Positions 1 to 64,000 of a stretch of 64,000 nucleotides of DNA are shown one piece after another. Position numbers and translations under genes: made by a program. The DNA is taken from the NCBI GenBank assembly GCA_012932295.1, contig JAAONU010000016.1, positions 13,184,111-13,248,110 on the forward strand. Reading direction: 5' to 3'. Position 1 is the stretch's first letter, and each line of letters begins with the position of its first letter. The notes under the pieces are model-generated. The model worked only from the letters and a program-made list of their open reading frames with translations, made no database searches and had not been told where the DNA came from. The DNA is from Cyclina sinensis (Eukaryota; Mollusca; Bivalvia; Venerida; Veneridae).

Positions 1-98
1 AAGGCAAAAAGCAAAAGGCAAGGCATGCCAAGACAAGGCAAGGCAACACAAGACAAGACAAGGCAAGGCAACACAACACAAGACAATACAGGACAGTC
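1..98. repeat. Degenerate pentanucleotide repeat (AAGGC/AAGAC/AACAC type)
   Basis: The first hundred bases are a run of five-base words (aaggc, aagac, aacac) with little else between them. Read on the minus strand it becomes a TTGCC/TTGTC/TTGTG repeat lying downstream of the C-terminal coding remnant of the LINE described next. Many LINEs of the CR1/jockey group end in a short tandem repeat, so this may be the 3' tail of that element. The window edge hides whether the repeat continues. Confidence 0.75.
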
Positions 99-1389
99 TT
101 TTATTATAGTGACATGTGTTTACGCACATGATAATGACGTACATACAATGCATTAAAGAACCCCCGGCCCGTAAGGCAAAATTTAACTGGTGTGAATATC
201 CGTAGTGTTTAACATATATAACATGTGAATATGGAATAATATTATTTTATTAAATTTAATATGAAAAATACTAGTTTAAGGTGCTTATGATCTTATGAGT
301 CACTGTAATAAATTTATCAACGTTAGTTCTCGCATTACCTGATTTCAGTATTATAAGGGTAAGTTATATAGCATATTTCTAAATATTAGGCAATAACTAA
401 CATGACAATTAGCTCACACAGACAAAATAACAGATGAATCACCGCGTATATAACATAATACTTCTGATATGGTAAGCATTAACACCGAATGAATTTTGCA
501 CATTTTCAAGGGCGATTTTTAACCAAGAAAACAAGTTTGTATTTACTTGATTTACACATATACTCTGCACAGTTCAAAAAATTTTCAAATATGACAGATT
601 TTGTGTTATTAAATTGTGCACATTCAACAAGAAAATGAGTCTCGTCTTCGACTATTCCACTACTCCACAACGTACACAGCCTTAGTTCATAGGATTTACT
701 TACATACCGTCCGGTTTCACCCCTAAGTGGAAGAATTCCGGTAACCGTTCTGAATTGAGCAAATAAAGCGCGTTCATTTTTAAAGTCTAATTTAACATAT
801 TCTTCATTTGTAAATTCAGTTCTGAAGGTTCTTTATCTTCTTAACTTTGAAACTCGTTCATAGTCTCGAGACCAACGTGTTGAGTAAAAACCGATTCATG
901 TTTTCTTAGGCTGAGTCCACTGAAATGACGCGTTTATTGTTGTAATAGTCCGTTAGGTGAAGTCTAAATATAACAGTTTTAAATTTCACTGCACCAGTTA
1001 TTATTTGATGGTCTGTAATCTCACCGAATGCGCGCGAGTCTATTCTCGTCAAGTCTGTTCCAATACCTAATCATTGCAAGCCACCTACGGTAAATACTGG
1101 GTACCCATCCAATTTCACCGAGTAACGCTAATAAAGGTGTAAACCTATGTACTTCTAAAAAGTACCGTATCGCCCGATGGTGAATATTTTTTGTTGATTG
1201 GTAGTGTTTTAATCCCAAAATGGATGCAGAGTAATCCGATATAGGTATCATACAGAAATTCTATAGTTTTTCAGAAGTTTTAAATCAAGCTTGTTTCAGA
1301 TTATGAATTTTGTTTATAACAGACCATACAGCTTCCCCGGGACTTTTTGAAAGCATTTCCAAGTGAAAATTATAGTCACGTTGCTCATG

Positions 1390-2115
1390 TATAACGACAC
1401 CTACATACTTATATCTGTCTACAATTTCGAGCACGTTTAATCCAATTATTAATTCGAGTTATGTTCGTTGTGTGCGACCTTTTCGAAAATGCATGGCTTT
1501 AGACTTTTCTGTATTAACAAGTACTCGCTATCGCTTACACCATTCATGCATTCGGTTAAGCATTATCTGAAGATCTACTTCCGACTTCGCGATAAGGATT
1601 ATATCATCAACATTTAGTAACATGAACACAGAAGTGTCATCGATCTTGACCCTACGATCAAGGTTGTTGATTTCAGTTACGAAGACCGAGAAGTGTGTCG
1701 GGGAGAGGTTATCTCCCTGTTTTACCCCGTTGTTACACTGGAAACCACTTTGTTAGTCGTCCATTTACACACACGCATGCCACTATATGGCTGTATAAAC
1801 TTTTTTAGAGTTATATATTTTTCGGTCGACTCCATTCAGCAAACGTATATACAAAGCATCTCACGGTCAACAAAATAAAAGCATTTGCGTGGACCTATAA
1901 ATGCAGTACATACAATTATGGTTCCTTGCAATTCTATCTAATTGCATCAACATGGTCCTTACATGAACGAACGACCACGTCTAAATCCCTTTTGCTGTCC
2001 GGCTTGAATATCGTTGTCGTCTAGATAACTTGTAAGTCTCTTATTAATACAAGAGCTGTACAGTTTGCTAACACAAGACAATAAACTGATACCTCTATAG
2101 TTCATTGCTAGTCGA
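1390..2115 (-). pseudogene. Reverse transcriptase domain remnant with an altered catalytic box
   Basis: This is the RT core of the LINE above. In a functional enzyme it would copy the element RNA at a nicked chromosomal site. Visible blocks are NYRGISLLSC, GVKQGDNLSP and then MLLNVDDIILIA, which stands where the YADD or FADD box is expected. The two aspartates remain but the first two positions have become N-V. An in-frame stop follows EWCKR and another follows within about 20 codons. A later block reads RYKYVGVV. The pattern is neutral decay. There is no sign that any part is still translated. Confidence 0.8.
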
Positions 2116-2204
2116 GCGTCGGACAGATAATAGATTTCCTTCAAACAGTAGGTATAACACTGGTATCCATTATCAGTTGGAAAAGTTGCTGCGACACCAC
2201 TAAA

Positions 2205-2475
2205 TGAAGTGGCAAAATTTAAATATAAATAACGGGTCTTGAAAAAATCCGCACACTCTGGCTGTTCTGTAATTAACGGCAAGGAAAAGATGGAAGCAAT
2301 CTGTGAAATCTGAAAACTCCTGTAATCCTAGCGGTACCAGACCACAGAAGTGTCATTAGTCAGCGTCAGAAAAAAGGTATTAAAGCAATCAAAGAAGTGC
2401 TTTAAACAGCGTCACCCTGAAAAGGGTCAGAAGTATGTTCGTGCCCTGCTACGCACTCAGTCACAAAGCCTCTCT
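2205..2475. repeat. Dispersed repeat fragment, partner of 8640-8915
   Basis: This stretch aligns in the same orientation with 8640-8915. Shared words include agtggcaaaattta, ctggctgttct, cggtaccaga and cggtcacaaagc (cagtcacaaagc here). Divergence is substantial, with many substitutions and small indels. It lies just beyond the 5' truncation point of the LINE. It is probably the upstream end of the duplicated block whose main body is at 3230-5785 and 10230-13215. I see no coding potential in it. Confidence 0.65.
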
Positions 2476-2485
2476 TTTTCTCAGA

Positions 2486-2685
2486 CTAAGATAAGATAAG
2501 ATAAGATTTATTTTGGCATAATGTACATACATGGTATTTAAACACATGAAGTGATAAATGGTACAACACATACATGAGCACAAAAACCATGACATGTACA
2601 CCAACACCAGGGATAACACAAAAAGGGGTAGACTGACTATAAAAACAAATGCTACTAGATATATAACCATTCACTACTTAAATAC
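2486..2685 (-). mobile_element. LINE 3' end with TTATC-type tail
   Basis: On the minus strand this fragment ends in AAATAAATC followed by repeated TTATC words (plus strand 2486-2508). That is the form of 3' tail made by several invertebrate LINEs that prime on a short repeat. The 180 bases before it hold short overlapping open frames with no recognised domain, as expected for the last codons and 3' untranslated region of a LINE. It is a different element from the one at 1-2147, since its tail word differs. Confidence 0.6.
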
Positions 2686-2689
2686 TACT

Positions 2690-3229
2690 GACTGCGTGCA
2701 AAAAGGAAACAAAATGAAAAGCCGAAAGTGAGAAGAAACGAAATATGATTATAAACATGCCACGAATTTACCCCAACCACTTCATTATGAGGGGATGTTA
2801 TCAACCTTAACTTAAACGTAAGTCTTAGTTGCTTCAAATTAGCTACAACTAGTTTTATTCATGTACTATTCTGTGAAATAAGTATCTTAAATCACAGATA
2901 CCCAGTTTTCATCATGTTGCCATTTTGAAAAGCTTTGTTACAATTGAAATATATTTAAAATGAAAGAAATTGAATTTAAATTCTATAAAAATTACTGTTG
3001 TAAAACCAAAACAATATAAAACTGCCAAAATCTAGAGAAAGAAATTGGTTTGAGTGGGATTTGAACCCATGCCCTTCAGTGGAAATGTCTCAATCTTACA
3101 CAAATTAATGGATTTGATTACTCTTGTAATCTAATACCTTAACCTTGAAAAAAGATTTCTAGAGCCATGTCCCTAAGGTAAAAACTTACCTCAATGTTGA
3201 TTTCAAAACCATTTTGTTTGTTGAAACAC
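2690..3229. other. AT-rich stretch without a recognised gene; isolated B-box-like word
   Basis: No coding region is visible. Around 3058-3074 the minus strand reads GGGTTCAAATCCCA, a good match to the B box of a tRNA-type Pol III promoter. No convincing A box lies at the right distance, so this is at most the remains of a tRNA-derived SINE. Confidence 0.3.
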
Positions 3230-4849
3230 GGGCAACGTCTTGAAATAAAAAGTGTGTGTTTGTTATATTAGCAATATTGCTCAGGAAATATGTAACATTG
3301 AACACCTTTTTTCAGTACCAAAATTTCTCGATCCAGAAATAGTAACTCAATTAATGTGATTTTCATTCAGAAAATGAAAGTAGAATTCTAATGGATAAAT
3401 CATCGGTCTGAAAAGAAAAACTCTGATTTGAGATGGTAACACATTTATTTAGACTGCTCATAGACATAATGGATTTATATTAATTTAGTGCCTTTTGAAT
3501 TAAACCCTTTAGACTCTATCTCTTTATTTGAGATTATTTCTCGTTGGTTAACTGGGAGGGAATGTTTTCAAAAGAAAGCGACATACATTCATAAAAATCG
3601 TATTATCAGACTCAAAGAGACTCAAAGAGACTCAAAATTCGCGTGAAAATACAAGTATTTAGCTGGAACCCTAGAAATGCTCGAATTACACCAGGGGTTC
3701 GGAAAATTTATCCTCAAATTTTCACCATTTTACTGCACCCTGAAGTTATCTTTGGTATGGTGTAACTGTAAACAGTATTGAATTACTTGTTTCCTGACGT
3801 CAACGTGTAAGTCTAAAAGGTTAACTGAATGCATAATATTATTATGTTTTAAATGGAAATTTGTGGTTGCGACATTTTATGGTGTTTATTATTATAATGA
3901 ACACTTTCTTAATTGCAAATATACATAAAAGAAACATGTTAAACATAAATAAAAAAGCTCCGTATCTGGAAGACCAAACTGATGTAAATAAAAAGAAACC
4001 ATTTAGATAGAAGAACGGTTAGCTACTTGGATGTTTTATGCATGATATGACACATTCCATTTGTAATTTAACTTTAAAAGGAGTCGACAACGTGCATCGG
4101 TAAGAAAGAACGTTATTCATATTATGGTACCACAACAGGCCACAACAAGGGAATAAAAAGCGTAATTTGTAGCGCACGTAACATGTATATTAAGCCGACA
4201 TGATACTAAAAAAGCCAGCAGTACGAAATAACTGATATAGATCTGATTTCACGCCAATACATGGTCCTAAAATTGTCCAGGGATATTTTTATTATTTTTC
4301 TCCGTAAAGACATTGGAAGTTACATCGACATACCCCGGTTTTATTTAAATGTTGATTGTGTTTTTCATTCTCAATTCACAAATAATCGTATATATAATTT
4401 GTCTGTTATAATATGGCATTTCATCTAGTTTATATCTATCGTTACGCATTATCATGCAGATACGTAGTTCTAGAGGAATATCTACTATTAACGAACATTT
4501 ACTAAGTCTTACTAAACGTTTTACTTATTCTAAATTTTCAAATTATGACAATGATACAGAGGATTCAAGTGATCCACATTGGCTGTTGACACTTTGCAGC
4601 AGGCAAACCAACTACTGTTTTTATATAACTGTACTGATTGTGTTAAACTGACTCACAGATTGGTCGACGATACATAAAAAAGAAAATGTTCATACATACA
4701 AAAATTTTAGTTGTAACTGTGAAGAACATATTTGAACTAAGTTACTGTCTCATTTTTTCTTACAGAAACACATCATAATATAAAGTTTTACACATTTCTA
4801 TCGGGAAAAACATTTTGTTTACATTGTTATTTTTTATTTCCGATAATAT

Positions 4850-4880
4850 AGCCTCTTTGGCTCAGTGGTACTGTTCGCTT
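4850..4880 (+). other. Isolated A-box-like word
   Basis: The word TTGGCTCAGTGGTA resembles the D-arm (A box) of a tRNA. No B box follows within the usual distance, and the aligned part of the partner copy does not carry it. It may be a fragment of a tRNA-derived SINE or chance. Confidence 0.2.
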
Positions 4881-5212
4881 TCCATAATTTTACTATCTAT
4901 TTTGCTATCTACCAATTTTAAGGTCTTTAACATTCTAGAATGGTTAGAATCAAGTTGAAATACCAATATTTAATATTCATTGTAAAATGTAAACGACAAT
5001 CAGATATCGTAAGTGTAGCAATGACAATGCGGGGCAATAAAGTGTAATACAATATAATTTATTAGAAATGGACGAAGTGCATTACTGAATCTTACCATTG
5101 TAACGTCTAGTCAGAATGTTTATGTATATAATAGCATGACAGCAAAATGAGAAAGAAATTCATAACTGTAATAGTAACACAAGGCTGCAAAAACTAAAAC
5201 TGAGAAATAAGC

Positions 5213-5218
5213 CTCAAT
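5213..5218. repeat. Left target-site duplication (CTCAAT)
   Basis: CTCAAT precedes the 520-bp inverted-repeat element and is repeated directly after it at 5739-5744. The partner copies hold one version only (cttcag near 13176 and, inverted, ctcaag near 20470). Confidence 0.75.
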
Positions 5219-5738
5219 TACGGTGGCACAGAGGTGACATGCACAACTTTTTTTTTAATTGCACTTCTCTTTTTTTTATCTCGTTCCCACGAGATACTAA
5301 CTCGAGGGAACGACTTAGTATCTCGTTCCCACGAGTTACTAAGTCGTAGGAACGAGATAAAAAAAGAGAAGTGCAAATCTGAAAAAAGAATCGCATTTGA
5401 AAAAAAAGAGTTGCGCAGTAAAAAAACGAATCGTGTTGTAAAAAAAAGAACAGCGAATGTAAGCTATGTCGAGGGAACGACTTAATAACTCGTGGGAACG
5501 AGTTAGCTATGTCGTGGGAACGAGATACTAAGTCGTTCCCTCGAGTTAGTATCTCGTGGGTACGAGATAAAAAAAAAGAAAAGTGCAATTTAAAAAAAAT
5601 GTATTGCTTTGGGAAAAAAAGTGTTGCACAATATATTGCTTTCTCGTTCCCACGACATAGCTAACTCGTTCCCACGATAAAAAAAAAGAGAAGTGCAATT
5701 AAAAAAAATGTTGTGCATGTCACCTCTGTGCCACCGTA
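5219..5738. mobile_element. 520-bp foldback/MITE with long terminal inverted repeats
   Basis: The ends are inverted copies starting TACGGTGGCACAGAGGTG and continuing through the word for TGCACAAC, a T-rich run and TTGCACTTCTC, in all about 60 bases with few mismatches. The interior is a patchwork of TCTCGTTCCCACGAG-type palindromic words in both orientations (about 5278-5350, 5470-5570, 5640-5680), so the whole element can fold back. Six-base direct repeats (CTCAAT) flank it, and two homologous positions elsewhere in the window lack it. It encodes no protein and would need a transposase from elsewhere. Six-base duplications are reported for a few superfamilies, but I cannot assign one. Confidence 0.85.
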
Positions 5739-5744
5739 CTCAAT
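5739..5744. repeat. Right target-site duplication (CTCAAT)
   Basis: Second copy of the CTCAAT flank of the 520-bp element. Confidence 0.75.
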
Positions 5745-5785
5745 ACTTAAACTGAAACGATTTCTAACAAATCTTTCTTTTACAT

Positions 5786-8639
5786 GTTTTTAAAATGTGA
5801 AGAACATTCGACAATATGGACAGGTGCATTTATTAGCTTAATATTCATACAATGCAAAGCTTATACAGAGATGATAGTTCTGTTTTCCATACGAACTGCT
5901 TCGTCTGGTTATTATCTGGTTTTCTCATTTATTTGTTCATATTCTAGAAGTTTCATTAAATATTCGACAACTAGGAAAATGGTGATACACTATTTTTCAT
6001 ATAGGTAACATTTTTCCTTCGAAATTAGTAACATAATTATTTGTCTGAAGAATAGAATATCTAATGTGTACGAGACCAACCTTTTCAACGTTCTGTTTAC
6101 AAGTCATCCACAAAATGTCGTGATATAGACACAAAAGACAATTAACTGATGCTCATGAGCAATGACTGGTATATAAATAAACATTATTTTTGCATTGCCA
6201 CTAGGAATCTTATTGATTTAAAACACTTCATGTCTCCTGCGCATAGAAACGTCAAAAAGTAGGTCTTTGTCTAGAGACATCAGACAGAAACTACATTTTT
6301 ACACCTAAAAAGAATATATATCATATACAGCGTCCGTTTGACGTCAAACATTAGACTTTAAAAAGACTGTTATCTTTTGAATAAACATTTTATTCAATAA
6401 TTATTAAATAATTAATTAATACAGAAATAGCAAAAAATTAAAACTTAAAAATTATACTGTTTTTAATTTTCACCAGAATTATCAGTCACTTAACATTGAC
6501 TTGAAAAGACGGAAAAATAATATATTTATCGTGCAACAATAAAAGAAAGAAACATAAATATCCGATAGGCAGAATGTACAATATATTTTATGCGCTCCTT
6601 GCACGCCAGAACTGTGTTTTCTTATACTTTGATTTGGTCTCTGTTCATCCAGAGGTCAAGAAATACTCTGCTCCTCCTCTTAAAAATTTAAAAAAAAATA
6701 AATGTTAGGAGACGGAAAGTAAACAAAGGAATGGAAATATCAATTATCTAATGGTTCACAGATGGTTAAAATGTTTTCTTTAAACGTCTCCTGTTCCTTT
6801 TAATAAATAATAAGTGTTTCAGTTAATGTATCAGTAAAACATTTGGTATCATGTTTCAGGACTCTACTTAGTCCTACCTCTTGTTCTATTTCTACTAAAG
6901 TTAACTGGGCACAATTGTGAACCGTTTGTCTATGAAATCAACGTTTGATTTTCCAGGCACTATGGTGAAAATCTGTAAGGAGTTTTATAACCTTTACTCA
7001 TTCGGGATACTATTATTTTTCTCTCCCATTCCTCCAACCGGCGACAAAGCTCTCCAGCGTACACTTCCAAAACAAAGTGAAACAGGATTATCAATGTTGC
7101 ATGGACACAAGCGTTGAATAAATGCTTATAATGCTTCATCGCTTATATAGCAATATTAGTATGTTTATGCATAAAGGCTTCAAGGATTGCTAGAATTTTA
7201 ACCATTTTCTTTTAAACGATATGACTAAAATGTTAGAGAAATGAAAGCATTTGTATTTTTAAACATTGACGGAACAAGTAAAGAAATATTTGCCAAGTAA
7301 GACAGTCCATTAGACAATTCTTTTTCTTGTTGTGAATAATAAAGATCACGACTCTGAAATTTAAGGGTGGTTGTAACGATGTCTGATGTAGCCTTATAGA
7401 TTAACTGACAAGTAAATAATTCTTTTGCCTGATATAAGGACAAATTCTTTCATTACATTTGACTATAGAAAATATAGAGTGGAGTCTTTATGGGATTTAT
7501 GAGATGTTACTGAACGAATTAAAAAATAACATAAAACGATAAGTTCGCTTGAAAGGTAAATATGTGTTCTAGCTTATGGAAAAACTTTATATTTATGTAG
7601 TTCTGTGAAGTGCAAACATGTATGCAAACGAGTTTAGTCAATTCACGTTTTAGTAGTTTGAGACAAACTTTCATAATCGGTATAAACAATTTATTGACGT
7701 CAACCATCTTCTTCTTCAGAATTAAGTTGTTAGAAAGGCATTTTTTGCCCTCCATTTTGTTGGAACGTTTATCTTGTTTACTTTAAAAATGTACTTAAAT
7801 TACTTTATTTGAGACTTGGAGTATCTTAAAGAACTAATTTCTAATTACTCGCTACTTTGTTTTAAGATTTTGAACGCTATTAGAACTTAGCTGTGACGTG
7901 AATTTAGAGCAGAATGTCACAATACATTTGCGAAAAGGTGAAGTAAGTGCAGTTTCTTTTTGTGATAAAATCCTAGACATGCGTGAAATATCTTACCTGA
8001 GACCATAGCTAAATGTGTTTTTTTGCTACTTAAGTATTAACACTGCTTAGATTCACAAGCAAAGAAGGGTTGCTCTAATTAGCTTTAGCTTAATTTAAAA
8101 TTGATCGTCGTCAGAACCTTAGTGCAGAGTGGGTTAAGATCACGATTTTAATAAGATTGAATTGATACTCCATAAAACATGTAGAATTTAAAATAAAGTT
8201 TTAGAGATAAAATTCATCAAAGAAGGATAGAAATAACTTTATTTCAAGGAAAGCACTATATTGCAGTCAAAAGACACAGATGCGGTTACTGAAATGGTAA
8301 CTGTTATAATTGTCAGTATCGGCATAAGAACTAGCAATGAAAAATCTGCAAGTTAGTTACAGTGTCACAAACTATTTTAACATCTAAAGAAATTCAGTAT
8401 TTCAAAGATCGCAAGCTTAATCCAATCATTCTGCCACAGTTGAAATACTTGATTGATCTAAAATCATCACATTTTTCATTCTTCATCACACAGTGTGATC
8501 TTTAAAACTATGAGGATTGTTCCAGTTTGCTTTAAACTTATTCCTTTCTCTATATGCACATTGACTGGCGGAAAATGTGCTTGACATAAGGGCCAACTTA
8601 AGAGGTAGGACATCCGTTACATTTAAGCAAAGAGTAGGT
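5786..8639. other. AT-rich stretch without a recognised gene
   Basis: Only short open frames of up to about 80 codons occur here, on both strands, and none shows a domain I recognise. I see no tRNA-like or rRNA-like sequence and no clear repeat. The base composition matches the flanking noncoding DNA. Confidence 0.5.
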
Positions 8640-8915
8640 TAGTGGCAAAATTTAATCATAAACAACGGGGGTTAAAGGATTCTGTTCACCCTGGCTGTTC
8701 TGGATATACCGGCCAAGGTGGCGTTGAAAACAACCAGTAAAAATCCAGAAAATCCTAGAATTCTGTCGGTACCAGACAATTGAAACGTCATAAAATGGCG
8801 TTAGAATGAAAGAAATGTCGTATTGAATCAATCGAAGAAAGTGTTGTAAACAATGTTGACCTGAAACGGGTCTGAAGTATATCAGTGCCCTACAACGCAC
8901 CCGGTCACAAAGCAT
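8640..8915. repeat. Dispersed repeat fragment, partner of 2205-2475
   Basis: Direct-orientation partner of 2205-2475 (see there). It precedes R2 at 10230 by about 1.3 kb, much as its partner precedes R1, so the two fragments probably mark the upstream edge of the same duplication. Confidence 0.65.
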
Positions 8916-10229
8916 GTTATGTAACAACTTTCCTGAACTCGGAGAATACAGGTCTTCTTCCTCCACCTTTATTCGCCAGACCTAACTCTCTGTGTTTTGT
9001 TTCTTGCAGCAAGATATTGAAATCATGCGCTTTTGAGAAGAAACACCTTTCGAGAAATGCGATGAGATTTGCTGTTTTCCGATTTCTTCCTGATATGAAT
9101 ATGAAAACAAATTTCCGAAACATGAATTATACGGCTCAAAACGTCTGATTCGAAGTAAGAAGAGCACTGTGGAGAAAGATCGCAAAAACAATTTATAAAA
9201 AAGCATTATAGTAGCAATAGCTATCGCATGCTAAAAGGAGCATCCCTTGTATTGTTGAAAGGTTCATTCGAGACTGATAAATTCTTGAAATTAATGAGAA
9301 CAGAATGTCACGAGAATCTGTACGTCTTACATATATAACGAACACAACAGAAACATAACATATGAAATACCATGATCATAAATTGATTCTTACAGTCGTA
9401 TAATGTATATTTGTCTTGCTGTATGTACATAAATCTGAATACGATACGGTATTATCAGGTATTTTTTTTAAAGATAATTATGTAATAAATCGAAATTTTA
9501 ATCGTGCAAATCAAATTCAAACAGCGATTCAGTTATTTTGTTTTCTAAATATAAAAACGTTTTGACACACTGGATTTTTTGACATCCGTCAGAAATGGCC
9601 CAGCCATTTCATTACGTAGACTATACACACATATCTGGGCTAATCTAAATGTTATCAATACAATTATTTTCCTTACAACTGACGTGCAAATTACTTTATT
9701 CGATCTGAAAAATATCTATAAACAATGGTTTCTACGTCGGTGCAAAATGTGTTAGGAAAGATTTGTAGATTGAAAGGCCGTGTGGTATGGAGATAAAAAC
9801 TTTTAGAAAATCTTGGTATCTGATTCTCAATGAATAGAGCCCTAACATTTGGTATCTTGCAATATCTAGTAGACCGTTAAAATGTTTGCTCATTTCATAT
9901 CCCTGGAGTCATCAATGGCCCCGCCACAAGGTTACTTGTTTTCCAAAGAGATACAAAAAAAAGTACTTAGAAATTCTTTTTTCTGAAACAAGAAAACCAG
10001 GGGTTTTCATCTCTTGTATGAAGCATCCTGTGTTTGCCTTAACAAAGATCCCTTTAACCATGGCTCTGTGGTCAAAAAGCTCTGCACTCGGGATCACTTG
10101 TTTTGACTTCTCGTTTGTTTCAATGTCACAAACATTCATCTTTCGAAAGAAATGTAATGAACGTAACCTTGAAAAACATTGCTAAAACCATCTCCCGTAT
10201 TTTTTGATTTCAATATAATTTCGTTTGCT
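8916..10229. other. No recognised gene; short open frames only
   Basis: Open frames of 68-99 codons occur on both strands at 8885-9206 and 9886-10185. The minus-strand frame at 9912-10139 (75 codons) has a fairly balanced amino-acid composition, but it overlaps a plus-strand frame of similar quality and I recognise no motif. I do not call either as a gene. Confidence 0.4.
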
Positions 10230-11439
10230 GAAACACTGAACGCCAGTGTTTTTTATATTAGCAATATCGTTCAGGTTATATTTGACATTGGACACCTTTT
10301 TTCAGTACCACTGAATTCAGTTTTTTGATCTAATTACGTTTATTCAATTAATGTATCCATTTAGAAAATGAAAGTAGGCTTGTGATAGATAAATCACTAA
10401 TCTTACTAATCTTACTAGCCAGAACTTTTGTAGACCTGTTTTAGCGGTCTTTAATTTAAACTGTTCATCGCCATAATGAAGTCAATTTTTCTTTAAAATG
10501 GTGTAAATGTCAATTGTTTCATCGCGTCAAGGTGTAAGTAAAAATGAATGCATTGTATTATTCCTTTTTATAGAGATTTCTAGGTGTTAAACGATTTATT
10601 ATATTGAAAACTTTCTTGCAATATGACTAGAGGAAGCATTTTCAAACATAAATTCTTCTTTACCATATCGGTTATTTTTCATTAAATAGAGCATTAGCCG
10701 GTAAAATATATACGCAGTTTATCAAATAATTTTAGGGTATGTCCACTTGCACTTGATCAACAATGTTTAAAACCCTATATAGTGGTATCACACCCAAGCC
10801 CTGAATACATGGTACACTAGGCAAGAACTACCCTTACCCTCTTTGAACTCGCAGAAATCACACAAAACGCAGAGTTTGCAACATTTTACTAAGGCCGAAG
10901 TCATAGTACATATTTATCTCTAATGTCGATGCTTAAAGTCTGTTACACTCACAATCTTCGCAAAGAAGTCGACTTAGAAATATCAACAGTTTTCCAACGA
11001 TTCTGTCAGGTGCTGACCTCTGGTGACCTCAAATGGCCTGCAGATTATATTGCAAATCACCCGTTTAAACGGTTTGTTTCGTCAGTATTACAAGCTGCAA
11101 ATTGTAATCAAATACATATTTTTTTGAAATTTGTTGCTGAAAGAATGAAACGATGAATAATCATAGCCTCAAAATTGATCATTATACCGGCGTCATCAAT
11201 GGTAACGTTACTCAAGTTTCATTTGCTATATGTTGTTACAAGTATTATACGTGTACAAAATGTATGGATGCAGTGTATTACTATCGGACCATTAATACCC
11301 TCTCAAAAACTATACCCTTACATGAGACTGGTCTGTATGCATCAGAAAGACGTTCTAATAATTGTTCTTACTATGACTATCTCGAAAAATATTTTTTTAT
11401 CGAAATCAACCACAAATTACATCGAAATCTTGTTTAAAT

Positions 11440-11720
11440 GATAAGAACGCTTAAAGATGATGGGTGTTTTGGTCGGGTTTATCATATATGTTTACAGGTA
11501 CGGTGTTCATAGGTATCAGAGCATTATATTTCAAACATCGATACCATAAAATTGGTAATCCCAGAGAGCGATCATAAACACAAACGTCGCAGTTAATGTC
11601 GTTTGCAATGCTTACATGATGTTTGCATGTTAAGTGTATCGAAACACTCACTCTAATCACGTTCTCCTAAAGCTGTTTCTTGTTAAATAGTGTTTGAGAT
11701 ATTCAAAAAAATTGTGTTTG
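11440..11720. repeat. M block: widely shared noncoding block
   Basis: The words ccataaa, aatcccagag, cataaacac, cagttaa and acatgatgtttgcatg recur in this order here, inverted at about 20930-21110, and directly at about 24165-24330, 25290-25460, 31660-31800 and 55000-55140. It links the two duplication systems of the window, which otherwise share little. I see no frame preserved through all copies. Confidence 0.65.
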
Positions 11721-12141
11721 CAGAAATTGCAGATGATTTTTTACAATCTTGTAGCATGAGTAATAATGCACCGGTTTTAATTGCACTTAAAGTACAAAAA
11801 GGGCACTGTATCTGCAAGATTCTAATGGTGTTGATAAAAACAAAACGTTTAAATACAGTCATAAGTTTACATAATGAATGTTTAATGCTTGATATGACGC
11901 AATCTATTTGTTTTTAACTGTAAAAAAAGAGGCGGAAACTTGCACCGTTAGGACAGAATGTTTAATTTACAAATTCCTAAAATGCACGATTCTAAAAAGA
12001 CAAAAATACAGCTGAAAAAGAAAGTAGTCCACATTGTGGTACACCAAAAGTAATATAACAGCGAATTTTATAGCATACATAGCAAGTATATTACCTTAAA
12101 AATGAAAAAGAACTGTATTACGAGACAACTGAGTTAACTCC

Positions 12142-12202
12142 TATTTGAATGTCCGTGAAGTTCGGGCTGCTAGGCTGCCAACTTCACGGACATCTTATTT
12201 GA
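12142..12202. mobile_element. 47-bp perfect hairpin insertion with 7-bp direct repeats
   Basis: ATGTCCGTGAAGTT at 12149-12162 and its exact reverse complement at 12180-12193 form a 14-bp stem with a 17-base loop. TATTTGA lies on both sides (12142-12148 and 12196-12202). The aligned site in R1 (about 4235-4245) has one target-like word and no hairpin. The simplest reading is the insertion of a very small foldback element with target duplication. It could be an internal deletion product of a larger element. Confidence 0.6.
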
Positions 12203-13215
12203 CGCAATTGCGTGGTCATAAATATCCAGGGATATTTCTTTTTCTTGTAAAAGACATTGACATTAACCTCGACATTCACTGGCTTTATTTTAATGTCGTT
12301 CGTGACATTTATATTCAATTCATAAATAATTGTAGCTATAAATTGTCTGTTATACAAAACGATCTATATTATATCATCTTTACTTACGAGCATGCAGATA
12401 CGTAGTTCTAGAGGCGTATGTACTAATAACGATCTATACTACGTCTGTCCTAACCTTTAATTATCTTATTACAATTATACAGAAGATTACAGTGATCCAC
12501 ATTGGCTCTTGATACTAAGCCGCAGAGAAACCAACTACTGCCTTCATATAACTATACTCATTGTTTTAAGGTCAGACCACATTTTTTATCAATAATTGTC
12601 TACCAAAGGTGTTCATTTCCCAACAGCTTTTTTGTGGAAAGAAGATGAAGTGAATGCGTGATTTAACTACTTTTGTTTCGCTATGTTCATTAAATTACCC
12701 AACATATGCAATTAATTCGAGAAATCTTTAGTATAGTAGGTAACGTCGACAGAAATAAGGATAAAAAATATATAGCAAGGCCTTGTAATTATAAGCAATG
12801 CCTAAGTGTGTGATACTGTAAGAGCTAAACCGAACACACAAAATTTTTGATATGCTTATTTAGTTATTTTTTAAAATCTAACAATAATATTACATTCAGT
12901 AACGTTCTTTCAAGTTGAAATACTAATATTTAATATTCAATGTAAAAAGTAAACGGCAATCAGTTATCATAGAGGAAGCAATGACGCTGCAGAGCATTAA
13001 GGTGTAATAAAATCTTATTTAGATATTGACACAATCAGCTATGGACGATGCGTATGACTCATCTTACCAATGTAACGTCTATTCAGAATGTGTCTGTAAA
13101 TACAAACATAACAGCAAATAAAAAAGAGATTAACTGTAACTGGGACACATTGTTGCAAAAACAAAATCAAGAAATTAGCTTCAGGACTTAAACGTAACCG
13201 ATATCTTAGGAATCT

Positions 13216-15650
13216 TTCTTGAATAAGAGATTTACTCGAAAATTGAGTGTAAAAAGTGCTCCAATCTGTAGCAATTTCATTAAAGGACTATTAAGAAATC
13301 CAAGGTTTAATCTTAACAAGTGATTATTAAAGCGGTTTCTATTCGAAGAGCGCTTTGGAAAGCTGTGTTTTATTAGCAAAAAGTATGAATTTTCATCAGA
13401 AAGTTACCCAAAGCTATTTGCTTAATTCTCATCCGTACCTTTCATCAATTTTATATTAAAAAAATGACACTAAAATTTTCATCTGAAATGCATCGGATGA
13501 CACATAACTACTAGCTGTATTAAAATGTTATCCTGGGATATTCATTTGAATTTTCAAATTCAAATGCCGACATCAAACTTCTAGTAGGTATTTAAAGTAA
13601 ACTTTGGAAATATTTCATTTCAGAAGAACAATTTCAATATCATAAGTTAGCACTTTTTATGTTTGTAAGATGTCAGAATTTATATTTCACACGATGATAA
13701 TCATAGTTACTATAAAAAAAATACACTGAAAATGTCGCTACCATTTTCATTTAAAAGTGTAAGACATGATACTGGTTGATTAAAGTTACAATCATTTTGG
13801 TGAACTAGAATGTCATAAAAGGGATATACAGGAAAAAATTTTATGCTTTCTTTCACGTTTTTTTCAATCAATATACTATGAATGTGCTCGAAATAAAAAC
13901 AATGATCAGTCCCAGCAAAAACCAACCCAAGAGAAACGACGATTGGCTGTTTTTGTCACGTGACCTATTTAAAATAACCGTTCGGGTTTTACTTTCAGTT
14001 AAAGAACGTTCAAATATTTACGTTCAAGCCCATATTTCACTTTATTTATATGGACAAACATACTGGGAATTTAAAGTTCTTCATATTGAACGTGATTTGA
14101 GCAAATAATATCAGTTTTAATTTTTTTGGCATTCATTTGCCTGTGTATCCCTTTAACTTCAAAATGTAGTTATTTACTCATTAAAAAATGATTATAAATG
14201 CCAACGTGTTTTAAAAATTGTCGGTGAAATATTGATGACAAAGTTTTTTCGTGAGTTGTCAGAACTGAGCAGGATCAATGGCCAACAAACATACTAATAT
14301 AGATTCTTAGTTGCTCTTCGTAGAGGACGGACTTTTGTATATAGGATTTAGTGAGAATTGTTCATATACATATTTCGATAAGACTATTTTGGCGTCGATG
14401 TCTATGAAATGTCTTACAATGTCGGCAGCAAGCATAAAAACAGCCAAAATTTTGTCCCTGTGCCTTAATACACTGGTTTAAACTAATTAAATCCGGAACA
14501 AATGGCAGATTAAAGTGTAAAACCGCAGAATTTCGCTTATCTCTGTATTTTTTATAACATGAAACAAAAATATGCATGTCATGGTCGCCAAAACGTTTCC
14601 AGTAAATCAGTTTAAGGTTTGGAAATAGGCGTATTTATTCAATTATATCAGACATTTTTTATTTAATTTGAAAAATGGTACAAATTGCACTACTGAACAA
14701 GTCAGTGTCGTTTATTTCTCATTAAGAAAAACAATAAGATTAGTATTTGCCTAAACAGTTGTCTAGAACTGTGTTATTTTTTCTTGAAATAAGACAAATT
14801 TATCAAGTAAATGATTAAGCCGATTCTGAGGAATCTTTGTTGGCAATAACTTTTTAATCATGGTCAATGATCTATTGATTCTACATTAAATTTATGAGCC
14901 ATTCCTGGGAAAATATCTGTTAAACATCATCTTTATGTCAAAACAAGAGGAAGTGTCTTCTTTTGAAAATGGATTTATCTTCTTCTGGGATACATTGTTT
15001 GAAATCAATATCTACTGACTGCATGATATAAGACAATTAAATAGCAACTTTTGAGTTATTCAATATTCATTTTTTCTGCTTTATATATTTTCATTCTCAG
15101 TTATACTTTTTTGCGTGTTAGAAAATGTTTTGTTTTTCCATTCCGGAAGTAATAAAACATATTTATCTTTTTACTGTATTTTTGTCCACAATGTTTCGTA
15201 ACAGACGTTTTTGGTTTAAAGACTCTGTTTTGAATTTATCACAAAACGTTAAGGAAAAAGTGTTTTACCTCAGTCTATAAATCCAGAACAATCATTCAGA
15301 AAAGAAAGTATATGTAATTTCAGAGGAATAAAAAACATTGATGGCCTGATAGACCAATAGCTTCTCTGATATACAGTCATATTGTATTCAGAGAAAATTT
15401 GGGCATAATTGAAGGGAAAGCAATACACCTAAACATTCAAACGTGCAATCAATACACCTGCTCAAAGTGGAAGCTCTCTAATACCAACAGTTATCCAAAA
15501 CTGACATTAAAAATCTTAAGTTGCAATTTTCATATGTCAATGCAATATGTTGAATAACTTGTTTTAAATGGTCACGAATCTAAAACAGTGCAGATATGTT
15601 GTAAAATGAAAAAACATCAGTTTTCAATGTGAATGAAAACACTCTGCTTT
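13216..15650. other. Remainder of left arm, no recognised gene
   Basis: Open frames here stay below 80 codons, and the counterparts in the right arm carry stops or shifts. I see no RNA gene. The DNA is AT-rich and noncoding as far as I can tell. Confidence 0.5.
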
Positions 15651-16920
15651 GGTATAAAAGTGCAATAGCCATGATATCTAACTACATGTAAGACGATAAG
15701 AGAGTTTGCTTGAAAAACAAATACAATGTATATAGAAACACAGGCCCAACCCCCATTTGTGTTGGGAAACTATGCAGTAATAGGTTTGGATATGTATGAG
15801 AAGCTCAAAAAAGAGACTGAAAAAATGACAGAATTTGTCCAAAGGCTTAAAGACTAATTAATACACATTTAAAAGAGTCAGTGTAAAAATAACTAATTAT
15901 CATAAGAAAGAAGACTTTAACTCACTATACGATAAAGAAAATGTCTGCCTACTGTATTGATATTGCAAAGTCAGAAAATATTAAGCAGCTGCTGCATTTA
16001 CATATTATTCTCATACACTTTTGACAAAACAAGGATGACTATTCCAGCTGCCAATATTGGGGATGCATTGTAGAGGACGAATTCCATTTTTGTGCTTGTA
16101 TGTTCTTTATAGAAATATACTCATAGAAAAAATGTTCAATCAGTTTACCCGTCAGACCTATTATTATGAACAATTTGGTAACCTGATGTCATGAAAAAAA
16201 TGAGACAACTACTAGTAATTTAGCTGTGTACCTGTGTACTTTAAAGGTCTGAGTTATAATATTTATATTGTGTTGCCTACATTATATTTGTGTTTCATTT
16301 ACGGATAAAGAATCAGTCCTTACAGACGTAGTGGATAATACCAAATTAATCTAAAGTAAATGAAAAAAAAGGAAAAAAACAAATATAGTAAGATGTGAAA
16401 AATGTTGTTTTGTGTTTGTATTTGAATGTGAGTTTAGGAGCTGCTAGCTTTTCACTCAGTGTATGTATATGTTTTGTACTGTGTAAGAATCGGTGGCTTA
16501 AATTTCACAACTAAATACTCAGCATAATTTCTTACAGCAAAATAAAAAAAGTAATGCCCTTTTAGTCCTAAGAAAATTGAGAAAGCAACTTTTATTAAAA
16601 AATACTTCAGATGCGCCAATAATTCTGGCTTCTAGTTTAAAATTGTATCTGCGAGAACTTGCAAAAAATATTATCGAAGTTACAAAATTGCTAAAACAAA
16701 TGAGAAAAAAGGCGAAATCTGAAAATTATCTGACACTGATTTCAGAACGCTTAGCTTTCGGGGATTTTTATAATTGCATTGCAATTTTGCCAACGGTTAA
16801 CAAAATTATAATTCAGCCAATCTTTCCAGATTGTTTTGAGATAATGAGTTTTCTTAAAATTTGAACTTCTTTTTATATGAACAATATACTAACTACGATT
16901 ATAATGACATGTTATCATAC

Positions 16921-16962
16921 TGTTGTTGTTGTTTTGTTATTTGTGTTGTTGTTGTTGTTTTT
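16921..16962. repeat. TTG microsatellite
   Basis: Interrupted run of TTG triplets. A shorter run of the same word occurs at 18252-18270. Confidence 0.85.
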
Positions 16963-17334
16963 CCCCAGCAATACTGCAAAGTTTGAGTGTTGAAAAAAAA
17001 TCATTTCTTATTACCTCGTCTGTGTTTCTTCTCAGTGTCATGAAAATATTAGTTTCTGCAATTAAAAACGTTTTTCAGCTTTCAAGTTTAAATAGATAAA
17101 TTGCTGTCAAGGCAAGCATTTAATCAATAATACATTGAAATATAACTTACACTGATTGTTCGCAAATGATATAGCTGATATTCATGAGGACGTTTTTATT
17201 ATCTACAGTAAGTTCATAGATACATTTTTAAAGCTTATTTATATCTGTGTGCATCAAGAGGCTTTCTCGATTCTTATCGATGTCCTCGTTTGACTTAAAC
17301 AGTCATTGCATTAAAAATTACAAGAAATATTATC

Positions 17335-17965
17335 ATCCGTAGATAGTGAATGCTTCAGCCATTATTAGTAGGTCATGTAGATAGGAAGTGTTAAAGAAAC
17401 AAGCAGCATATCCTGTAGATAATGAGTCCTTCAGCCAGTATTAGTACATCGTGTAGATAATGAGTTTTTCATCCAGTATTAGTACGTCATGTAGATACTG
17501 ACTGCTTCAGCCAAAATCAGTACATCATGTAGATAGTGAGTGCTTTAGTAAGTATCAGTACATCATGTTGATAGTGAGTGCTTCCGCCAAAATCAGTACA
17601 TCATGTTGATAGAAAGTGCTTTAGTCAGTATCAGTACATCATGTTGATAGTGAGTGCTTTAGTCAGTATCAGTATATCATGACTTGAGCACTCACTATCT
17701 GCATGATGTACTGACACTGACTTGAGCACTCACTATCTACATGGAGTACTGATACTGACTTGAGCACTCACTATCTACATGGCGTACTGATACTGACTTG
17801 AGCACTCACTATCTACATGACGTACTGATACTGACTTGAGCACTCACTATCTGCATGATGTACTGATACTGACTTGAGCACTCACTATCTACATGGCGTA
17901 CTGATACTGACTTGAGCACTCACTATCTGCATGACGTACTGATACTGGCTGAAGTATCCAGTATC
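17335..17965. repeat. 38-bp satellite array with an internal orientation switch
   Basis: About sixteen monomers near 38 bp. From 17335 to about 17678 the plus strand reads gatagtgagtgctt then cagtatcagtacatcatg. From about 17680 to 17965 it reads the reverse complement, agcactcactatct then gtactgatactgactt. The switch falls within a few bases of 17680. The left half is more degenerate than the right. A second array of the same monomer lies at 22170-22520. Confidence 0.9.
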
Positions 17966-20900
17966 AATATGTGATATTTTAAAAAGATCTAAAGAAGATA
18001 TTATTGTGTGTAATTTTGAATGTAATGATTGTTTACGTCTTTGAACGAGAAAATCGATTAGATTTGTAAAAGTCATGTGATGCACAAATTATGTGTAAGC
18101 TTTAGAAAATGATCGATACTGCTTTAAATATATATTAAGTATCAATTTCGTTTTGCTATTGACTTATAAGTTAGACACACGTATTTTGAATAATTACGTA
18201 TTCTTTGTAATTACTGTAGTAAGAAATGTGCATGAAAACTTGAAGTTGAGATTTGTTGTTGTTGTTGTTTATGTCAATGCTTAACGGGAAATACCAATGC
18301 AGATAATGAAAACGTCTTCATGAACACCAGCCACATTGAACCTTTAAACCGTGTTTTTATTCACACTGAAAACTGACGTTCCACATTTTACAAAATATCT
18401 GGACTGCCTTAGGTTCGTAATCAATTAAAACAATTCATACAACATATTGCATTGGAAGATGCAATATAAGATTTTGAATGTAAGGTTTTGATAAATATTA
18501 GGATTAGAGAGCTTCTACCTTATGTAGGTGTATTGATTGCATGCTTGAATGTTTAGGTGTATTGCTTTCCCTTAAATTATGACCAATATTTAACTGTATA
18601 TCAGTGAAGCTATTTGTCAGGCCATCATTTTTTTTCTTTTTTCGGAAATTACTTTCTACGAAACGATTCTCCTGGGATTTATAGAAATAAAATATTTCCT
18701 CAACTTTTTGTAATAAATTTAAACCAGAGTCTTTAAACCTAGAAAGTCTGTAGGAAAATAACTACAAAAAGGATAGTAAAAAGTATAGTTCGAATTCTTA
18801 CCATTTCTGAGATACAAAACAAAACATTTTCTAACACGCAAAAACATCGTAACTGGGAATGAAATTATATAAAGCAGTAAAAATAAATATTGAATAACAC
18901 AAAATTGTTATTAAAGTGTGCCGTATAATGCAGTCAGTAGATATTGATTTGGAATGGTGTTTTGTAGAAGAAGATAAATCCATTTTCAAAAATAAGAGAC
19001 ATTTCCTGTTGTTTTGACATAAACATGACGTTTAACAGATATTTTTTCTTGGAAAAAGCTCATAACTCTAATGTAGAATCAATTGATCACGGACCGTGAT
19101 AAAAAAAATAATGCGTTAATAGCTCCAACAAACACTGTTCAGATACAGTTTTATTGCTTACTTTATAAATTTGCCATTTTTCGAGAAAAATTAAGACAGT
19201 TCTAGACGACTGTTTAGGGAAATACTAATGCCCTTATTAATTCATGTTTACGAGAAACAAACGAGACATGTCTTGTTCAATAGTGCAATTAGTTCCATTT
19301 TTAAATTAGATAAAAAATGTCTGATATAATTGACGAAATACGCCCATTTCCAAACCTTAAACTGATTTATCATAACTGTTTTGGCGACCTGAATATTTTT
19401 GTTTCATGTTATAAAAATACAGAGATAAATGCAAGTCTGCAGTATTACACTTAATTCTGCCATTTCTTCCGGAATAAATTAGTTTATGTCAGTTTATTAA
19501 AGCACAGGGACAGAATTTTGGCTGTATTTTATGCTTACTGTAGCCATTGTACGACATTCAATAGACATCGATGCCAAAAAAGACTTATCGTCATATGTAT
19601 ATGAACAATTTTATTCTCACTAAATCCTATAGATTCCAATAAGCAACTAAGTTACTATATTTCAATTTAGTATGTCTGTCCACCATTGATCCTGCTGAGT
19701 TCAAACAACTCAAGGTAAGGGTTGTCGACAATATTTTACCAATTTTTAAAACACATTTGCATTAATAATCTTTTTTCATGAGCAAATAACTACTTTTTTG
19801 TGGATAATGACATTCTAGTTCACACAAATGATTGCAGCTTTAATGAAAACCTTTTGAAAAACCTGAATCATGTCTTACGCTATTGACATGAAAATGGTAG
19901 CTATTTTTAACTATTTTTAATTCTGACATCTTACAGATATAAAAGAAAAAAATCTAATTTATGATCTTTTAAATTGTTCTTTTGGAATTAAATTATTTTC
20001 CAATCTTACTGAAAATACTTACTAGTAGTTTATTGTCGGATTTAAATTTGAAACTTTCAATGAATATCCTCAGGATAACATTCTAATACAGCTAGTAATT
20101 ATGTGCTATCCGATGCATTTCAGATGAACATTTCAGCGTATTTTTTCAATATAAAATTGATGAAGGTTATGGATGAGAATTACATGAATAGGTTTTGGTA
20201 ACTTTCTGATGAAAATCATATTTTTGCCAATTAAACACAGCCTTCCAAAGCGCTCTTCAGCAGAGCTTCTGACTAATATTTATTTTTGCACACACTGCTT
20301 TGGGAATAGAAACCGCTTTAATAGTCGCTTGTCAAGATTTAGCCTTCCATTTCTAAACAGTTCTTCAATAAAAATTGCTACAAACTGGAGCACTTTTATA
20401 ATCAATTTTAGAGTAAATCTCTTATTCAAGAACGTATTCGTAAGATATCGGTTACGTTTAAGTCTTGAGGCTTATTTCTTGATTTTAGGTTTTGCAACAT
20501 TGAGTCCCAGTTACAAAAACTTTCTAAGTAGAAGTTACATTGGAAAGATTCAGTAATATACTTCATCCATTTTTGATTGTGTCAATCTCTAAATCAAATT
20601 GTGTTACACCGTAATGACTATTAAATATTGGTATTACAGCTTGAAGGAACGTAACTATTATTGCTTGTAATAGTATTATAGTATTGTTAGGACCTTCATA
20701 ATACCTAATGAAGTAGAAAGAATATCCAAATTCGTTTGTTCGGTTTCGTCATAGCAGTATGCTTATAATTACAAGCTCTTGCTATATATACCAATGGAGT
20801 CTTGCAGATACAGAGCCTTTTTATACTTAAGATACGGTTAACACCGGTGATAAATACTCTTGCTACAAGCTTGTAAACAATCATCTGCAATTTCTTCAAA

Positions 20901-21153
20901 GAAAATTTCTTTTGAATATCTCATTTTGCAAGAAATAGTTTCAGGAGAACGTGCTTAGAGTGTGTGCTTAACGTGCAATCATCTTGTAAAGATTGCAAAG
21001 AAAACGGTATTAACTGCGACATTTGTGTTTATGATCGGTGTCTAGAATTACCAATTTTATGGTACCGAGATGGTCGTCTTTAAACACATACCTACTGGCA
21101 CTTGATCATCAATGTTTGAAATATAGTAGTCTGATACCTATTAACGCCGTAGC

Positions 21154-21166
21154 TATTAATAAACAT
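21154..21166. repeat. SINE target-site duplication, plus-strand left copy
   Basis: TATTAATAAACAT, repeated with one mismatch at 21382-21394. Confidence 0.8.
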
Positions 21167-21381
21167 TTAGTTTAGACTCATTTATTTTACATCGCTTGCG
21201 GTACAGGTTCTTACAACTTAGAATCATCACGCTCGATGACTGCTTCCTGGGTTGCATACCAGTAATCGCACAGTGTGGAGGAATGTGAAGATCGTGAGAG
21301 AATCTCGCCTCTGACGGGATTCGAACCCGCGACCTCCGAACCAGGAGCCCTGAGCACTACCCCTGGACCACGGTGCCTCCT
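21167..21381 (-). mobile_element. tRNA-derived SINE, about 215 bp
   Basis: On the minus strand the element starts at 21381 with a tRNA-like head. It has an A box TGGTCCAGGGG (plus 21360-21370) and a B box GGTTCGAATCC (plus 21317-21327), spaced as in a tRNA, with T-stem GCGGG/CCCGT around TTCGAAT. The acceptor strands do not pair, so it is not a working tRNA gene. A unrelated body follows, ending in an A/T-rich tail near 21167. Direct repeats of 13 bases flank it. The matching place in the left arm (about 11480-11500) has one copy of the target and no SINE. It would be transcribed by Pol III and moved by a LINE enzyme. Confidence 0.88.
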
Positions 21382-21394
21382 TATTCATAAACAT
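21382..21394. repeat. SINE target-site duplication, plus-strand right copy
   Basis: TATTCATAAACAT, the partner of 21154-21166 with one mismatch. Confidence 0.8.
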
Positions 21395-22169
21395 GATAAA
21401 CCAGGCCAAAACACTCATCACCTTTTAGCATTCTTATCGTTTAAACAACAAAAATGTCAATGTGATTAGCGGTAACCGTTGATTTCAGTATGATTTTTTC
21501 TAGATAGAAAACAATTATTAAAACGTGTTTCTGATGCAGAAACCCCGCGTTTTCTTTCGGTGCGTATTTTACTCAAATCTGGTCATCTATTAGCTCTCTG
21601 TTTCAGCGACCTTCAACTGTTAATTTTGTTAGAAATTATTTCAATGGCTGAATCAGCGAGGTGTGTCAATCTGTTTTCATGCGAACGCTCCTACCTTGTC
21701 TCACTATTATGTTTGGCTATAATTTATGCCCTAGATGACTCGGCTTGCTCATGATACGCCCCTGCCTGCGTTTGGTTTTTGAGAGTGAATTAAGAAGCGT
21801 CCGATAGTAATACACTGCCGCCATACATGTACATTTTGTACAATATTGTATAATACTTGCAACAACAAAGAGCAAATGAAACTTGCTTGGGATTGAAAAA
21901 ATACAGCGTTACCATTGTATGGCGTTGGTATATTGGTCAATTTGAGGCTATGTTTATTTACCGTTTCATTCTTTTTATACTGTCAGCAGCAGATTTCAAA
22001 CATATGTATTTGCAGCTTTGAAACACCGACTAATCAAACTGTTTAAACGCACGGCCAATCAGATGATTCATACCATATTCTGCAGATCATTTAAGGTCAC
22101 CGGAAGTCAGCATACAACAGAATTACTGAAACACTGTAGATTCTTCGAGGCTGTAAAATGACAGCTGAT

Positions 22170-22520
22170 TTGAAAGCACACACTATCTACATGATGTACT
22201 GATAATGGTTGAAGCCTCACTACATTCATGTCCTGCTGTTACTGACTAAAGCACACACTATCTACATGATGTACTGATTCTGACTGAAGCACACACTATC
22301 TACATGATGCACTGATACTGACTAAAGCACACACTATCTACATGATGCACTGATACTGACTAAAGCACACACTATCTACATGATGCACCGATACTGACTA
22401 AAGCACACACTATCTACATGATGTACTGATACTGACTAAAGCACACACTATCTACATGATGTACTGATACTGACTGAAGCATTCACTATCTACATGATAT
22501 ACTGATCTAGTCAGTATCAA
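22170..22520 (+). repeat. 38-bp satellite array, second location
   Basis: About nine monomers reading agcacacactatctac then atgatgtactgatactgact, the same family as 17335-17965 and in the orientation of its right half. A degenerate reversed piece follows to about 22615 (cagtatcaatact, gtagatagtgagtgctcaagtcag). It lies immediately outside the right arm. Confidence 0.9.
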
Positions 22521-22619
22521 TACTCCATTTAGAAAGTGTGTGCACATGTTAGTTTCAATAAGTCATGCAGTAGGATTCAGTACATAATGTAGATAGTGAG
22601 TGCTCAAGTCAGAGTTTGC

Positions 22620-24129
22620 TTCAGGCTTAGAATCGTTATTGATAAAAAAATCTGATGAAATGCCTTCTTGGAGCATTCTACATGATTTTCTGTCTCAATT
22701 AAAACACTTTCGTATCCAATGGCATTATTTTTATAATTTTCCATGATAATTTATTATTGTGATTTTCACATAATTACTATTACTACGATATTCTTTGAGA
22801 ACGGTTCCTTTACCTCATAACATCCAATAATTAAAGTGTTAGGATCTGTTAGTATTGCATCTTCATTGTGTAATACATTCTTCTGTACAACGCTTGTCGC
22901 GACATTAATAAGTCTTAAAGCTCAACAATATTGTCACCTGATTGATCTCATCTTGTTTATTGTCTCTGTCAGTCAAACAATACATATATTTCATTGTAGC
23001 ATTTTGCCTTTATCTTAAACGGTGAATTATTACTGTTGTTTGTGGTTATGGTACAGAACAATGTTTATTAGCTAATGTTTATGGCTTCTGCCCTTTTGCA
23101 AATCTAGAAATTGAAACAATTATAAGCTGTTGTGTCTTGTGCAGTTAGTTGCAATAACTAATCTACAGGAAGCCTGTAATCTGCAATTACTTGCCCGGCG
23201 ACTTAAAATGTGGTATTGGCATCGTTATACTGCTAGATGCAATGATTCCATATCTAAAGAAAAAATATAGTCGGAAACCCACGTTCAGTCTATTTTGTTA
23301 CAATATATTCATTGCCCATAGGAATAACAGTTGCGAAAAATTCGTACTCATGAATAATTATTGACCTGCTTTCACTTGCTTCCGAAGGATTTCCATTTTG
23401 CAATCTCAGACAATGAAATTACTCGTTATTTAACAGGAAGCATGGTCACGGCTATGTTTAAAATTCAAGAGCAAAAAAAGAAACGTGTGTTTAAAATAAC
23501 CAATGTAGGAAGTGATGCCAGCTCTCTGAATCGAAGAGTTTTTATTTGAAATGCAAATATCATTTCCCTTTCGCTCATTTATATTCATGAAGATAATTGG
23601 CAGTCAGTTACCCTACAGTACTGAATGTAGTTATATGGAATGTGTACTGTGGGTTAACAACAATGAAAGAATTTACGTCAATACGTTTAGAATCGTCTTA
23701 TTTTGCAGGAAAGTTAGGTTTTCCGACTTGCATAGAGGCCCAAACTGGAAACTTAGGAGGTTGAGTCCTAATTCAAAATATGTACATAGTTTATTACGTG
23801 TAAATGTTATTGGTTGCAATTTACATCATACCTGTATGTTTCCACCAGGGCATGTATATCTGCTTAACTCATCGAATGCATGTACTTTATTAAAATATAC
23901 GCTTGTTTCTTATATCTAAATTGGTTTGTACTTGTTTGCATAGACAGCGAGCAGAAATTTCAGACATTAATCATGGGACAATGTTTGTCCAAAATAACAA
24001 GCCAGCGTCCAGTCATATACTCAAATGACCTGTCATGCTGGTCATATAATCAAAAATACCTCATATGGAACGGTACAAATATTTAGCCTGTAGGACATTC
24101 AAATAAAAGACAATTGTATTTCTAAGCAA
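22620..24129. other. No recognised gene
   Basis: Short open frames only. The longest is 122 codons at 23551-23919 on the plus strand; it has no recognised domain and no second copy in the window to test conservation. Confidence 0.45.
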
Positions 24130-24435
24130 AGCGGTTTTATTTGACTAAACGCATTGAGCCTATCAAGATCTCGGTGTCATAAAACCAGAGCGCGAACATA
24201 AACACAAATATCACAGTTAAAGATGTTCGCAACTAGAACGGAATACAGTTGTACAAATAAAATCCGTTAACATTGAAACATATTGATGCTAACATGATGT
24301 TTGCATGTAAGATCGGTCCCATAGCGCTCCTATAAAATTCTTCTTTGCAAAACATGTTTTGTGGTTTAAAGACATTTTTCTTCCTCATCTCTTGTGTAAA
24401 TTAGCAGGTATCTTTTGGGAAGTTTTAAGTCTTGT
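24130..24435. repeat. Truncated older unit (U0): M block only
   Basis: From gcggttttatttgactaaacgc onward this resembles the part of U1 at about 25235-25570, but is more diverged. It stops abruptly at about 24435, where U1 begins. It looks like the end of a preceding, older tandem unit that has lost the LINE and satellite portions. Confidence 0.6.
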
Positions 24436-24497
24436 AACATATTTAAACATGCATTAGTTATTGGTATTTTAAGGACACTGGGTAACTTTAGTATTTA

Positions 24498-24686
24498 CTA
24501 GATAACAGTAAGGCAGTAACACTGTCTGTATAAACGTGCACATGAAGTAAGAGCATACCGGCCAGATACATTTCTCTGGAAATTTATTTGGATATTGTTT
24601 TGACATCCAAACACATGGAAATGCTTGGTTCGTTTAAACATTATACAATTCGCAAGTATTATCCCGATATATACAAAATATTGCAT
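24498..24686 (-). other. 62-codon open frame repeated in all three units (not called as a gene)
   Basis: A minus-strand frame of 62 codons is open here, at 30863-31051 and at 54193-54381, with six or so amino-acid differences between copies. The units are very similar overall, so persistence of a frame this short is not evidence of selection. The product has no recognised domain. I record it because it is one of the few frames intact in all three units. Confidence 0.2.
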
Positions 24687-26058
24687 TAAATTTCAACATT
24701 TTAGCTGCATTAATAAACTGTTATCATCATAGACAAAAATATCTTGTCCAGTGGATAGGAATGAGTCACAAAATTAATGTGACGGTTTAGAGGCACAATT
24801 TGGGCCTGCAGTCACGATGGGACACAAACAAGAGCCGATACCGTGCACTTGAAATTATTTATTACAGCATCGCTTCAAGAAACGTTTGGAAACTGTATTT
24901 TTTTCAATCAGTGTATAAGTATCAAGAAGGAGAGCTCTTTCAGTGGTTGTATTGTTCTGGTTGTAGTGTTCTGCTGTTAGAAGAAAAATCTTTGCCCAAC
25001 CGACTTGAATGAAGCAGCTGAATCTTTAAGACTGTTCTCCTGATATATATAATTGGTCTAGTATATATGTATACGAAAGGGCCGAATTCCAAACTATATA
25101 ACCGAGTGCCTTGTGTTGCGAACCACATTATAAATAACCAAATATCGCAATGTGGAACCAAAACGAATAACTGGGGCGGGTAAATCAACGTTAAGGGAAC
25201 TATAATAAAATACAGGTGTTTTTTCCTGGTAAAAAGCGGTTTTACTGGACTAAACGCATTGATAAATTGGAAGAAGTGCTTTCATGACAACCATCTCGGT
25301 GCCATAAATCTGAAAATCCCAGAGCGCAAACATAAACACTAATGTCACTGTTAAAACCGTTCGCAGCTGTAACGAAATGCAGATAAAATCAGTTAACATC
25401 CGCAAATGTCGATGCTTACATGTTGTTCGCATGTTTAAAACTTTCAAAGATCAGTTCTCAGGCGCTCATGCAAAAACTTTATCGTTTCTAGTTTGAAGAC
25501 ATATTTTTTTCCTCGTCTGTTGCGGAAATTACACAGGTTTTCTTTGAAGAACTTGTAGACATGCATCGGTCTTATGTGCTTACAGAAGATTAGGTTATTT
25601 TATCGAAACTACTTCGTTTGACGTGTAAAAACTGTTTTATTGGAAATCCATTGGATTTATGAGATGTACCATGTAAATTATCTATGAACATTATTATTTG
25701 TGTCAAAGATAATCGTTGTAAACTGTTGATAACACAATTTATTTGTCCTGGGGTAGCTGTAGTTCACATTTCGTTAAATTCACCACTTTATGTCAATATC
25801 AACAGATAAAGATAAATTTATATAAAACAAGTTAGCGCTCCATTAGAGCTAAACCGTAGTAGTATAGAATAGGTCTCAGGGTGTTAAAATTCTTGTATTA
25901 TTTCCCTGGTTTATAGAAAGTGCATAGCCAGCTAGATACATTTTGTTTGACTTATGACGGCATATTATTGAAAATAAAGTTGCATATCATTAGACTTAAG
26001 ACTCTTACGAACATGAGAGTCCGTAACAGAAAGATGCAATGCATCTAAGAATACACAA

Positions 26059-26124
26059 CCCAGAGAGGGAGTCGAACTCCGATCTCCCGCGTGACGCGCC
26101 AATACTCTAACCACTGAGACAAAG
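26059..26124 (-). mobile_element. tRNA-Asp-like SINE head (U1)
   Basis: The minus strand reads GTCTCAGTGGTTAGAG, then GCGTCACGCGGGAGA, then GAGTTCGACTCC. The GTCACGCGGGAGA part matches the anticodon arm of tRNA-Asp(GTC), and the two flanking words are A-box-like and B-box-like. The acceptor strands do not pair, so it is a tRNA-derived SINE or tRNA pseudogene. The body probably runs toward about 25990 (plus-strand words gagagtccgtaacagaaag). Copies lie at the same place in U2 and U3, so it predates the tandem duplication. Confidence 0.7.
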
Positions 26125-27669
26125 AATTGATTCCTTGACGCAGTTGTCAGAGGTTGTATATATACAATTATGTGAAGGTGTGCACTAGACTGTAACAGAT
26201 ACCAAAAAAACTGTCAACTTGTGTAATCTCGCAAAATCTCGTTGCAGTATTTCTCAGATATTGCTTTAATTATTAAAAAATATCATATCATGCAGTGGAG
26301 CATAGATTTAACTACAACGATACCTGGATACAAAATCAGACCCGGAACTTTAAAAGATTGTTTTATGCTAAGAAGGAAAGCCTCTTTCTGGTAAGGAATT
26401 CATGCTGTTTATCTGACCTACTTAAAATTAGACTTTCTGCAAAAAAAACTTCAGAATGCTTACAATACAACGTATCCTTTTAAAGAAGATGTTTCATGTT
26501 GTAATATCTTAATGATTTCAACTCGGGGATGGGGATCACTCGTGATTTTGCATTTTAAACTGTTGCATTGTCGCATGAGACAATTGTATTGTGCCGACTC
26601 ATAAATGAATTTTAATCGTTGCATTTTAAGTTACAAAATAACAAAAACTTGTTGTAAATAACAGAGAGGCTGCTAGGTTAAAACATTTTAACTCGCTTGT
26701 TTTGCGATGTTTTATAGTTTAAATGTTTTCAGAGCTAAACTAGTAAGATTTACAGCATGGTTGTTTGATTATATACCCGCAGGACGAACGTGAGCACGAG
26801 TCTATAGTAAATTAACATATGGGAAAATGCTGTCAATACATTTTTTTCAAGAGTTTACCATAGAGTAAAAAAAAATAAACAAAGAATCTTGTCCTTCAAT
26901 GTTCAATTATATTTTCAGAAATTTCATCTGTGCTGTAATTTTACTGTCATTTTGTTTTCTTTCTTAAAAAGAATAAAAATTAAAACTGTTTTAACATTGT
27001 CTATACCACTGGTGTTAACCTGAGAACCTTCAGGCCTCCTAACTTTTTATTATTTATACCCATTAATACTCTAGACAATTATTTGGAAGAAGTTTTAATG
27101 GAACAATATGAATTGTTCTTCCCGATTGTCTAATACCTCAAATACTTCTTTGAAAAAAATAAACCGTTAATACCATATCTTAAATATGAATTATAGACGA
27201 TTTTCTTGGTTACGAGGCTGTAAGGCATTCAGTGAAATGTTTTAAACTAAACATGTTGTTAGTAGGAGAAAGATTATGTTAAAAATAGTGACAGAGTTTT
27301 CAGTAAAATGCAAAGGAACAGGAATGGTTTCATTAATTACAAATATTCTCAAATAAGCGCAGTCATAAAATGAAAACCTTGAAACTAAATTACGGTAAAG
27401 AGTGAATTTAATTTTCTTGGATTTATGACCGTAACGGCTATTTCGAACGCGGCATCTGTTCGCCAAACTGTCTGTTCGAGTAAAAATATGAAGACAGTTT
27501 CCGTTTTATCAGTTTACGTTTTTGACTGTTTTGCTAGAATAAATGAGCAAAAACACAAATTAGGTTTCAAAAATGTTCATGTCGTAAAATTTCACCGCAA
27601 AATCATCTTAATTTAAAGAGAGTTATCTGGAAGCCACTCAGATGTCATTTACTTCCATTGGGGAAAGCC

Positions 27670-27785
27670 TTGAGGAAGTACTTGATGATCCATAGATTCT
27701 CAACTAAACAGTGCATATTTCACATTCATGTTGATGATCCACAGATTCTCAACTGAACAGTGCATATTTCACATTCATGTTGCCT
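27670..27785 (+). repeat. Two-copy tandem duplication of about 54 bp (U1 only)
   Basis: The words gatgatccatagattctcaact and gcatatttcacattcatgtt occur twice in a row here. U2 and U3 have them once, so the duplication arose in U1 or was lost in the others. Confidence 0.8.
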
Positions 27786-27841
27786 CTGCTACTAACCGTT
27801 TAAAGCCTAGAAAATTATATTAACAATAAAAATAATAAATA

Positions 27842-28300
27842 ATGGTATTTAAGGTCCAGATCTCAAATACCAAGTGTATTGGTATTGAAGGTCCAGATCT
27901 CAAATACCAAGTGTATTGGTATTTTAGGTCCAGATCTCAAATACCAAGTGTATTGGCATTTTAAGTCTAGATATCAAATACCAAGTGTATTGGTATTGAA
28001 GGTCCAGATCTCAAATACCAAGTGTATTGGTATTTAAGGTCCAGATCTCAAATACCAAGTGTATTGGTATTTTAGGTCTAGATATCAAATACCAAGTGTA
28101 TTGGCATTTAAGGTCCAGATCTCAAATACCAAGTATATTGGCATTTTAGGTCCAGATCTCAAATACCAAGTGTATTGGTATTTTAGGTCTAGATACCAAA
28201 TACCAAGTGTATTGGTATTTTAGGTCCAGATCTCAAATACCAAATGTATTGGTATTTTAGGTCCAGATCCTAAGTACCAAGTGGTATTGGTATTTTAGGT
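27842..28300 (+). repeat. 37-bp satellite array, about 12 copies (U1)
   Basis: Monomers contain ggtccagatctcaaatacca and gtgtattggtatttta. Each carries TTGGTATTT and AAATACCAA, an inverted pair of nine bases that allows a hairpin. Copies differ by a few bases. The same array has about 4 copies in U2 (51500-51630) and about 9 in U3 (59745-60057). Confidence 0.92.
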
Positions 28301-28480
28301 TTTTGCTGATTACAGGTACAATATACATTATAAGGATTTAATCACTATGAATGTTTTTTTAACATCAGTGTTAGACAAAAAAAATAATTTTGCATTCTAA
28401 CACTCATTACTTTATACACCTATAACGTCTGGTTACAATAAAAAATCATTTGAATAAAAAGATGTCTAGACATTTATGAT

Positions 28481-28645
28481 TCACAGTTTTAATGGGAGAA
28501 CATACAAAGCCTCCTTTGTACTCGTCTGACCGAACTCCACATACAAAATGTACTGTGACTTTCCACATGGGTTAATGTCTGTGTCTGTAGCCCTTCTGTC
28601 CAAACACATCACATAGTTAATGTCAATTTCCTCCCTCAATGCAGT
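28481..28645 (-). pseudogene. 54-codon remnant, possibly the tail of a LINE protein
   Basis: This minus-strand frame ends in a stop at 28481 and contains TDTDINPCGK then QYILYVEFGQTS. Its composition is unlike the surrounding AT-rich chance frames. The INPCG word recalls the D-P-C-G-T-P tail that many invertebrate LINE proteins have, but the match is short. The U3 copy keeps much the same frame, while U2 has a frameshift upstream and a stop in the second half. It is most likely a dead coding fragment. Confidence 0.35.
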
Positions 28646-29442
28646 TTAAATGATAAAAAATGTGTTCACGTTTTCTTCAGAACCAATTCTCTAAGGACAT
28701 TTCATGTTCCTTTTTTTGTTTCAAGTCAAAAACACTTTCTCTATATAAAGCTCCAGAATAAACCATTCGCAAATCAAAATGTATTTGCCAATGGGAAGAC
28801 AATAAATGGTTCCTGGCGGCTGGTCGAGTCATTGATTTTTATAACAAGAGATTAATATATTTTATATCGAACCTTTAAGAAAACTGATACGATACTACAA
28901 CTACAACAACAGCCACCGCCACTTGTTACATATGTGCTTCTAATGTCAACCACATTTCGGACAAACACATTTGTACAAAATCTGTTACAAACTTGTTTTA
29001 TCTGTGGTCTAACAAAGCCCTATTAAGACAAGGGAAATTATGATAAGCCTATTTTGTGGAGCTGACCCTAGGACTGTATTTTTTTTTTCATTCGAAAATT
29101 TCTTTACACAAACCGATCACAAAATATCATCGAAATAACAGTGACAAAAAAGCGACGACTATAAATGCTCAACAGGGCCAAAGTGGCTCTGAATGCAATG
29201 AAAGGGGATTATAAGTGACATACGATAACCAAGTGTTCATAAAGTTTCAACCCATATAAAAAATCAAGATATTGACCCGACTTATGTGTAGTGTTTTTAC
29301 AATCAACTTTTTATTAAAGTCTTAATTTGTCTTGATCGAAAGAGAAACTGACTCAAGACAAATCTCGTTGGAGGACAAAAACCTAGTAGAGTGAGACTAC
29401 TCCTTAAATCAATTGACAAATTCATAGCACTTTTAAATGAAT

Positions 29443-29495
29443 TTACCCCCCCCCCCATCCACACCGCCCATCCCCTCACCCCACCCCCACACACA
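29443..29495. repeat. C-rich tract shared by all units (U1)
   Basis: A C homopolymer followed by CCC/CAC-rich sequence. It recurs at 52777-52830 in U2 and 61767-61812 in U3 with different run lengths. On the minus strand it is G-rich. Lengths of such runs are prone to sequencing error. Confidence 0.8.
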
Positions 29496-29689
29496 ATTTA
29501 AAAAAATATCAACTTAAACGGTAGCGGAAAACATAAAAAATGGACCATCTAGTCCAAAGAAACAGAACTGATGTCTCTTTTGGCTATGTACGTTCATCTG
29601 TCTGTAAAAGTACTGAAGTTTGTGTTCTGTATAATTGTATGATTGGTTGTTCTGTAGTTTACAACTATATAGTGTGTATTTAGCTAGAA

Positions 29690-30735
29690 AAATTTAGTCT
29701 GATAAGACTCTATCAAAGTTTTCCTTCCCTAGAATTATATCTGATAAAGACCAGTTGATAGAAATATTTCGGAATTTTGGTTTTAGCCATTTTTTTAACC
29801 TCTCCCCGGTAAGATTCTGTATGTTGACAGCTTGTGAGTTTCAATTAGGTTATTAAAGAAACAACACAAACTGTTATTTTTTATTTTCATGTTTTTGTAA
29901 AACATGGTTTATAGCTAGAATTCTGCGGTTAGTTTTGTATTGAAACCATTGTAAATTATAGCCTTTTGTTATCTTAAAGAGCAATCTGTAGATATATTCC
30001 CAATTAAAATTATTTGTTAGGTTTAGTTCTTGGCTCCATTTTATGTTAGATGCAGGACATAAATATTTCTTCATCCCTTCGTTTGCTTGTTAGTTATTTT
30101 AGTTATTAAAGGTTGTAATGGTGTGTTTTCTTTTTTATTACCATGTGGAAAAGTCGAACGTACTAGAAATCTTTTGAAAGACTATAACACTATGGTATTG
30201 CAAACAGTTTGTGTTTTCTTGAGAAATTATTGAAGGAAAGGAAGTTTTCTTCCTATTTCAAAACTTGTTCACTAAAATCATTCCAGCTTTAACCAATCTT
30301 ATAAAAACAGAAGCTATTTTAAAACTAGAATAATACTACACTGGCAAAGATTAGAATTAACTCCAGTTTCTTATGTGTTGCCTTATTGCATTAACCGACT
30401 TAAAACTTCTCTCCGCAACTGATTTTGAACTATTTGAATCCTATTCTTTAAAAAGTCATCCTCAATCTTATTGCAGTCTAATACACAAAGGTACATTGTT
30501 CGTATGAAATTAAGATATTTAGTACTGTAAAGACCAAGTCTCTTAATCCATGTCAGTTTTAAAGAAGTCATAAATAACTCAACATCGATCATTCTTATTC
30601 CTCCATAATCATAATTCTGTATTTTACCTTGTCTCTTGGTTTTGTCTGGTCAACCTTTCCAAAGAAATTTAAAAAGATTTACTCTGAATTGTTTTTGTAA
30701 TTCTAATCTTGGATATGATAAGCTAAAGAAAACAA
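29690..30735 (-). pseudogene. LINE 3' half remnant, L1/Tx1-like (U1)
   Basis: In minus-strand order one sees FKFLWKG (about 30650-30670), NYDYGGIRMIDVELF then LKLTWIKRLG (about 30610-30540), a stretch open to about 30383, and further on WEYIYRLLFKITK with LQWFQYKTNRRIL (about 30000-29900). These are the connection and C-terminal blocks that follow the RT in L1/Tx1-type LINEs. Stops and frameshifts separate them. The catalytic RT part is missing from this unit. Relative to U2 a short deletion has removed the HLFFDC block. This is my motif reading; the clade needs a database search. Confidence 0.75.
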
Positions 30736-32259
30736 TGATTTAACTTGGATTAAGTTAATTAATATGTTTGATGATTTTGTTCAAGTAAATTATCAAAATC
30801 AACATATTTAAACATGCACTAGTTATTGGTATTTTAAGGACACTGGGTAACTTTAGTATTTACTAGATAACAGCAATGCAGTAACACTGTCTGCATAAAC
30901 GTGCACATGTAGTAAGAGCATACCGGCCAGATACATTTCTCTGGAAATTTATTTGGATATTGTTTTGACATCCAAACACATAGAAATGCTTGGTTCGTTT
31001 AAACATTATACAAATCGCAAGTATTAACCCGATATATACAAAATATTGCATTTAGTTTCAACATTTTAGCTGCATTAATAAACTGTTATCATCATACACG
31101 AAAATATTTTGTCCAGTGGATAGGAATGAGTCACAAAATTAATGTGACGGTTTAGAGGCACAATTTGGGCCTGCAATCATGATGGTCGGGCCGCGGGGGA
31201 ACGCAAACAAGAGCCGATACCGTGCACTTGAAATTATTTATTACAGCATTGCTTCAAGAAACTTTTGGAAACTGTATTTTTTTTCAATCAGTTTATAAAT
31301 ATCAAGAAGGATTTTTCTGGTTGTAGTGTTCTGCTGTTAGAAGAAAACTCTTTGCCCAACCGACTTGAATGAAGCAGCTGAATCTTTAAGTCTATTCTCC
31401 TGAAATATATAATTGGTCTAGTGTATATGTATGCGAAAGGGCCGAATTCCAAACTATATAACCGAGTGCCTTGCGATGCGAACCATATTATAAATAATCA
31501 AATGTCGCAATGTGAAACCAAAACGAATAACTGGGGCGGGTAAATCAACGTTAAGGGAAATATAATAAAAGACAGGTGTATTTTCTGGTAAAAAGCGGTT
31601 TTACTGGACTAAACGCATTGATAAATTGGAAGAAATGCTTTCATGACAACTATCTCGGTGCCATAAATCTGAAAATCCCAGAGCGCAAACATAAACACTA
31701 ATGTCACAGTTAAAACCGTTCGCAGCTATAACGAAATGCAGATAAAATCGGTTAACATCCGCAAATGTCGATGATTACATGTTGTTCGCATGTTTAAAAC
31801 TTTCAAAGATCAGTTCTCATGCGCTCATGCAAAATTCTTTACCGTTTCTAGTTTGAAGACATATTTTTTCCTCGTCTGTTGCGGAAATTACACAGGTTTT
31901 CTTTGAAGAACTTGTAGATTTTACACATGCATCGGCCTTATGTCCTCACAGAACATTAGGTTATTTTATTGTCTACTAGACAACAATTTATATTTAAGAC
32001 AATAATACTGTCTGAATAGACATACACATTTAGGTAAAACATACACAGAAAGAACAGTTATTTACAAGGTGATTTCAGCAAATTTTTCTCATTTGAACGT
32101 TTGAATATTTTTTATTTGTAAAGAAGTAAGCACTTTTTGTCCCTGTTTTATTCCTGATATATACAAATCATAGCATTTTATTTTCTTCAACATTTAAATT
32201 GCAATTAGAAAATGAAATTACCGTAAACGGAAACTTACCCAGTGGATAGGGATGAGCAA

Positions 32260-32263
32260 TTTA
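32260..32263. repeat. Foldback target duplication, left (TTTA)
   Basis: TTTA precedes the foldback and recurs at 46660-46663. The empty site in U3 has it once (55589-55592). The exact edge could shift by one or two bases. Confidence 0.7.
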
Positions 32264-32300
32264 TAAGTTTTAATGAACGTGAAGTTGGCACATAGATCGC
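32264..32300 (+). repeat. Foldback terminal inverted repeat, left
   Basis: The outermost bases are TAAGTT, then TTAATGAACGTGAAGTTGG, then CACATAGATCGCA. From TTAATG inward this matches the reverse complement of 46623-46657. The first few bases do not match the right end, so the exact terminus is uncertain. Confidence 0.85.
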
Positions 32301-35250
32301 AGCTCTACATCTAGCTCTGCGATCTTATATCATTGCAGAGCTGGGTCGCAGCTCTACATCCAGCTCTGCAATATCATATCATTGCAGAGCTGGGTCGCAG
32401 CTATACATCCAGCTCTGCGATCTTATATCATTGCAGAGCTGGGTCGCAGCTCTACATCCAGCTCTGCAATCTTATATCATTGCAGAGCTGGGTCGCAGCT
32501 ATACATCCAGCTCTGCGATCTTATATCATTGCAGAGCTGGGTCGCAGCTCTACATCCAGCTCTGCAATCTTATATCATTGCAGAGCTGGGTCGCAGCTAT
32601 ACATCCAGCTCTGCAATCTTATATAATTGCACAGCACGGTCGTAGATCTACATCTAGCTCTGCAATCTTATATCATTGCAGAGCTGGGTCGCAGTTCTAC
32701 ATCCAGCTCTACAATCTTATATCATTGCAGACCTGGGTCGCAGCTCTACACCCAGCTCTGCAATCTTATATAATTACAGACCTAGGTCGCAGCTCTACAT
32801 CCAGCTCTGCAGAGCTGGGTCGCAGCTCTACATCCAGCTCTGCAATCTTATATCATTGCAGAGCTGGGTGGCAGCTCTACATCTAGCTCTGCAATCTTAT
32901 AATTGCATAGCTTGGTCGTAGATCTACATCTAGCTCTGAAATCTTATATCATTGCAGAGCTGGGTCGCAGCTCTACATCCAGCTCTGCAATCTTATATCA
33001 TTGCAGAGCTGGGTCGCAGCTCTACATCCAGCTCTGCAATCTAATATCATTGCAGAGCTGGGTGGCAGCTCTACATCTAGCTCTGCAATCTTATAATTGC
33101 AAAGCTGGGTCGCAGCTCTACATCCAGCTCTGCAATCTTATATCATTGCAGAGCTGGGTCGCAGCTATACATCCAGCTCTGCGATCTTGTATCATTGCAG
33201 AGCTGGGTCGCAGCTCTACATCCAGCTCTGCAATCTTATATCATTGCAGAGCTGGGTCGCAGCTATACATCCAGCTCTGCAATCTTATATAATTGCACAG
33301 CACGGTCGTAGATCTACATCTAGCTCTGCAATCTTATATCATTGCAGAGCTGGGTCGCAGTTCTACATCCAGCTCTACAATCTTATATCATTGCAGACCT
33401 GGGTCGCAGCTCTACAACCAGCTCTGCAATCTTATATCATTGCAGAGCTGGGTCGCAGCTCTACACCCAGCTCTGCAATCATTGCAGAGCTGGGTCGTAG
33501 ATCTACATCCAGCTCTGCAAACTTATATCATTGCAGAGCTGGGTCGCAGCTAAACATCCAGCTCTGCAATCTAATATCATTGCAGAGCTGGGTCGCAGAC
33601 TTACATCCAACAATGCAATCTTATATAATTACAGACCTAGGTCGCAGCTCTACATCCAGCTCTGCAGAGCTGGGTCGCAGCTCTACATCCAGCTCTGCAA
33701 TCTTATATCATTGCAGAGCTGGGTGGCAGCTCTACATCCAGCTCTGCAATCTAATATCATTGCAGAGCTGGGTCGCAGCTCTACATCTAGCTCTGCAATC
33801 TTATAATTGCAGAGCTGGGTCGCAGCTCTACATCCAGCTCTGCAATCTTATATCATTGCAGAGCTGGGTCGCAGCTATACATCCAGCTCTGCAATCTTAT
33901 ATCACTGCACAGCACGGTCGTAGATCTACATCTAGCTCTGCAATCTTATATCATTGCAGAGCTGGGTCGCAGCTCTACATCCAGCTCTGCAATCTTATAT
34001 AATTGCAGAGCTGGGTCGTAGATTTGCATCTAGCTCTGCAATCTTATATCATTGCAGAGCTGTCTCGTAGATCTACATCTAGCTCTGCAATCTTATATAA
34101 TTGCAGAGCTGGGTCGCAGCTATACACTCAGCTCTGCAATCTTATATCATTGCACAGCACGGTCGTAGATCTACATCTAGCTCTGCAATCTTATACCATT
34201 GCAGAGCTGGGTCGCAGCTCTACATCCAGCTCTGCAATCTTATATCATTGCAGACCTAGGTCGCAGCTCTACACCCAGCTCTTCAATCTTATATCATTGC
34301 AGAGCTGGGTCGTAGATCTACATCCAGCTCTGCAAACTTATATCATTGCAGAGCTGGGTCGCACTAAACATCCAGCTCTGCAATCTTATATCATTGCAGA
34401 GCTGGGTCGCAGACTTACATCCAACTATGCAATCTTATATAATTACACACCTAGGTCGCAGCTCTACATCCAGCTCTGCAGAGCTGGGTCGCAGCTCTAC
34501 ATCCAGCTCTGCAATCTTATATCATTGCAGAGCTGGGTCGCAGCTATACATCCAGCTCTGCAATCTTATATCATTGCACAGCACGGTTGCAGCTCTACAT
34601 CCAGCTCTGCAATCTTATATCATTGCAGACCTGGGTCGTAGATCTACATGTAGCTCTGCAATCTTATATCATTGCAGACCTGCGTCGCAGCTCTACATCT
34701 AGCTCTGCAATCTTATATCATTGCAGAGCTGGGTCGCAGCTCTACATCCAGCTCTGCAAATCATTGCATAGGTTGGTCGTATATCTACATATAGCTCTGC
34801 AATCTTATATCATTGTATAGCTTGGTCGTAGATCTACAACTAGCTCTGCAATCTTATATCATTGCAGAGCTGGGTCGGAGCTCTACATTCAGGTCTGCAA
34901 TCTTATATCATTGCAGAGCTGGTTAGCAGCTCTACATCCATGTCTGCAATCTTATATCATTGCAGAGCTGGGTGGCAGCTCTACATCCAGCTCTGCAATC
35001 TTATATCATTGCAGAGCTTGGTCGCAGCTCTACATCCAGCTCTGCAATCTTATATCATTGTATAGCACGGTCGCATCTCTACATACATGTAGCTCTGCAA
35101 TCTTATATCATTGCAGAGCTGGGTCGCAGCTCTACATCCAGCTCTGCATTCTTATATCATTGCAGAGCTGGATCATAGATCGACATCTAGCTCTGCATTA
35201 TTATTATCATTGCAAAGCTGATTCCCAGCTCTTAATCTAGGCTATCGACA
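32298..35250 (+). repeat. 49-bp satellite, left arm, about 60 monomers
   Basis: The consensus monomer is ATTGCAGAGCTGG, a 15-base loop beginning GTCGCAGCTC, then CCAGCTCTGCAAT, then CTTATATC (13+15+13+8 bases). The two 13-base parts are perfect inverse copies, so each monomer is a hairpin. Variant monomers (CACAGCACGGTCG, CAGACCTAGGTCG, shortened units lacking CTTATATC) recur in blocks, which shows higher-order duplication, for example with a shift of about 666 bases between about 32530 and 33200. Most monomers have no stop in any of the three plus-strand frames, so long open frames appear, up to 301 codons at 33097-34002. They are a by-product of the repeat. Confidence 0.95.
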
Positions 35251-35560
35251 TCTAAATTTGCATTCTATGATTAATACAGATCTGGATGTAATATCTAAAT
35301 ATAGTACACTAATCTTGTATCTTTGCTCTAGGAGAACTGTGTCGTAGTTCGACATCTGGTTGCAATTTAACATAAGTGCAGAGGTTGATCGTTTATAGAT
35401 ATCTAGCTCTGTTATCTAACATAAGTGTGGAGCTGGGTCGTAGATCGACATCTAGGTCTGCAATCTTGTTTCACTGCAGTGCTGGATCTCAGCTTTACAT
35501 CTAGATCTGCAGTCTTTTTTTTTTAATTGCAGTGCTGGGTCGTAGACAACGAGCTCTTCA
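35251..35560 (+). repeat. Decayed inner edge of the left satellite arm
   Basis: Diverged monomers are still visible through words such as gagctgggtcgtagatcgacatct and gtgctgggtcgtaga, with rising substitution toward the centre. Older, less homogenised monomers at an array edge are expected for satellites kept alike by unequal exchange. Confidence 0.7.
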
Positions 35561-36459
35561 AACATTTGTTTTTACTTCTTTTTACATATTCATTATTCAG
35601 TTTCAATTAGGTCTGCAAAATTTTAATGGTATTTCAGTATATCTTCACTGTAGAGCGTTATCTTAATGACGTTTCAGATGAGCATAGTTATTTGACCAAA
35701 TAGATTTGTAATGGTGTTATTATTATACAGAAACAAAAACTGGAAGGATAGAACTTGTTTTAGTTTTGTCTACTTTTCATGTACAGTCATGTAGGTCTAT
35801 TTACACTTTTGGCGGCTCTTGCAAAGAAATGTTTGATTTTCTCATATCTGCAAGGGGAACTTTGATCTTTTCCCTGCTTTCTTGCTACCTTGTCACTACG
35901 GTGGAAAAGAGGTTATACATGTTTAAAAGTAATGTATTCCGTATAAGAAAAACATAAACATTGGATTCGTTTTTTTATCTCGATCCAAAGAAATGCGACG
36001 TAGTATATCGTAGTACATTTAACGAGCAACTGAGTCGTGTTGAAACGACATGCAAAGTCAAGTGCATTATTTTCAAGATTACAATAAGATGAGAGACAGA
36101 TGCGCTCAAGAAGGAATGCATTAAAACAAGAAGTATACACTAGCTATGGCTATGAATACAAAGTGCGTAAAAGATTAGTTTTGATGCAAGCATCAAAAGC
36201 GGCGCGCATTTTTTTAAAGTATGGTTTAAATTCACCAAAAAATATTATAGTGTTTGTTTTTGATGCTATGAACAAAATTATTTACTGCTGGGTTGTAACA
36301 TTTTTGACAGAATTCATGAACTGTTTGTTTTATTGGTTGTTTATGATTTTTCCTTTATATCTAACCAGCAAGTATCAATTTCTCCACAAATGAATGACTT
36401 TCTCCACTGTCTCTAACATGAGTCTGAGACAGTGGTGAGAGACGAATGACCTTAAGGCA

Positions 36460-36555
36460 AAACGTTCGAGATCAATCGTCACAGAGAAATTTACACTCAT
36501 TCCAGTGATCGAACCTTTGATTCTTAATACAGTAATGTACCAATTGAGCTCAGCA
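36460..36555 (-). mobile_element. Possible tRNA-derived SINE remnant in the foldback centre
   Basis: The minus strand reads TGAGCTCAATTGGTA (A-box-like, plus 36538-36552) and GGTTCGATCAC (B-box-like, plus 36505-36515). The spacing of about 25 bases is shorter than in a tRNA, so a deletion or a chance match must be allowed for. No clear target duplication is visible. Confidence 0.4.
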
Positions 36556-36761
36556 GGTGGGCATCTGTCTCAAAGGAAAATGTAAGAGATCCACGAACGT
36601 TTAACTATCAAATAAAGAAGGGTCACCAAATTACACTTCTCGTTGTGCTTTATGATAAAGGTATTTACTGGTATGATGGGCTAGCAGGATGTCTAGGCGA
36701 TCTGCCAAAGAATTTCAGTGGCGAATGGTTTCCAATTCATGCACTGTATTGTGAAATATGA
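36528..36761 (+). pseudogene. Unrecognised coding-like fragment in the foldback centre
   Basis: The frame is open from 36528 and ends at a TGA at 36759-36761. From 36558 its 67 residues include NVRDPRTFNYQIKKGHQ, LYDKGIYWYDGLAGC and GEWFPIHALYC. Residue use is balanced and rich in W, Y, G and D, unlike the K/I/F/S-rich chance frames nearby. There is no ATG start, but a CAG splice-acceptor-like word stands at 36551-36556. It may be the last exon of a captured host gene or of a protein once encoded by the element. I do not recognise the family. Confidence 0.35.
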
Positions 36762-38389
36762 TCAACAAGCATAGCAATGATGTACAGCTTTCGGTACCCG
36801 TTTTGTTTGTTGATTGTTGGCCTCAGTTGAAACTCTGACAAGTAAACATTTGGGTAACGTTAGGTATACTATGTCTCCAGGCATAAAAGAAAAACAGCCC
36901 TTATTTAATTTCGTACTAGCTGGTCGCTAATGTTTTTATTATTGACATATATTTCATTTGTTGCGTTGTAATGCATTGTACCTTCATCCCCCACCCGGTC
37001 GGGACCATTTTGTTTTCAGAATTTTTCGTATTTGTCCCTTGTTTCATCGGTTGCATTAAAAAGCATTGTGACACTTCCACATCCCCTTCCAAACCTTTCT
37101 CACTCCCGGATATTTTCATTTGCCTCATAGTATATTTTTTTAATTATTACTTTTGCATTGTCATCCATGGCGACTACCCCTCAAACTTCCCCCATACGCC
37201 CCATCCCCCCAAAAAAATATGTTCCTCTGTTTCTGTCCTGCATTGAAATCTGTAACTATTCGTCTACCGAGCAGTTTAAGAAAGCAAATCTTATATATAG
37301 ATGCATTCATTCTCAAAACGTTTTTCTGGCTTTGTTGATTATTATATGTTGAATTTGTAAAATAATTTTGGGGAATTAAATGTGTATATTTTCCTCTGGA
37401 CAACTATATTTTTAATTTTATTACCTACTTTTAGTTTCTTAAATTCGATTTTATACTCTTGCAATCGTATCAAAAGCTAAATGCCACGTTTGCTGCGTAA
37501 TTCGCATTTGCATTCAGTTATTCATTTCGTTCGATATTTTTTTTTAACTTTTGAAGTTTATTTTCATTTTGTAACTGAAAAGGTAAGGAAGACAAAGGGG
37601 ACCCGTCTAAAACTTTTGTTGTTTTCCGGTCATTATCAGTATTTTTATCGTGTCACGTAGTTATAAAAGACGTAAAGCCACTCAGTCTATGAATTTGGTA
37701 TTACAATATACATAAATAATCATTTAGTTTATGATAATAAAGTTTAAATAATGTGAATAACGAGTTTTCGAAATTTCTGAGGTTAAGTCTGACTAACTTC
37801 GAATTGTGATACTCAATGGCCATACAAAGACTCTGTTCAGTAAAGAACGTAAGTAATCCTTAAAAGAAGTCTGGCGGCTCAAGAAATAAAACTTGTTACC
37901 ACCTTTAAGTGATAGCTCTCATATAATTATAAAGCAGGTGCGTTCGAATACTTATTCTCATGACTTATCAACAGATTTGTTGGGGGTCGGGGTTAGGGCA
38001 GCAGTCATCAACATGCCAAAATAAACATACGACGTAAATATGAAAATGCCTTTGTCCGCAATTAACATGTGTAAAAATGCTTGAACATTTAAGGCTCTTA
38101 GCCTATTCACACACCATACGTGTTGCGATAGACTTTTTGTCCATCCGTAGAATGTAGAAAGAAAAAGAAAGAAATGCAAAAAGTTTATTTACTACAATAT
38201 GTTTGTAACAACACGGATATAGATTGTTACAAAACTCTTATCAACAAGAGCCATATTAACATGTGTTTGCTTATTGGAAGAATGTATATGTAGCAGCAGC
38301 GCAACATAATTCAATTTTGGTAATGATAACTAATGGCTGTAGTAATTACAGATTTGAAAGCTAAAGGTCAATAACTGAAAAATCATGCA

Positions 38390-38840
38390 TAGTAGCGTTA
38401 TCATTCTTGTGCGCTGCACTCCTCCACAGTGAGATCTTTCAACCTATGAAGTTTCAAGTAGATACCTGCAATACTTTTGAGATAAGCTCGGGACAAAAAG
38501 TATTAAAAATAACAAAGGGCACTAAATCAAACATTATAAAAAGCAGAGTTATCATTCTTGCGCACAACATTCCTCCTCAATAAGATCTATCCACCTATAA
38601 AGTTTCATGTGGACATCTCAAAGACATTTTGAGTTCTGCTCCACTCAGGTGAAAATTAAGTATGAAAAAACAAAGATTATTAAGGGTAAAGTTATCACTC
38701 TTCTACACTGCACACCTCCTGAGTGAGCTCTATCCACATATTATGATGTTTCATGTTGATAACTCAAAGTCTTTTTAAGTAATGCTTTGAAAAATAACAA
38801 AAGGCAATAACTGAAAAAAACTATGCAGATCGAGTGATGC
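38390..38840 (+). repeat. Three tandem copies of an about 145-bp degenerate repeat
   Basis: Words recur three times in order: gttatcattctt, ctcctc, gatct or gctct then atccacctat, aagtttcatgt, then ataacaaa. Copies start near 38395, 38550 and 38690. They directly adjoin the right satellite arm. Confidence 0.75.
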
Positions 38841-38844
38841 AATG

Positions 38845-41800
38845 AAAAAGATTGCAGAGCTAGATGGAGAAATGCGACCCAGCTCTGCAATGATTTAAGA
38901 TTGCATAGCTGGATGTAAGTCTGCGACCCAGCTATGCAATGATATAAGATTGCAGAGCTGGATGTAGAGCTGCGACCCAGCTCTGCAATTATAAGATTGC
39001 AGAGCTTGATGTAGAGCTGCGACCTAGCTCTGTAATTATATAAGATTGCAGAGCTGGATGTTAGTCTGCGACCAAGCTTTGCAATGATATAAGATTACAG
39101 AGCTAGTTGTAGATCTACGACCAAGCTATACAATGATATAAGATTGCAGAGCTAGATGTAGATATACGACCCAGCTATGTCATGATTTGCAGAGCTGGAT
39201 GTAGAGCTGCGACCCAGCTCTGCAATGATATAAGATTGCAGAGATAGATGTAGATCTACGACCCAGCTCTGCAATGATATAAGATTGCAGAGCTGGATGT
39301 AGAGCTGCGACCCAGCTCTGCAATGATAAAATATTGTAGAGCTGGATGTAGAGCTGCGACCCAGCTATGCAATGATATAAGATAGCAGAGCTGGATGTAG
39401 AGCTGCGACCCAGCTCTGCAATGATATAAGATTGCAGAGCTGGATGTAAAGCTGCGACCCAGCTCTGTAATGATATAAGATCGCAGAGCTGGATGTAGAG
39501 CTGCGACCCAGCTCTGCAATGATATAAGATTGCAGAGATGGATGTAGATCTACGACCCAGCTATGCAATGATATTAGATTGCAGAGCTGGATGTAGAGCT
39601 GCGACCCAGCTCTGCAATGATATAAGATTGTAGAGCTGGATGTAGAGCTGCGACCCAGCTATGCAATGATATAAGATTGCAGAGCTGGATGTAAATCTGT
39701 AATTATATAAGATTGCATAGCTGGATGTAAGTCTGCGACCCAGCTATGCAATGATATAAGATTTCAGAGCTGGATGTCGAGTTGCGACCTAGCTCTGCAA
39801 TGATATAAGATTGCAGAGCTAGATGTAGAGCTGCGACCAAGCTCTGCAATTATAAGATTGCAGAGCTGGATGTAGAGCTGCGACCCAGCTATGCAATGAT
39901 ATAAGATCGCAGAGCTGGATGTAGAGCTGCAAACCAGCTCTGCAATGATATAAGATTGCAGAGCTGGATGTAGAGCTGAGACCCAGCTCTGCAATGATAT
40001 AAGATTGCAGAGCTAGATGTAGAGCTGCGACCCAGCTCTGCAATGATATAAGATTGCAGAGCTGGATGTAGTTCTGTAATTATATAAGATTGCATAGCCG
40101 GATGTAAGTCTGCGACCCAGCTCTGCAATGATATAAGGTTGCAGAGCTGGATGTTGTTCTGTAATTATATAAGATTGCATAGCTGGATGTAAGTCTGCGA
40201 CCCAGCTATGCAATGATATAAGATTGCAGAGCTGGATGTCGAGCTGCGACCCAGGTCTGCAATGATATAAGATTGCAGAGCTAGATCTAGAGCTGCGACC
40301 AAGCTCTGCAATTATAAGATTGCAGAGCTGGATGTAGAGCTGCGACCCAGCTCTGCAATAATATAAGATCGCAGAGCTGGATGTAGAGCTGCGACCCAGC
40401 TCTGCAATGATATAAGATTGCAGAGCTGGATGTAGGTCTGTAATTATATAAGATTGCATAGCTGGATGTAAGTCTGCGAACCAGCTCTGCAATGATATAA
40501 GATTGCAGAGCTGGATGTAGATCTACGACCCAGCTCTGCAATGATATATGATTGCAGAGCTAGATGTAGAGCTGAGACCCAGCTCTAGAATGAAAGAAAA
40601 TTGCAGAGCTGGATGTAGAGCTGCGACCCAGCTCTGCAATGATATATGAGTGCAGAGTTAGATGTAGATCTTCGACCAAGCTATGCAAAGATATAAGATT
40701 GCAGAGCTAGATGTAGAGATGCGACCTAGCTCTGTAATTATATAAGATTGCAGAGCTGGATGTTAGTCTGCGACCAAGCTCTGCAATGATATAAGATTGC
40801 AGAGCTAGTTGTAGATCTATGACCAAGCTATACAATGATATAAGATTGCAGCGCTAGATGTAGATATACGACCCAGCTATGCAATAATTTGCAGAGCTTG
40901 ATGTAGACCTGCGTATCCAGCTCTGCAATGATATAAGATTTCAGAGCTGGATGTTGAGCTGCGACCCAGCTCTGCAATAATATTAGATTGCAGAGCTGGA
41001 TGTAGATCTACGACCAAGCTATGCAATGATTTAAATTGCAGAGCTGGATGTAGAGCTGCGACCCAGCTCTGCAATGATATATGATTGCAGAGTTAGATGT
41101 AGATCTTCGACCAAGCCATGCAAAGATATAAGATTGCAGAGCTGGATGTAGAGATGCGACCTAGCTCTGTAATTATATAAGATTCCAGAGCTGGATGTTA
41201 GTCTGCGACCAAGCTCTGCAATGATATAAGATTGCAGAGCTAGTTGTAGATCTATGACCAAGCTATACAATAATATAAGATTGCAGAGCTAGATGTAGAT
41301 ATACGACCCAGCTCTGCAATAATTTGCAGAGCTTGATGTAGAGCTGCGACTTCAGCTCTGCAATGATATAAGATTTCAGAGCTAGATGTAGAGCTGCGAC
41401 CCAGGTCTGCAATGATATAAGATCGCAGAGCTGGATGTAGAGCTGCGGCCCAGGTCTGCAATGATATAAGATTGCAGAGCTGGATGTAGAGCTGCGACCC
41501 AGCTCTGCAATGATATAAGATTGCAGAACTGGATGTAGAGCTGCGACCCAGCTCTGCAATGATATAAGATTGCAGAGCTGGATGTAGAGCTGCGACCCAG
41601 CTCTGCAATGATATAAGATTGCAGAGCTAGTTGTAGATCTATGACCAAGCTATACAATAATATAAGATTGCAGAGCTAGATGTAGATATACGACCCAGCT
41701 CTGCAATAATTTGCAGAGCTTGATGTAGAGCTGCGACTCCAGCTCTGCAATGATATAAGATTTCAGAGCTAGATGTAGAGCTGCGACCCAGGTCTGCAAT

Positions 41801-44800
41801 GATATAAGATCGCAGAGCTGGATGTAGAGCTGCGGCCCAGGTCTGCAATGATATAAGATTGCAGAGCTGGATGTAGAGCTGCGACCCAGCTCTGCAATGA
41901 TATAAGATTGCAGAACTGGATGTAGAGCTGCGACCCAGCTTTGCAATGATATAAGATTGCAGAGCTGGATGTAGAGCTGCGACCCAGCTCTGCAATGATA
42001 TAAGATTTCAGAGCTAGATGTAGATCTACGACCAAGCTATGCAATGATATTAGATTGCAGAGGTGGATGTAGAGCTGCGACCCAGCTCTGCAATGATATA
42101 TGATTGCAGAGCTGGATGTAGGTCTGTAATGATATGAGATTGCATAGCTGGATGTAAGTCTGCGACCCAGCTATGCAATGATATAAGATTGCAGAGCTGG
42201 ATGTAGAGCTGTGACCCAGCTCTGCAATGATATAAGATTGCAGAGCTGGATGTAGTTCTGTAATTATATAAGATTGCATAGCCGGATGTAAGTCTGCGAC
42301 CCAGCTCTGCAATGATATAAGATTGCAGAGATGGATGTTGTTCTGTAATTATATAAGATTGCATAGCTGGATGTTAGTCTGCGACCAAGCTTTGAAATGA
42401 TTTAAGATTACAGAGCTAGTTGTAGATCTACGACCAAGCTATACAATGATATAAGATTGCAGAGCTAGATGTAGATATACGACCCAGCTATGTCATGATT
42501 TGCAGAACTGGATGTAGAGCTGCGACCCAGCTCTGCAATGATATAAGATTGCAGAGATGGATGTAGATCTACGACCCAGCTATGCAATGATATTAGATTG
42601 CAGAGCTGGATGTAGAGCTGCGACCCAGCTCTGCAATGATATAAGATTGTAGAGCTGGATGTAGAGCTGCGACCCAGCTATGCAATGATATAAGATTGCA
42701 GAGCTGGATGTAAATCTGTAATTATATAAGAGTGCATAGCTGGATGTAAGTCTGCGACCCAGCTATGCAATGATATAAGATTTCAGAGCTGGATGTCGAG
42801 TTGCGACCCAGCTCTGCAATGATATAAGATTGCAGAGCTAGATGTAGAGCTGCGACCAAGCTCTGCAATTATAAGATTGCAGAGCTGGATGTAGAGCTGC
42901 GACCCAGCTATGCAATGATATAAGATCGCAGAGATATAAGGATGTAGAGCTGCAAACCAGCTCTGCAATGATATAAGATTGCAGAGCTGGATGTAGAGCT
43001 GAGACCCAGCTCTGCAATGATATAAGATTGCAGAGCTGGATGTAGAGCTGCGACCCAGCTCTGCAATAATATAAGATTGCAGAGCTGAATGTAGTTCTGT
43101 AATTATATAAGATTGCATAGCCGGATGTAAGTCTCCGACCCAGCTCTGCAATGATATAAGGTTGCAGAGCTGGATGTTGTTCTGTAATTATATAAGATTG
43201 CATAGCTGGATGTAAGTCTGCGACCCAGCTATGCAATGATATAAGATTGCAGAGCTGGATGTCGAGCTGCGACCCAGGTCTGCAATGATATAAGATTGCA
43301 GAGCTAGATGTAGAGCTGCGACCAAGCTCTGCAATTATAAGATTGCAGAGCTGGATGTAGAGCTGCGACCCAGCTCTGCAATAATATAAGATCGCAGAGC
43401 TGGATGTAGAGCTGCGACCCAGCTCTGCAATGATATAAGATTGCAGAGCTGGATGTAGGTCTGTAATTATATAAGATTGCATAGCTGGATGTAAGTCTGC
43501 GACCCAGCTCTGCAATGATATAAGATTGCAGAGCTGGATGTAGATCTACGACCCAGCTCTGCAATGATATATGATTGCAGAGCTAGATGTAGAGCTGAGA
43601 CCCAGCTCTACAATGAAAGAAAATTGCAGAGCTGGATGTAGAGCTGCGACCCAGCTCTGCAATGATATATGAGTGCAGAGTTAGATGTAGATCTTCGACC
43701 AAGCTATGCAAAGATATAAGATTGCAGAGCTGGATGTAGAGATGCGACCTAGCTCTGTAATTATATAAGATTGCAGAGCTGGATGTTAGTCTGCGACCAA
43801 GCTCTGCAATGATATAAGATTGCAGAGCTAGTTGTAGATCTATGACCAAGCTATACAATGATATAAGATTGCAGCGCTAGATGTAGATATACGACCCAGC
43901 TATGCAATAATTTGCAGAGCTTGATGTAGACCTGCGACTCCAGCTCTGCAATGATATAAGATTTCAGAGCTGGATGTTGAGCTGCGACCCAGCTCTGCAA
44001 TAATATTAGATTGCAGAGTTGGATGTAGATCTACAACCAAGCTATGCAATGATTTAAATTGCAGGGCTGGATGTAGAGCTGCAACCCAGCTCTGCAATGA
44101 TATATGATTGCAGAGTTAGATGTAGATCTTCGACCAAGCTATGCAAAGATATAAGATTGCAGAGCTGGATGTAGAGATGCGACCTAGCTCTGTAATTATA
44201 TAAGATTGCAGAGCTGGATGTTAGTCTTCGACCAAGCTCTGCAATGATATAAGATTGCAGAGCTAGTTGTAGATCTATGACCAAGCTATACAATAATATA
44301 AGAGCTAGATGTAGATATACGACCCAGCTCTGCAATAATTTGCAGAGCTTGATGTAGAGCTGCGACTCCAGCTCTGCAATGATATAAGATTTCAGAGCTA
44401 GATGTAGAGCTGCGACCCAGGTCTGCAATGATATAAGATCGCAGAGCTGGATGTAGAGCTGCGGCCTAGGTCTGCAATGATATAAGATTGCAGAGCTGGA
44501 TGTAGAGCTGCGAACCAGCTCTGCAATGATATAAGATTGCAGAGCTGGATGTAGAGCTGCGACCCAGCTCTGCAATGATATAAGATTGCAGAGCTGGATG
44601 TAGAGCTGCGACCCAGCTCTGCAATGATATAAGATTTCAGAGCTAGATGTAGATCTACGACCAAGCTATGCAATGATATTAGATTGCAGAGATGGATGTA
44701 GAGCTGCGACCCAGCTCTGCAATGATATATGATTGCAGAGCTGGATGTAGGTCTGTAATGATATGAGATTGCATAGCTGGATGTAAGTCTGCGACCCAGC

Positions 44801-46626
44801 TATGCAATGATATAAGATTGCAGAGCTGGATGTAGAGCTGTGACCCAGCTCTGCAATGATATAAGATTGCAGAGCTAGATGTAGAGCTGCGACCCAGCTC
44901 TGCAGTTATAAGATTGCAGAGCTAGATGTAGAGCTGCGACCTAGCTCTGTAATTATATAAGATTGCAGAGCTGGATGTTAGTCTGCGACCAAGCTTTGCA
45001 ATGATATAAGATTACAGAGCTAGTTGTAGATCTGCGACCAAGCTATACAATGATATAGGATTGCAGAGCTAGATGTAGATATACGACCCAGCTATGCAAT
45101 GATTTGCAGAGCTGGATGTAGAGCTGCGACTCCAGCTCTGCAATGATGTAAGATTTAAAAGCTAGATGTAGAGCTGCGACCCAGGTCTGCAATGATATAA
45201 GATCGCAGAGCTGGAGTATAGCTGCGACCCAGCTCTGCAATGATATAAGATTGCAGAGCTGGATGTAGAGCTGCGACCCAGCTCTGCAATGATATAAGAT
45301 TTCAGAGCTGGATGTGGAGCTGCGACCCAGCTCTGCAATGATATAAGATTTCAGAGCTAGATGTAGATCTACGACCCAGCTCTGCAATGATATAAGATTG
45401 CAGAGCTGGATGTAGATCTACGACCCAGCTCTGCAATGATATAAGATTGCAGAGCTGGATGTAGAGCTGCGACCCAGCTATGCAATGATATAAGATTGCA
45501 GAGCTGGATGTAGAGCTGCGACCCAGCTCTGCAATGATATAAGATTGCAGAGCTGGATGTAGTTCTGTAATAATATAAGATTGCAGAGCTGGATGTAAGT
45601 CTGCGACTCAGCTCTGCAATGATATAAGATTGCAGAGCTGGATGTAGTTCTGTAATTATATAAGATTGCATAGCTGGATGTAAGTCTGCGACCCAGCTAT
45701 GCAATGATATAAGATTTCAGAGCTGGATGTCGAGCTGCGACCCAGCTCTGCAATGATATAAGATTGCATGGCTAGATGTAGAGCTGCGACCAAGCTCTGC
45801 AATTATAAGATTGCAGAGCTGGATGTAAAGCTGCGACCCAGCTCTGCAATGATATAAGATCGCAGATCTGGATGTAAAGCTGCGACCCAGCTCTGCAATG
45901 ATATAAGATTGCAGAGCTGGATGTAGAGCTGCGACCCAGCTCTGCAATGATATAAGATTGCAGAGCTGGATGTAGAACTGCGACCCAGCTCTGCAATGAT
46001 ATAAGATTGCAGAGCTGGATGTAGTTCTGTAATTATATAAGATTGCATAGCCGGATGTAAGTCTGCGACCCAGCTCTGCAATGATATAAGATTGCAGAGC
46101 TGGATGTAGTTCTGTAATTATATAAGATTGCATAGCTGGATGTAAGTCTGCGACCCAGCTATGCAATGATATAAGATTGCAGAGCTGGATGTCGTTCTGC
46201 GACCCAGCTCTGCAATGATATAAGATTTCAGAGCTAAATGTAGAGCTGCGACCCAGCTCTGCAATGATATAAGATCGCAGAGCTGGATGTAGAGCTGCGA
46301 CCCAGCTCTGCAATGATATAAGATTGCAGAGCTGGATGTAGGTCTGTAATTATATAAGATTGCATAGCTGGATGTAAGTCTGCGACCCAGGTCTGCAATG
46401 ATATAAGATTGCAGAGCTGGATGTAGAGCTGTGACCCAGCTCTGCAATGACTTAAGATTGCAGAGCTGAATGTAGAGCTGCGACCCAGCTCTGCAATGAT
46501 ATAAGATTGCAGAGCTGGATGTAGAGCTGCGACCCAGCTCTGCAATGATGTAAGATTGCAGAGCTGGATGTAGAGCTGCGACCCAGCTCTGCAATGATAT
46601 AAGATCGCAGAGCTAGATGTAGAGGT
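38845..46626 (-). repeat. 49-bp satellite, right arm, about 158 monomers
   Basis: Same monomer as the left arm, in reverse orientation, about 7.8 kb against about 3.0 kb on the left. The outermost part is the cleanest and the inner edge near 38845-39200 the most variable. Variant monomers (accaagctatacaatg, tttgcagagcttgatgt, ttctgtaattatataag) recur in fixed order, which reveals higher-order copies: about 39600-41650 against 42620-44650 with a shift near 3023 bases, and 41252-41608 against 41639-41995 with a shift of 387. Open frames of up to 225 codons on the minus strand are repeat by-products. Confidence 0.95.
39600..44650 (-). repeat. Higher-order duplication inside the right arm (about 3.02-kb shift)
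   Basis: Rare variant monomers occur in the same order at positions 3017-3023 bases apart: 40287 and 43304, 40877 and 43900, about 41268 and 44291. The copies differ by single bases and by small losses, for example a shortened monomer at 44298. A separate nearby 387-bp tandem pair (41252-41995) lies between them. Confidence 0.8.
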
Positions 46627-46659
46627 GCGATCTATGTGCCAACTTCACGTTCATTAAGT
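46623..46659 (-). repeat. Foldback terminal inverted repeat, right
   Basis: Reverse complement of the left end: TGCGATCTATGTGCC, then AACTTCACGTTCATTAA, then GT at the edge. Confidence 0.85.
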
Positions 46660-46663
46660 TTTA
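46660..46663. repeat. Foldback target duplication, right (TTTA)
   Basis: Partner of 32260-32263. Confidence 0.7.
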
Positions 46664-47509
46664 AGGGTTACGCGATACATGGAATTAATCGGGTATTACT
46701 AATTTTGCAGAAAAGCTTGGTTAAGGCAGAAATTTACAAAATATTATTTTGAAGACTGTCTTTAAACATTTTGTAGTTTCGTGTCCCTTGAAATATTTAA
46801 GGATGACATTCAGAAGCTGGCCACTTTCAGACTTGCTTCAAATTACAAATTACATTTCAGGGTATTTGATCATGGAAGTTTGTGACCAAAACCGTTACAG
46901 TGCTTTTGAAATTACTAATTATATCATCGCACGCCTATTATCGTACATTTGTGTTCAGTTGTCAGATAAGGGCTTCCTTGAACTGAAATAAGTAAATATC
47001 GTTACTTACTGTTTAATATCAGCATAAGGTCCATAAACACGGGCCATGTCAGCGCTACTTGGATAACACAGTTGTCTTTTGTTACTTAGGTATTAAAGTA
47101 AAATAAAAAAAGGAGTGGACGCCACTAATGTTTTAAATCCAGCTATGTGATTGCAACATCAAGACTAATAGACACGGAAAAGGATAATTATAAATAGCGG
47201 TTCAAACTTCCAAAGAATACGTCGTACTTAATTTCAAAATAATTTTTATGCTATAAAATTTAGGTAAATGTTAAGATTATTGCTTTGGATAAAAATAGAA
47301 GTATTTTGGTAATAAAATATTTTCATTTTGAATGCGTAGTAAAATAGTATATTGGTATGGTATAATAAAATGTAATAATATAAGAAATCACAAAGGCAAA
47401 CCTATTGAAACAGTCATCTGGCAGACATGGCCAGAAACTTTTGCACACGGACGGCACCGCATCAATATCACCAAAAATACTGAACTACTTGGGTACTTTA
47501 TTGTCTGTA

Positions 47510-47640
47510 AGAAGTTAGCAGAATAGCATAACAGCAGAATAGCAGAACAACTCAAGCAGAGTAGCAGAATGGCAGAATAGCAGAACAACTCCAACAGAAT
47601 ATCAGAATGGCAGAATAGCAGAACAATTTTCAAAAAGACA
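47510..47640 (+). repeat. CAGAATAG/CAGAACAACT tandem repeat, U2 only
   Basis: Irregular repeats of agcagaatagcagaac with caactc or caacag spacers. U3 has none at this place (about 56430), where the flanks run directly together, so about 200 bases here are specific to U2. Confidence 0.8.
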
Positions 47641-48067
47641 AAACGTATAATTCAGATTTATAGGTATCTATCAAAGTTTGCCTTTATTACATATAGTAAT
47701 CCGCTTTAAATTTACTAATAACGGATATGAAGTGTTCGATAGAATCAGACTACGACATATTTTATAGGAGACATATACTGAATAAACCAACATATATCTA
47801 ACATATTTTTATTATTATAAACATCACCGATATAATGTGTGGTCCATCTGAGAAATGTTAACATGAAACAACTATAAGACGGTTCAAAGTAAGGAAATTA
47901 AAAGTCATACTTTCCCTTATGACGCAATCGTTAAGAATTCTAAAACATACTGCTACCCGTGTTTCACTTTTTTTCTCGTTTTTGAGACAATGTACGAAAT
48001 GCAGTTGCTAACACAGATAAACTTTAAAACAGAACGTAGTTAGATTCAGACAAAACTCTTCCAGACC

Positions 48068-48115
48068 TTTTTTCTTTTTTTTTTTTTTTTTTTTTTTTTG
48101 GGGGGGGGGGGGGGA
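48068..48115. repeat. Long T run followed by G run
   Basis: About thirty T, interrupted by one C, followed by about seventeen G. U3 has a much shorter version at 56813-56842. Such runs are sequencing- and replication-prone. Confidence 0.9.
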
Positions 48116-48681
48116 TGGGGAGAGGGGAAGGCTGCCAGGACCTGGCTATTGAGACACTTGAGAGACACTTGATTATAAATAAACAATAAACCTATAACTT
48201 GTCTGATCTTTGCTATAAACACAATTATTTTCACTTCGTTTGACGTGTAAAAACTGTTTTATTGGAAATCCATTGGATTTATGAGATGTACCATGTAAAT
48301 TATCTATGAAAATTATTGTTTGTGTCAAAGATAATTGTTGTAAACTGTTGATAACACAATTTATTTGTCCTGAGGTAGCTGTAGTTCACATTTCGTTAAA
48401 TTCACCACTTTATGTCAATATCAACAGATAAAGATAAATTTATATAAAACAAGTTAGCGCTCCATTAGAGCTAAACCGTAGTAGTATAGAATAAGTCTCA
48501 GGGTGTTAATGTTAGTGTGTATTATTTTCCTGGTTTATAGAAAGTCCATAGCCAGCTAGAGACATTTTGTTTGACTTATGACGGCATGTTATTGAAAAGA
48601 AAGTTGCATATCAAAAGACTTAAGACTCTTACGAACATGAGAGTCCGTAACAGAAAGATAAAATGCATCTAAGAATACACA

Positions 48682-48748
48682 ACCCAGAGAGGGAGTCGAA
48701 CTCCGACCTCCCGCGTGACGCGCCAATACTCTAACCATCGAGACAAAG
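48682..48748 (-). mobile_element. tRNA-Asp-like SINE head (U2)
   Basis: Copy of the U1 element at 26059-26124, with GCGTCACGCGGGAG and GAGTTCGACTCC intact and small changes in the A-box region. Confidence 0.7.
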
Positions 48749-49239
48749 AATTGATTCCTTGACGCAGTTGTCAGAGGTTGTATATATACAATTATGTGAA
48801 GGTGTGCACTAGACTGTAACAGATACCAAAAAACTGGCAACTTATGTAATCTCGCAAAATCTCGTTGCAGTATTTCTCAGATATTGCTTTAATTATTAAA
48901 ATTATCATATCATGCAGTGGAGCATGGATTTAACTACAACACGATACCTGGATACAAAATCAGACCCGGAACTTTAAAAGATTGTTTTATGCAAAGAAGT
49001 AAAGCCTCTTTCTGCTGCTTATCTGACCTACTTAAAATCAGAATTTCTGCAAAAAAACCTTCAGAATGCTTACAATACAACGTTTCCTTTTAACGAAGAT
49101 ATTTCATGTTGTAATATCATAATGATTTCAACTCGGGAATGGGGATCACTCGTGATTTTGCATTTTAAACTGTTGTATTGTCGCATGAGAAAATTGTATT
49201 GTGTTGACTCATAAATGAGTTTAAATCGTTGCATTTTAA

Positions 49240-49445
49240 CCCTTAACCTGCTGGAACCGAAAGTGATTAGCCTTTGCCACCAGTATAGAGCCAGGCCAGC
49301 CTGCACATCCGTGCAGTCTGGCCAGACTCTATACTGTTGGTAGCTCCAGTTTTGTATTTTGACATTGAAATCCCTTAAACTTTGAATGGACTGTTCCAAA
49401 TTCAAAGCTGGGCAAATCCATTACAAAATTTCAGCATGTTCAGGG
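49240..49445. mobile_element. 206-bp TTAA-flanked MITE with palindromic core (U2)
   Basis: TTAA stands at both edges (49236-49239 and 49446-49449). The ends are inverted: CCCTTAACCTGCTGGAA at the left and, reversed, CCCTGAACATGCTGAAA at the right. The core is a near-perfect palindrome, AGTATAGAG...GGCCAG...CTGCAC against GTGCAG...CTGGCCAG...CTCTATACT, with a loop of about four bases. TTAA targets and CCC ends are typical of piggyBac-type transposons, so this is probably a non-autonomous relative. U1 has the empty TTAA site at 26626-26629 and U3 a filled one. Confidence 0.85.
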
Positions 49446-49900
49446 TTAAGTTTGTAAATAACAAAGAGACTGCTAGGTTAAAACATTTTAACTCGCTTGT
49501 TTTGCGATGCTTTATAGTTTAAATGTTTTCAGAGCTTAATTAGTAAGATTTACAGCATGGTTGTTTGATTATATATCCGCAGGACGAACGTGAGCACGAG
49601 TTTGTAGTAAATTAACATATGGGAAAATGCTGTCAATACATTTTTTTACCATAGTTTACCATAGAGTAAAAAATAAATAAACAAAGAATCTTGTCCTTCA
49701 ATGTTCAATTATATTTTCAGAAATTTCATCTGTGCTGTAATTTTACTGTCATTTTGTTTTCTTTCTTAAAAGGAATAAAAATTAAAACTGTTTTAACATT
49801 GTCTATACCACTGATGTTAACCTGAGGACCTTCAGGTCTCCTAACTTTTTATTATTTATACCCATAAATACTCTAGACAATTATTTGGAAGAAGTTTTAA

Positions 49901-50328
49901 AGGGGCTGTGCTCCAGATGACAAAAAAAGAAAGTGTTCTTGTATTATAAATTTTTTGTAATATTTATGACTAATGCTTAAAAAATAACTTACTGAAAAAA
50001 ATAAGTCAAATAATTACATTATAAATTGATTTTTTCCCTTTCAAAGTGCTATACCGTAACGCGACGGTATAACTATATCGTATAAGATTTAAAGTAAATA
50101 TGTAATATCATATGCGGCGATGGTGGTGACAGTAAAAGCGTTGGAAATATTTTGTTAACAGGAGGGTCCAGAGTTCAAATCAGGCTGGAGCAAAAAAATA
50201 TTTTTTATTCTATTTTGACTTTTATAGTCAGTTTTGAAGTAAAATATTATGTTGTTATAATCTCACGGCATCTAAATATATAATTTATGAAAAAAAAAAT
50301 TTGATGTCAAATCTGGAGTACAGCCTCT
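49901..50328. mobile_element. 428-bp TTAA-flanked MITE with tRNA-like core (U2 only)
   Basis: TTAA flanks both sides (49897-49900 and 50329-50332). The inverted ends are AGGGGCTGTGCTCCAGAT and, reversed, AGAGGCTGTACTCCAGAT. U1 (about 27100) and U3 (about 58600) read straight through gttttaatggaac, so the insertion is specific to U2. The middle holds ggtggtgacagtaaaagcgtt and gagttcaaatc, which resemble tRNA D-arm and T-arm. A Kolobok- or piggyBac-type transposase would suit the TTAA target, but none is encoded. A truncated second copy is at 63548-63913. Confidence 0.87.
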
Positions 50329-51499
50329 TTAATGAAACAATATGAATTGTTCTTCCCGATTGTCTAATACCTCAAAACCTTTTTGAAAAAAAAAACGTTA
50401 ATACCATATCTTAAATATGAATTATAGACGATTTTCTTGGTTTCGAAGCTGTAAGGCATTCAGTGAAATGTTTTAAACTAAACATGTCGTTAGTAGGAGA
50501 AAGATTATGTTAAAAAAAGTGACAGCGTTTTCAGTAAAATGCAAAGGAACAGGAATGGTTTCATTAATTACAAATATTCTCAAATAAGCGCAGTCATAAA
50601 ATGAAAACCGTTGAAACTAAATTTAATTTAAATTGGATTTAATTTTCTTGGATTTATGACCGTAACGGCTATTTCGAACGCGGCATCTGTTCGCCAAAAT
50701 GTCTGTTCGAGTAAAAAGAATGAAGACAGTTTCCGTTTTATCAGTTTGCGTTTTTGACTGTTTTGCTAGAATAAATTAGCAAAAACACAAATTAGGTTTC
50801 AAAAATGTCCATAACGTAAAATTTCACCGCAAAATCATCTTAATTTAAAGAGAGTAATCTGGAAGCCACTCAGATGTCATTTACTTCCATTGGGGAAAGC
50901 CTTAAGGAAGTACTTGGTGATCCATAGATTCTCCACTGAACAGTACGTATTTCACATTCATGTTGCCTCTGTTACTAACTCTTTAAAATCTAGAAAATTA
51001 TATTAACAATAAAATAATGAGTCATCTTCAACAGAAAAGCTAAATTACATTAACTCGTATACTTCAGACATATTATAAATAAATATAGTGATATCAAACC
51101 CTACTCGAGTCGTTTTTTTTTTTGTTTTTTTTTTTTTTAATGTTTTTTGCACTTTTTTTCTACTGTTGTATTTATTGTATAAATTATTTTTATTAGGTTC
51201 TTTCTTCTTCTTCTATATATTTTCAAGGTTTTATTTCAACTTACAAATGAAGATTATTTTATCAACCATTTCAATTTTTAAAGTTCTTCATAACTACTGG
51301 ACAAACTTCTTTGATTAATAATGTAAAGCCCTTGTGATATGTTTTGCTGCCAGCTTTGTCATATTTCCCTCGTCATAAAGCGGTTGGGGCAAACAGGTAC
51401 CTTGTTTATGAAATCGTATGTGTGTTTATACAACAAGGTTCTTGTTTGTGTGCAGAATATAAGAAATACATATTCTCTTCTATTCACTTATTACAAAGA

Positions 51500-51630
51500 C
51501 CTCAAATACCAAGTGTATTGGTATCTTAGGTCTAGATCTCAAATACCAAGTGTTTTGTATCTTAGGTCCAGATCTCAAATACCAAGTGTATTGGTATTTT
51601 AGGTCTAGATCTCAAATACCAAGTGCTGAT
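51500..51630 (+). repeat. 37-bp satellite array, about 4 copies (U2)
   Basis: Same monomer and same place as 27842-28300 in U1, contracted to about four copies. Confidence 0.9.
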
Positions 51631-53039
51631 TACAGGTACAATATACATTATAAGGATTTAATCACTATGAATGTTTTAACATCAGTGTAAGACAAAAAGA
51701 AAAAATTGAATTCTGACACTCACTTTATATACCTATAACGTCCGGTTACAATAAAAGATCGTTTTGAATAAAAAGACGTCTAGACATTTATGTTTCACAG
51801 TTTTAATGGGAGAACATACAAAGCCTCCTATGTACTCGTCTGACCGAACTCCACATACAAAATGTACTGTGGCTTTCCACATGGGTTAATGTCTGTATCT
51901 GTAGTCCTTCTGTCCAAACACATTAGCATAGTTAATGTCAATTTCCTGCCACAAGGCAGTTTAAATGATAAAAAATGTGTTCACGTTTTCTTCAGAACCA
52001 ATTCTCTAAAGACATTTCATGTTCATTTTTTTTTGTTTCAAGTCAAAAACACTTTCTCTATATAAACCTGCAGAATAAACCATTCGCAAATCAAAATTTA
52101 TTTGCCAATGGGAAGACAATAAATGGTTCCTGGCGGCTGGTCGAGTCTTTGATTTTATAACAAGAGATTAATATATTTTATATGGAACCTTTAAGAAAAC
52201 TGATACGATACCACAACTACGACAACAACTACCACCACCTTTTACATATATGCTTCTTATGTCAACCCACATTTTGGACAAACACATTTGTTATATATTA
52301 CATTTGTACAAAATCTGTTACAAGTTTGTTATATCTGTGGTCTAACAAAGCTCTATTAAGACAAGGGAAATTATGATTAGCCTATTTTGTAGAGCTGACC
52401 TTAGGACTGTCTTTTTTTTCATTCGAAAAGTTCTTTACACAAACCGATCACAAAATAACATCTAAATAACAGTGACAAAAAAGCGACGACTATAAATGCT
52501 CAACAGGGCCAAAGTGGCTCTGAATGCAATGAAAGGGGATTATAAGTGACATACGATAACCAAGTGTTCATAAAGTTTCAACCCCATATAAAAAACAAAG
52601 ATATTGACCCGACTTATATGTAGAGTTTTTACAATCAACTTTTTATTAAAGTCTTAATTTGTCTTGATCGAAAGAGAAACTGACTCAAGACAAATCTCGT
52701 TGGAGGACAAAAACCTAGTAGAGTGAGACTACTCCTTAAATCAAATGACAAATTGATAGCACTTTTAAATGAATTTACCCCCCCCCCCCATCCACACCGC
52801 CCCTCCCCTCACCCCACCCCCACACACAATTAAAAAGAATATCAACTTAAACGGTAGCGGAAAACATAAAAAATGGACCATTTATTCCAAAGAAACAGAG
52901 CTGATGTATCTTTTGGCTATGTACGTTCATCTCTGTCTGTAAAAGTACTGAAGTTTGTGTGGAACTTCTGTATAATTGTATGATTGGTAGTTCTGAAGTT
53001 TACAACGATATAGTGTGTATTTAGCTAGAAAAAATAGCC

Positions 53040-54065
53040 TCTATCAAAGTTTTCGTTCCCTAGAATTATATCTGATAAAGACCAGTTGATAGAAATATTT
53101 CAGCATTTTGCTTTTAGCCATTTTTTTACCTCTCCCCAGTAAGATTCTGTATGTTGACAGTCAAAGAAGAGATGCTTTTGGGTTTCAAATAGGTTATTAA
53201 AGAAACAACACAAACTGTTATTTTTTATTTTCATGTTTTTGTTGTAAAACATGGTTTATAGCTAGAATTCTCTTGTTAGTTTTATATTGAAACCATTGTA
53301 AATTATAGTCATTTGTTATCTTAAAGAGCAATCTGTAGATATATCCCCAATTAAAAGTGTTTGTTAAGTTTAGTTCTTGGCTCCATTTCATGTTAGAAGC
53401 AGGGCATAAATATTTCTACATCCATTCTTTTGCTTGTTAGTTATTTTAGTTATTAAAGGTTGTAATGGTGTGCTTCCTTTTTTATTACCATGTGGAAAAG
53501 TCAAACGTACTAGAAATCTTTTGAAAGACTATAACACTATGGTATTGCAAACAGTTTGTGTTTTCTTGAGAAATTATTGAAGGAAAGGAAGTTTTCTTCC
53601 TTTTTCAAAACTTGTTCACTAAAATCATTCCTGCTTTAACAAATCTTATAAAAACAGAAGCTATTTTAAAACTAGAATAATACTACACTGGCAAAGATTA
53701 GAATTAACTCCAGTTTCTTATGTGTTGCCTTTTTGCATTAACCGACTTAAAACTTCTCTCCGCAACTGATTTTGAACTATTTGAATCCTATTCTTTAAAA
53801 AGTCATCCTCAATCTTATTGCAGTCTAATACACAAAGGTACATTGTTTGTATGAAATTACAAGTACTGTAAAGTCCAAGTCTCTTAATCCATGTCAGTTT
53901 TAAAGAAGTCATGAATAACTCAACATTGATCATTCTTATTCCTCCATAATCATAATTCTGTGTTTTATCTTGTCTCTTGGTTTTGTCTGGTCAACCTTTC
54001 CAAAGAAATTTAAAAAGATTTACTCTGAACCGTTTTTGTAATTCTAATCTTGGATATGATAACAA
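53040..54065 (-). pseudogene. LINE 3' half remnant, L1/Tx1-like (U2)
   Basis: Colinear with the U1 remnant. It keeps GGIRMINVELF then LKLTWIKRLG (53940-53870) and an open stretch of about 70 codons to 53718. It also keeps the word HLFFDCQH (53157-53174), preceded by CCF, which is the cysteine/histidine block near the C terminus of such proteins; U1 and U3 have lost it. A few residues after LGLYST are deleted relative to U1. The RT core is absent. Confidence 0.75.
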
Positions 54066-57000
54066 TGATTTAACTTGGATTAAGCTAATTAATATGTTTG
54101 ATGATTTTGTTCAGGTAAATTATCAAAATCAACATATCTAAACATGCACTAGTTATTGGTATTTTAAGGACACTGGGTAACTTTAGTATTTACTAGATAA
54201 CAGCAATGCAGTAACACTGTCTGCATAAACGTGCACATGTAGTAAGAGCATACCGGCCAGATACATTTCTCTGGAAATTTATTTGGATATTGTTTTGACA
54301 TCCAAACACATAGAAATGCTTGGTTTGTTTAAACATTATACAAATCGCAAGTATTAACCCGATATATACAAAATATTGCATTTAGTTTCAACATTTTAGC
54401 TGCATTAATAAACTGTTATCATCATAGACGAAAATATTTTGTCCAGTGGATAGGAATGAGTCACAAAATTAATGTGACGGTTTAGAGGCACAATTTGGGC
54501 CTGCAATCATGATGGGTGGGCCGCGGGGGAACGCAAACAAGAGCCGATACCGTGCACTTGAAATTATTTATTACAGCGTCGCTTCAAGAAACTTTTGGAA
54601 ACTGTATTTTTTTCAATCAGTTTATAAATATCAAGAAGGATTGTTCTGGTTGTAGTGTTCTGCTGTTAGAAGAAAACTCTTTGCCCAACCGACTTGAATG
54701 AAGCAGCTGAATCTTTAAGACTATTCTCCTGAAACATATAATTGGTCTAGTGTATATGTATGCGAAAGGGCCGAATTCCAAACTATATAACCGAGTGCCT
54801 TGTGATGCGAACCATATTATAAATAATGAAATGTCGCAATGTGAAACAAAAACGAATAACTGGGGCGGGTAAATTAACGTTAAGGGAAATATAATAAAAG
54901 ACAGGTGTATTTTCTGGTAAAAAGCGGTTTTACTGGACTAAACGCATTGATAAATTGGACGAAATGCTTTCATGACAACTATCTCGGTGCCATAAATCTG
55001 AAAATCCCAGAGCGCAAACATAAACACTAATGTCACAGTTAAAACCGTTTGCAGCTATAACGAAATGCAGATAAAATCGGTTAACATCCGCAAATGTCGA
55101 TGATTACATGTTGTTCGCATGTTTAAAACTTTCAAAGATCAGTTCTCATGCGCTCATGCAAAATTCTTTATCGTTTCTAGTTTGAAGACATTATTTTTCC
55201 TCGTCTGCTGCGGACATTTTACAGGTTTTCTTTGAAGAACTTGTAGATTTTACACATGCATCGGCCTTATGTCCTCACAGAACATTAGGTTATTTTATTG
55301 TCTACTAGACAACAATTTATATTTAAGACAATAATACTGTCTGAATAGACATACACATTTAGGTAAAACATACACAGAAAGAACAGTTATTTACAAGGTG
55401 ATTTCAGCAAATTTTTCTCATTTGAACGTTTGAATATTTTTTATTTGTAAAGAAGTAAGCACTTTTTGTCCCTGTTTTATTCCTGATATATACAAATCTT
55501 AGCATTTTATTTTCTTCAACATTTAAATTGCAATTAGAAAATGAAATTACCATAAACGGAAACTTACCCAGTGGATAGGGATGAGCAATTTAAGGGTTAC
55601 GCGATACATGGAATTAATCGGATATTACTAATTTTGCAGAAAAGCTTGGTTAAGGCAGAAATTTACAAAATATTATTTTGATGACTGTCATTAAACATTT
55701 TGTAGTTTCGTGTCCTTTGAAATATTTAAGGATGACATTCAGAAGCTGGCCACTTTCAGACTCGCTTCAAATTACAAATTACATTTCAGGGTATTTGATC
55801 ATGGAAGTTTGTGACCAAAACCGTTACAGTGCTTTTGAAATTACTAATTGTATCATCGCACGCCTATTATCGTACATTTGTGTTCAGTTGTCAGATAAGG
55901 GCTTCCTTGAACTGAAATAAGTAAATATCGTTACTTACTGTTTAATATCAGCAGTAGGTCCATAAACACGGGCCATGTCAGCGCTACTTGGATAACACAG
56001 TTGTCTTTTGTTACTTAGGTATTAGAGTAAAATAAAAAAAAGGAGTGGACGCCACTAATGTTTTAAATCCAGCTATGTGATTGCAACGTCAAGACTAATA
56101 GACACGGAAAAGGGTAATTATAAATAGCGGTTCAAACCTCCAAAGAATACGTCGTACTTAATTTCAAAATAATTTTTATGCTATAAAATTTAGGTAAATG
56201 TTAAGATTATTGCTTTGGATAAAAATAGAAGTATTTTGGTAATAAAATATTTTCATTTTGAATGCGTAGTAAAATAGTATATTGGTATGGTATAATAAAA
56301 TGTAATAATATAAGAAATCACAAAGGCAAACTTATTGAAACAGTCATCTGACAGACATGGCCAGAAGCTTTTGCACACGGACGGCACCGCATCAATATCA
56401 CCAAAAATACTGAACTACTTGGGTACTTTATTATATATAGCAATCCGCTTTAAATTTACTAATTACGGATATGAAGTGATCGATAGAATCAGACTACGAT
56501 ATATTTTATAGGAGACATATACTGAATAAACCAACATATATCTAACATATTTTTATTATTATAAACATCACCGATATAATGTGTGGTCCATCTGAGAAAT
56601 GTTAACATGAAGCAACAATAAGACGGTTCAAGTAAGGAAATGAAAAGTCATACTTTCCGTTATGACGCAATTCTTAAGAATTCTTAAACATACTGCTCCC
56701 GTGTTTCTCTTATTTTCTCATTTTGGAGTCAATGTACGAAACACAGTTGCTTATACATATAAACTATCTAACAGGACGTAGTTAGATTCAGACAAAACTC
56801 TTCCAGACCTTTGTTTTTTGTTTTTTTTTTCTTTTTTGGGGGATAGGGAGAGGGGAAGGCTACCAGGAACTGGCTTTTGAGACGCTTGAGAGACACTTGA
56901 TTATAATCAAACAATAAACCTATAACTTGTCTGATCTTTGCTATAAACACAATTATTTTCACTTCGTTTGACGTGCAAAAACTGTTTTATTGGAAATCCA

Positions 57001-57378
57001 TTGGATTTATGAGATGTACCATGTAAATTATCTATGAACATTATTGTTTGTGTCAAAGATAATTGTTGTAAACTGTTGATAACACAATTTATTTGTCCTG
57101 AGGTAGCTGTAGTTCACATTTCGTTAAATTCACCACTTTATGTCAATATCAACAGATAAAGATAAATTTATATAAAACAAGTTAGCGCTCCATCTCAGGG
57201 TGTTAATGTTAGTGTGTATTATTTTCCTGGTTTATAGAAAGTCCATAGCCAGCTAGAGACATTTTGTTTGACTTATGACGGGATGTTATTGAAAATAAAG
57301 TTGCATATTAAAAGACTTAAGACTCTTATGAACATGAGAGTCCGTAACAGAAAGATTCAATGCATCTAAGAATACACA

Positions 57379-57445
57379 ACCCAGACAGGGATTTAAACTC
57401 CGATCTCCCGCGTGACGCGCCAACACTCAAACCACTGAGACAAAG
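57379..57445 (-). mobile_element. tRNA-Asp-like SINE head (U3)
   Basis: Third copy of the element at 26059-26124. Its B box has mutated (GAGTTTAAATCC), while the GCGTCACGCGGGAG part persists. Confidence 0.65.
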
Positions 57446-57949
57446 AATTGATTCCTTGACGCAGTTGTCAGAGGTTGTATTTATACAATTATGTGAAGGT
57501 GTGCACTAGACTGTACCAGTTACCAAAAACTGTCAACTTGTGTAATCTCGCAAAATCTCGTTGCAGTATTTCTCAGATATTGCTTTAATTATTAAAATTA
57601 TCATATCATGCAGTGGAGCATGGATTTAACTACAACACGATACCTGGATACAAAATCAGACCCGGAACTTTAGAAGATTGTTTTATGCTAAGAAGGAAAG
57701 CCTCTTTCTGGTAAGGAATTCATGCTGTTTATCTGACCTACTTAAAATTAGACTTTCTGCAAAAAAAACTTCAGAATGCTTACAATACAACGTTTCCTTT
57801 TAACGAAGATATTTCATGTTGTAATATCATAATGATTTCAACTCGGGAATGGGGATCACTCGTGATTTTGCATTTCAAACTGTTGTATTGTCGCATGAGA
57901 AAATTGTATTGTGCCGACTCATAAATGAGTTTAAATCGTTGCATTTTAA

Positions 57950-58155
57950 CCCTTAACCTGCTGGAACCGAAAGTGATTAGCCTTTGCCACTAGTATAGAG
58001 CCAGGCCAGCCTGCACATCCGTGCAGTCTGGCCAGGCTCTATACTGTTGGTAGCTCCAGTTTTGTATTTTGACATTGAAATCCCTTAAACTTTGAATGGA
58101 CTGTTCCAAATTCAAAGCTGGACAAATCCATTACAAAATTTCAGCATGTTCAGGG
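57950..58155. mobile_element. 206-bp TTAA-flanked MITE (U3)
   Basis: Same element and same site as 49240-49445, flanked by TTAA at 57946-57949 and 58156-58159, with only a few base differences. A shared site means one insertion before U2 and U3 separated. Confidence 0.85.
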
Positions 58156-59744
58156 TTAAGTTTGTAAATAACAAAGAGACTGTTAAAACATTTTAACTCG
58201 CTTGTTTTGCGATGCTTTATAGTTTAAATGTATTCAGAGCTGAATTAGTAAGATTTACAGCATGGTTGCTTGATTATATACCCGCAGGACGAACGTGAGC
58301 ACGAGTTTGTAATAAATTAACATATGGAAAAATGCTATCAATACATTTTTTTTACCATAGTTTACCATAGAGTAAAAAAAAATACACAAAGAATCTTGTC
58401 CTTCAATGTTCAATTATATTTTCAGAAATTTCATCTGTGCTGTAATTTTACTGTCATTTTGTTTTCTTTCTTAAAAGGAATAAAAATTAAAACTGTTTTA
58501 ACATTATCTATACCACTGGTGTTAACCTGAGAACCTTCAGGTCTCCTAACTTTTTATTATTTATAAATACTCTAGACAATTATTTGGAAGAAGTTTTAAT
58601 GGAACAATATGAATTGTTCTTCCCGATTGTTTAATACCTTAAATACTTCTTTGAAAAAAAACCGTTAATACCATATCTTAAATATGAATTATAGACGATT
58701 TTCTTGGTTTCGAAGCTGTAAGGCATTCAGTGAAATGTTTTAAACTAAATATGTCGTTAGTAGGAGAAAGATTGTGTTAAAAATAGTGACAGAGTTTTCA
58801 GTAAAATGCACAGGAACAGGAATGGTTTCATTAATTACAAATATTCTCAAATAAGCGCAGTCATAAAATGAAAACCGTTTAAACTAAATTACGGTAAAGA
58901 GTGGATTTAATTTCCCCGGATTTATGACCGTAACGGCTATTTCGAACGCGGCATCTGTTCGCCAATCTGTCTGTTCGAGTAAAAAATAACGAAGACAGTT
59001 TCCGTTTTATCAGTTTAAGTTTTTGACTGTTTTGCTAGAATAAATGAGCAAAAACACAAATTAAGTTTCAAAAATGTCCATGTCGTAAAATTTCACCGCA
59101 AAATCATCTTAATTTAAAGAGAGTTATCTGGAAGCCACTCAGATGTCATTTACTTCCATTGGGGAAAGCCTTGAGAAAGTACTTGATGATCCATTGATTC
59201 TCAACTGAACAGTGCATATATCACATTCATGTTGCCCCTGCTACTAACTGTTTAAAGCCTAGAAAATTATATTATCAATAAAAATAATGAGTCATCTTCA
59301 ACAGAAAAGCTAAATTACATTAACTAGTATACTTCAGAGATATTAAAAATAAATATAGTGATATCAAACCCTACTCGAGTCGTCTTTTTTTTTTAATATT
59401 TTTGCACTTTTTTCTACTGTTGTATTTATTGTATAAATTATTTTTATTAGGTTCTTTTTCTATATATTTTCAAGGTTTTATTTCAACTTTCAAATGAAAA
59501 TTACCTTATAAACCATTTCAATTTTCAAGTTCTTCATAACTACTGGACAAACTTCTTTGATTAATGTAAAGCCCTTGAGATATGTTTTGCTGCCAGCTTT
59601 GTCATATTTCCCTCGTCATAAAGCGGTTGGGGCAAACAGGTACCTTGTTTATGAAATCGTATGTGTGTTTATACAACAAGGTACTTGTTTGTATGCAGAA
59701 TGAAAGAAATGCATATTCTCTTCTATTCACTGATTACAAAGACC

Positions 59745-60057
59745 TCAAATACCAAGTGTATTGGTATTTTACGTCTAGATCTCAAATACCAAGTGTATTG
59801 GTATTTTATCTCAAATACCAAGTGCATTGTTAGTTTAGGTCTAGATCTCAAATACCAAGTGTATTTTTATTTTAGGTCTAGATCTCAAATACCAAGTGTA
59901 TTGGTATTTTATCTCAAATACTAAGTGCATTGTTATTTTAGGTCTAGATCTCAAATACCAAGTGCATTGTTATTTTAGGTCTAGATCTCAAATACCAAGT
60001 GTATTGGTATTTTCGGTCTAGATCGCAAATACCAACTGTATTGTATTTTAGGTCTTT
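59745..60057 (+). repeat. 37-bp satellite array, about 9 copies (U3)
   Basis: Same monomer as in U1 and U2, with several shortened monomers (ggtattttatctcaaatac) that occur only here. Confidence 0.9.
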
Positions 60058-61039
60058 GCTGATTACAGGTACAATATGCATTATAAGGATTTAATTACTA
60101 TGAATGTTTTTAATATCAGTGTAAGACAACAAAAAACAATAATTTTGATTTCTGACTATAACGTCCGGTAACAATAAAAGATCAATGACATTTGAATAAA
60201 AAAGATATCTAGACATTTATGATTCACAGTTTTAATGGGAGGACATACAAAGCCTCCTTTGTACTCGTCTGACCGAACTCCACATACAAAATGAACTGTG
60301 GCTTTCCACATGGGTTAATGTCTGTATCTGTAGTTCTTCTGTCCAAACACATCACATAGTTAATGTCAATTTCCTCCCTCAAGGCAGTTTAAATGATAAA
60401 AAATGCGTTCACGTTTTCTTCAGAACCAATTCTCTAAAGACATTTTATGTTCCTTTTTTTTTGGTTTCAAGTCAAAAATACTTTCTCTATATAAAGCTCC
60501 AGAATAAACAATTCACAAATCAAAGTGTATTTGCCAATGGGAAGACAATAAATGGTTCCTGGCGGCTGGTCGAGTCATTGATTTTTATAACAAGAGATTA
60601 ATATATTTTATGTCGAACCTTTAAGAATACTGTAATCACAACTACAACAACAGCCACCGCCACTTGTTACATATGTGCTTCTTATGTCAACCACATTTCG
60701 GACAAACACATTTGTTATATTTACATTTTTACAAAATCTGTTACAAATTTGTTATATCTGTGGTCTGACAAAGCCCTATTAAGACAAGGGAAATTATGAT
60801 ACGCCTATTCTGTAGAGCTGACTATAGAAATGTCTTTTTGTTTTCATTTGAAAAGTTCTTTACACAAACCGATCACAAAATAACATCGAAATAACAGTGA
60901 CAAAAAAGCGACGACTGTATGCTCAACTCCAAAGTGGCTCTGAATGCAAAGAAAGGGGATTTTTAGTGATATACGATAACCAAGCGTTCATAAAGTTTTA
61001 ATCCCATATAAAAAATCAAGATATTGAACTGACTTATAA

Positions 61040-61622
61040 TAACACTTATTACTAAAATCTTGTTAAAATGTATTTCAGTTGTTAACATGCACTGCTTTGT
61101 TCTCTTTTTAAGTATGAAAATCGACCTGTGGTAAATGTGATTGCATTTCACATCAAAACTCGGCATTGAGCACATTATACATCACAAAATACGTTACATA
61201 CATGCTTGATTTCCGTTACACATCTGTTACACCTGTTACGGATGTGATCACATTTGTAACAAGTGTTACAAATGTGATTTATTACAAACGTGGTCTAACT
61301 TAGATCTTAGATTTAAAAAACCATCTACTTTGTTTTCTATTTCGACCGCATATCTTACGAGCGTTACAACAGGCAGTCAGACAGCTTTGTTACGAATACT
61401 GTCACTTCTAGGAAATTATTGATTTTGAGGCCCCTGACCGGGTAACCCCGTTTAATTTTCTATGTCATAGGTAAATATACATTGTAAAGTATATGGACCA
61501 ATATGGCATGCAATACATAATCTTTTATATATTTTTATTGTAAGAAATGTCTCCAGATAGCATGTTTAAAATTTGAGTAAAATATGTAATGTTTGACGTC
61601 CTACTTACATTAAAGCAGTATT
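61040..61622. other. U3-specific stretch with TGTTAC-type repeats and a perfect palindrome
   Basis: U1 and U2 run directly from gatattgacccgactta into caactttttattaaag, whereas U3 has about 580 extra bases between them. They include repeated tgttaca and tgttacg words (61210-61275) and a 15-bp perfect inverted repeat at 61247-61278. No target duplication or inverted ends are obvious, so it may be an old part lost from U1 and U2. Confidence 0.7.
61247..61278. repeat. 15-bp perfect inverted repeat with 2-base spacer
   Basis: ATCACATTTGTAACA, then AG, then its exact reverse complement. It could form a cruciform or bind a dimeric protein. No adjacent gene gives it a role. Confidence 0.9.
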
Positions 61623-62029
61623 AATCAACTTTTTATTAAAGTCTTAATTTGTCTTGATCGAAAGAGAAACTGACTCAAGACAAATCTCGTTGGAGGACAA
61701 AAATTGGTAGAGTGAGACTACTCCTTAAATCAATTGACAAATTGATAGCACTTTGAAATGAATTTCCCCCCCCCCCCCCACCCACACCGCCCCTCCCCCC
61801 CCACCCCACACACAATTTAAAACAAATTCAACTTAAACGGTAGCGGAAAACATAAAAAATGGACCATCTATTCCAAAGAAACAGAGCTGATGCCTCTTTT
61901 GGCTATATACGTTCATCTCTGTCTGTAAAAGTACTGAAGTTTGTGTTCTGTATAATTGTATGATTGGTAGTTCTGTAGTTTACAACGATATAGTGTGTAT
62001 TTAGCTAGAAAAAATAGTTTAATAAGCCT

Positions 62030-63040
62030 CTATCAAATTTTTCGTTCCCTTGAATTATATCTGATAAAGACCAGTTGATAGAAATATTTCAGCATTTTGC
62101 TTTAAGCCATTTTTTAACCTCTCCCCGGTAAGATTTTGTATGTTGACAGCTTGTGAGTTTCAATTAGGTTATTAAAGAAACAACACAAACTGTTATTTTT
62201 TATTTTCATGTTTTTGTAAAACATGGTTTATAGCTAGAATTCTGCGGTTAGTTTTGTATTGAAACCATTGTAAATTATAGCCTTTTGTTATCTTAAAGAG
62301 CAATCTGTAGATATATCCCCAATTAAAATTGTTTGTTAAGTTTAGTTCTTCGCTCCATTTTATGTTAGAAGCCGGACATAAATATTTCTACATCCCTTCT
62401 TTTGCTTGTTAGTTATTTAAGTTATTAGAGGTTGTAATGGTGTGTTTCCTTTTTTATTACCATGTGTAAAAGCCAAACGTACTAGAAATCTTTTGATAGA
62501 CTATAACACTATAGTACTGGAAACAGTTTGTGTTTTCTTGAGAAATTATTGAAGGACAGGAAGTGTTCTTCCTTTTTCAAAATTTCGTTCACTGAAATTA
62601 TTCCTGCATTAACAAATCTTATAATACTTTTGACATTTTGGTGTAATAATTCTTTTTGACCACTGAGTGAACATTCTTTAAATTTTCCTCATTTTTTGTT
62701 AAGTAGTTGGAATTTGTAATGCTGGGTAAGTTGATAAGTTAATACTTAAAAGTTAGAAAACGCCCGGCTCCCATACAAGCTTAAATTCAGGACAAAATTT
62801 AACTAAACTATTTTTCAAAGAACCAATTCAAACTACTTTACTTTTATCATTAGTGATCTTTAAGCCTGAACTTTTTAATATAACTAATAATATTATATAA
62901 CAGTTAATAGTATGTAATGTTTCCTTTAAAAAAATCTGTACCGTCTAACATTATAGATGTATCATCTTCATATTGAGACCATTTATTTCGATTCCTTTTA
63001 TGTTCTTATTGTTTCCATGGAATTATGTTAGATACCTGCC
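62030..63040 (-). pseudogene. LINE remnant with RT core, L1/Tx1-like (U3 and flank)
   Basis: From high to low coordinates the minus strand reads KGIEINGL (62978-62998), then in another frame YEDDTSIMLDGTD (62972-62934), where YADD would be expected, then SGLKITNDKSKVV with IGSLKNS and CPEFKLVW (about 62860-62765), then ENLKNVHSVVKKN (about 62690). Past about 62640 it joins the C-terminal part shared with U1 and U2. The connection segment with GGIRM is deleted here. The A-to-E change in the box, the frameshifts and the stops mark it as dead. It is the only unit that keeps the RT core. Confidence 0.75.
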
Positions 63041-63060
63041 AGCCTTATATGACTGAACAT

Positions 63061-63547
63061 TAGAATATGCTGTTTATACAAGAACTTCTATATACATTCC
63101 ATTTAGTACCAATGGGAAGCTACTGGCATTTAGTCATTCTAAAGTGGTTCATGACCCGCATTTTCATATAAACAGACAGAAGAGCCGAATCGAATAACGA
63201 ATTATTTTTCATTATGAAACATTTTACTTCCAGTTTGTTACATTTGAATCTTAGCTTTCGAGTATTTTTTTTTCAAGAAGAACACCGCCGGGAGAGAAAC
63301 TGCGACAATACGTTGCCAAACTCCACGCCCTGCTGAAGTATAAAGGGAGAGCACTGCGAAAAGGATTATATTTGATGAACCTTAATTTGAGTTACCTCTC
63401 TTTGACTTTTCGCGTTCCATATACGTTACAGAATTTACTACATGTGTCTAGCTAGATACGCCGTCACATGTAGAGCGGTTGTCCAGAAACTCAGACTGTG
63501 CTGCCGGATAAGACTATATCACAATTGCTCATATTGCTCGAAGGCTT
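63061..63547. other. No recognised feature
   Basis: Unique, slightly less AT-rich sequence between the LINE and the truncated TTAA element. I see no gene, RNA or repeat. Confidence 0.5.
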
Positions 63548-63913
63548 GACTAATGCTTAAAAAATAACTTACTGACAAAAAAATAAGTCAAATGATTACA
63601 TTATAAATTGATTTTTTCCCTTTCAAAGTGCTATACCGTAACGCAACGGTATAACTATATCGTATAAGATTAAAAGTAAATATCTCTAATATCACATTCG
63701 GCGATGGGGGTGACAGTAAAAGCGTTAGAAATATTTTGTTAACATGAGGGTCCAGAGTTCAAATCAGGCTGGAGCAAAAATATTTTTTTTTATTCTATTT
63801 TGACTTTTATAATCAGTTTTGAAGTAAAATATTATGTTGTTATAATCTCACGGCATCTAAATATATAATTTATGAGAAAATTTTTTTTATGTCAAATCTG
63901 GAGTACAGCCTCT
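63548..63913. mobile_element. Truncated copy of the 428-bp TTAA MITE
   Basis: From gactaatgcttaaaaaataac to acagcctct this matches about 49963-50328 almost base for base. TTAA follows the right end at 63914-63917. The left 60 or so bases, including the left inverted end, are missing. The abrupt left edge is at about 63547. Confidence 0.85.
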
Positions 63914-63917
63914 TTAA

Positions 63918-64000
63918 GCTCAGAGGTGAGGCCACTTTGCCTTTTCAAGTAGCCTGGATGTCAAATTTTCAGGTGCAAGGCAAGTACAAGGCATTCCTGT
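63918..64000. other. Window end, no recognised feature
   Basis: The last bases contain gcaaggcaagtacaaggca, loosely like the AAGGC words at the window start, but too short to interpret. Confidence 0.3.

Follow-up and report, generated by a model that had tools for sequence, protein, structure and literature searches.

The window, which is the whole 64,000-nt stretch analyzed here, comes from Cyclina sinensis (GCA_012932295.1, contig JAAONU010000016.1, positions 13,184,111-13,248,110, forward strand) and contains one insertion of 14,382 bp at 32273-46654, with boundaries placed by comparison with family copies. The features of the locus are as follows.

32264-32272, +, left copy of the 9-bp target-site duplication TAAGTTTTA, identical to 46655-46663
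32273-46654, no strand assigned, foldback element of 14,382 bp, both ends of which start with ATGAACGTGAAGTTGGCACATAGATCG
32273-32299, +, left 27-bp inverted terminal tip, sequence ATGAACGTGAAGTTGGCACATAGATCG
32297-35232, +, left arm, ~61 copies of a 49-bp satellite, with degraded copies on to ~35560
35563-38832, +, centre of type A-C-D, ~3.3 kb (coordinates approximate), no coding capacity found
38142-38191, +, unoccupied target of the sister foldback nested in copy L014, with one copy of AAGAAAAAG
38838-46630, -, right arm, ~148 copies of the 49-bp satellite
39489-44876, -, block duplication in the right arm: 39489-39914/42508-42933 (99.5%), 39917-41280/42940-44303 (98.8%) and 41672-42247/44301-44876 (99.1%)
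41212-41620/41599-42007, -, second duplication in the right arm, 387-bp offset (99.5%)
46628-46654, -, right 27-bp inverted terminal tip, conserved across family ends
46655-46663, +, right copy of the duplication TAAGTTTTA, identical to the left copy
55583-55600, +, empty site in the neighbouring tandem unit; the 9-bp target is missing

The mirrored ends claimed in a first-pass annotation of this DNA were confirmed, with identical inverted copies of TTAATGAACGTGAAGTTGG occurring free of mismatches at 32270-32288 (+) and 46639-46657 (-) only; the chance level at up to three mismatches was a shuffle mean of 0.03. Satellite arms in opposite orientation and a centre of about 3.3 kb, also described there, were both recovered as 49-bp arrays and unique sequence. 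The TTTA described there on both sides was rejected as the target duplication in favour of the 9 bp of TAAGTTTTA, because TTTA is simply where the two flank alignments overlap and family copies show 9 bp. A 6-bp TTTAAG duplication with a slipped TA was dropped, again because the family shows 9 bp.

The terminal 31 bases, allowing up to three mismatches, gave 224 matches in the 903-Mb host assembly (reversed control, 0). Among the 100 places listed, end pairs within 40 kb were facing in 20 cases, facing apart in none and in the same direction in 3. From a sample biased toward the best matches to the left end of the 14.4-kb element, 20 loci were fetched; these ends were found in 20/20, both ends in 18/20, and satellite on both strands, i.e., inverted arms, in 20/20. 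Across 40 ends (20 elements), each of the 27 tip positions agreed in 97% or more. Exact 9-bp duplications flanked 17 of the 21 complete elements (0.26-17.1 kb), namely, 16/20 plus a 17.1-kb copy, and 20,000 re-pairings gave no exact match. In the remaining four of the 20 the match was imperfect: L010 has one mismatch, L027 has two and L014 has six, and in L019 the duplication is displaced by one base. The first-pass annotation had staked its reading on other loci with the same inverted ends, and many exist in the assembly. It had also called the element giant; the foldback does measure 14,382 bp, but its size is not unusual for the family, because the largest copy, with its exact 9-bp duplication, reaches 17.1 kb. 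Exact tip and monomer patterns each had 0 matches in viral contigs.

Long terminal inverted repeats (TIRs) made of short tandem repeats, together with multiple dispersed insertions bearing target-site duplications, are characteristics of foldback (FB-type) elements. Rolling-circle elements are not known to make target duplications. Inverted ends that are symmetric, arms in opposite orientation and duplications of 9 bp, as observed here, do not fit such elements, with their rolling-circle ends and no duplication, and we find it very hard to credit that this is a Helentron/pearl-like element, the type carrying satellite-like repeats in oysters, even though such elements are described as carrying tandem repeats in marine molluscs (PMC7492417).

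Comparison with the next tandem unit aligned the left flank (28154-32263) with 51497-55592 at 93.9% and the right flank (46660-47502) with 55589-56432 at 98.1%. The uninterrupted site previously reported at 55585-55600 is present once, as the single occurrence of GAGCAATTTAAGGGTTAC at 55583-55600, but it lacks the 9-bp target. The next unit is empty, yet it is not an intact pre-insertion site, because the 9 bases of TAAGTTTTA are missing there; this target was lost or never there, and a second indel must therefore be assumed. A simple insertion does not predict a next unit without the target, which counts against it. The assertion that a single insertion could be shown cleanly thus holds for the single insertion but not for a clean empty site. 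Conceivably, the next unit formerly held the element and TTTA-TTTA repair removed it with both duplications, leaving exactly GAGCAATTTAAGGG; TTTA precedes the left duplication and closes the right one, so that this repeat would bound such a deletion, and the sequence fits. An unrelated indel right on the target is also unlikely a priori, because gaps of at least 5 bp between the units are few (7 in 3,911 left-flank columns and 0 in 840 right-flank columns). However, TTTA occurring twice at a distance of 9 bp also explains a simple 9-bp slippage deletion, and the insertion seems to postdate the divergence of the units, since the 14.4-kb element and its nearest sampled relatives diverge by 0.65-0.9% and the two units, near the site, by roughly 1.5-2%. 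We therefore regard former occupancy of the next unit as quite improbable.

Within each 49-bp monomer lies a hairpin of 34 bases whose stem is 13 bp long. In the 14.4-kb element, one inversion point fits 196/196 oriented monomer spacers. The same was true of all monomers in 19 of the 21 elements, the exceptions being L014 (37/40) and L027 (116/118). Arm lengths vary between family copies, and block duplications measuring 250 bp or more were present in 13/21 elements; here, the 3.0-kb block duplication in the right arm accounts for part of the element's giant size. Monomer identity was 0.90 whether monomers were compared inside an arm, across the two arms of an element or across elements (41 of 42 arms were used, and one with two monomers was dropped), and homogenised arms were therefore rejected. 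The two arms of the 14.4-kb element align at ~85% identity in many different registers, among which the end-anchored, mirror register is not the best, so that a recent mirror duplication of one arm from the other was rejected.

A palindrome made locally, by inverted duplication of a tandem array with no transposon involved, would also place satellite arrays in opposite orientation, as inversion or breakage-fusion can do, and the block duplications do reflect ongoing array turnover. It is contradicted by the genome-wide copies, which share their ends and centre and bear 9-bp duplications at numerous unrelated loci, and by a mirror register that matches no better than the others; we consider such an origin extremely improbable.

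Centres range in size from ~1.3 to 4.7 kb across the family, and four small copies have none. Four of the 16 other centres (L015, L018, L021 and L028) aligned to that of the 14.4-kb element, over the full length of the latter, at 98.5-98.8%. Centre divergence was 1.0% among 13 copies and 1.45% among 14, and the family is therefore young. Frames of at least 90 aa were listed for 17 centres, and the Pfam scan covered the five stop-to-stop frames of the 14.4-kb element's centre; four had no match and one had a sub-threshold match (DUF1158, 15.7 bits; cut-off, 25), so that a coding centre was rejected for these frames. Pfam searches of 20 window frames gave weak sub-threshold matches only, and an Rfam search gave 0 matches.

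The single insertion and the genome-wide inverted ends support the original proposal of a giant non-autonomous foldback with satellite arms. Very probably, the element belongs to a family of non-autonomous foldback DNA transposons that is young and dispersed, is presumably mobilised by a transposase acting in trans, and has arms that would turn over block-wise. Because the arms are mirror-image arrays of the 49-base hairpin satellite, that satellite travels round the genome as part of a transposon.

The element is of a known kind, represented by FB, Tetris, Rehavkus and Tm1, with arms several times longer than in the relatives compared. FB elements of Drosophila melanogaster have long inverted repeats built from short tandem repeats, a likeness in described structure. 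Tetris of Drosophila virilis is described as a non-autonomous foldback with tandem-repeat inverted repeats, a variable middle and a satellite link; its repeats are 220 bp long, its TIRs reach 1,735 bp, its duplications measure 8-10 bp and three of its copies are structurally complete (PMC4079207), whereas here the repeats are 49 bp, the arms far longer, the duplications 9 bp and the complete copies at least 20. Tm1 of root-knot nematodes, a Mutator/foldback element, shares variable-length composite TIRs, 9-bp duplications and MITE-like copies, but its elements span 0.17-2.5 kb, with a transposase encoded by one copy (PMC3169594), in contrast to the 0.26-17.1 kb and the absence of a detected transposase here. 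Rehavkus shares the 9-bp duplications and the minisatellite beside the ends, and Rehavkus-1_TC of Tribolium is reported as a 9.5-kb element with the 164-bp satellite TCsat23 in its inverted termini (PMC10218199, PMC6446971); the monomer here is 49 bp, and the frames scanned showed neither a transposase nor a PHD finger.

Duplications measure 8-11 bp in Mutator-group elements and 9 bp in Rehavkus (PMC6446971). The family duplicates typically 9 bp, within the Mutator (MULE) range, and has a minisatellite adjoining its TIRs as in Rehavkus; this combination of 9-bp duplication and minisatellite-bearing ends suggests Mutator/Rehavkus-type mobilisation in trans. MULE domains were located at 66 places in the genome; when 65 of these were set against 100 of the 224 ends, none lay within 91 kb of an end (nearest, 91.6 kb). 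Four of the 66 loci were fetched, none of which carries main-family ends, and all were rejected as autonomous partners: L037 carries 166-bp TIRs that differ in sequence, the similar MULEs L035 and L036 show a single weak tip match apiece (8/25 mismatches) with no partner, and L038 has no tip match of note. The 17.1-kb copy, whose centre aligns to known centre segments, and L033, a 5.8-kb sister copy with no frame above 130 aa, were likewise rejected, and a genome-wide search with B2, a centre segment absent from the 14.4-kb element, yielded no transposase. That no transposase was found leaves some room for an enzyme of another superfamily, e.g., P-like as in Galileo of Drosophila, which shows that the foldback form arises in other superfamilies. 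Galileo, of the P superfamily, has internally repetitive TIRs that differ in repeat number within one copy, but these TIRs reach only ~1.26 kb and, as described, it has no 49-bp satellite (PMC3573991). The 9-bp duplications of 17/21 copies fit the Mutator group and Rehavkus (PMC6446971), which makes another superfamily somewhat unlikely.

Under Mutator/Rehavkus-type mobilisation, a transposase of that group, encoded elsewhere, would recognise the tips, and perhaps also the repeats of the arms, excise the element and insert it with a 9-bp stagger. Multi-monomer blocks would be duplicated or deleted, through unequal exchange or repair slippage, and the arms would lengthen or shorten without monomer-by-monomer homogenisation. 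The 3.0-kb block duplication probably brought the right arm of the 14.4-kb element to 7.8 kb.

A sister foldback family has the TIR ATTAGAGTGAAGTT.GC, tips related to those of the main family, and arms of AGCTCT/AGAGCT hairpin repeats that differ in sequence from the 49-bp satellite. It has an exact duplication in L034; those of L033 and of the copy nested within L014 contain one mismatch each. The target of the nested insertion is single-copy in the 14.4-kb element and in 11/12 other copies examined, and a better 9-bp empty site than the next unit therefore lies inside the 14.4-kb element itself. Because the monomer holds a 34-base hairpin and the sister family has different hairpin arms, the arms may be a working part and not baggage, with hairpin arrays recruiting transposase or promoting arm growth, although we judge this unlikely. 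If true, transposition and block duplication together would make up a device for dispersing and lengthening satellite arrays genome-wide. Two related families with different satellites would allow the role of arm repeats in transposition to be tested.

Satellite spread as transposon cargo, and array growth after insertion, have usually been argued from old, broken copies. The present family has ~1% divergence, intact copies of 0.26-17 kb, insertion sites flagged by 9-bp duplications and a unique centre that serves as an independent clock for each copy; arm growth is therefore traceable copy by copy and, with several individuals, would be traceable insertion by insertion.

The window (C8:13184111-13248110 of the 903-Mb assembly, which has 154 contigs) contains a foldback insertion that has the 9-mer TAAGTTTTA on each side, and both ends of the element start with ATGAACGTGAAGTTGGCACATAGATCG. 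The satellite arms do lie in opposite orientation, as the first-pass annotation had proposed, with 196 of 196 monomer spacers fitting a single inversion point. The 49-bp monomer consensus folds into a hairpin whose stem is perfect over 13 bp and whose loop has 8 bases.

Features of the 14.4-kb foldback element
32264-32272 and 46655-46663, 9-bp target duplication TAAGTTTTA
32273-46654, foldback insertion, 14,382 bp
32297-35232 and 38838-46630, 49-bp satellite arrays in opposite orientation
about 35563-38832, non-satellite centre

Elsewhere in the window, a second, smaller foldback-like structure occurs at 17339-17947 (inverted match 17223-18111), with about 9 copies of a 38-bp repeat one way and 7 the other, in mirror orientation; this repeat also forms a lone array at 22173-22506. 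A large imperfect inverted repeat spans 10982-22141.

Segments of the imperfect inverted repeat
14161-15642 with 18351-19798, 77%
13135-13816 with 19807-20515, 74%
11538-11829 with 20790-21068
10982-11310 with 21775-22141

The 14.4-kb element is surrounded by tandem units, each roughly 8-9 kb long (24436-62624, about 88-98% identity); 37-bp minisatellites occupy 27843-28300, 51497-51625, and 59740-60055. Aligned with the next unit, the left flank is 93.9% identical over 4.2 kb and the right flank 98.1% identical over 0.84 kb, and the TTTA noted earlier on both sides is the overlap of these two alignments. When 55200-55900 was used as a genome query, 13 matches were returned, and only the filled and empty units covered the site and both flanks. 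The next unit, described earlier as holding the empty site, is indeed empty, with GAGCAATTTAAGGGTTAC unbroken at 55583-55600; it is short of exactly nine bases relative to the expected pre-insertion site (GAGCAATTTA-TAAGTTTTA-AGGGTTAC, with the 9-bp duplication removed), and therefore is not an intact target. The missing bases would be given by a 9-bp deletion between TTTA repeats, by a nine-base difference predating the insertion, or by a former element lost via repair between TTTA repeats; since gaps of at least 5 bp between the filled and empty units are rare (7 across 3,911 alignment columns of the left flank and none across 840 of the right), each explanation costs one extra event. The units differ by about 1.5-2% near the site and the element differs from its nearest sampled relatives by 0.65-0.9%, a comparison that favours, though no more than suggestively, an insertion younger than the split of the units.

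The same inverted ends are found at other loci, as had been anticipated. The left end, used to query the host assembly, had 263 matches, with scores for 40 of the 837 candidates, and the 31-base terminal pattern, allowing at most 3 mismatches, occurred 118 times forward and 106 times in reverse (224 matches; reversed control, 0). Among 100 places listed, neighbouring end pairs at most 40 kb apart comprised 20 facing, 0 facing apart, and 3 in the same direction, and the 14.4-kb copy was the second longest of the facing pairs. Our structural sample of 20 loci is biased to close relatives because it was chosen as the best matches to the left end of this element; satellite was present on both strands in all 20 and both ends were seen in 18. 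Complete elements in the sample measured 776-9,295 bp, and two copies outside it came to about 0.26 kb and 17,095 bp.

The family inserts with a 9-bp stagger. Exact 9-bp duplications flanked 16 of 20 elements with both ends, or 17 of 21 with the 17.1-kb copy included (ATAAATTAG on both sides), and 20,000 re-pairings yielded no exact match between different elements. The inexact cases were L010 (one mismatch), L027 (two), L014 (six), and L019 (shifted by one base). The copy of about 0.26 kb (L029, C5:33125050-33125450), which has an exact 9-bp duplication, sits between mirror-image host flanks (each with GAATTCTCAACTTTCC...), as though it had landed in a hairpin or in some other element with inverted repeats.

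A nested insertion in the L014 element shows 9-bp insertion more cleanly than the tandem unit does. Its centre holds a 3,031-bp foldback of a sister family, with ends ATTAGA(G/A)TGAAGTTGGCTAAGAGATCGGC, flanked by AAGAAAACG / AAGAAAAAG; a single AAGAAAAAG is found at the corresponding site in the 14.4-kb element and in 11 of 12 other copies examined. The sister terminal pattern occurs 96 times in the host assembly (control, 0), with 24 facing end pairs, 0 facing apart, and 6 in the same direction. Duplications flank sister copies L034 (exact, GTGCTATTT) and L033 (single mismatch), and the arms of this family consist of 42/55/97-bp repeats around AGAGCT/AGCTCT. Eight sister-family ends (GAAGTTAGCTACGAGATCGGC) cluster within 0.9 Mb at C17:33699237-34567291; they are divided six to two between the strands, and no two of them face each other at a distance of 40 kb or less.

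The centres of 16 other copies could be aligned to that of the 14.4-kb element, with pairwise divergence of 1.0% among 13 copies that share one segment and 1.45% among 14 that share another. Four copies (L015, L018, L021, and L028) match it at full length, and the remaining centres have deletions or are of a second type with the first 1.1 kb in common; four small copies (L010, L011, L019, and L026) consist of arms without a centre. About 257 bp (query 75-331) of centre segment B2 (L025:3341-4409) recurs with 78-80% identity at 26 further places among those listed and is probably an older repeat.

Transposition would rely on a cut-and-paste transposase supplied in trans. The host assembly has 66 MULE-domain places, and we found no transposase with these ends: all 65 such places compared lay more than 91 kb from any of the 100 listed ends, and family ends were absent from four MULE loci examined. 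The 9-bp duplication and satellite-bearing ends match what PMC6446971 and PMC10218199 describe for Rehavkus and other Mutator-group elements, and the family is a candidate member of Rehavkus.

Monomer identity was nearly equal within arms (0.901), between arms of one element (0.900), and between elements (0.898-0.899), so local homogenisation is absent. Multi-monomer duplications were common: in 13 of 21 elements, a block of 250 bp or more had a partner elsewhere in its own arm or element with an identity of 97.7% or higher. The right arm of the 14.4-kb element contains a block of about 3.0 kb duplicated at 98.8-99.5%, itself holding a smaller duplication with a 387-bp offset; minus duplications, this arm would be about 4.4 kb. 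Judged from these sequence comparisons, the arms appear to grow by duplicating blocks of many monomers rather than by local homogenisation.

Foldbacks with tandem-repeat arms and links to satellites are known, with Tetris (PMC4079207), Rehavkus-1_TC (PMC10218199), Tm1 (PMC3169594), and Galileo (PMC3573991) all of this kind. The 49-bp satellite and these ends were not seen in literature found by topic rather than by sequence. Arms reach up to 1.7 kb in Tetris and about 1.26 kb in Galileo, as described in those sources, whereas here the 14.4-kb copy has arms of up to 7.8 kb and the 17.1-kb copy of up to about 8.5 kb. We file the element as representing a new family whose kind is known but whose arms are unusually long.
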